From positions 23,174,283 through 23,238,282 of the forward strand of contig NC_063156.1 of assembly GCF_020921035.1 (NCBI RefSeq): DNA of 64,000 bases, written 5' to 3'. Shown here piece after piece: positions 1 through 64,000 of this stretch (its first letter is position 1; each line of letters begins with the position of its first letter). The notes under the pieces were generated by a model. That model saw nothing but the letters and a program-made list of their open reading frames with translations, made no database searches and was not told where the DNA came from. This DNA comes from Rhodamnia argentea. Taxonomy: Eukaryota; Streptophyta; Magnoliopsida; Myrtales; Myrtaceae. Position numbers and translations under genes: made by a program.

Positions 1-2800
1 AACGATTAATTAAGCTGAAATCTCGTATTGGAATAAATTAATGAGAAATACCTCTAGCGGCTGCTTCAGAACCGAGGTGGAGTGGTGCTTTTTTCAACGG
101 CGGATGTGACAGAATGTGAAGGCATGGTTTCTTGATCTGAAGCCGCCTTCGGATTTGGCCATGACTGGCCCCGTTCATGGCCGTGACGGGCAAGGTCCAG
201 ATCCCGATGGCCATGGACGGAGTTCAAATATTAAGAACGAAGATTAGAGGAAGTAGAGGTCATGCTCGCGAAGACAAAGCCGACCATAAAGACGACGGAG
301 AAGACGCACGAACGCTTTCAAACATGGACGAGCGTCGACGATTTCGGCCATGGAGGGCTAGATCTCGAGAGCTGAAGAGCGGTGAGACGGAGAAAATAGA
401 GGAAGCCGGCCATGCTTGGCTTAAACGCAGCAATGGCAGGCACGGTTACATTGCCAGGGACTCTATCCGTGGCGATCGGCTTGGGAGGACCGGAGGTTGA
501 GTATCTATGGGCGAAGGAGGAAGAGAGAGCTCAAAAAGGTGAAGAGAAAAAAAATCGTTACTTAAATTTCACCTTAGTTGCTGACATGAATCGATGAACA
601 CACGTCGATATGTTACTGGATATGATTGAACAAATATACGCCACATATGATGTTGACGTGGTGATATCAACGCACCGAATATATATTTTCTCCAAGAGAA
701 GAGAGGTGAGAGCATTTTCGTCTAATTTTTGTGGTCGCGTTCTAGCCTATTCCAAATTTAGAGAAGGAGATTCGATGTCTTTTGTGTTCTTAGCATCTTC
801 GATTCGATTCAATTCAGCTCGAGACTTGATACTCGAACTAGTCTTCCTCTGTCCAGAACAACAGAGGAAAAAAAAAAAAAAGGCGTACAGTGTATATGAT
901 CCTTAACTGAGATTATTTGCTTTTGAATAGGCCAAGTCAGTTTACGAATTCCAGATTTTGCATTAGCTACTTAGAAGAATCTGGTACTTGAAGCCTCTTA
1001 GGCCGGCGATGGGCAGGAGAGGGGGAAAGAAAAAAAAAACGAAAATGAAAACAGAAAAAAAAAAAAAAAGGGAAAAAATTTAAAACGGTAAAAGACAAAA
1101 ATATTTTTTTGTCATGCCCTTCTTTGAAACAAAAAAGATGCTTCAAACCCTTTTTTAAAACAAAGTCCGTTTCAGGTCTTTATATTAGAAAATGAGAGCA
1201 TCTCGCCTCTTTATTTGGAACTTTTCTTTTATGTACGATGATGAGAGAGACTTGCAGTGTGGCTCTGATATTCTTGGATATTTACCAGGTGGCCACCGTT
1301 ACAAAGAAGGAAAGGTAAAACAAAGTTAATAACCTTCGTTGAACAGGAATTTGCGATGCACCTCATCCAATTCTCATCGAGTTTGTGCACAGCTTAAATT
1401 CGAAACCTAATTTAACAACACATGTTTGAACTTGTGTTAGGTGCACAAAATGTTATCATAACCAGCAAAACTGATGGGGATGACAAAATTAAAGTGTTCG
1501 TTTCTTCGATACTTAACGTTATCTATGACCGACGATGTTAGAGAGGCGTGATGAAGAATTTGTGGTGAAGGGACAATCAAAGTAAAATTCATGATATAGT
1601 ATGTGAAAGTGGGCTTGCTCTCCAAGAAGGGCAAGTTCATTTTTGAGCCCTGATAGTCAATTGATGATTGCACGGTATAACGCTATAGTATTTGGGCTTT
1701 TGTAGCCTTTGCATGTTGGGGTGGGTGGAATCAGATAGGCCTCGAGGCACACTCAATTTCTGTCCAAAGTTAAATTCTAAGTTAACCATGCTAACGAAGA
1801 GCAGCCTAGGTTTTAACCCCACTTTGAGCATGGTGAGTTTTAACCAACAAATCAAGAGCAACGTGACATGTTACCTTCCATACAAACTCGTTTTCTAACA
1901 GCTGAATTGATATTTATATTAGATTTCGTATTCACGAAGATGAAAAGGTTCCAAACGGAGGATAAGACGTTACCACTCGTTTGGTTATTGAGAATGGAGT
2001 CCTGAAATTAGAACAGGGGCCTTGTCCCCTAACTAATCCCCGTTTGGCTAGTTAGAATGAGGCCGCATGAAAGTGCAAAATCGAGAAATGAAAGTGGCCT
2101 TTGCTACAAATTTTGTATTAGCAAGCATAAAGTGGGAACTACTTATGAACGATAAATGAGAAGAACTAAACAAAAACAATGGGTAGCGTAGCTGGATTAC
2201 TAATGAAGCCTTACATTTCGTACGACAAGAGCACGGGTCTAATTTGTCGGTACTTATAGAAATTTATAAAATTTAATTCGAATCATCCGAAGATGCATTC
2301 AAATTTCGACGTGCCACTAATGACCATATTCAGCGAACTAGTTTATATTCTTATCCTCATAATTCATTCTCGTCGGTCTTATTTTATTTCGATTCGCGTC
2401 ATTTCGGTATTCCTTACGGGGTTTAAAAGATTTTTAAGGAGATTTCCTATTTTATTGAGTTCCGTGCAAGTCGAAGTTATTTATTGATGACCGATTGTAG
2501 AATGCATGCGAAAACTTTTCCGCGAGCAAATAATATGCAATGGAGTCTTGAGAAATTTATATTTGGAGAACTTTTTGACCACCTTAGATTTTATTTGTCC
2601 TGTCATATTTGGTGGTCTATCTGAACTAACTTTTATGTTTGATTTTTCTTTGTTCTTTTAAACAAATTTTACAGCATACGCGCCATAAAAATTTCTAACG
2701 CAAAGCCTTTGAAATCCATAGAAACCTTTGAAAGTAGCTTTATACCTAGCTTCCTCACAACTTTTTTGAAATTTAGACAAAATTTTAAATTCGGGTAGGA
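1..2800. other. Intergenic region without a recognisable gene
   Basis: No open frame here resembles a known family, and none shows coding structure with plausible splice sites. The interval is AT-rich apart from about positions 120-500, which has a GC-richer open stretch of 107 codons with no recognised motif. One arm of a foldback repeat lies at about 1020-1222 and is listed separately. The last 250 bases belong to the helicase promoter. Confidence 0.5.
1020..1222. repeat. Single arm of a foldback repeat (same family as 10985-11520)
   Basis: A purine-rich A tract is followed by wording such as 'gtcatgcccttctttgaaac', 'aaagtccgtttcaggtc' and 'gagcatctcgcctctttatttgg'. It parallels the right arm of the element at 11.38-11.52 kb and the arms flanking the pararetrovirus. 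No matching inverted arm is visible nearby, so it looks like a remnant or half element. Confidence 0.4.
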
Positions 2801-2807
2801 AGGCTCG

Positions 2808-2880
2808 CTTATGGGCCCAAAGCCCAACAATCATAAAAGCCCAACAATTGTACCTTATGGGCCCAAAGCCCAACAATCAT
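2808..2880 (+). promoter_or_regulatory. Duplicated site II (TGGGCC/AGCCCA) promoter cluster
   Basis: A 27-bp unit (key core 'atgggcccaaagcccaac') occurs perfectly twice, at 2808-2834 and 2854-2880. A third partial 'aaagcccaacaa' lies between them. This puts several TGGGCC and AGCCCA (reverse TGGGCT) motifs 155-227 bp upstream of the helicase ATG. Site II motifs bound by TCP factors are established in plant promoters of ribosomal-protein and ribosome-biogenesis genes, which fits the downstream DDX18-type helicase. Regulatory activity is inferred. Confidence 0.6.
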
Positions 2881-3034
2881 ATCCATAAGCTTGTCTCGGT
2901 TAGGGCAATGCAAAACAAGGGCAAGATCAAGAGCCTAAGGAGCCACTTCCGCTACTCGAACAAAAAGTCCCTCTCTCTTCTGCAGTTTTTCAAAACCCCG
3001 AAATTCTTGGTTAGCAGCGCAACGCTGAGCCGCC

Positions 3035-5990
3035 ATGGCCGAACCAGAGAATCCTTCAAACGTGGAGGCGAAGAAGAAGAACCGCAAGAGGAAGAGAAAC
3101 AAGAAGGTCGCGCAAGCTAGCCCCGGCCAAGCCGAGGAAGCCGTGGGAACGGAAGAGAGGAGCGGGAACGAAGGAGACCTTCACGAGTCGAAGGATGCTA
3201 GCCTCAAGAAAAAGAAGAAGAAGAAGGAGAGTAAAGCGCTGAGGAGACAGCAGGAGGAGGAGGAGGAGGAGAGCGAATTAAATGAAGATGAGGATGGCAA
3301 CGACGGGCGCGACGAGGAGGATGGTGGCGGCGAGGAAGAAGGGGAAGGTGAAGGAGGAGGGAGAGAGGAAGGGAAGCCACGGGAGGGGAAGAGCGTCGGG
3401 AGCGGGATTATGAGTGCAGTGTCCTTCGATGAGCTGGGGTTGTCTGAGCACACCGCCAATGCAATTAAGGACATGGGGTTCCAGTACATGACTCAGGTAA
3501 ATTTGCCTCTTCTGATTTAGTTAACCTGGTTTTTAAGTTACTTGGAATTGCATATGGTGGTCTACCGTGGTCAAGTCATACAGGTTGGTCCATATAGACA
3601 TGGTTTGGTAAAATAGTATGTTCATGAGTTTGAGACGAGATACTGGCAATAAAATTGGATTTTGGGACTGGGAATGCTTACTGGGGTGTTAGGTTGATCC
3701 AAATATCCGAAGCTGTTGTGAAGAGGAGGTGGTAGGTGATGGCATTAGTGAGGCTATGCGTAGCTCCGTCAAGTACCGGAACTATGCGAGTCCTCTTAGC
3801 TGTTTACCGGTGATTTTTGCTAGTTTCAAATGTGAGAGGGTATTTTGAGTTCCCTGGGACTGCGGTGGATACCTTGGTGGGGTTAAGTCTGCCGAAACAA
3901 TTGCCTAGTATAAAAGCCCACTAATTTCAAGTAAAGAATTATTTCAGTTCATTTTCCCCGTTCCATATGGTGATTTAGGAGAATTTCTGCAGACAATCCT
4001 CTTTGTCACTATCTCTTTCTCAAGGTTTATGTCGGAATGTGATTGCAAATGCAGATCCAAGCCCGAGCTATTCCTCCACTTATGGAGGGTAAAGATGTCC
4101 TTGGTGCTGCAAGGACTGGTTCCGGAAAAACCTTGGCCTTTCTGGTACCAGCTGTGGAGTTGTTACATAACATCCATTTTACTCCTCGTAATGGAACGGG
4201 TGTTGTTGTAATTTGCCCAACAAGGGAGCTTGCAATTCAGGTGAGAGATGTTTATAACTAAAGTTAGTTCCTACCATTGAACAATTTATTCGAGCCGGTT
4301 TACTAAGTTGTTGGAAAGTAAAAGAAAATTGTTTTTGATTCTTTTGTATCTACTGCAAATTAACTCTCATATGAATTTAGCTGGCTAAAGTCATCTGTTA
4401 AGACGATAGATGCGTTGACTAACATAAGTCAGGACATGCTTCTTTCCTCTCAAGACACCATTATATTGAGCTTTCAATCTAAACGTTTATCTTTTGACTT
4501 CTTTGTTTTTATTAAGGCTTTCAAGCAGTAAACTTTTGAATTTACTCTCTGATGCCTTCATTATGTTTTACCAGCCTCTGGATTGACCACTGCTGGATAA
4601 AACGTCTTTTTGGGCGAATATAAGTCCTTACTTGGATTTTTGTTCTCCTAATCCCACCTTCAACCTTCCCCCTCCCCCAAAAAAAAAAAAAGTTGAATAT
4701 ACAAAACCCTATCAAATCGTCCTCCACCTTGAATTAGCAATGAACAGCTCTTGCCCTTAATATTTGTCAAAAATTTTCATTAGCAAAGACACTGATGCAA
4801 TAATTTAAGCAGAGTTCTAAGGTGTTTGTACATAGGAAAAGCGACATCAGACGAACAACAGAAAAATTTGGCCTAACAATACGGGATTGTATTTTCTCAT
4901 TCCTGTTTATGTCTTTTTTTTTTATTATTATTAATCTGCATCATTTGAATTGTTTAGACTCATGCTGTGGCAAAAGAACTGCTGAAAAATCATTCCCAGA
5001 CACTTGCCTTGGTTATTGGGGGAGCAGCTAGAAGAACTGAAGCTGAACGTATTGTGAAAGGTGCTAATCTTTTAGTAGCAACCCCTGGCCGGCTTTTAGA
5101 CCATATTCAGAATACCAAGGGCTTCATATACAAAAATTTGAAGGTAATTGGATTGATTTCGTTAAGGTTTTTTAAAAGTAAGTGCTGGCATCTGCTGTTA
5201 TCTTGCCGTCTACTTAATTATACTGGTATACTTGTCATGATATATGTAGTATGAATGTGGTCCAAGACGAGGTGCTCCATTGTTAGATAATAGCATTCTA
5301 GTTGAATGATCAAAATGGGCAAAAAAGGAAAAAGATCCTGTAGAATTTTTGTCTCCCTTTACTCTCTGAAGTGTTCAATGAAGGATAGTCATCTTGGAGT
5401 GTGATTTTCTGGTTGACTTATCGTGATTGTACTGTTGACATGGTTCTCTTTAGATGTTACCATGAAAACTGGTATTAGTAATGTAGAGCATTAGTCATAT
5501 ACACAGATTATTTGAAGAATATGAGCTTTTGCTTACTCCCTCTAAACTTGCAGTGCCTCATGATTGACGAAGCTGACAGAATTTTGGAAGCAAACTTTGA
5601 AGAGGAAATGAAGCAAATTATCAAGCTTCTACCGAAGGTAGTTTTTATTTATTGTGGTAGTATCCCTTGTTTACGTATAAAATGAGTATTGTGACATGAT
5701 TTGAAATATATGCTGTATATATCATTACAGTAATTATAGCTTATAGCACCAGTGGGAAGTAAATTTTACACTAATCCTCATATCAAGGGTTGATGAGGAT
5801 GATTTTGTAAAATTTATTTTATACTGATGGTATATGCTCTATTTTCCTTATCATTAACTGCTTATAGATAACATGGCCTTTGGTGATTTTACTGGTAGCT
5901 GCCCCCCCCAAAAACCAAAAAACCTCAAAAATGGTCGCTCGTGATGAAGGACCGTTTCCCTAATATGTATATTCTTACCTTATGACAGCA

Positions 5991-6045
<55 letters not shown>

Positions 6046-8945
6046 AATGTGCACCCACTGGCATGCGTGGCTGGAAGACTTGACAAATAAAGTTATGATG
6101 GCATTATTGTAGATGGTGTCGATCTGTACTGTGGAGTGAACCTTTTCATGACCTTGCAATGAGAAGGAAGATTTATGCTAATCCAACGATCTAAGTGGTT
6201 TCACTTGTATGTGGAAGATGGCTTAAACAAGTGCTCATTTACTCGTGTCCTTGTTTAACGTCTAGCAGGCTTTTTAACTTCGGCTTTCTGTTCAGAGGGA
6301 AATCATATTCCATCAACACATTGATTACATTCAGACAAGTTCTTTGCTTTGTATAGTTCCGTTTTTGTCAGACAAAAAGAAAAAATGTAGGTCACAAAAA
6401 GGTTTCAGTTTGCAGCATATTTGTTTATATTCAGAGACATGTTTTGCCGTTCCCTTTTTAAATTCAGGAAGTGGTGTTTCATTTTCACAGATGTGTTTCT
6501 CGAGTTGATTGTGTCAGTTCTAAATGTGCAGAAAAGGCAGACAGCATTGTTCTCAGCCACCCAAACTAAGAAGGTATGTGCGTCCTGTCACACATATTTT
6601 AGTTATCAGTCTATTATAGGATGCAGTGTGATGCTATTAGTGTTATTCTCATTTTTGCTCTCTATATGGTCATAAATTAATAACTTAATCGGTAGTATTG
6701 CTCCTACCCTCTGCTTATCATGGATTCCCTTGATGTGCCACAGGTTGAAGATCTTGCTCGGTTGTCATTTCAAACAACTCCAATTTACATTGATGTGGAT
6801 GATGGGAGGACTAAGGTAAATAGTCTGTCTGTATGGGTTCTTTTTGTTTTTTAATACTGTACTGATATAATCTGTTTTATATAGGTTACAAACGAAGGAC
6901 TGCAACAAGGTTATTGCATTGTGCCCAGTGCAAAAAGATTTATTCTTTTGTACTCCTTCCTTAAGAGAAACCTGTCAAAGAAAGTCATGGTCTTCTTCTC
7001 TTCATGCAATTCTGTTAAATACCACTCGGAACTTCTCAAGTATATCCAAGTTGATTGCTTTGACATTCATGGGAAGCAAAAGCAACAGAAACGAACAACT
7101 ACCTTTTTCGACTTCTGCAAAGCTGAGAAGGGAATCTTGCTGTGTACTGATGTTGCTGCCCGTGGACTTGACATCCCTGCAGTGGTATGGTGCTGTATTT
7201 CTTTTATACCTTATCCTTCTCCTCTTCTTGTTGAGTGAGTGCATGCGTGGTTAATTGGAATTGTTTGTGCAACTTGTGTTATCATTCTTTGACTGGTCTT
7301 TTCATCGTGCAAACTTTTTTCAGCATCTTTATTGGTTTTCTTTTACTGTCTGTGCGCATTCTTTTTACAACTGTCAACGTTGAGTTTGGGTAAAATCCTC
7401 TCTATTTTGGTGATAGACATGGAAATATGCACTGCTATGGTTTATTACAAACTCAGAGGAAGGAGGAACATTAAAAATTGTTTGCGTTAACATTATGAAG
7501 CAAAAGTATCAAAATAATTTGTTACTGAGGGGGTGGCTAGTTGTATGTTCTTCCTGTGAAGAATCAATTGCACGGTTGTCTCTACTGCAGATATTTCGTG
7601 TACACCGAGTATATTTTGTTCAGATTTGTTAAGGCATTTTTTGGTGACAACTTGTAGTTCTAGTGTTACTTTAAGACTGCTTCTGCAATTTACATACAGA
7701 CTATTGCGTAAATATTTTCTTATGTTGAAAGAGTTCCAATGATAATTAATTCATTGCTTATGTTTGTTTGGCCATTTTCCATTTCTCCACTTGTAGGATT
7801 GGATTGTGCAATTTGATCCTCCTGATGAACCCAAGGTGCGGGATTTCATCTCTTAGAGACATTTATTTCCGGTTATATTCAATTTGGTTGTTTTCCTTTC
7901 AATTTGTTTGTCTTATATCATAGTTTCCCTGTTTCAGGAATATATTCATAGGGTTGGTCGAACAGCTCGTGGCGAGGGTGGGAAAGGAAATGCTCTCCTT
8001 TTTCTCATCCCTGAAGAACTTCAGTTTCTTCGTTACCTAAAGGTATTAACATGGTGAAATATTATATTGTTGGAGGCTATCGATTCTTGTAGCTCTGATA
8101 TAAACCCTGTTCAGAAGAGAGAGAGTACTAGTCCCCAAGTTTTCCGCCCTTTTTCATGAGAAAGCACATCTCAAGTGTTGAAGATTAGGTCCTCCAAGAG
8201 AATTTTTAGGATCTAAGAATGGGCTCGCTTTCAAGTGTAAAATTTTTTGGATTGGCATTCTGAAATTGTCTGTCCTGTTTGTTAGGCTGCAAAAGTTCCA
8301 GTGAAGGAGTATGAATATGATGAAAAGAAGCTGGCAAACGTTCAGTCGCACCTGGTACTTTCTGCTTTTACATGCCTCATAAACTTCTTTGCCCTCATAA
8401 TTGATTGATGACTTACATTGTGTAAACCTGAATGGTGCAGGAGAAGTTGGTGGCTAACAACTATTACTTGAACAAGTCAGCTAAAGATGCTTATAGATCC
8501 TACATCCTAGCATACAATTCACATTCTATGAAAGACATTTTTAATGTTCACCGCCTCGATCTCCAGGTACAAATTTGCTCATTGACAGAAGTTTTGGTGC
8601 GTGCATTCATATGTGCACTACATCAGTCCTACATGCAAGCACATGGACTTAGTTTCTCTCACTAAATGTGATATCCAGGAGAAAAGGATGCTAGAAAAGG
8701 TCTTTGTAATTATGACAAATTGGAAACACTATATTTAATGACTTCATATTGTTGACTATGAACAGGCAGTTGCGGCCTCATTCTGTTTCTCTTGCCCTCC
8801 AAAGGTTAACCTGAATATCGATAGCAATGCATCCAAGTTCAGGAAAAAAGTGCGTAAAGTGGAAGGAAGCCGGCATGGATTCAGTGAGAACAATCCCTAT
8901 GGGAGGCAGAGAGAAGGTGATACAAGACAGTTTGTAAGATACTAG
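3035..8945 (+). CDS. DEAD-box ATP-dependent RNA helicase, DDX18/Has1 type (Arabidopsis RH27/RH51-like)
   Basis: Twelve exons give 616 aa: 3035-3496, 4055-4240, 4958-5143, 5554-5637, 6532-6573, 6744-6815, 6885-7184, 7797-7835, 7938-8042, 8286-8354, 8441-8566, 8766-8945. All introns are GT-AG and all exons end in phase 0. The start sits in a strong gccgccATGG context. The N-terminus (about 1-125) is a Lys/Glu low-complexity tail. Core motifs follow in order: Q motif (F131, Q154), ARTGSGKT 173-180, PTRELA 209-214, TPGR 258-261, DEAD 283-286, SAT 314-316, ARGLD 436-440 and HRVGRTAR 461-468. A DUF4217-like C-terminal segment and a basic tail close the protein. All catalytic motifs are intact. The family unwinds pre-rRNA structures in the nucleolus during ribosome assembly. 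The C-terminal wording and the acidic/basic N-tail point to the DDX18/Has1 branch rather than DDX10 or DDX55. Confidence 0.93.
5996..6045. repeat. Compound (CT)n-(AC)n microsatellite
   Basis: About 14 CT units run directly into about 10 AC units, inside intron 4 of the helicase gene. It is a likely length-polymorphic site with no coding effect. Confidence 0.9.
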
Positions 8946-9196
8946 CAGAAACAAGCCACAAAACGATGGATGTTCCTGCAAGAAATTTTGCATGTAGTTT
9001 CCGGATGAATTTAAGAGTCTTCCTTACCAGTTAGTATAATGTAAAATTGCTATGTATTCATTTTGAAACACGAATCTTCTTTAGGACACAGGCAGAAAAG
9101 GGAAAGACTAGAGTGCATGTCGACCTGCTTCGGTCTCGGTGATGTTCATATAAACCTCGAATTATTTTGCATGAGAAGTTGATGAATCAAATGATC

Positions 9197-9202
9197 AATA
9201 AA
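9197..9202 (+). terminator. Candidate polyadenylation signal of the helicase gene
   Basis: A canonical AATAAA lies 252 bp after the helicase stop codon, followed by a T-rich stretch. It is the first perfect hexamer downstream, so it is a plausible 3'-end signal. No transcript evidence is available. Confidence 0.45.
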
Positions 9203-9656
9203 AACTCCTGGTTTATAAGCATGTTCATTTGGATGAAAAAGGTCACATTTTAGCATTTAGCAAGCTATTAAACGTGTATCTAATGACCCATCGAACTACT
9301 TGTTTAATCTTTAATCAACATCAGAAGGTGTCAATCTGATGTCGATTAAAGATGGAACTCACATCGTTTGGTTGGAGCCGTTCCAATGCCATGATCGAAC
9401 ATATTGTCGCTGTCGTCTGTATCTTGGCCATCTTGCTAGTGAAATGCAAACAAATAGCAATTACAGAAAAGAAGCGCTAAATGAAGGAGTGGAGCGTTCC
9501 TCTTGAATTATTCGAACTCCTAAACTGTCCATGATCAAGTAGATAACTCCTCTCATAACATAAAATCTCCTAACAATTACCAGCCAAACCCAGATCAGCA
9601 CCAGTCCCTTCCTAGTGCCCCAGAAGGAAAGAAAGATCCGATCTCAACAAGAAAAA

Positions 9657-10296
9657 TTATGCAAGGAATGACACCGCGAAGAGCGCCACGGCACCGGCAA
9701 CGGAGGATGTGGGACATGGCATCGGAGAAGAATGAGAGGTCTCGGTTGAATTTTCGTTCGCAGATTGAGGCGGCAGGGTTTCTTCTGTTTCCAGCACTTT
9801 GATGATCATCCTCTCGCCCCTCTCGCAGTGTCCCGCGACCCCGCTGATGAAGTAGAACAAGCCGGGCCGGTCAAGCGTGAAGACCGTGTCGCCGTTGTTG
9901 GAGTAGAACAGGGGGTGCGAGGATCGGCACTTGTCGTACTCCTCGCTCGTCACCACCATCACGGAGTCCTTCTGGTACTGGAAATCTAGAGGCACGCAGG
10001 AGAAGATCAAAAAAGCATTTACGACAAGGATCAGATGTCACCGACTACATGACACGAACGCAGGGTCGCTCTTCGACGATCTATTCAAGCAACTTACGTA
10101 TAGTGTCGTCGACTTTGAAGCGGTTCCTTGACGCCCACTCGTTGTACATGTCTCTGTTCTTGTTCGGCTTCTGGACGCCCCAGCCGCCTTCGCCGCCTAC
10201 CGTGAACTCGGTGGAAGCGACAAGGAAGACCTGGAGGGAAGAGATGAGAAGGAGAGGAAGCAATAGTTTGCACGAGCCCATGTGAGGAGTTGCCAT
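9657..10296 (-). CDS. Early nodulin-like protein (phytocyanin fold, GPI-anchored, non-copper)
   Basis: Two exons on the minus strand, 10296-10098 and 9985-9657, give 175 aa. The donor is ATAC|gtaagt, the acceptor is ctag|ATTTCC, and the codon split across the junction is CAT. The ATG at 10296 is the first in frame. A signal peptide covers about residues 1-30 (hydrophobic LLLPLLLISSLQVFLVAS). The plastocyanin-like domain contains GGWGVQKP, KDSVMVV and FYFISGVAGHC. A Thr/Ser/Pro linker and a hydrophobic tail ending AVALFAVSFLA suggest a GPI-anchor signal. Of the blue-copper ligands, the first His is replaced (KDSV), the Cys is Ser (FIS) and the fourth ligand is Glu. Only the second His remains, so copper binding is not expected. 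ENODLs are cell-surface proteins in pollen-tube, transport and wall functions; the precise role here is unknown. Confidence 0.9.
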
Positions 10297-10984
10297 TGTT
10301 GTCAAGTTTTTTCTGCTTCTTGCTTAAGTAGATATGGATGGACTTAAAAAGAGTGATTAGAGTTTGTTTGTTGAGTTGAGAGAGAGAGAGAAGGAGGGAG
10401 AAGTGGAGGAAGATCTTTGACTTGGTATAACTGTTCTTCCGGAGAAGATTGGTATGTTGAGTAAATCTAGCTATCTAGCCGTTGATGTTTCAAAGTTTAA
10501 TTTTTCTGTCGTGCCTCGATTAAAAGATGCTTTGTACGGTGACGTAACCGTGCTGCCACGTTTTTTGAACGGGCGATAGCAATGTTTAAAAGTGTTTATC
10601 ATTGCAATTAGAGACTGATAATGCCCGAAAATTGACTCTAAATATCACTTGACTGTCTCTATAGACACCGTTTATGTTAAGCTCTATACTAAATAACATA
10701 ATGAGGTGTTATGGCTCATGACCTAACTTTGGCATGGAAAATCATAGATTCTTGTTCTTGATCGTTAAATTTATTAGTAAAATGGTAGAGCAGGACATCT
10801 CTTAATGAACATATGTTTCTATGTATGAGTCGATTTCAAAAGAATGTGAAAGGATAAAATAGTGTTTAGAAGCAAATATCGAGTATCTAAACTTGTTTAT
10901 GTTAAAAAACACGTGAAGGATCATGATTTATCATTTTTTTTAGCTGTTATTTGGATTCTCTTTCTTTCTTACCCCCTTTTTTTT

Positions 10985-11520
10985 TTTCGCACGATAATCA
11001 CGATATTAAATCTATTTTTAAGTTCAATTGAAAACGAGTCATTAATAATGGAAAAGATTTCAAATAAGAGCTTGAAGTGCTTTTTTATTTCAAAAAAGGG
11101 CATGATCAAGAGTATTTTAGTCATTTATATTTTCTGAATATTTATCTTTTTTTTTTTCCCTTTTTACCTTTCAAGGAAGGGAACAGCCACTAGCAAAGAC
11201 TGGGTAACCTCGCTAGATTGGGCGAGGGCGGCCTCTACTATGGTCGGCCCTCACTGCGGCCATCGAGGGCGGCCTCGCCTATGGCCGACTAGGGCAGCCC
11301 TTGCCCATGGCTGTTCCCTTCCTTGAAGGGAAAAAAGGAAAAAAAAAAAAGAGGAAAAAAAGTAAAAGTATTCAAAGAATGTAAATGACTAAAATACACT
11401 TTATCAAATTCTTCTTTGAAATAAAAATGGCATTTCACGTTCTTATTTAAAGTAAAATTTATTTCAGATCCTTATTTGAGAAAATGACGGGTATTTTGAG
11501 GCCTTATTTGAAATTTTGTC
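10985..11520. repeat. Foldback (MITE-like) element with GC-rich palindromic core
   Basis: The outer arms are imperfect inverted repeats: 'tattttagtcatttatatt' near 11113-11131 is answered by 'aatgtaaatgactaaaata' near 11380-11398, and similarity continues outward for over 100 bp on each side. A perfect inner inverted pair (core 'ggaagggaacagcc' at 11175-11188 against 11309-11322) encloses a GC-rich stretch with repeated 'gcgagggcggcc'-type wording. No coding capacity is seen. Exact ends and target duplication were not resolved. Confidence 0.65.
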
Positions 11521-11808
11521 ATAATAATAGAGAATTCGTAAGGATTTAGTTTTGTATAACTTTGCGCTATGAGAATTTATCCACTTAAAAATAACCTAAT
11601 GTCATACTTTTTACGGAGTTCTAGCGATTTACGCGTTCAATTAAACTCTACTAAAGGCGTCGTTATTTCCACATCACCCCATCCAAGCCTTCTCCTCTCG
11701 TTGCACTTTTCATTTTATGGCCATTTAAACATCCCCCGTTCAACTTTTGACACGGTTTCTCTTTCACACCTTTAATTCTCATTTTCTATTATAAATTGAG
11801 AAAATGAT

Positions 11809-12376
11809 TAATACCATGAAAAATCTCAACTTAATATATTTATAAGAAAATTTACCATAAACTGTTTTTTTACCATAAAAACTCTAAACCGGTACATTTG
11901 AAACAAATTTACCAAAAACTAATTTTTTGATCACTAAAAACTCCAAACTAATACACCTGTGATAAATTTACCATAAACTAATTTTTTTACCACAAAAAAA
12001 TCTATAAATTGGTACACTCATGATAAATTTACCTTTGACGAGTTTTCGTTAAGTTGGATTAATATCATGAAAAAATTTAAATTGATACATTTGTGATAAA
12101 CATAGTGTAAAAATCTAAAACTGGTACATCCATCAATTACCACGTGTCATTCAATTCAATAATTTTATTGTAAAATTTAATGGAAACTAACGAAAGATAA
12201 ATTTGTCATAGGTGTTCTAGTGCAAGTTACCAATTTGGTGTTTTTCATGGTCAAAAAAATAGTTTGAGCTAAATTTATCACATGTGTATCAATTTGAATT
12301 TTTTTATGGTCAAAAAAATAATTTAGGGTAAATTTATCGCAAATGTACAAGTTTGAAGTTTTTTGTGGTATTAACC
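11809..12376. mobile_element. 568-bp foldback element flanked by 14-bp direct repeats
   Basis: The sequence 'attgagaaaatgat' occurs at 11795-11808 and again at 12377-12390, directly bordering the element, as expected for a target-site duplication. The ends are inverted ('taataccat' against 'tggtatta'). Both arms consist of several diverged copies of a unit of about 60 bp containing 'gataaatttacc' and 'aaactaatttttttacc', inverted between left and right halves. There is no open frame, so it is a non-autonomous element. The superfamily cannot be assigned from this alone. Confidence 0.7.
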
Positions 12377-12394
12377 ATTGAGAAAATGATATAA

Positions 12395-12720
12395 ACGATC
12401 TTTGAATTTTGACTCAATGTGTAACATGATTTTTAAATTTTTAATTTATTAAATGCGATTGAATTTTAGTCCAATATGTAATGTCGTAATTTTTAATTTG
12501 TTCAATATGCTCCTTAATCTTTTGGTATGTACTCGGTTTAATCCCTATACTATATGAAAATATTCAATATTGTAATTGAAGTTAAATTAATGGCAAGATA
12601 CTATTTGATATTTTCATATCGTATAGGAATTGGATTGAAAAAATCATATTAAATAAATTAAAAGTTCAAGTATCGTATTGTAAATTGGACCAAGGGTGAT
12701 AAGCATTTATGCAATTATCC
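12395..12720. repeat. Second foldback element adjoining the 568-bp element
   Basis: Left-arm wording 'tttttaatttattaaatg' is answered by 'aaataaattaaaagttcaag' near 12650-12672. 'ctatactatatgaaaatatt' is answered by 'atattttcatatcgtatagg'. The interval is AT-rich and non-coding. The 568-bp element may have inserted at its edge. Confidence 0.5.
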
Positions 12721-12743
12721 CAGGAAATTTGCTTCGGAAACTT

Positions 12744-12753
12744 GTCACGTGAC
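12744..12753. promoter_or_regulatory. Palindromic G-box upstream of the C3HC gene
   Basis: A perfect 10-bp palindrome gtcacgtgac lies 210 bp before the ATG of the zinc-finger gene. G-boxes are bound by bZIP, bHLH and PIF factors. A role here is inferred from position only. Confidence 0.4.
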
Positions 12754-12962
12754 TTGCACGCGACACATCCCAAGCATTAACCTTCACAGCTGCGGAACCC
12801 GCCTCGGCACTTGCTTGGTCTCGTGTCCGAATCTTGTCCCAATCACTCTCTGCAAAGCAGTAGCTCGAGACTTTGAGTTCGTCGAATGGCCCTGCAAACT
12901 GTAAGAAGTACGTAGAGCGGGCCGAGTCGAGTCGAGAGAAGAGAAGGCGAGAGAATCGTCGG

Positions 12963-15900
12963 ATGGCGCAAGATTCAGAGAAGAGGTTTCACTCGATCAT
13001 GGACAAGCTGTTCCACTCTCCTCCGACCACTCCGTCGTCCAGGTTCTTGCCTTGCCTACGACCTCTGTTTGACTTAATTGTCGCCTTCGTTTTCCTTTTT
13101 CCGGCCACGGGGCGAGCTTGGAATTTGGTGCATAATCGTGTAGGAGAAAGGAGATATAGCTTTTTGCTGTTCTAGCTTTTGGTTTTTGTCTTCGAAGAAA
13201 ATGAAGATGGTGAAATCTCGTTCGGATAGGATTTTGCAGATTATCTGGTCCGTCCTTGTAATTTCCCTTTTCCTTTGCTGCATCGAATCGAACACTGGAG
13301 GAAGTAGACTTTTATGTGATTCATTATTTGTTGCTGCTGCGGCTGCATAGTTGAATAGCAGACTGCTTGAATCTTGGACGATTTGGTATTGGAATTTTAT
13401 TATGTAGGGGCCTGCTATTCGTAATTGTTCTTGGAATGTTGGCAATGAGAGAAATACTGTAATTGCTCTGGAAACTGCATTTCTGTTCCCAAGAAGGGAG
13501 AGAGAGAGAGAGAGAGATTGCGTCAGTCCTGATTTTGTTTTGGTGATAGTGAGGTCAACAGGATTCTGATTTCTGATTGCCTGATTGCCAGCTTGCCTGG
13601 TTCGCAATTGTCAAGGGGAAGGAAGCGCCCAAATCCGGCTTCTGGATTGGCATTAGTTGATGCCATATCGGGAGTCGATGTGGAAAACGAGGTTCAGATT
13701 TTACGGCCTCCAGCTGGATCATCCCAAGCTCCAGAATGCAGACCGTGGGATCGTGGCGATCTTATGAGGAGATTATCCACATTCAAGTCTATGACATGGT
13801 TCGCCAAACCTAAGGTTCTGAAGTAACATCTTGTTTTCTAGTTGGCTGACAGTTTTGTGTTTTGCATCTGTTGAATCAAGTGTAACTGTTCTTATTGATG
13901 TCATGGTCCTGAAGTGCTTGTCCTTTGTGGGTCTTTGTGAGAAGTGCCTTTCTGCTGTTTCTTCTTAGAAACTTTGTACAAGGCGAGAAGATTTGGTGGT
14001 TTACTGCTGTTCTTCTAAGAAACTTTGCATAAATAGAGAAAATTTGATAGCTTCCCTTTTACTCTGTTATATTTTCTCCTTTCGCAAAAGTTGACAATGC
14101 TTTTGTTTGCATTTTTTTAGGCTGTAAGTGCTTTAAATTGTGCTAGAAGAGGCTGGGTTAATGTTGATATGGATACTATAGCATGTGAAGCATGTGGAGC
14201 ACGAGTACTTTTTTCAACACCATTATCTTGGTCACGAGAGCAAGGTTTGTTTTTCTTTTTGTTTGCTCTTTAGTTTAGTTGAACCTTTAATCTTTAAAAC
14301 TCACATGCATTGCGCATGCCAACAGAAAAATCAATGGAGGGCTCAATGCTGTAATAAAATCAACTTTCATGGGAGTATTGTGAAACGGTTGGAAAATACG
14401 GGGCAAACCTACACAACTCCAAAAGTTTGGGGGAATTTTGTGTTTTATCACCCAAAAAAAATTCAGGAAAAAATAAAATAAAATCATTTTGTGGCTTTGT
14501 ATGTTATCTCTCTGTACTTTCATTCATTGCAGTTGAGAAGGCAGCTCTGGTATTCAGCTTAAAGTTGGACAATGGTCATAAATCACTCTGCCCATGGATT
14601 GACAATGCCTGTGATGAATCTCTGGCTCAGTTTCCTCCCACACCACCTCCAGTTTTGGTTAATCAATTTAGGCAACGTTATATTTCTCTTTTACAACTAT
14701 TGGCTCTTCCCGTCATATCGTCCTCAGCTATTCAATCGATGATGAGCCCTCAACTGGATAATTTTCTTCGAGATTTTTCTATCTTGAAGTGTGATAACGT
14801 GTCTCCTGGCTTGTCTTTGGTAAAATACACTGGAGATGGATATGATCAGGACTCTTCTATTCTGTATTATCAGGTCAGAATCTTTCCCTTATTTCGTTCT
14901 TTCTCTTTTGGGGAAGGAAGAAGGGTGTTTGAGAGTTTTGTTGTATCTAGATTATATTTGGTTCACTCTTTTTGGCTCAGTAACTTTATTGACTAATTCC
15001 TTGCTAACTGTTTCTCTCTCTATCTGTGCATGTGTGTACTTCCATAGTAACTACTTTTGCCAAATGACATGCAGGCAATAAAACTCATATGTTTATGTGG
15101 CTGGGAGCCTCGCTCATTGCCGTACGTGGTTATCGGCAAGGACACCAATACTGCAGATTCATCATGTGGAATTTCTGATAAAGAGAGCACACTTATCTGT
15201 TGTGATTCTACAGGGAACAATAATACTGCAGGGGCAAATGAAAACTATAGGGATTTAAAGGACTCATTATTCGATCCCGCATCTGTGGTTCTGGAATGCA
15301 AGCTTTGTGGTGCCAGCGTTGGATTGTGGGCTTTCCCCGCAATACCTCGACCTTTGGAGATATTAAGACTGGTTGGGTTAACGGAACTTGATGATGGGAA
15401 GAATTCGAGTACCCATGAATCAGTCCAGGGAAACCTTATTGATATTAGGACAAATTTCTTGGACACAACATCAAATAGTCAAACTCCTTCAAATGAGACG
15501 TCATCAAACTTAAACTTGAGTATTGCAGGGGGCCCGCCTCCAACACAGCAGAACTTCAAAGCTACAATTTCTTTGCCTGTAATTGGCAGGAATATTATTG
15601 CTAGGTTGTCTTCTGATTCTGATCTCAGAAGTCGACTATATTCTGTTCAAGCTGAGAATCAGTTGCTTTTGGAGGCCCCAACTTTGTGTGAGCAAAATAA
15701 AGAGAGCACAGAAGAAACTGATAGGTGTACAACTGATGAGCAGCCTCCTTTGAATCCTGACATTACTGTCACAGGTGGAATTGATGCACATGCAACGTCA
15801 GAATCAGTTTCTTTGTGCAGTCAAGAAGTTTCATCGGTTGCCCATGCTGAGGACTTTGGAGAAGAACAGACATGCTTTAAAGTGCAAAATAACTCTTCCT

Positions 15901-18900
15901 CCGAATCTAGTTGCCGGGAAGGGCATGGAGATGATAATGAAAATGGAGTTCCTGCAAAGAAAGAATTAGTAGCCTCTACCGCAGGTAATGATGTTCTCTC
16001 TTGTTCTCTTAGTTTTCAGACTGTATTGCTGGGAGATGAGCTTTTCTGTGTTTTGAAAAATTAAGAACTATTGTTTGCGGTTAAAATATTGCCAACTCAT
16101 GGAAAAGTTTCCATATCTGTAATTGTTTTTGGAATGTAAAGGTAAAAAAGTTGATGGACCATTCAGACAGTTCTAATTTGCAATGCAAATAAAAATCATG
16201 TTGAAATATTTAGTGATCTTATTCAGCCAAAACAAAGGCTGTAGACATGCTTGAGAATGAATAAAAAAGTATCCTGGAGCTCACGGGTTGCAAAAACCTC
16301 CGAAATAGGCAGTTAATAACACTGAAGGGACTTCGTCAAAGATGAGCTTTACTGTTGCTGTCGGATGTGGTTGGAGTTTTCATGAACAGTCCCATAATCT
16401 TCAGGCGTACAGGGGCCTGCATCATATTACTCATTATGTTTCTAGCAAGTATTGGTTAAACTGGTGGCACTGTTTATGGAGATCCTTATCTCTTATTCAC
16501 TGTCCAATGTTTTGATCTTTCAATGGCTTCGACTATATATTAGCCATTGACTGTGATTTTTGAGAGACCTTTGTTGGGGTGTTTACTTTCATTTTTTTGC
16601 CATTTTCAAGTTTAATTTGGATCTGTAGCTGAAGTATTTAAGTCAACAAATTGAATGCCAGCAACCACCCTCCCTTCCTTCCTCACCACACACAGCACGG
16701 GCATATGTGCATGTGCATTGATAGACCTCTCAAAAAGATGAATAATCTTTACGAATATTAAGTTGTGGGTACCTTTAGGTCTTGATTGAGAAAGGGCTCC
16801 TCTTCTTGGCAGGTCATATCTGGTGGTGAATTTGTAACACTTTCGATTCCATTGATAGTTGTCAGGATCACATAGATAATACCAAAAAAGGCCTAAGAGG
16901 GCATGGTGAGACCTAAACCCTGCTAATTGGGTTTTTATTTTTTATTCATTATTGAATTGGATACAAAGAGATGAGCATAGTTTGAGAAGGGGATCGAAAT
17001 TCCGTGCTTATGTCATTGAGCTATTATCCTTGACAATTTTCGAATTTTTTCTTTGCCACAACCAATTTCTTCTTGAGACAGAAGACTTCCAATGCAAGGG
17101 GAAATCAGGGCCTCTCTCTACACTAGGTGTTATGCTTGGTGAAATGTACTTCAGTTGATTTCATTCTTGTTCCACAAGCGTTACTTAAACAATGTGCTCA
17201 ATAATTTGATTGGATTGGTTCTTGTGACTTGACTGTCATTTTTGACAAAACAAGGTTAATGCAAGATGATTTATGACACCAACCACATTAGATTTGCTAA
17301 CTTATAGCATAGTTGGTAACTTGGTGTGACCTATGAGAAATTTGTGTGGAATTCATAGCTGCACCAGATGTTAATAAGTCTTTTTCGTGCAAAAGAATTG
17401 TTACGAGTTTGTCTGTTTCAATTCTGGGAAAATATAGTGAAAGAACTCTTCGCAAATCTTTCTCCGTCATTATTTTGATTCTAAGAGTTGATTAATACAT
17501 CCTCATTCGAGTGACTTCTGCCTCATCTTAGTTTTTTTTTTTTGGTAAGGTCTGCCTCATCTTAGTTGATGTCTCAATTCTATGATAATACTAAGGAAAA
17601 AGGAATATGGAAAGTATTTTCTAGTTTTTGGCATAGTTAAACAGAAGTTCACTTCAGGGCACCAAGGGGGAGCAAATCCCTAGAGGCACCCTGTAGATTT
17701 CCTGGTGCACGTCTCTTCAAGCACCTTGGACTTTCCTATTTAACTGAAGTTAGTGAGGTGCAAGTTGTGCGACATGTAACTCTCAGTAACTCGACCAGGT
17801 GGAGATTAAAACTTACCTCAACTAAAGCATGACTGATAGCCTCTGCTGCTGATCATGTGTCAATGGCATAAAGTTGAACCTATTAAGTGCTTAATCTCCA
17901 CGAGTTACTAACTCTGTTCTAGGCTAAAGGATTATCCAGAAAATTAGCTGTTCTTTTGTCGTCTGATTTGTCTGATGGTAGACTCATTTGCTTGATTATC
18001 TACTGAGGAGTCCTGTCCAAGGTTGAACAAGATCATGTAGAGATTAAAATTTTTCATGACTCTGGAAAACTTTTCATGGTACGATACGGCCGCCTGTTGA
18101 TTCATCTTGTGTAAATTCGTGCCATGAATCAGAACAACGTTTTAGATGCTAAGGTTCCTCTAAGCACTTAAGATTGGATCTGAGAAGCCTGATAGAGAAA
18201 TATCACACATCCAGCAGCTAACTTGCATTTTCATTTTCTTTAAGTTTTGTATATTGCTGTACCCAGGGTCAAATAGAGAATAATGACTGATAATCTTAGG
18301 GATATGATTGTGCTAACCTTTTATGTTCTGGTGGCATCTGGGAAGCATGACTGGCAAGTTTGAAGAAGTGTGTATTTGAGCTGAACTCACTTAGATTGTT
18401 AGTGCAACAAGGTTATCCGGACACTGAAGAATTTCATTTTTTTAACCAATTTCTGCAGAACAAACTCTGTGGCAACCTCAAACGATCTATATATTTCAAG
18501 ATTTACCTTGTGGTTAGGGGACATAGTGAAAATGCATTGCAGGGTTACTCTACCGTCCTCTGACTTGCAATCTTTTCTTCCCATATGAAATTTGAATTGA
18601 TTGCCCTGTTGTTAGTCTTATTACTTTATGAGAATGAGACATCTCCATCATGACCTTAATTTCCTTCCCATAATCATCATCGTACGTCATATCATTATTG
18701 GACGTTTTTCATTGGTTCTTCCTTGTTCTCAGAAAATATTACCAAGCACCTATCTGGGGATGAAGGCAGGCAGTTTGATCCAGTCAGACAGCATAGACAT
18801 TTCTGTCCATGGATTTCACCAACTGGTGGTGCTATGCCGGGATGGCAACACACTCTATCCGCCTTACACCGTGAAAAGGATGTTTCTGATTCTGTAACTA

Positions 18901-19308
18901 CAAGATCTCCTTCATGGGATTCCTTTATCAAGGTACTTTTCACTACTATTGCTGAACAATTGAACTTTCTGTGGTTAGACTCTTTGCTAGAAGGAGAAGT
19001 GGTAATATTGTGCACCTTTTGAAGCTTTACAGTTTGAAAACATCTTCTCTTTCCCTCTCTCTCTCACACACACACAGAGATGCACGCACGCGTGTGCACA
19101 CAGAAACAACCAACCTACCCCATTGCTTATGTTACTAAATGGGGGTCTTGATCATCTAAGAATAGCACTCTCAACAAGCTTAATTTCCAAATTTGTGCTG
19201 GGAATGTTCATCGTGTTTATTTATTTTGTGCAGGTGGATGATCCAGTCACCTCAGTGAGGAGGCTTTTCACATCAAAACGAATGAAGTCCACTCATAGTT
19301 CAAGCTAA
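12963..19308 (+). CDS. C3HC zinc-finger protein, NIPA/ZC3HC1-like
   Basis: Seven exons give 650 aa: 12963-13042, 13592-13814, 14121-14244, 14533-14873, 15075-15984, 18733-18932, 19234-19308. Frame is continuous at every junction. The first zinc module (zf-C3HC) has C123, C126, H158 and C162 (CEACG, then HKSLCPW). A second, Rsm1-like module has C331, C334 (CKLCG) and H580, C584 (HRHFCPW), split by a long serine-rich, disordered-looking insert of about 240 aa. Animal ZC3HC1/NIPA acts at the nuclear basket. Plant relatives include Arabidopsis ILP1 and the At1g48950-type protein; this one looks closer to the latter, judged from memory and therefore tentative. The C-terminus carries a basic nuclear-signal-like RRLFTSKRMK. 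Intron 5 is unusually long (2748 bp). The gene converges on the cyclophilin gene, with 360 bp between stop codons. Confidence 0.85.
15985..18732 (+). other. Long intron 5 of the C3HC gene, no gene inside
   Basis: I found no convincing coding sequence, LTR or inverted repeat here. A short 12-bp direct duplication with an internal T run occurs near 17519-17565 ('tctgcctcatcttagtt' twice). An alternative exon cannot be excluded. Confidence 0.5.
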
Positions 19309-19668
19309 AGTCCTGAGCATTGGCAGATCAATTTTGGAAGATTTTATGGTGATGATGGAGTGCCGTCAATCCATGAGTTAACTACGGGAAGCGTCAGCAG
19401 ATCACTCCAGAAAGGTTTTTCTCATTTCTTATGCATGCCCAAAATTGGAGGTGCTGCTCTTGGCAAACATAGATGAAATGCTTGCTGAATGTCCTTTCTT
19501 GGTCTAGCCCAAAGTCAAATTGAGTGCTCAAATGTCTTTACCTTACCCCTACTTTCTTGTGCTTTAAATTTTTTGGCTGTTTAAATAGCAAAGAACATGA
19601 GTGGATTCTCTCCTCTGGAAAAAAAAAAAAAAAACTACTATTGATGAAAATTATGGTACTCGCATTCG

Positions 19669-20860
19669 TTACTCCAGCAAACCACAATTTGTGACGAGCA
19701 CCTTGGAGTATGGCCGGTTGAAGCCTCTTTCTGCGACAACAGCCCGTTTATCTCCTATCAGCTTGGCAACCCTGCCAACCAATTTGCAGCATTGTCATCA
19801 CATTAAAGCATTCCTCTAAATGATTTGACTTAAACCAAATCAGTCCATCAAGTTCTTGCTCAGGTATCAGGTAGTGATTATTTTAGGAGAGCCTTTTGTG
19901 CTTGCGCTTTTAAGTCAACATGCCCTACTTGTAAAATTTAATTTCTATTGATCGCGTCTCCAGAACTCACCTGAAATAAGGAGAGCCGGTATTTTCTTGC
20001 ACGGTTTTCACCTGGCCAATCGTCTTAACAACCTCCATTCCCTCCAAAATTCTGCCAACCACTAGAGCTGAAGCATCAAGTTCTGGTGAGTCCTTAATGG
20101 ACATCACAAACTCGGTCCCATTTGGTTCATTTCCAATCTCCTCTTCGTCAACCTCTAGCTTGCCATTCCTTGCTACCAACTTCAACTTTGGTGGTGGTTT
20201 TGATGGATCCCTCACAATTATTCCTATCGTTCCAGCCAAATTCTTCGTCCCCAGACATTTACCATTCTCTCTCTCCCACTCTTGTATCAAACTCTGGTTT
20301 GTCAAATCACTGCCTGTGCTCTTTGCTATCTCAGCATCCACACCATATGATCTGACTCCGCCATGTTGTACATAGCTCGGCATGATCTTTATGAACTCTT
20401 TCCGTCTGTATGTGATCCCTGCAGCTCCACTGACCAGGTTGCTGAATCTCACTGTTCCCACGGGGGCATCATCTCCGTACAACCCGATGACAATTCGACC
20501 TGCTGGGTCCCCATCGATGGATATATCAAGAAATGCTTTCTTTGTCGGGACTTTGTTGGTGCAACCTGTGTTGCCACTGCTCTGGTTCTCTGGTTTCTCT
20601 TCAATAGTGTTGGTCTCTGCCTCTTGTGGGATTTCTTCTGCTAGTGCCTTGGTGTTCTTGAGTGGTTGGAGCGTCTGAGAGCCCAAGAAAAGAAGTAAAG
20701 AAGAGTTGGCACATAAAGCAAGGTCTCTGCGTGCGATCTTGAGATGGTTGTGCTTTGTGATCGTCGGAGATGGAGTAATGGGAGTGTGTTGGATTTGAGG
20801 TAAGGTGGGGGAATGAAGAAGTTGAGAGGAGGATGGAAGCAGTTTTGGCTGGTGGAGCAT
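19669..20860 (-). CDS. Thylakoid-lumen cyclophilin-type PPIase, CYP28-like
   Basis: Two exons, 20860-19971 and 19771-19669, give 330 aa. The donor TTTCAG|gtgagt and acceptor ttggcag|GGTTGCC join through an Arg codon. The ATG at 20860 is the only in-frame start. Residues 1-42 are a Ser/Thr/Pro-rich chloroplast transit peptide. ARRD at 43-46 followed by a hydrophobic run and ALA|EE (cut near 74) is a twin-arginine lumen-targeting signal. A cyclophilin domain follows (GRIVIGLYGDDAPVGTVRFS, FIKIMPSYVQHGG, ending VVVxNCGLLE-like as VLVTNCGLLE). The usual catalytic FHRVI...F..Q signature reads FIKIMPSYVQ, so Arg is Lys and Phe is Tyr; isomerase activity may be weak or lost. Assignment to CYP28 rather than CYP26-2 rests on memory of family wording. 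Confidence 0.85.
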
Positions 20861-21635
20861 CTTTACTGATTGTAATTTGCAATCTGGGGGTGTCTCAATC
20901 TCTCTAGGCAAATTTTGGCAAGTTTTTTCATTACAAATGAGGTTGAAAAAGTTGTGGATAAGAAAAGGATGAGAAACCAATCAGGCGCTCCAATTTGCCT
21001 CTCCAATGTGGTCCACAGAATAAATTCATGGCCATAGAGCATTCCTTCTCTCGACTCCTGAAAAGAAAATTTAGCCAAGCAAACTTCTGGTGAGCAAGCA
21101 AAGTGCGAAGAGAGCCTTCACTTAGAATCTCACGAGGTTGCTGAAAGTAGAAAGACTCCAATCCTTTTCACCCGTTGAACCCTTTCTTACCTAGTTCCGT
21201 AGAAAGCTTGCCCCCGTGGATTTGCAATGAAAGTCCTAGTAAGTGTGCCAACATAGGTTAAGTCACCTCATCAAGCGGACGCAGCAAAGAAATCATTCGA
21301 GATGTGATGAGTCAAATTTCATTTGCATCATCTATCATATGAAGTCATTTTTTCTTCTTTTAGGTATCGAGAAAGATCCTTCATCGAGATTACAGCTCAT
21401 CTCGTTTCCACGCATCGAGTGAGCTCAATCCAACACTTCCATGCCAAACATTTTAATACAATTCGACAACTCCTCACCAATGCTAATGGCAATACCAGTC
21501 TCAAGCAATCCCTATATTGCCTACCAAATTCACCATCGAAATCTCAACCAAATGGAGCTTAACATGGCTCGTTAGTTAACCTAACGGAAAGATGCCCAAT
21601 AGATGTATTTTCAACCAAGTCTAGGTTTTCTAAAC

Positions 21636-21737
21636 TGCATGCTTCCTCACTCCACGTGTCACCTTGCATGCCTTCATTCCCAACAAAGTAGCATCAACTC
21701 AACACCTGTCTCCCAAAACCCTGACACTTCCGCTATA
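21636..21737 (+). promoter_or_regulatory. Oleosin promoter: RY-ABRE-RY module and TATA-like box
   Basis: TGCATG at 21636-21641, CACGTGTC at 21653-21660 and TGCATG at 21665-21670 form a tight cluster about 150-185 bp upstream of the ATG. CTATAA at 21732-21737 is a TATA candidate. RY elements (CATGCA) are bound by B3 factors ABI3/FUS3/LEC2, and ABREs by ABI5-type bZIPs. The pair is an established seed-maturation module and agrees with the oleosin downstream. Confidence 0.7.
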
Positions 21738-21819
21738 ACCCTTCAACACTTTGACCCACTCACACACTGATTTCGCGCATCTTCACCTTCTTGAGCTCCT
21801 GAAGTCGTCACTCAGATCA

Positions 21820-22326
21820 ATGGCTGATCGTCACTCCAGCCCAGTCCAGGTCCAGAGAGCCCCAAGACCCACTGCCGCCGCTCCGGCCGCCACCCCCGGC
21901 AGTGCCTTCCTCCAGAAGCTCCACGAGCATGCGCCGAACCCGGCCCAACTCCTGGGCTTCCTCAGCCTCCTCGTCTCTGGAGGCATCTTGCTCCTCCTCA
22001 CCGGCCTCACGGTGACCGGCACCGTGATTGGCCTGATCCTATTCACGCCTATCATCATTATCTCAAGCCCGATATGGATCCCGCTCTGTGTGGCCATGTT
22101 CGTGATGGCCGTGGGGTTGTTGTCCGTTTGCGGGTTCGGCATCACGGCATTGGCCGGCTTGTCGTGGCTGTACAGGTACTTCCGCGGGTTCCACCCGCCT
22201 GGGTCGGACCGGGCCGACTATGCGCGGAACCGGATCTTCGACACGGCCCGCCACGTGAAGGACTATGCAAGAGAGTATGGTGGGTATTTGCATAGCAAGC
22301 TGAAAGATGTGGCTCCCGGGGCATGA
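21820..22326 (+). CDS. Oleosin, seed oil-body structural protein
   Basis: A single intronless exon of 168 aa; the ATG at 21820 has context caATGG. A hydrophilic Ala/Pro-rich N-terminus (about 1-45) is followed by a roughly 70-residue hydrophobic hairpin (about 46-118). The diagnostic proline knot reads [12 protein letters not shown] (P-x5-SP-x3-P). The amphipathic C-terminal tail ([20 protein letters not shown]) is short, with no obvious 18-residue insertion, which suggests a low-molecular-weight form. Oleosins coat seed lipid droplets and keep them small. The coding sequence is GC-rich against its AT-rich surroundings, common for this family. The promoter carries seed-type motifs. Confidence 0.96.
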
Positions 22327-23329
22327 CCACATGAGGGAAGAAGGACTATATATTTTTGGAATTTTGATGGAGTGGCAATCTTAGAATTTTGTTATGGTTC
22401 ATTTCTATGATCCCTTTGCCTTTTCAGCTTGCTGATGTCCGCTTGGCTTGATGTTTGTACGAAATTTTAGTCCTCTTTTGAGGTTCTCTTCTCCATTTCA
22501 CTTTATATGGAAAATGCATAATGTTGGATGATGGTTCCATAATTCGTTTAATTGTGAACTGGCTAATAATTTGGCTTTGTTCGAGCTTGAGATATTCTTG
22601 TTTGTGAATATAGAGTAGCATTTCCTTTTCCTTTTGGAGTGGCATTAGTCAATTTTTCTTATGCTTTGTATTATGACATGCTAAAGCATTAAATCTTCAA
22701 TGTATGCAATATTGATTGAAAACTAGTCTTCCATTCAACCCTTGGGCCATTCCTAAACCAGAATTATTAGATTCAAGTATCTATTTTTCTATACATATAG
22801 CATAGGATTTGGTTTGGAGGGTTGGCGGCTAGGTCTGTCTTGGAGTAGGTTAATAAATGGAGTAGATGCCTCATAAGCTTAAAAATCACGACATTTAATC
22901 AATGGCACATGATATTAGGTGGATCTTATCTATGTGGAGAAAGGGTCTCTGAACATAGTACCACATTTCCAAATAAACTAAAAATTCAATACACTCCAAG
23001 AAGAAGAAGAAGAAGAAGAAGAAGAAAACTGTGGTAGTGATAGCTGACATGTTAGCCAAGAAAGAGAAGCTTCATTAGTTGAATAGCTGTGGTGGTGAGT
23101 TTGAGATTGTCCTTCCACTAAGGACCTTAATTCTGTTGGATTCAAAGCTTGGGAGAGTTTTGGGGTTTTCATTTCCTTCCCAGCCTTTCCATACTAACAA
23201 AAAATGCATTACATAACATTGACAGCAACAAATATTACAGAATGTTCATGGAAACTAATCAATAAACAAAAGCAAAATCACAGAAAAAAGAGAGAGAAAA
23301 GATGGTAAGTTATTGGTGACCATGTATTT
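22327..23329. other. Shared 3' intergenic space of convergent genes
   Basis: It holds the presumed 3' ends of the oleosin and of the small minus-strand gene. An (AAG)n microsatellite lies at about 22999-23025. No gene was recognised. Confidence 0.5.
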
Positions 23330-23773
23330 CTATTTAAATGCATTTGTGAGGTAGCCCGGCAAGGGACTCGCTGGGCGGCGCGGCGATCTCGGCGGCAATT
23401 GGTCTAGTCTGTTGCCGTTCTCATCGTAGTAAATTACGCCGGAGAAGTTCAGAGGCTGACATCGATCCCCCATCAGGATCGTCCTCCGCCACACCCCTCC
23501 GTCTCCGGCGACCTCATTGCCATCTTCTTCGCCGTAGGCCGCCTTCTTCTTGTTTCTTCTGGTGATTTTCGTGATGAAGACCTGTTTGCCGGGACACCTT
23601 AATGGTAGTTTTGGCATGAATCTTGAACTCTTTGGCTTGGCTTTGATGAGCTTCCTTGAGATTTGGCTTGCTTTCTTGGAGCACATGGCCATGAGGGTCG
23701 ACACGGACACAAGCAAGCTGAGCGACAGCCTCTTTGCCAAGCTCGAGCCGTGGCCTTGCGACGCACGGGCCAT
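23330..23773 (-). CDS. Small conserved plant protein of unknown function
   Basis: An intronless frame of 147 aa from the ATG at 23773. The N-terminus has a short hydrophobic stretch (LSLSLLVSVSTLMAMCSKK) that could be a signal or anchor, then a basic middle (KKASQISRKLIKAK, RRNKKK). The C-terminal half carries WRRTILMGDRCQPLNFSGV and IYYDENGNRL, followed by a Pro/Arg-rich RSPRRPASPLPG. I recall similar 'ILMG..CQP..FSGVI.YD..G' tails in many unannotated plant proteins, but know no function. An upstream in-frame extension to 23896 contains no better ATG context. Codon use is GC-rich and gene-like. Confidence 0.75.
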   Translation of the reverse strand: MARASQGHGSSLAKRLSLSLLVSVSTLMAMCSKKASQISRKLIKAKPKSSRFMPKLPLRCPGKQVFITKITRRNKKKAAYGEEDGNEVAGDGGVWRRTILMGDRCQPLNFSGVIYYDENGNRLDQLPPRSPRRPASPLPGYLTNAFK

Positions 23774-24979
23774 GGTTTGAGAGATATGGAGAGTGCTGGA
23801 AGGAAGATTGTAGCTTGTGAGTTTAAAAATGGGTAATGTGTTTGTGGGTACGTATTTTATACAAGTTGCTGGTAGTTGGCACCTAGTTTGGGTCACCGGT
23901 TATATAGCTAGTGGTATCAGGCACTTGTGTTGTTTCTTTCTCTTCCTCATGCTTACTCTCTTTTTCTATATTTGGGCTCCATGTCCAGAGTCTTAACTAT
24001 ATTATTCCTCTCATAATGTTTCTTCTGATGGGTCGGGCTTATCACTCAAAAGCTCATTGGAATCATTGAATTTGGCTCAACTTCTGAACTGTGATTTGCT
24101 GGTTCATGATGATGGTCACCATTGATCTATTTTACAGGGTTATGCATCAGCATGAAGCTGAACTGAACTTTGAAGTGCAGAGTTTGTCTTTTAGGCAATC
24201 TTATGTTGCTTTGTTAGTGGCATTTGATGTGTAAAATCATGACAAGAAGTTAAAAATGTTAAGGGAGAGTATTAAAGGGCAATTGTTGTGCTTTCATTTC
24301 ACTTTTAAGTGAGTACCCATCTTGAAATATGTATATTCTTGGTAACTAATAGTTATATCTATAATGTATCTCAATATACTAAGATTGGCCACAAAACTAG
24401 TAGCCATTCTTAGTATATCGAGCAGTATACTAATGCAGGGAGATTATATGGTCAGGTCGGCGGACTCCTACGGTTAGTGCCGGTTGATTTGGTTTAGCAC
24501 ATAAACATAACTCAAATGGGCACTTTCTTAAGGTGGAATCTGAACATTCAATACAATCTTTCCTTTGTCCAAATTGGCAAGGCAACTGCATGTTCAACGT
24601 ACGGACTATGAGCTGTAGGAGTAGTTGAGTCAGTGAATGAAGGCCTCCATGTTCTCTGTAGCCCTGTCCATTCTTTCTCATCAATTTGGTTAGTGGGCAT
24701 GGTTCAATGTGTGGCTGAGTTGTGAAACTTTAGGGTTTCGGGGCCACCCTCATCTCAACTGCCTTTCTTTCGCCAATTATCTCTCCACTGAAAAATGTTT
24801 CTTCTACCAAAAAGTTTGATCCAACTTTATCTTCTACCCTGGGAACGCTTGGTAGCTTCTTGTTTCTTGATCTTTATTTGCTGCTAAAACTACCTTTCAA
24901 GAAGCTGCTCATCTTCTGACCCTAAAAGAAGAAGAAGAAGAAGTAGTAGAAGAACAAGAAGCTGCTCATCTAATTCCTC
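23774..24979. other. Intergenic, no gene recognised
   Basis: Contains a short hairpin (about 24374-24419, 'tatactaag...' against 'cttagtata') and an (AAG)n tract near 24928-24942. That tract is flanked by a 17-bp direct repeat 'caagaagctgctcatct' starting near 24898 and 24955, probably a slippage duplication. Confidence 0.5.
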
Positions 24980-25700
24980 GGGATATCAAAACCGAACTGG
25001 AACGAAAATTTGTTCATTTTGATCCGGTTCAGTTTTCGATTTAGGTAATTAAAAAATAATCATTCTTTTTTTTTTCTAATTCAGTTATTTCGGTTTCGTT
25101 CGGTCAACCAAACCGCTGGGAATTTCTAAAATAATCATTCTTTTTTTATTTTTTTCTTTTCATTTTCTTTTTTTAGTGCAAAGAGCCGGCGAGGGCCACC
25201 ACGCCCTTGCCTCGTGCCGTTTTGCAATCTGATTCCTGTCTCTTTTCGAGTCATTCAGCTTCGATGTTTCTGGGTTTGGTCTGAATCGGCGGAGCTTTGA
25301 GGTTGTGTAGGGAGGTACGAAAGATAGCATTTTTTTCGTGTTGTTGCTTGTTTGGTGCGCGAGCCTCTCTTCAGATGAAGGCCCCGCCCTTACCCGTTGA
25401 GGAGCTTCAAAGCAAAGGGGTGGTGCTCGATTTCTCTGCTTCTTCAGATTCATCCCCAAAGGACCGCTGCTGCGCCGCCCTCACCTCGCGAAGGGGCCGG
25501 CGGCGGGGCTTGCTGCCCCTCAGCCAATGGCTGGCGGCTCCGCCGGGTTTGAACCAAAAAAGAAAAAACGAGAAAGAAAGAAAAAGGAAAAAAAAATCGA
25601 AAACCGAATCGAACTAGATTTTTGGTTCGATTCATATTCACTTCAATGCGAGATTCGGTTTGGTTCAAGCTTGAACCGAAACAGAACGATTGCCACCCTA
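24980..25700. repeat. Probable foldback repeat with GC-rich core
   Basis: 'gatccggttcagttttcgat' near 25020 is answered in inverted form by 'atcgaaaaccgaatcgaac' near 25597. Between them are poly-T/poly-A borders and GC-rich wording ('ccggcgagggccaccacgcc', 'ggggccggcggcggggc') like the cores of other foldback elements in this window. The open frames across it are low-complexity and not gene-like. Confidence 0.45.
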
Positions 25701-26377
25701 CTAATTTCAAGTGTTGCAGCTGCGCACGCAGTTCTCTCTCTCTATTAAGTTTTTTCGCCTGCGGTTTTTGCGTGCCAATAAAATTTGTCAACATCAATGC
25801 TTCAAAGTGTAAAACATGCGTGAATATGAATGCCATTTTGATCGAAATCAAGCACAGCATCGCCAAGAAGAGAGAGAGAGAGAGAGCGCGCGCATCGGAT
25901 TTCCTTCATGTTTTTCCAAGAAGGGGTGTGCTGATCGATTAAACGAACAGCCAAAGGAGAATGCCCCGCCGCCCCAAGTCCGATTCATCTCGACGTAATT
26001 GGTTCTCTCTCAGAAAAAAAGCAAGCAGGTGATGAAAGTATTGAGTCTTAACTAAGCGGAAGTTTAAACCTCCCTGTTCCATGAAAAGCGCCCGAACATA
26101 GCCCGTCAATTATTACATGTTTTAAGAAGCGTTGGAGCGCCGGCGTCCAGATTTCACGGGTCCGCTACGGTTCCTCTCCATTTAATACGGTTCCTTTACT
26201 ACCTATGAAACATTATGGTTTATGAACATGGAAGCTGGGGCTTAGCTCGCAGGACACAGGTGATTGGTGCATAAAGGGGCCAAAAAGCAAAGTCGAAATG
26301 GAACCCGTGTTCGGTTTTTCTTTTCGGGTGTACGAGCGGATTCCACGTTGATGGGATCTTATTCAGTCACATTTTGC

Positions 26378-26915
26378 TAATTGAGTCAATCCAACCAATA
26401 TTAGCCGGAAATCGCTGAAGTGGGCGTCGGTCGTCCTACGTGGCATAACCGGCGCTAATGTAAATTTCTTTTAATAATTTCTTAATATTTTTTTTCATAT
26501 TTTCTTTTTTCTCTTCTTTTAGTTTTTACGACTATGGCCGGCATTGAAATGTATATAGATTCGAAACATATAAAATGCGGCTAATCCCGCTATAGAACAG
26601 AACATCTTGTTTAAGAATTTGTTTTATTTTCTTATTTATTATGATATGACAGATAAGTGTACGGCAATATGATATTATGATCAAAGGCAAAACAAAATAA
26701 AGATTCGTTATAAAAAAAACGACGTTCGTCCGACGCCCTCACCGGCCACAATTGATTAAAAAAAAGGAAAGAAAAGAAAAGAAAAGAGAAAATACAAAAA
26801 TACTATTAAAAATTATCCATGTTAGCATTGGCCGTGCCACGTGGGAGGGCTAGCATCCACATTGGCAATTTCGGACTAAAATTAGCCGAGATAGACTCAA
26901 TTAATAAAACATGAA
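26378..26915. repeat. Foldback element with arms of about 115 bp
   Basis: The left arm (from 'taattgagtcaatccaacc', through 'gccggaaatcgctgaag' and 'cctacgtggcataaccgg', to 'ttttaataatttc') is matched in inverted order by the right arm at about 26800-26915 ('aaaaattatccatgttagc', 'ggccgtgccacgtggga', 'ttggcaatttcggac', 'gactcaattaat'). The centre contains T-rich and A-rich runs and no open frame. The same family recurs at 58143-58712. Confidence 0.7.
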
Positions 26916-27389
26916 ATTTTTTGGGACTCAATTGGCACAATTAAAACGCTTAAGATTGAATCAGCAAAAGTGTAATAGATTTAAGACTATTTAGACAAAT
27001 TTTCAGGTATTTACCGATGCTTATTTAGTCATTTTCGGAATTATCTACCTAACTTATTTGCTTTCATTTACATTACTTGCCGGTGTTTAAATTACAAATT
27101 GCTATAAATTATCAATCTTAATTGAAGCAACTAACCTAACTTTTTTTTTCAAATTAAATTACCATTTACAGATTCATATTTGAGCCACTCATCACTATTT
27201 ATTTGATAATTAGCAACTTTTGTAACAACTTATCGACTTTTTCGTTTGCATAATCTGCCAACATTCTTAACTTATCAATCCTTAAATTGAACCAACAATT
27301 TTAATTTGAGTTACTAACTAATTTTTTGATCAACTTACCAATTAATTCTAGTCGACAAATTTTCAATAGATCAATTGATTAATTCGTGG

Positions 27390-27682
27390 GGTGTTTCACT
27401 GTTCGTTTATGATGGATTCAAATACATTTGAAAAAATTTCAAAAAAGGGCCCGAAAGTGTTTTTATTTTCTCAAATAAAGCTTGAAGTGGATTTTGTTTT
27501 AAATAAAGGCATGAAGTGTTCTTATTATTTTGAAAAAAGGCCGGATCAAAGGCATTTTTATTATTTATTATTTATGATTTTTCCCCCCCTTTTTTAATTC
27601 TTGTTTTCCTTTTCTTCCTTTTTTTTTCATTATAGGTGAGGGCTGTCCTCGCCATGCTTAGTTGAGGCCCTCGCCGCTCCGA
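27390..27682. repeat. Left half of a foldback element split by the pararetrovirus pair
   Basis: Wording 'gaagtggattttgttttaaa', 'ggcatgaagtgttcttatt' and 'aaaggcatttttattattta' leads into a T-rich tract and a GC-rich 'ctcgccatgcttagttgagg' core, then stops at the viral border. Its inverted partner is at 42362-42615. It belongs to the same family as 10985-11520. Confidence 0.6.
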
Positions 27683-28171
27683 TACCAAAAAGGAGCGGAA
27701 GCAAGAACTCAATCTGAAACAATTATGCTATCCCACACGGGCTCTCCGGCCACTCAAGGGATCGCCTGTTAGTTTCCGGATCTTGCTCTTGGAACTAATC
27801 CTTTAAGACATCGATTTCTGATCCACAGGATCCACTATCTATTTCCCCTATAGGTTTATCCCGATCAAATATTGGATAGATCCAGCACTCATTTGCGAAG
27901 TTAATCAACAAGTGGAGAGAGGCCCCGCCGGACTCTACACGTGCTTTAACCCAATACTAGATCTAATAAACTTTCTGGATGATTACGGAATTTGTGGCAA
28001 GTGGAGAGCATACTGAACCAACCATTGTAATAGAGAAGTAGAGACATTTTAGCACGTAAGTATCTGCTCGAAGAGAAAAGAGGAGTGTTTTAGAAACTCA
28101 TTAGGAAGCAAACTCTTACTTGGATTTACAAAGGAAGCCAAGTCTTGGCCCTTACAAGGGGAAAACAAGCC

Positions 28172-28178
28172 TTATATA
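28172..28178 (-). promoter_or_regulatory. Viral-type TATA box, left copy
   Basis: TATATAA on the minus strand, within 'cctatataagg', about 490 bp before the genome end, at the place where caulimovirids start their pregenomic RNA. It is an exact mirror of the box in the right copy. Its direction is leftward, away from TAF2. Confidence 0.6.
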
Positions 28179-28441
28179 GGCGAAAACACAAAGGAGTCCT
28201 CATAATTGAGGTCTGACAAGCACACAACCAACATTGACTTTTGAGGAAGCCATTATTGCAACTAAGCACACATACAAACAAACTCTGCTGCCATTCTTGA
28301 CTCTTTACAAAGGGAAGCAAATGGAGCAGGTAAACACACGACTTTTCGGGCTTTTGATATCCGATGAAGCACATGGCCTTGTCTGGTGGAGTAGGTGGTG
28401 TCGGATGGAGGAAGTTGATGGATCTGGTGGAGCGGGTGGCA

Positions 28442-29581
28442 TTATCGTCTCCCGTCTGGGTCGGGATGATAATTTGCGTCGTCCGAGTCAGAGCTGTCCG
28501 GTCCATCATAGTCAGAGGGGCCGTCTTTCTGACTTCTGTAGGCTCGCAATAACTGCTCTTTTTCATAATCTGAGATAATCTGATCTAAGTGTAGGTCATG
28601 AGGGACGCCCGGGGTGCTTCTGGATGAGGAAGGGACGTCGGGCATAACGGGTTGCGGATAGATGTATGGATCTTATGACAGTTGTCCGCCCCATGGGTCA
28701 AATGACTGGGTATCTGTATCCATGGAGGAGCTTGGTTGATTGCTGTTGTACTCCTGGAGGGCTTCGAATACATGAGGATGGGTCCTGGGTGTATCCCAAG
28801 AGTAGCTCGCTGAGCTGTAAGGCCATATTTCGGGTGGGATAACCTTATTCTCTTGACAGAGTATTCGCTGGAGTTCTCTGTATTCATGAGGAATGTCAAA
28901 TACAGTTCTTGAGTACGTCTTGTGAATCTTGAAGACTTGATCTTGGAGTACGGGTTTGAAAGTGGTAGTGCCTGTTTCTGCAGCATTGGATCTTTTATCT
29001 CCCGAGGGTCCAATGAATGACCGGGGATGATGAAAGAGGACAAGTATGTGTCCGCAAGGTTCGGGTCGACCAACTTGTCTTTGAAGAATGAACAAGTGTT
29101 TCCATGCTTGAACGGGTTGGAACCAAGTAAGAATATCAAGAAAGAACTTCCGGGGATGGTTCCGATAATTTCCAAAAAGGGAATCGGACAAAACCTTAAT
29201 GATTTCGTCTAAAGGGAACTCTATGGCAACTTGGTAGAGGTGAAACATAAACCAAAACATCCATTTTAAATCAGAAGGGAAAGGGATGGTAGAAGACCAT
29301 CTTAATGGATGTATGAACGGATAATCACAATTGAGACCTGGTTTGAGGAATAATCCACCATAATCTTTAAAGATGACATAATGATAATTCCAAAATAATC
29401 TGTGAAAATTATCGGAGAGGGAATTCTGTTTGAGGAGTGGAGGGATATCAGGTGGATGCTGGTGTGATGGCCACCGATGTTCACGCATATTCTGAGTTTT
29501 GAAGGATCCCGAAAACTCTTTTCGAATAAACATGTTTATGGATTCGAAAGGTTCTTTTGGCCTAGAAAAGAAATCAGCCAA
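28442..29581 (-). pseudogene. Pararetrovirus C-terminal polyprotein region, left copy
   Basis: A frame of 302 codons (29581-28673) follows RNase H in the same frame, separated by an in-frame stop at 29636-29638. It opens with the last RNase H residues (ADFFSRPKE) and continues into a region that I cannot assign, rich in aromatic residues early and Pro/Ser late. A short further frame (28645-28442) is acidic (YDGPDSSDSDDANY). Function is unknown. Confidence 0.7.
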
Positions 29582-29635
29582 AATATTTTTCTTTCCGGAA
29601 ATGTGTTTTGAATCGAAAGAGTATTTGGAAAACCA

Positions 29636-30796
29636 TTACGCCCATCGCAAGAGTTGAGGATGAGGAACTTGCTTTTGCTTGAATGTGAGCATCTGAGGAA
29701 AAGAGGACATGTCCATTTCGACTAAAAAATGATGACCAATGAGATGAAATTCAAATTTTTTGATTCCATTTTTGACTGCAAGAATTTCTTTGAAAGTGGA
29801 GTGATAATGCATTTCTGCTGCCGAAAACTTTCCACTTTTGTATGCACAGATTCTTCGCTTACCTTTAATTTCTTCAAGGAGAATAGCTGCCCAGTGCTTG
29901 TCACCGGCATCCGTTTGAAGGATTCTGGTTCCAGTGGAAGGGATCCGGAGAGGGGGCAAATTTTGCAGTATTTCTTTTAAGGTCTTAATGGAAGTGGTTT
30001 GCTTTTGTGACCAAGGAGGAGGATTCTTTTTCAACATCTTTTGCAGGGGAGAAAGGATCTGAGAAATTTTTGGGATGAAATCTCTGAGATAATTGACAAT
30101 TCCTAAAAAGGATTGGATCTGGTGAACCGAGAGATTTTCATCCGGGAATTTCTGGAGATCTTCCGCAATGTGTGGTCCTGGGCAATAGGTTCCATTTTTC
30201 AAACGCATGCCGAGAAATTCAATTTCTCGTTGAGCTATGATCATCTTCTTTTGTGACAGCATGATGCCATGAGTATGCACAATTTCAGCAAATTGTTGAA
30301 GGAGTTTTGCATGAGAATGTTCATCATGGGAAAACAGGAGAATATCATCAATATAGATCCGGGCATTAGCAAGGATAGGTTGGAAAATTTTGCACATAGC
30401 CTTTTGGAATAAGGACGGAGCAGTTTTAAGTCCAAAGGGAAGGACTCTCCATTGGAAGTCTTGGTTAGGGATGCAGAAACCAGTTTTAAATGCATCTGAG
30501 GGATGAATTCCTAATTGCCAGAAGCTTGCCTTAAGATCGAATTTGGAATAGATCTTAGCCTGGGCAAAGTTGGAGAACAAAGAGTTCTTATGGGGCAATG
30601 AGAATTTGTCATCTTGGATGAACAGATTGAGAGGCTGGTAATTTATGACTAACCGTAGCTTTCCACGATTTTGTTCTGCTCTTTTGTTGACATAGAAGGC
30701 CTCACATGCCCAAGGGGGAGTCGAGGGCTCGATGAGTCCCCGAGAAAGAAGGCGAGCACATGCCGCTTGTGCTTGAGCAAGGTGATCCGGGTTCAT
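29636..30796 (-). pseudogene. Pararetrovirus reverse transcriptase-RNase H, left copy
   Basis: An open stretch of 386 codons covers palm motifs (LRLVINYQPLN, then FGLKTAPSLFQ and the YIDD catalytic motif at about 30345-30356), thumb, and RNase H (LQTDAGDKHWAAILLE, SAAEMHYHSTFKEILA). The DD of YIDD and the RNase H Asp/Glu residues are present. This is the best preserved RT of the pair. It is cut off from the protease upstream by frame changes and from the C-terminus by a stop, so it is not expressed as an intact polyprotein. Confidence 0.88.
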
Positions 30797-31166
30797 GCTC
30801 GAATGACTTGCTTTGGTGGGATTGATTTCTCCATTTTTCTTGAGGGGAATTATGAAAAAAAAGTCAGAATTTTGCCAAAGAGGGTTGGAGCAAATCCGAG
30901 CAAACTGCTGGTGAGATTCTGAACAATGAGAAAGGAGAGATTGATAGATGGGATCAAGGATTTACGGTTGGATGAGAAAGAGTCTCTGGATTTCAACAAA
31001 CTCCTAGATCTTCTTTTGGAATTTTAACCCCTTAGGGTTTATCTTGAGTTGTGGGAGCTTAGAAAGAATATCCCAACCAATGATGAGATCCTTGTCATGA
31101 GATGGACATCCAAGGATTTGGGTGGTGATTTCACAACCGGGGAGAATATGAATGGTAAGAGGTTTA

Positions 31167-31826
31167 CTACGCAGTTTGGTAGTAAAAGTTTCTCCCGAGG
31201 CTGCCTGGAAATATCTGGTATATGGTGTCCAGTATTCTTCCGGAAGGATTTTGGTATCTAACGGGGATGCAATTGCGCCAAGATCGATGAGAGCAATGAC
31301 TTGGATGGATTTGGTGCTTTACGGAAGGTGAAGCTGGACCGGAAAATGTGGGGATGAAATGTTGGGGAGTGGATTCAGAAAGAATCGGCAAGAGGAAAAA
31401 AGGAGAGAATATCTCCCGGGGAAGAGTCCGAATCAGAAGAGTAAGTTTCAATAGCACACAAGGTGTCTGGAGACGGCTCTTCTTCAATGGAGAAGATGGA
31501 TTCAACGTCTTCATCACCGAGAGAGATCCCGGTGTTTTGAGAGATCTTCTGGATCATGTAACTGCCCTGTTTCTTCGCTTGGGGGCATTTTTTTGCAAAG
31601 TGACCCTTCTTATTGCAAATAAAACATCCGTAAGACTTGGGTTTCTTGCGGTGCTTTGCGGAATGACTGCGTGATTTCTTTCTGAGGAATTTCCACTTGC
31701 TTCTGCGAGGCTTCGCAAATGAAAACTTCTTGAAATGAACTTTCTTCTTGTGACACGAGCAAGACGGATCATTACGATCTCTGGTGCACTTGATCTTCCA
31801 TTCGGCCTTTCACGAGTTCTTGTCAT
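31167..31826 (-). pseudogene. Pararetrovirus zinc knuckle and aspartic protease, left copy
   Basis: A CCHC knuckle (C-x2-C-x4-H-x4-C) is encoded at 31583-31624. The protease active-site triplet at about 31277-31285 reads Asp-Leu-Gly instead of Asp-Thr-Gly, so the catalytic motif is damaged. Three overlapping frames cover the region, showing frameshifts. Confidence 0.75.
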
Positions 31827-31841
31827 ACTTGCGGTTTTCTT

Positions 31842-33917
31842 TTAAGAACTCGGTCGAACTGTCTTTTCTTCGCATTTTTCTTCAATGGCAATATGAACGA
31901 CTTGCTGTATTTCTCCGAGTGTGGATTCAAGGAGAGGCCTTTGAAGATGTTTATCAACTTCATCTGCAATTTCTTTAGGAATGGAGGCTAAAAAGATTGG
32001 TTTAAGATTGATGTCCGCTCCGAGATGATAAAAGAGTCGAATCATCTCTTTGAAATGTCTGTCAAGATCCTTTCGAGAAGTGGAGCAGCATTTTCTTTCA
32101 AAGAACTCTTTTCGCTTGAGTTCTCTTTCATTGGTGGGTTGACCAACAAAATACAGGTGAATGACCTGCATAGCCCGATTAAAGTTCATCGGGAGAAAAG
32201 CAATTTGGTCTTGTTCTGAGATGGAGATCCACCGGTCTTTCGGGGTTCCAATGAACTTGCTAGTGAATTCTAAGAGAACTTCATAAGTGCTTTGTTCGAC
32301 TAGATTTCTGGCAACAAGCCATGTATGGAACTCCTGGATTTTCATGGGCCAACGATGGTAAGGAACATCATCAAGAGTAAAGTACGTCCTTGATGAGGAA
32401 TGGGCTGGACGAGATGATGGACTTGGATCCGAAGGGGTTTTAAGATTGACAAATTCCACTTCTTCATCTTCTTCTTTTGGGATCGCCGCAGCCATCATAA
32501 TGGCTGGGATTTGGTCCGAAATGTGTTCGGGGCCATTTTCGGATTCTGAAGAAGGAGATGTTTCTGATGGTGGTACAGATGATGTTGAAGAGGAATCATC
32601 TTGCTCGGTGGCTTGGATTGTGGAAATGGATGGAATTTGTTTTCTCGGGAAACTTTCAATAGGATTAGAAACCATGAATGAAGGTAGTTTCTGTGAAGGG
32701 GAGTGTGGAGGTGAGTCGGGAGGTTCTGGCGGTGCTGTGGGAGGGATTGGAAAAGTAGGAACCGATGATGATATGTCGGAGAATTTTGTTCTTTCGGCAT
32801 CGGCTTCAGCCTTCTTGATTGCTTTGAGTCGAGCTCGAAGAGCGAGTACGTTTATACCTGAATCTGAAGGTACTGTCTCAAGAACTTCTTGGAAAGGGGT
32901 TGAAGAAGTTTGGCTGGAAGCTTGGGACGAACGAGTAGTAGGACGTGTATGGGAGGGAAATGGAGGAATAGGGGAAGTAAATGAGGAGAAAGGTGGTTGG
33001 TACTCAAGTTGAGCTTTCTGATTTTCAAGGATGATGATCTGCCTCTTTAGCTTCTCTATTTGAGGAGTCCGGTCTTCTAGGTAATGGTGATGGAGCTGCT
33101 GATTTTCCATCATGTAGACTCTCTTCTGGAAATCTGCAAGCATCTTGCGGATGTGTGTGGAAGCTTGATCAACTCGATCTACTTGAGTGGAAACTTTCTC
33201 AAGAGCCACGTTTTGGGCTAATGCATTCTCTGTCCGCCAATTGAGAACAGTTTCTGCTGGAGCTGGACCTTTCTTTTTTCCATGTGGGTCAATCTCGGTT
33301 GGTGCGGGTATCTTAGGAGCATGATAATATCGTTGCTGAGGGTCAGAGAATTTTCTGAGTGGTGGAAAATTTAAAGTGGATGAGTGAGATTCATCTCTGG
33401 GCCGGAGTGGAGGAAAATCGCCAGGTTGAAACATACGGATGCTTGGAAGTGGTTCGGGGATGGGAACACATGTGTATGGTTTTGGGAGATCAATGGAGCA
33501 AGTTGGATTTTTCCCGATCCATTTTTGGATGGGTTTATAAAAGGGGCTGGTAACGGGTTTCTGAGGCGGTGTTGATGGGGATTTTGGGGGTTCCGGTTTA
33601 CAAGAGGATGGATAGGGTATTTGGGGTATTGGAGGAGTACTATCTTGAACAAGGTATTGCCGGTTTCCGCCATCTTCGCCAAGAGGACCTATGGTGGGAT
33701 CACCGTCAAGGTACCGTTGGTACGAGAGGGTCTTTCTTTTTTTTCTTTTTCTTTGAAGAGGGTCCGTCGTCTTCTTCAGCAAGAGAAGTACAAGAAGGAC
33801 AGCCACATTCTGGATCCCAAAAACAATGACCCGAGGAATCTTTAAAGGCGTGAATCGGTCGTCCATCGAGTTGAACGATCGGACAAACTTTTTGGATCCC
33901 GGGTCTTCTATACTCAC
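31842..33917 (-). pseudogene. Pararetrovirus coiled-coil and coat-protein region, left copy
   Basis: A continuous frame of 691 codons, the longest viral frame in the window. It contains a Pro-rich segment, a predicted coiled coil (IEKLKRQIIILENQKAQLEY), a Ser/Pro/Glu-rich linker and a coat-like domain (FHTWLVARNL through KPIFLASIPKEIADEVDKHL) that precedes the zinc knuckle. It ends shortly before the knuckle, in a frame different from it. The first residues still belong to the spacer after the movement protein. Confidence 0.8.
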
Positions 33918-34011
33918 TTGTTTGGGATGGACATGGAGTGAAACGAGAGAATAGTAGGGAAGGAGGGAAAAAGGGACGAAGAGTCTTCTTTTTCTTTTGC
34001 AAACTTGATGG

Positions 34012-34929
34012 TTACTGTACCATCTTTCTTCTTGGTGAACTCGGGGTTCGATGGCGAAAGCGGCCTTGTGTTTTGATGAAGTTTTTCATAATTGGTGACC
34101 CGGCTATCGGGGAGAAGCTTGATGAGTCTGTTCTCTCGGGTATTTGCCTGGGAACATGAACACAAGATGTCTGGTCATGGTCTATTGAGATGATGAGGGC
34201 ATCATTTGAGGTGGGATGGTTAAGATCAATGGCATGATTATGGACCCTATAAACCATACGATAATGGAGTGTAGCAGACCAAAGAATTAGGAGTCCGAGG
34301 AGCTCCGGTAATTTGCGATTGAACTTTTTAAGGCCGACAATAGTCCCGGGTCTCGCTAGTGCCATGTTGAAATTTGGAAACAAAGTAACAAAGACTCGTC
34401 CCAACATTTAAAGTGGTCTCGGATTGTACCTATACGGGCATGCTGGTAGTCTAAGAACCGTGTGTCCAAAAGGGCAATTCGCTGCAACAGGGGAGACCTT
34501 TACGGCCATGAAAGGAAAGAGCAAGTCGATGGCTCCGAAATGAAGATGGGTGAACCCTTGTTGGATCCTTCGGAGTGGAAATTCGGGAGGAATTTGGAGC
34601 GTCACAAACCTGTTCTTGTTGTGTAGCGAGAATATGATGTTGGTCAAACTTGGAGGACCGAACATACTCTTTAACAGAGCGGGAGTGTGTCGGATAAGGT
34701 GTTTGATGGAGCGAATTGGAGAAAAGGAGGTGGGTTTAGCAAAGGCTGAATATGGGTTGATAAGCGGAAGATGTGTTTGGGAGATCTTGTTGTCTTTAGA
34801 AAAGGCTACCTCATAGAGATAGTCTATTTTGGATGCAGTGGATTTTCGTAACTCGGGGGGTGATGCGAGAGAGAGTGGAGATTGATGCTGTATGGGAGTG
34901 AGCATGCTTTCTTCTTGTGGAGTTTCCAT
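34012..34929 (-). pseudogene. Pararetrovirus movement-protein region, left copy (disrupted)
   Basis: The viral ATG at 34929 opens a frame that runs to a stop at 34408-34410. A second frame with movement-protein wording (FVTLFPNFNMALA, ATLHYRMVYRVHNHAIDL) continues to 34012. A frameshift lies between the N-terminal part and the 30K-type core, so the conserved LLDTRF segment, intact in the other copy, is lost from frame here. Confidence 0.75.
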
Positions 34930-35003
34930 GTTGGAGAAAGCTTCTCTTCATCACGGACCTTCGAGCGCCAAAATATCAATGCTATTCTTCTTCAATGGCT
35001 ATC

Positions 35004-35050
35004 GATACCAAAATTGAGTTCTTGCAAGCTCCTTTTGGTATCAGAGCCAT
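35004..35050. other. Centre of the inverted viral dimer: two primer sites around a 19-nt spacer
   Basis: Arms meet as 'taccaaaa' (35006-35013) and 'ttttggta' (35033-35040), with 19 nt between (ttgagttcttgcaagctcc). The right side continues as TGGTATCAGAGCC, a perfect tRNA-iMet primer-binding motif of caulimovirids. The left side, read on the minus strand, is TGGTATCGATAGCC, a degraded form. The spacer matches, with small changes, the last bases of the viral genome as seen at the outer ends (ttgagttcttgcttccgctcc). It is therefore terminal redundancy of the right copy rather than host DNA. Confidence 0.75.
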
Positions 35051-35123
35051 ATGCCATTGAAGATAGATTAGTATTGATATTTTAGCGCTCGAAGGTCCGT
35101 GATGAAGAGAAGCTTTCTCCAAC

Positions 35124-36356
35124 ATGGAAACTCCACAAGAAGAAAGCATGCTCACTCCCATACAGCATCAATCTCCACTCTCTCTCGCATCACCCCCGTA
35201 GTTACGAAAATCCATTGCATCCAAAATAGACTATCTCTATGAGGTAGCCTTTTCTAAAGACAGCAAGATCTCTGAAACACATCTTCCGCTTATCAACCCA
35301 TATTCAGCCTTTGCTAAACCCACCTCCTTTTCTCCAATTCGCTCCATCAAACACCTTATCCGACACACTCCCCGCTCTGTTAAAGAGTATGTTCGGTCCT
35401 CCAAGTTTGACCAACATCATATTCTCGCTACACAACAAGAACAGTTTGTGACGCTCCAAATTCCTCCCGAATTTCCACTCCAGTGGATCCAACAAGGGTT
35501 CACCCATCTTCATTTCGGAGCCATCGGACTTGCTCTTTCCTTTCATGGCCGTAAAGGTCTCCCTGTTGTAGCCAGAATTGCCCTTTTGGACACACGGTTC
35601 TTAGACTACCAGCATGCCCGTATAGGTACAATCCAGACCACTTTAAATGCTGGGGCAGTCTTTGTTACTTTGTTTCCAAATTTCAACATGGCACTAGCAG
35701 ACCCGGGACTATTGTCGGCCTTAAAAGTTCAATCGCAAATTACCGGAGCTCCTCGGACTCCTAATTCTTTGGCTGCTACACTCCATTATCATATGGTTTA
35801 TAGGGTCCATAATCATGCCATTGATCTTAACCATCCCACCTCGGATGATGCCCTCATCATCTCAATAGACCATGACCAGACATCTTGTGTTCATGTTCCC
35901 AGGCAAATACCCAGAGAACAGCTCATCAAGCTTCTCCCCGATAGTCGGGTCACCAATTATGAAAAACTTCATCAAAACACAAGGCCGGCTCGCCTCATCG
36001 AACCCCGATTCACCAAGAAGAAAGATGGTACTGTAACCATCAAGTTTGCAAAAGAAAAAGAAGACTCTTCGTCCCTTTTTCCCTCCTTCCCTACTATTCT
36101 CTGTTTCACTCCATGTCCATCCGAAACGGTGAGTATAGAAGACCCGGATCCAAAAAAGTTTGTCCGGTCGTTCAACTCTGATGGACGACCGATTCACGCC
36201 TTTAAAGATTCCTCGAGTCATTGTTTTTGGGATCCAGAATGTGGCTGTCCTTCTTGTACTTCTCTTGCTGAAGAAGACGACAGACCCTCTTCAAAGAAAA
36301 AGAAAAAAAGAAAGACCCTCTGTACCAACGGTACCTTGACGGTGATCCCACCATAG
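35124..36356 (+). pseudogene. Pararetrovirus movement-protein region, right copy
   Basis: The viral ATG at 35124 is followed by a premature TAG at 35199-35201. A later frame of 302 codons (35448-36356) holds the 30K-superfamily movement-protein core (ALLDTRFLDYQHARIG, YPNFN-type LFPNFNMALADPG, TLHYHMVYRVHNHAIDL) and continues into the Cys-rich FWDPECGCPSC spacer. The core is whole, but the N-terminus is cut off. Confidence 0.82.
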
Positions 36357-36362
36357 GTCCTC

Positions 36363-38480
36363 TTGGCGAAGATGGCGGAAACCGGCAATACCTTGTTCGA
36401 TATAGTACTCCTCCAATACCCCAAATACCCTATCCATCCTCTTGTAAACCGGAACCCCCAAAATCCCCATCAACACCGCCTCAGAAACCCGTTACCAGCC
36501 CCTTTTATAAACCCATCCAAAAATGGATCGGGAAAAATCCAACTTGCTCCATTGATCTCCCAAAACCATACACATGTGTTCCCATCCCCGAACCACTTCC
36601 AAGCATCCGTATGTTTCAACCTGGCGATTTTCCTCCACTCCGGCCCGGAGATGAATCTCACTCATCCACTTTAAATTTTCCACCACTCAGAAAATTCTCT
36701 GACCCTCAAGAACAGTATTATCATGCTCCTAAGATACCTGCACCAACCGAGATTGACCCACATGGAAAAAAGAAAGGTCCGGCTCAGCAGTAAAACCTGT
36801 TCTCAATTCGCGTACAGAGAATGCATTAGCCCAAAACGTGGCTCTTGAGAAAGTTTCCACTCAAGTAGATCGAGTTGATCAAGCTTCTACACACATCCGC
36901 AAGATGCTTGCAGATTTCCGGGAAGAGAGTCTACATGATGGAAAATCGGCAGCTCCATCACCATTACCTAGAAGACCGGACTCCTCAAATAGAGAAGCTA
37001 AAGAGGCGGATCATCATCCTTGAAAATCAGAAAGCTCAACTTGAGTACCAACCACCTTTCTCCTCATTTACTTCCCCTATTCCTCCATTTCCCTCCCATA
37101 CACGTCCTACTACTCGTTCGTCCCAAGCTTCCACCAAACTTCTTCAACCCCTTTCCAAGAAGTTCTTGAGACAGTCCTTGATTCGGTATAAACGTACTCG
37201 CTCTTCGAGCTCGACTCAAAGCAATCAAGAAGGCTGAAGGCGATGCCGAAAGAACAAAATTCTCCGACATATCATCATCGGTTCCTACTTTTCCAATCCC
37301 TCCCACAAGCACCGCCGGAACCTCCCGACTCACCTCCACACTCCCCTTCACGTAAAACTACCTTCATTCATGGTTTCTAATCCTATTGAAAGTTTCCCGA
37401 GAAAACAAATTCCATCCATTTCCACAATCCAAGCCACCGAGCAAGATGATTCCTCTTCAACATCATCTGTACCACCATCAGAAACATCTCCTTCTTCGGA
37501 ATCCGAAAATGGCCCCGAACACATTTCGGACCAAATCCCAGCCATTATGATGGTTGCGGCGATCCCAAAAGAAGAAGATGAAGAAGTGGAATTTGTCAAT
37601 CTTAAAACCCCTTCGGATCCAAGTCCATCATCTCGTCCAGCCCCATTCCTCATCAAGGACGTACTTTACTCTTGATGATGTTCCTTACCATCGTTGGCCC
37701 ATGAAAATCCAGGAGTTCCATACATGGCTTGTTGCCAGAAATCTAGCTGAACAAAGCACTTATGAAGTTCTCTTAGAATTCACTAGCAAGTTCATTGGAA
37801 CCCCGAAAGACCGGTGGATCTCCATCTCGGAACAAGACCAAATTGCTTTTCTCCCGATGAACTTTAATCAGGCTATGCGAGTCATTCACCCGTATTTTGT
37901 TGGTCAACCCACCAATGAAAGAGAACTCAAGCGAAAAGAGTTCTTTGAAAGAAAATGCTGCTCCACTTCTCGAAAGGATCTTGACAGACATTTCAAAGAG
38001 ATGATTCGACTCTTTTATCATCTCGGAGCAGACATCAATCTTAAACCAATCTTTTTAGCCTCCATTCCTAAAGAAATTGCAGATGAAGTTGATAAACATC
38101 TTCAAAGGCCTCTCCTTGAATCCACACTCGGAGAAATACAGCAAGTCGTTCATATTGCCATTGAAGAAAAATGCGGAAGAAAAAGACAGTTCGACCAGTT
38201 CTTAAAAGAAAACCGCAAGTATGACAAGAACTGTGAAAGGCCAGAATGGAAGATCAAGTGCACCGTAGATCGTAATGATCCGTCTTGCTCGTGTCACAAG
38301 AAGAAAGTTCATTTCAAGAAGTTTTCATTTGCGAAGCCTCGCAGAAGCAAGTGGAAATTCCTCGGAAAGAAATCACGCAGTCATTCCGCAAAGCACCGCA
38401 AGAAACCCAAGTCCGACGGATGTTTTATTTGCAATAAGAAGGGTCACTTTGCAAAAAAATGCCCCCAAGCGAAGAAACAG
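36363..38480 (+). pseudogene. Pararetrovirus coat region and zinc knuckle, right copy
   Basis: The proline-rich and coiled-coil parts are split over five short overlapping frames (36363-37675). A longer frame, 37554-38789 (411 codons), holds the coat-like domain, a Lys/Arg-rich stretch and the CCHC knuckle CFICNKKGHFAKKC (38421-38462). That frame runs on past the knuckle and ends out of phase with the protease. Confidence 0.8.
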
Positions 38481-38739
38481 GGCAGTTACATGATCCGGAA
38501 GATCTCTCAAAACACTGGGATCTCTCTCGGTGATGAAGACGTTGAATCCATCTTCTCCATTGAAGAAGAGCCGTCTCCGGACACCTTGTGTGCTATTGAA
38601 ACTTACTCTTCGATTCGAGACTCTTCCCCGGGAGATATTCTCTCCTTTTTTCCTCTTGCTGATTCTTTCGTAATCCACTCCCCAACATTTCATCCCCACA
38701 TTTTCCGGTCCAGCTTCACCTTCCAGAAAGCACCAAATC

Positions 38740-39050
38740 CATCCAAGTCATTGCTCTCATCGATACTGGCGCAGTTGCATCCCCGTTAGATACCAAAATC
38801 CTTCCGGAAGAATACTTGGACACCATATACCGGATATTTCCGAGCAGCCTCGGGAGAAACTTTTACTACCAAACTGCGTAGTAAACCTCTTACCATTCAT
38901 ATTCTCCCTGGTTGTGAAATCACCACCCAAATCCTTGGATGTCCATCTCATGACAAGGATCTCATCATTGGTTGGGATATTCTTTCTAAGCTCCCACAAC
39001 TCAAGATAAACCCTAAGGGGTTAAAATTCCAAAAGAAGATCTAGGAGTTT
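38740..39050 (+). pseudogene. Pararetrovirus aspartic protease, right copy
   Basis: The catalytic Asp-Thr-Gly is present at 38762-38770 within wording like LIDTGAVAS. The protease frame differs from the knuckle frame upstream, so a frameshift separates them. Confidence 0.65.
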
Positions 39051-39247
39051 GTTGAAATCCGGAGACTCTTTCTCATCCAACCGTAAATCCTTGATCCCAT
39101 CTATCAATCTCTCCTTTCTCATTGTTCGAATCTCACCAATAGTTTGCTCGATTTGCTCCAACCCTCTTTGGCAAAATTCGACTTTTTTTCAAAATTCCCC
39201 TCAAGAAAAATGGAGAAATCAATCCCACCAAAGCAAGTCATTCGAGC

Positions 39248-40430
39248 ATGAACCCGGATCACCTTGCTCAAGCACAAGCGGAATGTGCTCGCCTTCTTTC
39301 TCGGGGACTCATCGAGCCCTCCGACTCCCCTTGGGCATGTGAGGCCTTCTATGTCAACAAAAGAGCGGAACAAAATCGTGGAAAGCTACGGTTAGTCATA
39401 AATTACCAGCCTCTCAATCTGTTCATCCAAGATGACAAATTCTCATTGCCCCATAAGAACTCTTTGTTCTCCAATTTTGCCCAGGCTAAGATCTATTCCA
39501 AATTCGATCTTAAGGCGGGCTTCGGCAATTAGGAATTCATCCCTCGGATGCATTTAAAACTGGTTTCGCATCCCTAACCAAAGACTTCCAATGGAGAGTC
39601 CTTCCCTTTGGACTTAAAACTCGCTCCGTCCTTATTCCAAAAGGCTATGTGCAAAATTTTCCAACCTATCCTTGCTAATGCCCGGATCTATATTGATGAT
39701 ATTCTCCTGTTTTCCCATGATGAACATTCTCATGCAAAACTCCTTCAACAATTTGCTGAAATTGTGCATACTCATGGCATCATGCTGTCACAAAAGAAGA
39801 TGATCATAGCTCAACGAGAAATTGAATTTCTCGGCATGCGTTTGAAAAATGGAACCTATTGCCCAGGACCACACATTGCGGAAGATCTCCAGAAATTCCC
39901 GGATGAAAATCTCTCGGTTCACCGGATCCAATCCTTTTTAGGAATTGTCAATTATCTCGTAGATTTCATCCCAAAAATTTCTCGGATCCTTTCTCCCCCG
40001 CAAAAGATGTTGAAAAAGAATCCTCCTCCTTGGTCACAAAAGCAAACCACTTCCATTAAGACCTTAAAAGAAATACCGCAAAATTTGCCCCCTCTCCGGA
40101 TCCCTTCCACTTGGAACCGTAATCCTTCAAACGGATGCCGGTGACAAGCACTTTGGCGGCTATTCTCCTTGAAGAAATTAAAGGTAAGCGAAGAATCTGT
40201 GCATACAAAAGTGGAAAGTTTTTTCGGCAGCGAAATGCATTATCACTCCACTTTCAAAGAAATTCTTGCAAGTCAAAAATGGAATCAAAAAATTTGAATT
40301 TCATCTCATTGGTCATCATTTTTTAGTCGAAATGGACATGTCCTCTTTTCCTCGGATGCTCACATTCAAGCAAAAGCAAGTTCCTCATCCTCAACTCTTG
40401 CGATGGGCGTAATGGTTTTCCAAATACTCT
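39248..40430 (+). pseudogene. Pararetrovirus reverse transcriptase-RNase H, right copy (fragmented)
   Basis: The same domain as in the left copy but broken into frames 39248-39532, 39608-40144 and 40135-40326. A stop follows the FDLKAGF palm segment (39531), frame shifts follow around 39570-39620, and another lies at the start of RNase H near 40130. YIDD is at 39689-39700. Confidence 0.82.
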
Positions 40431-40439
40431 TTCGATTCA

Positions 40440-41845
40440 AAACACATTTTCGGAAAGAAAAATATTTTGGCTGATTTCTTTTCTAGGCCAAAAGAACCTT
40501 TCGAATCCATAAACATGTTTATTCGAAAAGAGTTTTCAGGATCCTTCAAAACTCGGAATATGCGTGAACATCGGTGGCCATCACACCAAGTATCCACCGA
40601 TATCCCTCCACTCCTCAAACAAATTCCCTCTCGATAATTTTCACTGATTATTTTGGAATTATCATTATGTCATCTTTAAAGATTATGGTGGATTATTCCT
40701 CAAACCAGGTCTCAATTGTGATTATCCGTTCATACATCCATTAAGATGGTCTTCTACCATCCCTTTCCCTTCCGATTTAAAATGGATGTTTTGGTTTATG
40801 TTTCACCTCTACCAAGTTGCCATAGAGTTCCCTTTAGACGAAATCATTAAGGTTTTGTCTGATTCCCTTTTTGGAAATTATCGGAACCATCCCCGTAAGT
40901 TCTTTCTTGATATTCTTACTTGGTTCCAACCCGTTCAAGCATGGAAACACTTGTTCATTCTTCAAAGACAAGTTGGTCGACCGTAACCTTGCGGTACACA
41001 CGTTGTCCTCTTTCATCATCCCCGGTCATTCATTGGACCCTCGGGAGATAAAAGATCCAATCTTTGCAGAAATGTGCACTACCACTTTCAAACCCGTACT
41101 CCAAGATCAAGTCTTCAAGATTCACAAGACGTACTCAAGAACTGTATTTGACATTCCTCATGAATACAGAGAACTCCAGCGAATACTCTGTCAAGAGAAT
41201 AAGGTTATCCCACCCGAAATATGGCCTTACAGCTCGCCGAGCTACTCTTGGGATACACCCAGGACCCATCCTCATGTATTCGAAGCCCTCCAGGAGTACA
41301 ACAGCAATCAACCAAGCTCCTCCATGGATACAGATACCCAGTCATTTGACCCATGGGGCGGACAACTGTCATAAGATCCATACATCTATCCGCAACCCGT
41401 TATGCCCGACGTCCCTTCCTCATCCAGAAGCACCCCGGGCGTCCCTCATGACCTACACTTAGATCAGATTATCTCGGATTATGAAAAAGAGCAGTTATTG
41501 CGAGCCTACGGAAGTCAGAAAGACGGCCCCTCTGACTATGATGGACCGCACGGCTCGACTCGGACGACGCAAATTATCATCCCGACCCGCACGGGAGACG
41601 ATAATGCCACCGCTCCACCGGATCCATCAACTTCCTCCATCGACACCACCTACTCCACCGAGACAAGGCCATGTGCTTCATCGATATCAAAAGCCCGAAA
41701 AGTCGTGTGTTTACCCGCTCCATTTGCTTCCCTTTGTAAAGAGTCAAGAATGGCAAGCAGAGTTTGTTTGTATGTGTGCTTAGTTGCAATAATGGCTTCC
41801 TCGGAAGTCAATGTTGGTTGTGTGCTTTGTCGACCTCAATTATGA
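40440..41845 (+). pseudogene. Pararetrovirus C-terminal region, right copy
   Basis: Mirror of the left C-terminal region, in fragments 40786-40986, 40871-41374, 41064-41462 and 41402-41845. It is collinear with the left copy but has several small indels, and its function is unknown. Confidence 0.65.
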
Positions 41846-41866
41846 GGACTCCTTTGTGTTTTCGCC

Positions 41867-41873
41867 TATATAA
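41867..41873 (+). promoter_or_regulatory. Viral-type TATA box of right copy, pointing toward TAF2
   Basis: TATATAA within 'cctatataagg', on the plus strand, 939 bp upstream of the TAF2 ATG and about 490 bp before the viral genome end. If active, transcripts would start near 41900 and run into the TAF2 5' region. Activity is not shown. Confidence 0.6.
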
Positions 41874-42361
41874 GGCTTGTTTTCCCCTTGTAAGGGCCAA
41901 GACTTGGCTTCCTTTGTAAATCCAAGTAAGAGTTTGCTTCCTAATGAGTTTCTAAAACACTCCTCTTTTCTCTTCGAGCAGATACTTACGTGCTAAAATG
42001 TCTCTACTTCTCTATTACAATGGTTGGTTCAGTATGCTCTCCACTTGCCACAAATTACGTAATCATCCGGAAAGTTTATTAGATCTAGTATTGGGTTAAA
42101 GCACGTGTAGAGTCCCAGGGGCCTCTCTCCACTTGTTGATTAACTTCGCAAATGAGTGCTGGATCTATCCAATATTTGATCGGGATAAACCTATAGGGGA
42201 AATAGATAGTGGATCCCGTGGATCAGAAATCGATGTCTTAAAGGATTAGTTCCAAGAGCAAGATCTGGAAACTAACAGGCGGTCCCTTGAGTGGTCAGAG
42301 AGCCCGTGTGAGATAGCATAATTGTTTCAGATTGAGTTCTTGCTTCCGCTCCTTTTTGGTA

Positions 42362-42615
42362 AACTTGCCTCGGCGAGGTGGTGGCCAACCGGATTGGCCA
42401 CCGGCGAGAATGAAGGGGAAAAAAAAGAAAGAAAGGAAGAGAAGCAAGAAAAAAGGGAAAAACATTAAAAAATGATGAAGGTGCTTTTGGTTATGCTCTT
42501 TGTTGAAATAATGATGATATTTGAAATAAAGAAGACATTTCGTACTCTGGTTAGAAATAAAATCTACTTTAATCAGAAAATAAGGGCATGATTTTCTCAA
42601 TAAATTTGGACGGGC
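42362..42615. repeat. Right half of the split foldback element
   Basis: It begins at the viral border with a GC-rich core ('cctcggcgaggtggtggcc', 'ggccaccggcgag'), then an A-rich tract and arm wording ('aaggtgcttttggttatgc', 'agaaataaaatctacttta', 'aagggcatgattttctc'). In inverted orientation this matches 27390-27560. The viral dimer therefore lies inside the element's core. Confidence 0.6.
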
Positions 42616-42805
42616 GGCGTTGATCCGCGTGACGTGGCCAGCCAGTCGGGGCGGCCCAAAATCTAGGGCTCGTACATGGTCAGCGCTTAGCACGGAGCCC
42701 AACGACGAGAGCTTCTATAAATCCAGGCGGAGCTCCTGCGGTCCATACTCTCGTTCCCTCGCTCACTCTCTCGCTCGGATCTCGTTTCTCTCTCTGGCGA
42801 GAGAG

Positions 42806-43445
42806 ATGGCGAAGGCGCGCAAGCCCAAGAACAACGACGATGCGAAGCTCGATCATCCCGGCGCCGTCGTCCGCCACCAGAAGCTCTGCCTCTCCGTCGA
42901 CCTCCCTAACCGGAGAATCTACGGGTCACTATCTCTCTTTCTCTCTCGTTTGAAATTTGAGCTCGGAACTGTGCTCTCTGCTCTGTCTTCTCCGCGTTCT
43001 CCATTTCTCAATCTCTGACTTGCAATTTCGCCTTTGGAGTGCGAGCTTTGAATCGCCGCATTGTGGATGCTTCCACCCTCCGTTGCACGCACGGTGTTAA
43101 GTGTGTTGAGGAGTTCCGAGTCATTCCTTGCGATTGTCTACTCTTTTTCGTTAATCGATTGAGGAGGAGCTCGTCTAGTGTTTGTCACCTGAACATATGT
43201 GGTCTGTCGATCTTGGAACTGTAATCAATCTAGAGTTGGAGTTTCTTGCTCGGTGCATGTCGAATTGCCGGTTTCATTGGCTCAGCTCGTCCTGTGCAGT
43301 CAGATGTTGATCGTTTGTTGATTGTGCCGATTTATGTTATTTTTGTCTCGTCAAGGAATTTATAAGATACTCAAGGCCTCGACGTTTGCTAAAACCCATC
43401 AACTTCTTTCTGCATGTCTGATATCACTCGAGAAGAGTCCATTAT

Positions 43446-43479
<34 letters not shown>

Positions 43480-46400
43480 CACCCAACCGCTGTGTTTCTG
43501 TAGTTGAATTTCATAGCTGGTAATTTTGTATGTTATTATGGTCTTCTTCTCCTAATAATCGGAAAAGAAGACAGGCTTGATTGCGTCTCTATGTTTTCGT
43601 CCCAATGCAGTGACTGCACCTGATGTGTTTTTAGAATAATTTTAAGTCAACTCATTTTTTGTGCACTTCAAACTAATGCTTGTCTTTTTGGAGTAGCTTG
43701 ATATTTGGGTGGCTTTATGAGTAATTTTTGTATGCATTTTTGTAGGTATACGGAGCTAGAAATTGCAGTTCCAGATATTGGAATAGTGGGATTACATGCT
43801 GAAAATCTGGGGATCTCTAGTGTTTTGGTTGATGGAGAGCCTTCTGAGTATGAATACTATCCCCACTATCAGAATTTAGATAACGAGAGAAGATGGAGCT
43901 CTGTCATGTCTCCTGCTTCTGCTGCTGGTGTTGCTGGGTCTTTGTATCTATCAGCTCTGGATAGGGAATTGGTCCCAAACTTATTAATTAATTGCTGTAA
44001 GGGTTTCAAGGTGGAAAATGAATCGCAGGATCAATTGGTGGTAGAGAATGCTTCACAGTCATCTGGCGAGGTCAAGCAGGTAATTTGAGTCAATTTTTAA
44101 ATGATGAGAGGCTACTTGATCTGATTTGAGTTGAAGAGTGAGCTTACTTTCTTGGCTTTTGCCCAATGAACTGCTGTTTGAGGAAAATATGCTCAAAGTA
44201 GTATTCTAAAATCAGGTATTCTGGCTTCTATTTCTACACTGAACTGACAATAATCTACTAAGTCTTGCTTATGCTTCCTACGTCCATACTTAGAAGAGCG
44301 TTAATTAGCTGCTGACAGACCTTAAATTACCCCTTTTTCCTTCTTGGACCTCTGTTTCTAGTGGGAGTGATGGTTTCTATTGTTTGTTGCCTTTGGATTC
44401 TTGAGTTTATGGATAGAAATTATTGAGTTTGGCATGGTCAATATGTTTTCATGAGGTAAACTTCTGTTGGATCTTATGTAGGTTGATGTTTTATGCAGAA
44501 TGTAAAGCTGGTGCGCATTGAGTATTGGGTGGACAAAGCAGAGACAGGCATTCATTTTGAGGATAATATTCTTCACACCGATAATCAGATCAGGCGGGCT
44601 CGTTGTTGGTTTCCCTGTATGGATGAGAACTCACAGCAATGCTGGTATTATACGACGACAATTTTTGCAGTCTTAGAGGATTAATCTTGGCATGTTACTT
44701 TTATAATGGTTGTTCAATTATATTCTTATATAGAAAAAAATAAGAATTATGGTTTATTCTGTTACTTTGTTCAGCTATGATTTGGAATTCACAGTGGCCC
44801 ATGATCTTGTTGCTGTCAGCACTGGGAAATTGCTATATCAGGTGAGATGGAGAAGATAAAAAATCTACTGTAATGCACATAAGATAAGTAGTATAATTCT
44901 GCTGCTGAAATGCAGGCAATAATCTTGATGTATAATGCACAAACTCATGACTGATTCAAGTGGTTGGATGTGTGATGTCTTTCTATAGTCCTTTCGACTG
45001 ATGATGCACCAATGTTCGGTGAATCTCTTTCTTCCAGAGAGAGTTGGGACATACCGTGATGCATTTTGACACACCTTTAGTTTTAGAAAAATGTTTGGTC
45101 AGGACAATCTGTGAGCTTGACATGAGTATATGGTCAGTACGTGCATCGTTTTGAGGGAATATTTGGGCAAAGCTGATCTTTCTGGCTCTATTCTTTTCCC
45201 CTTTATCCTGCCATCGTTCATTTAGATGTTAGTGAGGTGATGAAATAGATTCTCTCTCTTTCTCAGAAGTGACGGTAATATGTTGAAGTTTTTTTGAATA
45301 TTGTCAATGACTTAAATGACATGCATGGAATTCAGTGTAAACCTAAACTTGATTGGTGGTAGTTTATTCTAATAGATGATTTACTTGACTATTTTCCTAT
45401 GAGTGATTGACCAAAGCCTGACATGAGGCCATGAATCTCTACTAGCATCCAGGGCATAGGATGTCATTGTTAGTATTTACTTCTTCTTTGCTCCTCTTTT
45501 CCATTTATTTTGTAGGGCTGAGAATGAATATGATTTGAATGCTGATGTCTTGTTAAGCAAGTTTATAATTCTTGCAAGGATTTCAATATGAGCTATTTTG
45601 CAATATGATGTTTTCTTTTATCCACGAGCATGTCGTGTGTATGTCTGTTAAATTACTAATGACAGATAAGTCCTATATGACAGTGATATTTTGACTTCTG
45701 TTTGGTCGGTTAATAATTCTGCATTACTCAGCTTGAGCTTAATACGAAGCAATATTTTGTTAATTTTCCAGTTGATGATTGCTGATTGTGTGATATTCTG
45801 CACATGTTTTGCAGGTTTTGAGCAAGGATGATCCTCCTCGCAAGACTTATGTATACAGGTTAGATGTTCCAGTTAGTGCTTGGTGGATATCCTTGGTGGT
45901 TGGGCCACTTGAAATCTTTCCAGACCCCCAGAATTGTCTGATATCACACATGTGTTTGCCTGCTTATAAGTCCAAGCTACAAAATACCGTGGGATTCTTT
46001 TATAGTGCTTTCAGGTTCGTCCACCAGCATAGATTGCATTGGAAATAGACTTAAAAGTTTGCTGGATTTTGCTGTATTCTATGGCATAGTTTATTGATGC
46101 ACAATTCATTTTTAGCAGCCATTACGAGGAATACCTTGGAGCGAAATTTCCATTTGGATCATACAAGCAAATTTTTATTGCACCTGAGATGACAGTGTCA
46201 TCATCGAGCTTAGGGGCCTCAATGAGCATATTTAGTTCCCAAGTTTTACATGATGAGAATATTATCGACAAGGTTTGGCTCTGTGACATCAGTGTGGTTT
46301 TGCCTTTATGTAAGCTTAGAAACATGTGCATTTGTCTTAACACCCAATGCTTGGGAGGCCTTTAAAATATGGAATAGGTAGTAATAATATTGTGATGGTA

Positions 46401-49400
46401 CCTTTAGACGTGTAGACGGAGCAATGGCAAGGTAGTAATATTTGCTCTCGTTTGGAGAAAACTCTTTTTTGTTTATTTGACCATGCTCTTTATAGCAAAG
46501 ATTTTTTAAACTGTTTGACCATCTCCCTGTCCTGTGATGCTTTATCAAGTCTCGGGCCCCCAGTTGCACCTTCCTTGAGCTACCATGACCTCAAAGAGTC
46601 CATGTTTGTTGCTTTCCTGTTTCTAAAAGCTTGGTAAATGACGGCAGACATTAATTTTATTGTTACAGACCATTGACACAAGGATTAGACTAGCTTATGC
46701 CCTTGCAAGACAGTGGTTTGGTGTATATATCATCCCATCCGGCCCGGATGATGGTAAGTGGTTCAAATTTCTTTTGTTCACTCCTTTCTTCCTATTGGCA
46801 GTTTCTATCCTCTATGCCTTTTTGACGGAACTACTCCACTAGATTACATTTGCAGTGACACTTGTTTCTTCTGGTTTGCAGAATGGTTGTTGGATGGTCT
46901 TGCCGGTTTTCTTACTGATTCCTATATCAAGAAATATTTGGGAAACAATGAGGCTCGCTATCGGAGGTTCAAGGTTTGCCATTTGTTTGAGCATGCCTCA
47001 TTTTGTTCGGAATGACATGTCATTCTACATAATGTGATGTGAAAGATTTTATAAGACCACAACCAACTGCTCTAAAAGCTTAAGCCGATAAAAGAAGGCG
47101 TGGTTTAATATTTATATATTCCAACACTCCCCCTCACGCTTAGTCTGGTCTTTTTGCCTAGTACTAAGCGTGGAAATATTCATTTGGGGAGGTAAATAGG
47201 GGCCTGGAAAGATTTGAACTCGGGACCACCCGCTCCGATACCATGAAAGATTTTATAAGACCACAACCAACTGCTCTAAAAGCTTAAGCTGATAGAAGAA
47301 GGCGTGGTTTAATATTTATATATTCCAACATGATGCATTCGAGCAAATGCAGCTTTTAACACTTGCAGTGGAAGAATAGAATTGGATATCCTCTTTAAGC
47401 TTAATTTTTATAACTTCTGTTGCTTTTGTATACTTAGATTCTCAAATTTCTTGTTGCCTATATGCTCAGCTTTACATGTTTGTATTCATGTATGTTTGTG
47501 TAATGGTCTGATACTTAACTGGAAAAAGATCTTTGGTATCCAACACTGACAGTCCATTGCTTAATGCTTTTTACGATTTTATAATAGATTAGGCATCTTA
47601 TTACGACGACTGGAAGTTAGTTTGAGGAGCCTTGCCAGTTAGATCTCCAGGTTAAAAAATTTAGGGTTTCTGTATAGGGTTGTCTACCTGTGGCTTTTGG
47701 GGGAAAACGCACATTGTTGACTTTGCTTCTTTCTTGTAGCCCACATATGTGGCTGTGCAAACAGGTGTATCCTTTTTGAGCTACTATAGCTCCAGTAAGA
47801 TGTACAGAAATGGTGTTTTGATTTATCCCCTTTTGAAAGGTTAGGGTTTGGGGTGCGGGCTAGACTGGATTAGTGGAAGTTAAGACGTATACCGACTTAT
47901 GTTCACATTGTCTGATGTATTGTTATGGCTCTTTATATATCTGGGCCGTAAAATCACAGTTAGGTGGACACTAATATTGTCATCATCAACCTTGTCATCT
48001 TTCTTTTAATGAATTGAATACTTTTGAACATCACCAGAATGCTTATTTTGCCCAAATGCAGGCAAATTGTGCAGTTTGCAAAGCAGATGATGGTGGTGCA
48101 ACTACTTTAAGCTCCTCTGGTTCTTGTAAGGATCTGTACGGGACTCAGTCTCTTGGTTTATATGGCAAGATAAGATCATGGAAGTCTGTAAGTTGACATC
48201 AATGAAATTTTCTGTCTCGCAACACTTGTTGGTCATCTACAGTCTTGCATCTTTTGGGTGGCGAATATGACCACTGTGTAATTTTGTGAAGGTCGCAGTC
48301 CTCCAGATGTTGGAAAAGCAGATGGGACCTGAATCTTTCTGTAAAGTAAGCGTTCTAGCTGCCTTTTTGCTTTTTGCACTATGTTAGAGAGTGCGATATT
48401 ATCTATATGGATGTGTATCATTTATTAAACAGTTGGTTGACTGTTTGCCGTCACTATGACTCATCACTACAGTTTTTTGTTGTAATGTAAATGAATTTCC
48501 AAAGTGGTTCTTGTAAAGTGTGCCCTTCATTTCATTCAGTGTTTGCCTATGTTCCATAAAGGAAATATCAAACCAACGGTTCTCTCCATGGGAGAGAGAT
48601 ACATTGCTGCTACCTTTTTGCTATAGTCGAGCCATGTGCCATTTTCTAGTTTTTAGCAATCAATTTTCTGTTAGCACTCACACTATTTTATCCTTTTTAT
48701 CATGTTAAGCCCTATGTCTTTTAACCAGTTTGTTCATAGCTTTACTAGTATGTCATAGAATGGGGGACACTTGGAATTTAAGGCAAAAGGGCCCACTAGA
48801 ATTTGTTTTTTTTTGGAAAGGTTCAGTACAATTCATCCTTTAACATATATACTAGTCTAGAGATTATACCTTGAAGAAAAATCGATAGAAGAACATGTTT
48901 CCTTGCACCAAATGTTTATTTAACTTAAATTTGTCTTTCCTTTGAGCAAAGAGATCTGATTTATGTTCTGTATGTTCTCCATAATGTCTTCTGATTAAGT
49001 TGTTAGTAGTAATGAATGTCACTGGACTGTACTTTGTGGATGATTTGCTCAGTCTGATCCTTTTCATTTCTTTTAAATGTACAGATGTTGCAGACTATTG
49101 TTGCTCGTGGTCTAGATGCAACCCAGCCTTCAAGAACTTTGAGCACGAAAGAGGTGATTTCTTTTTAGCAGTATTATTGTGCATTGTCTATTGTAAATTC
49201 GAGTTAATCTAGTTATTCTGAAATGTAACATAAATAAAATATGCAGTTCAGACATTTTGCTAATAAGGTTGGAAATCTAGAGCGGCCTTTTCTTAAAGAG
49301 TTTTTTCCCAGATGGGTGGGATCATGTGGGTGTCCAGTGCTAAGGTGTGATTTACAGAAGTTCTGTAACGTTGGGTCCTTGCACCTCTAATGCATTTTAC

Positions 49401-52400
49401 TGACTCCGTGTTTATATCCTAAGGATGGGGTTTTCCTATAACAAGCGGAAGAATATGGTCGAGTTGGCAGTTTTGAGGAGTTGTACAGCTAAACCTGATG
49501 TAGAGCCCCCTAACACTAATGCTGATTCTGAAGCTCGAGAAGCTGAGGTAGGATGGCCTGGTATGATGAGTATCAGGGTTAACGAACTGGATGGTATGTA
49601 TGACCATCCCATTCTTCCAATGGCTGGGGACAGCTGGCAGTTGTTGGAAATTCAATGCCATTCGAAACTCGCCGCACGACGTTTCCTGAAGCCTAAAAAG
49701 GGTTCAAGAGCTGATGGATCAGATGATAATGGTGATGCAGCAGTAGATGCTCGTTCTAGGTTTGTCAATAATGGCCGTTTGTCCCTGCATGCACATGCGT
49801 GTGTGTTCGCGTGCACACAAAATCACATTAATTCCTCTTTGAGGACATATGTTTTTTTCTTTTGCAGTTCTGAATCTCCCCTACTATGGATTAGGGCAGA
49901 TCCAGAGATGGAGTATATTGCTGAAATTCATTTCAATCAACCTGTGCAAATGTGGGTAAGGATATGTAGCATAGGGAGGCTTTTCAAGTTCTTTTGGTGA
50001 TGGTCATCCTGTTAGCATACATCATGCATGTTGAGGCATATAAAAGGCTTCGTTGCCCAGGTTGTTTATCATCTTTCTTCCTTATGAATGTACCTCTTTA
50101 TACTTGCACGCGTGGTCTCATGAGGCCTGAGTGTCCATGGAGCTCAGTTATCAGCCATATGGTTTCAGGGTGACTGCATGAAAAATGCCAATGAAAAAGG
50201 TTGAGGCTATTGATCTCCCATTTATTTAAGTAGACCTTGATATTGATTAAACTTATATGACATCCAATCTCTCTCTCTCTCTCCCCTATGTTCGTACTTC
50301 TGTATGCATACACACTGCAACGCAGCACCAACACACACCCATTACTGTCCTGATAATTCATTGGTATGGAGATGATTCAAAATGACAAAGTGGATAGTCT
50401 TCCCATTTCTAGATGAGGCTGTTTCAGTTGCTTTGATTTCCTTGCAGATCATTATTAACATTGTTGGTATGTGTGATCAGGTCAATCAGTTGGAGAAAGA
50501 CAAGGATGTTGTTGCTCAAGCACAGGCCATTGCAACTTTAGAAGCGCTACCGGAGTGTTCTTTTGCTATTGTAAATGCTCTAAATAACTTCCTATGTGAC
50601 TCCAAGGTAATCTATTTATACAAATTCGTACTGCACATGGTTTACTGTTGTTAGGTTCATTGCAATAAAGCAGTTTGTTTGCTTTCTCAAGGTCTTCTGG
50701 AGAGTTCGAATTGAGGCAGCTTTTGCTTTGGCTACTACAGCATCGGAGGTACTAAAACTTTCACCATGAACTCAGTTGGATAATTCAGTTGATTTTTTGA
50801 TTCTTTCAAAATGTCTTTCTACAAAATTCCTTGAATTATTCATGCCAATTTTTATGAGAGATATTGCTGATAAATAAGCGATGCTCAGTTCTAGTCTGTC
50901 AATTCAAGCTTTGAAAAAAAAAAAAAAAATTCAAGCTTGAGTGAGATTCTTAGTTTTGTTGTTTTCTACTTTTCATGCTGGTTAATCTGATGCTTTTCCC
51001 ATGATTCTCTGTACTGCATTTGGAGACCCTTGTATGCTTCTCTTTTCATGTATGGGCCATTGTTCCATGTACTTGCAGGACACTGACTGGGCTGGTCTAC
51101 TTCATTTAGTGAAGTTTTACAAAGGCCGAAGGTTTGATGCCAATATTGGGCTTCCCAAGTAAGTTCACTAATTTAAGAGTTTATATTGGTAGACTTGTCA
51201 ATTCAGTTCTGATTTAGAAGACTTTCCTCGTGCTAGGCCAAATGACTTCCGCGATATTCCCGAGTACTTTGTTCTTGAGGTAATGCATCGAGGTAGGATC
51301 ACATTAAGTTGTCTGTGATCATGTGACGTTGCCAAACTTAGTTGTGTTTTTTATAATTCATTTCTCTTGGAGCTGCTGTCTTCCTCCATTGGTTGCTCTT
51401 TGTGGAATTATACATCTTTAGCTTTTTATTACTTGTGCAAGGGAAAATGCGAATAATGACCTGCATGCAGTTCACTTTGTGCATAAATATCCAGAATAAT
51501 TTGACTGCTTCCTGAATAAACTTCTCATTCTTTGGCTTTATATCCCTAGCATATGACTCTATAGGTTTCCGTAATAATGGTGTGTCGTGTACTTTTTCTG
51601 TGAAGTTGTGGCCACATTGAAATTAGTTCTATTTTTGGAGTGAGGATTTTGCTGGGAATACTATTGCTATTTGATGTTTCCACTGAAAGCAGCTGCATCG
51701 ATTTTATCTTGAACATGGTGTGGATTGATGCAGTCTTGGAAGGATTGTAATTGCAGAAAGCAATAATTATGTTGGTGAGAACATGGGATCCGTTATGTAC
51801 TTCTTAATAATGGGTGCTGAATTACATAAATATACAATGTCGACCTTTGGTTGAGGCAGAGGGGGCTATCCAATTTTTCATGAACTAAACAGAGAACAAG
51901 TGCCGGTCATGTTTTGTACTTTGATCTAAATGAGGAGTTGGAATATTTTGAAAATTTCTATGCATCAGAATACTAATTATTGCTTTAAGTTTATGTAGCT
52001 TGATGAGAGCAATGTTGCAAATTTACTTGAACAGCTCGAGCTTTTAACTGTAGCTTTTCTTGGTGTTCTTACTTTCCTCCCTTGTTTGCTGGCCTTTGAT
52101 CATGTTGATTTTGTTGATTTATATGCATGTATTTATCAAAAGAAAAAAAAATTGAAACCTGATCAAAGTTACATATGGTGCACATAAAGATCCAGGTTAT
52201 GTAATACAGTTTCCATCTTCAAGAACGCATTTATTGGCTCCCCCCTTCTTCTTGGTTTATATTTGTTTCGATTTTGTACTGGATCATTTCAGTGAATGGA
52301 GTACTCTATCCTCTTGAGGTGTCCCCTATGTAGTACATACGTGGGATAATGACACTGACACCATCACCGACTTCTTGAAAATTACACATATAGTGGATGG

Positions 52401-55400
52401 GCGTTAAGATCCTATGTAGAGGTTCCGCATCTTGTCTCAACTAAAAAAGTTCATCCTTTTCTCCTTGCTACACCATCCTATAATTTCTCTTTTTAGAATA
52501 AAGATATAGCTTTCGTTGACGTGAATTAGTATCACATCACATCAGCGAGGCTTAATACGTCCTAATCATTTAATCGTACTCCTCTGTGTGTGAATATGGG
52601 CTTTCTTTTAAGGCCATGAGGCGTTCTTGTTTGTAATACACCTTTGGGATTTTGAGAAGATCAAAGACTATTAAGTGAGTGGATCTTCTATTATATAGAT
52701 TCCGTTTGCTTCGGACATACTGATGAAGAATTCGAGTTATTTGCGATGGAATCAAATTTACTCTTACTAAGTCTGATTCGGCCAACTAAAAGTTATTCCC
52801 TGTTACTATTGATTAAAATCTTCTTACTGCTTATTCTTAAATATTATAGAGCTGATTTGCAGAATTAGATATCATGAGTTAAGTTAAAAGGTGAACCCAT
52901 CATGAGAGGGAGGGGGGAGGGAGGGAGGGAGGTGGGGTGAGCCAGAAGCAGAAGATTAACATAAAAAAACATAGCATTCCTACCACCAATCAGTGGTTCA
53001 AATGACATGCTAATATAGAGTGACCAGGAGAGGGATGGTTGGAAAACCAAATGAAAAAGTTAGAAGGCCCGTGCCACTGTGATCCATACCGCTTAATGAA
53101 TTGGAGCAAAATGCTTCCAATGTTCTCTCAATTTACACTACTGCCACTGGAGAAAGGAAAAATCCATTGACTTAAGCGGCTTTTTATATGGGTATAGGAT
53201 ATTGGTAGTGGGAGTCTTCTGGAAAGGAGCAAGCATGAAGACATACAGGCATGACTTAAGAAGATGAGGAGCAATAGAAACTTGAGATAATCATAGTGCA
53301 CTGTGACCTACAAGTCTACAGTGTCCCGATGAAAACAAACAGGAATCAGGTTTTTTCTCTGTCTGAGTGATAGGTAGTGGTAAATAATTATCCCTTGGCT
53401 ATTAGACTTTATTGGATTGGAGTAATTTCTGATATGCTGATAGGGGAACTAAGCTGATTTTTTGGTTGTAGAATAATTTATGGTTGGATTGGTTGGACCA
53501 ATAAAATGAAATGCCGAGGCTATGTGGTGAAGATGCACTTTTGTTGTAATCATATGGAGATGTTTTAGAGCTCCAAATTGGATGAATGCCACTTGAAATG
53601 AATGTTGAAGTGCAAACAGATATTGTACTTGCAAGGGGGATAGAATCATCACTGGTTGGAGTCTTGGATGCCCAAACATAAACATGTGTGTAATGTTCTG
53701 CAAAAGGAGCAAAGCTGTATTGAAGCAAAGGTGAACCAAGATTCTGTGGGCGGTGGAGTAACTATTGAAGGAAACAAAGGGGTAGAGATGAACAATGGAG
53801 ATAATTATTGTGTTTTTGGGATCATCCCTGGGTTAAACCTGAATTTACTATGTATCAGGTGAAAAATCTTAATGTCCTTAGATGTCCAAGTTCTCGAGGA
53901 TATTCTTTTTTTTGTCAAAGCGTCCAGTTGGCCATATTTGGAACTCATGACAATTAAGTGCTTATGTGCTCATTAAATTTACATTTGACATCAGTGGCCA
54001 CTTTTATCCAGTTCGTATGCATTATATTCTTTCAGGCGATTCCACATGCTGTGGCCATGGTTAGAGGTGCAGATGGAAAAAGTCCAAGAGAAGCTGTCGA
54101 ATTTGTTTTGCAACTTCTGAAGGTAGAGCTTTGCTTGCCTTTGCACAACCCGTCAACATTGTTTCATGACTATTATTGCAATCGATGGTCTTCTATGACG
54201 ATAATGTGTTTTGTCTACTGAAATTGAAGTTTTTGGGCTTTTTTCCAAGAGCCTTACAAAGCTTGATAAGTTGTCCTCTCTTTTTCCTTTTACACCAGTG
54301 TTACCTGAAATTACAGTTTAAGGAATGCTACATAAGAGATAAGATACTTTTGCAGCATGTTCTGAAAATGGAGGTTGTACTATTTATCATAGAGTCTTGC
54401 TAGAATTCATAGGGTGTGTTACCCTTTTTGTGCTCATAAACTGTGAGTTGTCTCTATGGAAGTGCTTGGTCTTGTGCCAGTATTAATCCTAGTTATCAGT
54501 ATAGCCTTTGCTGATACTGTCTTTTGAGTTGTGAGAGGGAAGTAACATGTTTAGCTACAGGGCTTCTGTTGATTTCTATCACTTTGTCCCTGCCACTCTT
54601 AACTGCTTGGGATCTTTGCAAGATTATATTTATGGCGTGTATAACTTTCTTCATGCCACCTTTATGAGATGAATGTTAACTACATAAAGTGATTTTGGTG
54701 CTTCTTTTCTGTGTCAACAGTATAATGACAACAATGGCAACATTTATTCCGATGTGTTCTGGCTTGCAACGTTGGTCCAATCAATTGGCGAGCTTGAATT
54801 TGGGCAACAGGTTTGGTAGTCTTGTCTTGCTATATGCTCTGATCAGTATTTAATATTTACTTAATATATTGTTCCAGTACATACATTGTGATTTTTGGAC
54901 TCCTCTTTGTGAATCTCACATGTAACTCGAGTATTTAAGGTACCGTGTTCTGTAAGGGCGTATTTGAAAAGCTTAATCCAAACCTCCCCTCCCCCAAAAA
55001 AAAAAAAAAAAAAAAGAGAAAAAGAAATGAAAACCCTGCCGAAAAAGGAAAAAGAACACCAACCGTAAAAACCCAAAACCCCAGGCAAAAAATGGAAAGA
55101 GTAGATGCTTAAACTGAACAAATATGTGGCTGTGCTAATCGTTAGTCATGTATTGTTGAAAGCATGATTGGAGTTAACAATACACAGCCATTGAAAAGCA
55201 TGCCTATGGAAAGGACTTGGCATAAACTATAAATTGCCAGATAAGTCTTCGAATGTCCGGTTTGCATTAGAGTGCATAAATGCTATAATAAATTCTAATT
55301 GCACTGGAAGATGTTGTGTCTTGTTCATCAGTTATAGCACTTTGAGAGCATGAAATGCGACTTCCCTGATGCCTCTCTTAGTGAGACTAACTTATGGAGG

Positions 55401-57546
55401 TTTAATTGCTGGGATTTCATGGCAGACTATTCTCCTCTTATCATCACTCCTCAAGCGCATTGACCGGCTTTTGCAATTTGACAGGTGATCCATTTGCTTA
55501 TCCATCAATCCTTACTATGACTTTGTCATTTGAAATTCTATGTTATTGGATATGTCATACACAGGCTCATGCCTAGCTACAATGGGATCTTGACCGTCAG
55601 CTGCATCCGGACATTGACACAGATAGCTCTGAAATTCTCTGTATTGATCCCTCTTGTAAGTTGCCATACTATAACTGATGACCCACTTAATTGTAAATTA
55701 TTCATGACTCATATTAGGGTGGTCAATACTTGATGCAGGATCGAATCTGCAATCTAATTAAGCCTTTCAGGAATCTAAAGTCATTGTGGCAAGTGAGAGT
55801 TGAAGCAAGCAGGGCTCTTCTTGATCTTGAGTTCCAGTACAAAGGCCTTAATGCAGCACTGTCACTGTTTATTGAATTTTTAGAGGAAGAACCATCCTTA
55901 AGAGGTTGTAATATTATCAAATCGATGTACTGAACAAATCATGTGGTATTTTTATGTAACATTTTTTATTTTCCTTCGTCAGTCATGCTTTTGTCACAAG
56001 GTTCCTTTAATCCTTGATTGCAGGTCAGACCAAATTAGGCATGCATGCTATGCGGTTGTGTCAGATGAGGGGGCCAACTGATTCAGCTGATGACATTCAA
56101 AGCATAACGCTTGTGGCTTTCCTGCGTATGCTTGAAGGTCGTATGGCTTTTAACAATGTCTTTCTTCGCCACTACTTGTTCTGCATTTTACAAATCTTTG
56201 CAGGAAGGTATGACCACTGCCACTACTTAAAATGGGTTTTAAGATGATTGCAATTATCATTGGTGCTTCAGAACTATTTTTTAGCAAGTGATAATCTGTT
56301 GAAGTGGGCATGAAATGCTGCATGTAGTTAGTTGTGGAATCAAAGTGACTGCAGAAAAGTTGCTTTCAAGTACTTGTGCTATGTTTCGATTTGGAATGAA
56401 AAGAGAAGTTCTGCTCTGATTGGTCAAATTGATAAACTTTCGCCATAGTTTCTTGAGGTTGTGATATTTTGCTTCTTAATTGGGATGGGATTGTAATTCT
56501 GAGCTCTTCTTTTTTTCAGACCCCCAACACTTTATGGAGTCCCCAGGGATAAAACATTTCATACTGGTGATCCTGAGGCTCGTAGCGAACAAGAGAATAT
56601 TGTTCTGAGTTTTGCCGCTGAAGCAGAGCCTCTAGAAACTCCTGTCAACATCACCAACCAGTCACCTGAAGATGTGGCCATCATAGAAGTTCCGAAGGAG
56701 GCAGATAGCATTTCAAGTAGTCATGAACTGAAGAAACCGGTTGTTAAGATCAAAGTTAAACACTCGACTGCCACCAGTAAAGGAGACGAAATGGGAAATC
56801 AGTCTGCTGCCGAAAAATCTCAAGGCAAGAATAACGGACCAGATCGTGCAGCTAGCAGTTCAGTGTCAGTGGATGCACCTCAAAGGAATTTCACTGAAGC
56901 TGTTAGCATAAGCAATCATAATCTTGAAGAGGTTAATTCATGTCAAAATCCTGGTTCCCGTGTGACTGCTAGCATTGGCAGTGCTAAGCTTGCTTGCGAG
57001 GGCGATGATCTGGGGAAGGAACTCCAATGCACTGCCGATTCGGGTAATGTGTTGGTGCACCCTCGGCTCCTTGGAGACAGTGATCTAGGTGCCGATGCAC
57101 TCAAGTATGCAAGTCTCCGAAGTCTTTCAGCAGCTACAGTAAATGACAGTTCGTTGGCCTTAGGTGACTCTCCTCATAGGAAAGAAAAGAAGGCGAAGAG
57201 CGACAAGGACAAGAAACGGAAGCGAGAAGACCGTAAAGGACACAAGGAAGACTCGGAGTACTTGGAGCGTAAGCGCTTGAAGAAGGAGAAAAAACGGAAA
57301 GAGAAGGAATTAGCGAAGCTCTTGAATAATGAGCCTTCAAAGACTTCGATGGAGTTGCCAAGTAGAAGCAAAGGTCCTGGAGTCAAGGAACCTGAGTTCA
57401 AATCGGTGACTCTGCAAGCAAAGACAAACGAGGTGGGCAGCTCCAACATGTTAGTTACGAAGGTTGAGGCCAGGGCTGAGACATCGGAGGCCAGCAATGC
57501 TCCAAGATTTCGAATTAAAATAAAGAACAAACCGCTAAACAGATGA
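42806..57546 (+). CDS. TAF2: Transcription initiation factor TFIID subunit 2
   Basis: Twenty-five GT-AG exons give 1325 aa: 42806-42924, 43746-44079, 44499-44644, 44775-44841, 45815-46014, 46119-46272, 46669-46753, 46882-46973, 48062-48187, 48292-48345, 49085-49153, 49247-49344, 49424-49759, 49868-49955, 50481-50606, 50692-50748, 51079-51158, 51237-51279, 54036-54122, 54721-54810, 55426-55484, 55565-55655, 55739-55904, 56024-56207, 56520-57546. Frame is continuous throughout. The N-terminal half has the M1-aminopeptidase fold ([37 protein letters not shown]), but the zinc motif HExxH is replaced by YALAR (350-354, before QWFG), so it is a dead peptidase as in all TAF2. HEAT-like repeats follow. 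The C-terminal tail is Lys/Glu-rich. TAF2 helps TFIID bind core-promoter initiator DNA in the nucleus. Introns 8 and 18 are the oddities: a TRIM insertion and a length of 2.76 kb. Confidence 0.95.
43447..43478. repeat. (CT)n microsatellite in TAF2 intron 1
   Basis: About 16 CT units in a row, in the first intron. Confidence 0.9.
47040..47330 (-). mobile_element. TRIM (miniature LTR retroelement) in TAF2 intron 8
   Basis: Two LTRs of 87 bp, at 47040-47126 and 47244-47330, differ at only a few positions and begin/end TG...CA. On the minus strand the 5' LTR is followed with no gap by TGGTATCGGAGCGGG (reverse complement of 47229-47243), a tRNA-Met primer-binding site. A purine tract (gtgagggggag) lies just before the 3' LTR. 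The 5-bp TGATG at 47035-47039 and 47331-47335 is a target-site duplication. The internal part is about 117 bp with no coding capacity, so it needs enzymes from another element. It lies antisense to TAF2, well inside the intron. Confidence 0.92.
51280..54035 (+). other. TAF2 intron 18, 2756 bp, unusually long
   Basis: No recognised gene lies inside. Two overlapping minus-strand open frames (53402-53739) have no family resemblance that I know. A G-run block at 52907-52937 is listed separately. The intron is several times longer than most of the gene's other introns, which suggests old insertions I cannot classify. Confidence 0.5.
52907..52937 (+). other. G-quadruplex-type G-run block in TAF2 intron 18
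   Basis: Six or more runs of three or more G separated by single A or short A/T spacers (gagggaggggggagggaggg...), on the sense strand. It matches the G3+N1-7 pattern repeatedly and could form a quadruplex in DNA or pre-mRNA. Confidence 0.65.
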
Positions 57547-58080
57547 TGAAAGAGGTTTTTCCCCTTTTGATCTCAATGTGCTAGGATAGCATTATATAGT
57601 TGAAACGATCGTGTTTGGCGGTGTGTAGAATATTATACGTACGAGCTATTGCTTAGAATGATCCAGTCAGTCTGGGCGCATCTTCTTGGCTTCTCAGCTA
57701 TAAGCTTTTCAGGCGAGTTCCTGCGGAGTTGCATCGGAGAGACATGTGCTTCCACTTCGGAATGGGGAGATGATGTCACAGCATCTGCACGTGCGTATAC
57801 AGTTCTTCACTTGTCCTGGTTCCCTAAGTCATGGTCATTCTAGGGCAATACTTGGACGTGCTCATTGAGGGCCCAGTAGGCCATTTGGAGAATTTTGGTC
57901 ATGAGCTCAAGGAACACCATTTCGTTTTCCCCAGGGACATGATTTTGAGTCGAGTTCTGTCATTGGATTCTGCAACCCTGGTGACAATTTGAACATGATG
58001 TGCTCCTGAATCTCGACGCATATCCGCACGTGTTTATCACGTTGACTTTAATGTGAAAAATAGGTTACCATGTTATGCCG

Positions 58081-58142
58081 TTTAGATATTTTACTTGGGA
58101 TGACACGAATGTTTAGATATTTTACTTGGGATGACACGAATG
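58081..58142. repeat. 31-bp tandem duplication
   Basis: A unit beginning 'tttagatattttacttggga' and ending 'gacacgaatg' occurs twice in direct succession without differences, immediately before the foldback element at 58143. Confidence 0.85.
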
Positions 58143-58712
58143 ACGGGAAAAGTATCAAAAAGTCTCAAATTTATTGTATTTGTGTCTTAAATTTATTTTT
58201 GGTGCCAATTCAGTCTTTAATTTTTTGTATTTGTGTCAATTCAGTTTTAAATTTTTTGCATGTATGTCAATTGAGTCAATCCGATCAATTTTGATTGGAA
58301 ATCGCTAATGAGGAAATTTTTTAATATTATTACAATATTTTTGAATAGTTTTAAAAGTTTTTAATTTTTTTTTCTTTTCTCAAATTTTTTTATAGAGAAT
58401 AGGCAAGGAAAAAATAAAAAATATTAAAAAATGTTTACGTCGGTTTTAATTGTGCCATCTAAGCCAATTGACGTTCATGTCAACAATTTCCAGTCAAAAT
58501 TGATCGAATTGATTCAATTGATATAAATGAAAAATGTTTAGGATTGAATTGACACTAATGGAAAGGTTTAATGACCGAATTGATACCAATAAAAGGTCTA
58601 GGCTGAATTGACATCAATGCAAAAAGTTTAGAATCGAATTGGCACAAAAAAAAAAATATGTATGATTAAATCGGCATTAATGTAATATGTTTAAGACTTT
58701 TCCGGTATTTTT
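58143..58712. repeat. Foldback element related to 26378-26915
   Basis: The left end 'gggaaaagtatcaaaaagtc' is matched in inverted form by the right end 'gtttaagacttttccgg'. Arms contain repeated 'gtcaattgagtcaatc' and 'gaattgacatcaatgc' wording in opposite orientation. 'gattggaaatcgctaatga' on the left is answered by 'caacaatttccagtcaaaat' on the right. AT-rich centre, no coding capacity. Confidence 0.7.
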
Positions 58713-58734
58713 CACCACGAATCACCCATACAAG

Positions 58735-59780
58735 TCACGGGCCGGTTTATCGAGCGTTCACCTAACACTGTGCGACACTTAGGAATGAATCCCGAAGTCG
58801 GCCTTATCACACAAACTCGCACACATTCAACAATTCACCCGAACACAGAGAGAAAAATAGAGAGAATTGCAAATAAAGCTTTGTTCAATTGAAGATTCAA
58901 AGCATATCATTTACGGGGGGTTCGGCCCTCATTTATACAAGTGAATCCGGGTCAATCAAGTCCCCTCGGGTCAACTCAATCAATCACAAAATCCCTCAAC
59001 AGCCCCACCCGTTCACTGTTCATGTCAACGGCTCACTATTCACGTCGGCGGCCCCTTTACCAGCTCCACTAGCTCACATCAAGTCTCACCAACTCAAAAG
59101 ACTTACGGGGAGCCCCAAGTCTCAATGCGGCGACACGGGTTCTAGCTGAACATCATGTGGATCTGTGGGTCCTAGGGCTATTCGTGTCAACTTGCTCGCT
59201 AATCCCGCCCCGACCGCCCGATCGAGCATTGGTCGAGCCGTCATGGTGCACGGATCGACCGCCCGGCCAGCCCACTTGATTCGTGCACCGTTCATCCTCA
59301 TGATCCCTCGACCGTTTGTCCGGCCACCCCGCAAGATCCGCGGGTCGATCTTCCGATCATGCAACACCGTTTGTGGATCGATTCGTTACTCGCTCCTCAC
59401 GATCGGTGGATCGATCGCTCGGGCGTGCATTGTCGTCCATGGATCGATCCCTCGGTCGCCTTGCATGATCTGCGGGTCGATCACTCGGTCGTGCGGCATC
59501 GATAACGCATCGATCCGCTGGTTGTCCCGGATCATACTCGGATCGATCGTTTGGTCGCTTGGCTACTTGTAGACACGATCCTTCTCGATTCATGGATCGA
59601 TAAGTTGGTCGGCCCGTTGGATGCATCGCGGTCGAATTTGGGTCAAAATTCAACGGACCTTGATACTCTCCGCACCAAGTCGAGCAACGCCCTCGTTGCC
59701 TTCTTCCTCTTAGAATGCCTTGATCTCCTCTCGAAATTGCCATAGGGCCTCCTTCGGTTCCTAGCTCGCTTCATTCTCCG
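58735..59780 (-). mobile_element. 3' end/LTR region of the decayed chromovirus
   Basis: On the minus strand a TATAAAT (58931-58937) is followed by about 200 bp of LTR-like leader with a stretch rich in 'ctctctatttttctctctg'. The chromodomain frame lies upstream. The region between about 59250 and 59570 is a 33-bp minisatellite. Exact LTR ends could not be fixed and a second LTR is not in the window. Confidence 0.45.
59250..59572. repeat. 33-bp minisatellite with GGATCGATC core
   Basis: Related units with a ggatcgatc/gggtcgatc core start near 59344, 59376, 59409, 59441, 59474, 59507 and 59540, a period of 32-33 bp. More diverged units extend back toward 59250. Because 33 is divisible by 3, both strands show 11-residue periodic open frames (for example RPSDRSTDREE on minus, GSIARACIVVH on plus). 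These are probably by-products and not genes. Confidence 0.75.
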
Positions 59781-59787
59781 AGAGACC

Positions 59788-61961
59788 TCACCAATGAATC
59801 AAGTATTCCCACCTTGGCGCTTGGTATCTCTTCCGTATCACTCGGTTAGCTAGGATTTTCTCGATCTCTCGATCATAGGAGGTTTTTGCCCCGAGAGGCG
59901 CTCTTTGTGAATCCCCTCGATCCGGATCATCCTCGTCCTCATAGAGCGACTTCAACATACTCACATGGAACACCGGGTGCACTTTCAATTTAGCCGGTAG
60001 TTCCAGCTTGTATGCTACCGGGCCAATTCGCTTGATCACCAAGAACGACCCTTCATACCGACGAACCAACACCTTGTGCACGTCCCTATCTTGTAGGACT
60101 TGATGCAACTTCACTAACACACGGTCACCAACCTGGTACTCTACGTGTCGGCACTTCTTATCCACCCATTTCTTCATCCGCATGGCCGCCTTATGTAAAC
60201 AAGTCCGTGCCAAATCAGCACGTTCTTGCCACTCTTGGGCACTTTTGTAGGCAACATGACTATTCCCTCGGTGGCTCGTCGCAACCGTGCTCGGGGTGAG
60301 TAGTTGCTGTCCCGTCACGATCTCAAAGGGACTCTTGCCGGTGGACCCGCTTTGCTACAAGTTGTAGAAAAACTGGGCAACATCCATCAACTTGGTCTAA
60401 TTTCTTTGAGTTGCACTCACATATTACCTCAAGTACACTTCCAAGAGTGCATTAAGCCACTCCATTTGATCGTCGATTTGGGGATGCAAACTTGTAGAGA
60501 ACTTGAGGTCTGTCCCTAGCAGCTTGAACAGCTTGGTCCAGAATTTCCCCGTGAATTGAGGGTCCCGATCACTATTAATCGATCGCGGAATACCCCAATA
60601 TTGGACGATGTGCTTCAAGAATAGCTTGGCCGCCTCCCTAGCTGGGCAGTCCTTCGTGGCCAGCACAAACATCGCATGTTTGGAGAACCGATCGACCACC
60701 ACCATGATCGTTTAGCACCCTTCAACCTTAGGTAGCCCCACAATAAAATTCATGTAAATGCTTTCCCACGGATGCTCGAGAATAGGAAGAGGCTCCAGCA
60801 ATCCGGCCGGAGACCGTTGCTCTAACTTATCTTGTTGGCACACCAAACAAGTCCGCACATAAGCTTCAACATCGTCCCGCAATTGTGGCAAAAAATATCG
60901 ATCCTCCACGAGCGCCATCGTGCGGTGGATTCTCGAATGTTCCGCCCATGGTATATCATGGCACTCACACAGTACTTCCCGCCTCAACTTCTTGTGGAGC
61001 GGCACATATAATTGCCGACCTTTGGTGTAAAGAAGATCATCCTCACACCAAAATCTTCGGGGTCTTGCCCTCCCGAGTGTATTCAAGGAGAGCTCTTGCG
61101 GTTGGGTCATGTAGTAGCCTCGCCTTGATCCGCTCGGTCCATGGTCACTTCGGTCGGCTCATCGTTGCCAATGCAACCTTCTGACTTAGCGCGTTCGCCA
61201 CCGAATTGGCCTTCCCCGGTTTGTACTCGAGCACATAATCAAACTCAACTAGGAAGTCTTGCCATCGCAGTTGTTTAGGACTTAGCTTCTTCTGAGTTTG
61301 GAAGTAGCTCATGGCGACATTGTCCATCCTCATGACCAACCGCGATCCCAAGAGTTAGTGACGCCACGTGCGCAAACAATGCACCACGGCTGTTATCTTC
61401 TTCTCTTGGACCGTATATCGCCGTTCGATATCGTTCAACTTTCGGGACTCGAAGGCTGTGGGATGACCGTCCTACATTAACGCACAAGCGATATCAAAAT
61501 CGGAGGCATCGGTCTCTACCTCATACGGCTCGGCATAGTCGGGTAGTAACAATATTGGCTCCTCAATCATCGCCCGTTTCAACCGATCAAACGCCTCTTG
61601 ACACCGATCCGTCCACTCCCATGACTTGCCCTTCTTCAGCATATCCATGAGTGGCATGGCAATCTCCGAGTAGTCACGAACAAACCGACGATAATAGTTC
61701 GCCGGCTAAAGAAAAGATCTCAACTCCGGTACCTTGGTGGGAGGTTCCCACTCGTCGATGGCTCGGATCTTTGTTAAGTCCATCCGCACACGTCCTTCAC
61801 CGACAATGTGTCCTAGGTATGGAACTTATCATTGGGCAAAGACATATTTTTTCTCTTTTTACATAGAGCTCATTCTCTCTCGGAACTTGGAACACTCGTT
61901 TGAGATGCTCGATGTGCCACTTGAGCTTACGGCTATATATCACAATGTCATCCAAATATAC
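59788..61961 (-). pseudogene. Ty3/gypsy chromovirus pol fragment (RT to chromodomain), decayed
   Basis: On the minus strand from about 61961 down: RT catalytic YLDD-type segment (VYLDDIVIYS), RT connection and RNase H start (ETDASDFDIACAL, 61657-61472), RNase H end (LEYKPGKANSVANALS), zinc-binding integrase domain (H..H then CLVCQQDK, 61110-60712), integrase core (VVVDRFSKHAMF, SDRDPQFTGKFW, 60705-60424), then integrase C-terminus and chromodomain (VGDRVLVKL, VHPVFHVSML, ILANRVIRKRYQAPRWEYLIHW-type end, 60318-59788). In-frame stops occur before the core (about 60713) and near 60360, plus frameshifts. The 5' part is missing because another LTR begins at 61962. Confidence 0.88.
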
Positions 61962-64000
61962 TGTTGACACCTAAATTTTGGCTATCTTTTTAGTCATTAA
62001 TTAGGGACTAACCTTAGTTCTTAAGAAAAATAATTAAATTATTTTCATGCATTGCATTTGTACTTATCAGTAATGGTCCAATATCGTGAAGGATTTCTTT
62101 GAGTGACATTCTGAGCCAAATGTGATCTTTTAGGGCGTGGACATCTTCTATGTTAAAAAAAAATTATTATTCTCAAGGGATGGAAAACGCATGAATCAAG
62201 ATAAGGAGAAGGTGGGCAGAGGCAAATCTTGGAGGAGAATTCAGCAAACAGAAAAACAATAATATATCTTCACGTGCCCACAAAAGCAATAACAGGAAGA
62301 TCTGATTTCTTCCCTAGGAACTCGAGCCTTCTCGCCTATGAAAGGGGGAACAATCTGATTTTCACAAACAATTTCTCCCCCAAAAAAATAGCAACCCACT
62401 AACCGTTTGGAAGAGAGGCGCAGGGACAATTGCCTATAAAGAGGACTCATCACAAACGAAGGAAAGGGGACTGGAGAGTATTATTGTGCAGAGGGGGGGG
62501 CCTTGGTTCAGGAAAAAAGAGGGAGGTCCAGAGAGATAAAAGTGAAGAGAGGGGGCTCTGTCATGTCACAAGAGAGAAACACGTGAGAATTTCGGAGCAA
62601 GAGTAAGAGGGAGAGTCATTTAGAAAGTTCCTTCAGCAGAGTCTACTATTTTGGCGAAGCTTTGCTTCACGCACCGCTGGTCTGCTTCCAATACTAGCCC
62701 GACGCCCCCAACACCAGTCCAGCTACCCTATAGCCACGACGAGTCCCATGAAGCCTTGCCAAACGACGCCTGCTGCAGTCTTCTTCTAACACAAGGACGA
62801 AGCCATCATCTCCATTCCAGAAGCCAAAAAGCCAAAAGGTGTTGGACCTTCCCTTGATTAGTGGTCCACCTCTCCTAACGTGAGAATGGCACCACCATAG
62901 GTGATCATGATCACATGCACCACTAATCCCAATTGAAGAAGTGCCAGGCGGTGGTTGTTGGACTATTCAAGGGGATTGGTCAAAGTAAAAGTTTGGTTTT
63001 GAGCAAAGAGTTTTCAATCCTGATTTGCACGATTTGCACAACACATCCGCTAGTTACAACGACGGGTCTTTTCAAATTGGTTGGCTATTGTCCGACGTCC
63101 ACGAGTGCCCTCGCCGATCCTGTTGATTAGGGGTGCACAAGGAAGTCCAAGCCGTGAAGAGTTCCCGTCGATCGGTCCGAAAATTGGAAGCTTGGAGTGC
63201 AAGTTCGTATAAATTCAAAAAAGAAGAAGAAGAAAACATATCTCGCAACCTAGGTATGTTTCCTAATTTAAATATTATGAATATTTAGTTGCAAAATCGA
63301 TTGATTGAATTGTCATGTTGAGAAAATCGTTTTGCAAGATCGAATGTTCGATTGCTGGCTAGATTGAAAGAGTTGCATGTTAAATTTAGAAATCAAAATT
63401 TCTGAATAAATCATGCGATATATCCTGTACTTGGCAAAAATTTGAAAATTGTGATTTGATTGAAATTTGAATTTTTGAAATCTTGCTGATAATCTGGTTA
63501 ATTCAAGAAAAATCTTTTGAACATATCCAAGATACTCAAGATATCAAAAATCTTTCAAAATGTGATCGATTAGGAAAATCTCCTAATCCGCAACTTGCCA
63601 CGAGCAAGGATTTGAATTCAACCGTTAACCGTAAGATTACGGATTAAAGATTAGGTTCAGATATTTGCGAAATGTTTTCAAAAATCGGTTGAGATATCCA
63701 CTTTCTTGATTGATTTGATTGGCATAATATCTTTAGAATGAATATTCTCTTGCGTGATATTTAAAATTCTAAAAGATATTGCATTGCATTTTCTAGATAA
63801 ATTTGCATCCTTAAATTAAAATCATGTAGATATTTGCACGTTTAATTTAATTTTAGAATAAGTTAATTTAGATTTGCATTCTAGGATAGAGTATGCACAT
63901 TTGCATTGATTTTCATGTTTAAAATAATTTATCTTTAATAAGTTAGGGATTAGGCAAACTTGAACCCTAAGAGATGAAAGATAATTGTCTTTAGGCATAT
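61962..64000 (+). mobile_element. Long LTR of another retroelement, incomplete at the window end
   Basis: It starts abruptly with TGTTGACACCTAAATTTTGG, a typical plant LTR start, right where the chromovirus RT stops. A TATA box (cctataaagagg, about 62434) is followed by a GA-rich leader region. No coding capacity is found over 2 kb, consistent with a long LTR of Ty3/gypsy Tat/Ogre type. Its other end lies beyond the window, so length, orientation and target duplication are unconfirmed. Confidence 0.55.

What the first reader, a model, noticed from the sequence alone, without database searches (positions are those of the whole stretch)
27683..42361. Head-to-head pair of full-length endogenous pararetroviruses forming a 14.7-kb inverted repeat
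Seen directly: minus-strand viral frames from 34.9 to 28.1 kb are mirrored by plus-strand frames from 35.1 to 41.8 kb. Arms of 7331 and 7329 bp share the same outer ends and are separated by 19 nt. Caulimoviridae sequences usually lie in genomes as fragments or scrambled tandem pieces. Two complete genomes in perfect inverted arrangement would, if transcribed across the centre, fold into a very long dsRNA. That could be a natural source of antiviral small RNAs. The RNA role is inference.
Basis: partly seen in the sequence, partly recalled or inferred. Interest (0 to 1): 0.88.

Follow-up and report, generated by a model that had tools for sequence, protein, structure and literature searches.

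The report
Head-to-head pair of fossil plant viruses
Two full-length but broken copies of an old plant virus sit back to back beside a gene of the basic transcription machinery in a plant of the myrtle family; the layout looks real and its joints suggest how the viral DNA was opened before insertion, but nothing yet shows that it protects the plant.

Summary
In detail: 27683-42361 is one inverted repeat, arms 7331 and 7329 bp, 97.1% identical (136 substitutions, 76 indels). Each arm is a full-length caulimovirid genome opened at its tRNA-Met primer-binding site; the '19-nt spacer' is viral. Both host junctions are viral 3' ends, and the flanking oleosin and TAF2 genes lie close together in several other eudicots, so a chimeric assembly is unlikely. 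The host is probably a Myrtaceae. Three in-frame stops are shared by both arms, so the copies look like siblings of one defective genome, or were homogenised later. Best reading: an inverted dimer joined end to end and captured by the chromosome, most simply in one event, now a relic. The dsRNA idea is untested and not favoured: each copy's candidate promoter lies at the outer end and points outward. siRNAs from rearranged caulimovirid inverted repeats are already in print (tomato, soybean; review PMC10377300). Many arm differences cluster in C-N-G and CCG contexts and may be methylation-linked base-calling errors, so 3% divergence is best taken as an upper bound.

The parts
27676..35013 (-). 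Left viral copy (sense on - strand), opened at the primer-binding site; the symmetric arm limit is 27683, 7 more nt complete the outer primer-binding site
35014..42361 (+). Right viral copy (sense on + strand), including 22 nt of viral sequence upstream of its primer-binding site
35014..35032 (+). Former '19-nt spacer': diverged repeat of the viral sequence that lies just upstream of the primer-binding site at the outer ends
35036..35047 (+). tRNA-Met primer-binding site of the right copy (TGGTATCAGAGC, the same 12 nt as in AcV1, PMC4411674)
   Evidence: sequence; motif passage
34999..35010 (-). Altered primer-binding site at the 5' end of the left copy
27676..27687 (-). 12-nt primer-binding site (one mismatch) at the 3' end of the left copy
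42357..42361 (+). First 5 nt of the primer-binding site at the 3' end of the right copy, then host DNA
35202..36353 (+). Open stretch with viral movement protein domain (PF01107, E 1.5e-11)
37551..38786 (+). Open stretch with CCHC zinc knuckle (PF00098, E 1.3e-4); a zinc knuckle is also found in the left copy at 31378-31809
31007..31318 (-). Retropepsin-like stretch, weak (PF00077, E 0.0035, below Pfam's cut-off)
29639..30961 (-). RT and RNase H (PF00078 E 1.6e-25, PF17919, PF17917); the right copy shows part of RT at 39578-40141
28676..29635 (-). 320-aa open stretch downstream of RNase H, no Pfam family at E 0.01; a Hibiscus relative (P0001) aligns through from RT into this frame
39042..40412 (+). 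Span holding three in-frame stops (39042, 39084, 40410) that are shared with the left copy (31006, 30964, 29638)
41867..41873 (+). TATATAA, candidate pregenomic-RNA promoter element of the right copy, pointing right toward TAF2
28172..28178 (-). The same TATATAA in the left copy (25-nt context identical), pointing left, away from the centre
42716..42722 (+). TATAAAT, candidate core promoter element of TAF2, 90 bp upstream of its ATG, on the TAF2 side of the insertion
42806..57543 (+). Host TAF2 (TFIID subunit 2) coding span; 21 matched pieces in order, 18 of them at 79-100% identity to Rhodamnia argentea
21820..22323 (+). Host oleosin gene, 96% to Psidium guajava over 168 residues

Best explanation
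An inverted dimer of one defective caulimovirid genome of the petuvirus/florendovirus lineage. Two sister DNA molecules, each opened at the minus-strand discontinuity (the primer-binding site), were joined 5' end to 5' end and inserted by host end joining, most simply in a single event, into the DNA upstream of TAF2 in a Myrtaceae ancestor. Shown: the geometry, the primer-binding-site ends, viral 3' ends at both host junctions, and the shared stops. Inferred: end joining, one event, and that the locus is now a methylated relic without a selected function.
For: Single 14.7-kb inverted match with a symmetric outer limit. All four viral ends lie within about 22 nt of the primer-binding site: the right copy starts 22 nt upstream of it, the left copy 3 nt upstream, the right copy ends 5 nt into it, the left copy at its full 12 nt with one mismatch. 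Both arms carry viral domains and match the same RT homologs. Three in-frame stops (TAG, TAA, TAA) sit at matching positions in both arms; against 9 chosen homologs they are supported by 8, 8 and 4 in the left arm and 7, 4 and 4 in the right. Substitutions are spread evenly (variance/mean 1.16 in 250-bp bins), with no visible conversion tract. By locus tags, oleosin and TAF2 are within 10 gene numbers of each other in 7 species, for example Melastoma MLD38_032819 and 032820, so both flanks probably belong to one ancestral locus.
Against: No empty site from a relative could be compared, so target duplication or deletion and a single event are not shown. The shared stops could also come from gene conversion between arms, or from an already defective family copied many times; other copies in the genome could not be searched (genome search did not complete). 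Two of the three stops lie in a less conserved linker. In other species (Penstemon, Protea, Buddleja, Persea) the listed oleosin and TAF2 are far apart or on other chromosomes, possibly other oleosin family members. Indels, unlike substitutions, are somewhat clustered (variance/mean 1.78). No (TA)n array, often seen at such loci, was found in the window.
Confidence: 0.68

Rival explanations
1. The locus is a working hairpin gene: it is transcribed through the centre, folds into a 7-kb dsRNA and yields 21-24 nt siRNAs against related viruses. (This can be true together with the integration history above.)
For: 4547 of 7311 left-arm 21-mers (62%) and 4256 of 7308 24-mers (58%) are perfect in the right arm; longest identical run 302 bp. 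Rearranged caulimovirid inverted repeats feed 22-nt siRNAs in tomato and soybean according to the review PMC10377300 (section 3.5). Eucalyptus caulimovirid elements yield mostly 24-nt sRNAs (PMC5452135, passages).
Against: The candidate promoters of both copies point outward; TAF2 seems to have its own TATA box between the repeat and the ATG; no transcript across the centre is known to me. sRNAs of other elements are not evidence for this locus.
Confidence: 0.2
2. Two separate insertions: a second viral molecule was captured at the exposed end of an existing copy, or recombined with it.
For: The review PMC10377300 (section 3.1 passage) names recombination between an existing copy and episomal virus as a way to multicopy loci; the two inner ends are not identical.
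Against: The second insertion would have to hit the primer-binding-site end of the first and bring the same three stops.
Confidence: 0.15
3. A single integrated copy was later duplicated in inverted orientation.
For: Shared stops fit a duplicated, already decayed copy.
Against: The duplicate would have to end exactly at the viral end next to unrelated host DNA and start with viral sequence from the other end of the genome; such duplications usually carry flanking DNA or stop inside the element (general knowledge).
Confidence: 0.08
4. Assembly artefact: fold-back read or misjoin.
For: Arm differences look partly like base-calling error: 73 of 76 indels are 1 bp, 26 of 79 indel bases sit in C-run-G against 5.6% background (p 9e-14), and presumed C>T changes are one-sided in the left arm. 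So the stretch is probably poorly polished.
Against: Fold-back would mirror the left flank into the right flank; the right flank is TAF2 instead and no such mirror match exists. Both host junctions are viral 3' ends, which a single insertion cannot give, and the flanking genes are close together in several other species. Extra copies collapsed in the centre are not excluded.
Confidence: 0.07

Closest known systems
Rearranged endogenous caulimovirids in inverted repeat, 'TSAs' of tomato (Valli et al., as reported in PMC10377300, section 3.5 read; original not seen)
   Same: Caulimovirid DNA in inverted repeat in a plant chromosome
   Different: Here two full-length genomes, both opened at the primer-binding site, in a Myrtaceae-like host; no siRNA evidence
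Endogenous florendoviruses (PMC4241990, passages seen)
   Same: Order MP, zinc finger, protease, RT, RNase H. The paper puts Eucalyptus (Myrtaceae) florendoviruses next to those of Theobroma and Gossypium; here Hibiscus holds 5 of the first 7 RT hits (the second is Tanacetum, the first Gossypium is 15th)
   Different: Most florendoviruses have an ORF2 in another frame; here a Hibiscus relative aligns through from RNase H into the downstream open stretch in one frame, and breaks blur the ORF layout
Petunia vein clearing virus and AcV1 of Aristotelia (PMC4411674, passages seen)
   Same: Genome of 7.1-7.2 kb; AcV1 starts at TGGTATCAGAGC; MP upstream of RT/RNase H
   Different: PVCV copies in petunia are head-to-tail (PMC10377300, passage), here head-to-head; genus not settled
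Endogenous banana streak virus loci such as eBSGFV-7 (PMC10377300, passages seen)
   Same: Viral segments in both orientations at one locus
   Different: Those are described as fragmented and rearranged; here two collinear full-length arms

Membership tests
Caulimoviridae (endogenous) | RT and RNase H of caulimovirid type | tested here: met
   PF00078, PF17919 and PF17917 in the left arm; hits include plant 'polyprotein' and 'reverse transcriptase domain, viral movement protein' names; top PDB sequence match 8r0s 'Enzymatic polyprotein', which I recall, not from a call, to be the cauliflower mosaic virus enzyme
Caulimoviridae (endogenous) | Movement protein and tRNA-Met primer-binding site | tested here: met
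   PF01107 in the right arm; TGGTATCAGAGC at 35036-35047
Caulimoviridae (endogenous) | No integrase, no LTRs | tested here: met
   No integrase family at E 0.01 in the 20 arm stretches scanned, which do not cover every frame; terminal redundancy of only about 15 nt (left copy) and 27 nt (right copy) around the primer-binding site; no direct repeat within an arm in the self-BLAST
Genus Florendovirus | ORF1 of 205-216 kDa followed by a florendovirus-specific ORF2, usually in another frame | tested here: inconclusive
   A Pfam-less 320-aa stretch follows RNase H, but in the frame through which a Hibiscus relative aligns; no florendovirus reference was on hand
Genus Petuvirus | One large polyprotein ORF, genome of about 7.2 kb | tested here: inconclusive
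   Length 7.33 kb is near; frames are broken, so one ORF cannot be read; placement of the window in the RT tree is unsupported (37/25)
siRNA-producing caulimovirid inverted repeat (tomato TSA type) | Inverted-repeat conformation | tested here: met
siRNA-producing caulimovirid inverted repeat (tomato TSA type) | High density of 22-nt sRNAs and a transcript through the repeat | not testable with these tools
   No RNA data available; motif positions argue against viral promoters driving it

The most novel reading that the evidence does not exclude
A full-genome viral hairpin locus: both copies of a complete caulimovirid kept as a near-palindrome upstream of a general transcription-factor gene, where it supplies siRNAs covering the whole viral genome while its outward-facing viral promoter adds to, or its silencing spreads to, TAF2.
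Probability: 0.12. Interest if true: 0.8.

Novelty: new member of a known kind. Interest (0 to 1): 0.42.

Why it matters
How caulimovirid DNA is captured in chromosomes is still called speculative (PMC10377300, section 3.1 passage). Here all four viral ends are preserved near the primer-binding site, which points to gapped virion-type DNA opened at the minus-strand discontinuity and joined end to end. If siRNAs do come from it, they would cover a complete viral genome; the head-to-head layout also makes a testable prediction, that the viral promoters fire into the flanks and not into the hairpin.

Tried and rejected
Chance: rejected, one 14.7-kb match at E 0.0. tRNA and Rfam scans of the window found nothing. 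Left flank: no Pfam family at E 0.01 in six frames of 22.7-27.68 kb and no PDB match for two ORFs. Relatives in viral contigs: none confirmed. Genus: an RT tree of 36 rows (the window plus 35 homologs picked by hand from the 120 listed of 445) gives the window no supported sister. Clock: K2P 0.019 over 7,277 aligned bases gives 0.7 to 3.2 My for assumed, recalled rates of 1.3e-8 to 3e-9; doubtful, since differences are partly error-like and arms may convert. Other copies and the empty site in the host genome: the genome search did not complete. A paper on a full-length head-to-head pair: none seen in the listings. Papers on C-N-G linked nanopore errors: nothing on point in the listings.
Full report
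Observation. A self-comparison of the window returns one large inverted match, 27683-42361 against itself, 96.97% over 14,766 columns. The arms are 7331 and 7329 bp and align at 97.08% with 136 mismatches and 76 indels.

Ends. In viral sense the right copy begins 22 nt upstream of TGGTATCAGAGC and ends 5 nt into that motif, followed by host DNA; the left copy begins 3 nt upstream of an altered form of the motif and ends with all 12 nt of it (one mismatch). TGGTATCAGAGC is the tRNA-Met primer-binding site that by convention starts a caulimovirid genome (passages of PMC4241990 and PMC4411674). So each copy is a full-length genome opened at this site with a short terminal redundancy (about 15 and 27 nt), and the 19-nt spacer is part of the right copy. 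That virion-type DNA opened at the minus-strand discontinuity would look like this is inference from recalled knowledge of pararetroviral replication.

Content. Twenty open stretches, ten per arm, were scanned against Pfam at E 0.01. Left, 3 of 10 had families: RVT_1 with two RNase H families, a weak retropepsin, a zinc knuckle. Right, 3 of 10: movement protein, zinc knuckle, part of RVT_1. The other 14 had none. The RT stretch has 445 homologs, 120 listed, from many eudicots; Hibiscus sabdariffa holds 5 of the first 7 at 61-70% identity. The tree of 36 rows leaves the window without a supported sister. The genus is left open between petuvirus-like and florendovirus-like.

Breaks. Both arms have broken frames. 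Against 9 homologs chosen from the 120 listed, the left arm shows 4 stops inside homolog-supported frames and the right arm 13, several of them where a match ran on past a frame change. Three of the left arm's four lie at the matching place in the right arm; the others were not matched between arms. One shared stop lies in well-conserved RNase H; the other two lie in the linker between protease and RT, where homologs align less well and some have gaps, so they are weaker evidence. Only this region was tested; the movement and coat regions were not, for lack of homologs. Shared stops mean one defective parent or later homogenisation. No conversion tract is visible (variance/mean of substitutions 1.16; indels 1.78).

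Quality of the differences. 73 of 76 indels are 1 bp, and 26 of 79 indel bases lie in a run between C and G against a background of 5.6%. Presumed left-arm C>T changes on the window's + strand outnumber G>A 48 to 11, and 28 of the 48 are at CCG; the right arm shows 21 to 17. The polarity is assumed. Deamination of methylated C should hit both strands alike and gives no indels (general knowledge), so I read part of this as methylation-linked base-calling error in a poorly polished repeat; this is inference, and no paper on point was found. The TAF2 exon matches show no obvious frame break (not tested base by base). If right, it also hints that the repeat is methylated in CG and CHG, hence silent.

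Host and place. The oleosin ORF is 96% identical to Psidium guajava and TAF2 matches Rhodamnia argentea best: probably a Myrtaceae near those genera, species unknown. TAF2 starts at 42806, 445 bp right of the repeat, and its matches run to 57543. TATAAAT at 42716 and GGCCCA at 42653 lie between repeat and ATG, so TAF2 probably kept its core promoter. By locus tags in the two hit lists, oleosin and TAF2 are within 10 gene numbers in 7 species (Melastoma, Tetracentron, Cinchona, Clitoria, Canavalia, Arctium, Dipteronia); they are about 200 and 440 numbers apart in Penstemon and Protea, and on different chromosomes in Buddleja and Persea (counted by eye, capped lists, oleosins are a gene family). 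The flanks therefore probably belong together.

Mechanism. Both arms carry the same TATATAA about 495 bp from their outer ends (41867 on +, 28178 on -; the scan missed the left one because its range stopped short). In a genome opened at the primer-binding site the promoter lies at the far end from the start of the ORFs; two such copies head-to-head have both promoters facing out. They would transcribe the flanks, the right one toward TAF2, and not the hairpin. A dsRNA would need another promoter. This is a prediction from motifs only.

Known. The review PMC10377300 (passages, and section 3.5 in full) reports inverted-repeat caulimovirids feeding 22-nt siRNAs in tomato and soybean, head-to-tail petunia arrays and fragmented banana loci. 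Eucalyptus caulimovirids give mostly 24-nt sRNAs (PMC5452135, first of four parts and passages). I saw no report of a full-length head-to-head pair in the listings, which cover open-licence papers only.

Verdict. Real as far as the sequence can show, well defined, and informative about integration; the immune role is untested and not favoured by the motif positions. New member of a known kind.

Noticed in passing
59788-61864: Remains of a Ty3/gypsy-type retrotransposon on the - strand (Tf2-1 SH3-like, integrase zinc-binding, RT match).
   Followed up: no
27683-42361: Arm differences concentrate at C-N-G indels and CCG>CTG changes with contig-strand asymmetry; may betray methylation-linked base-calling errors and so a methylated locus.
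   Followed up: partly
11848-12370: 59-bp tandem repeats present in both orientations about 200 bp apart, an AT-rich local inverted repeat.
   Followed up: no
58080-58645: Cluster of 31-bp tandem repeats, partly in inverted orientation, just downstream of TAF2.
   Followed up: no
14358-20980: NuBaID/C3HC zinc-finger stretch on the + strand (14358-14993) and a cyclophilin-like ORF on the - strand (19970-20980).
   Followed up: no
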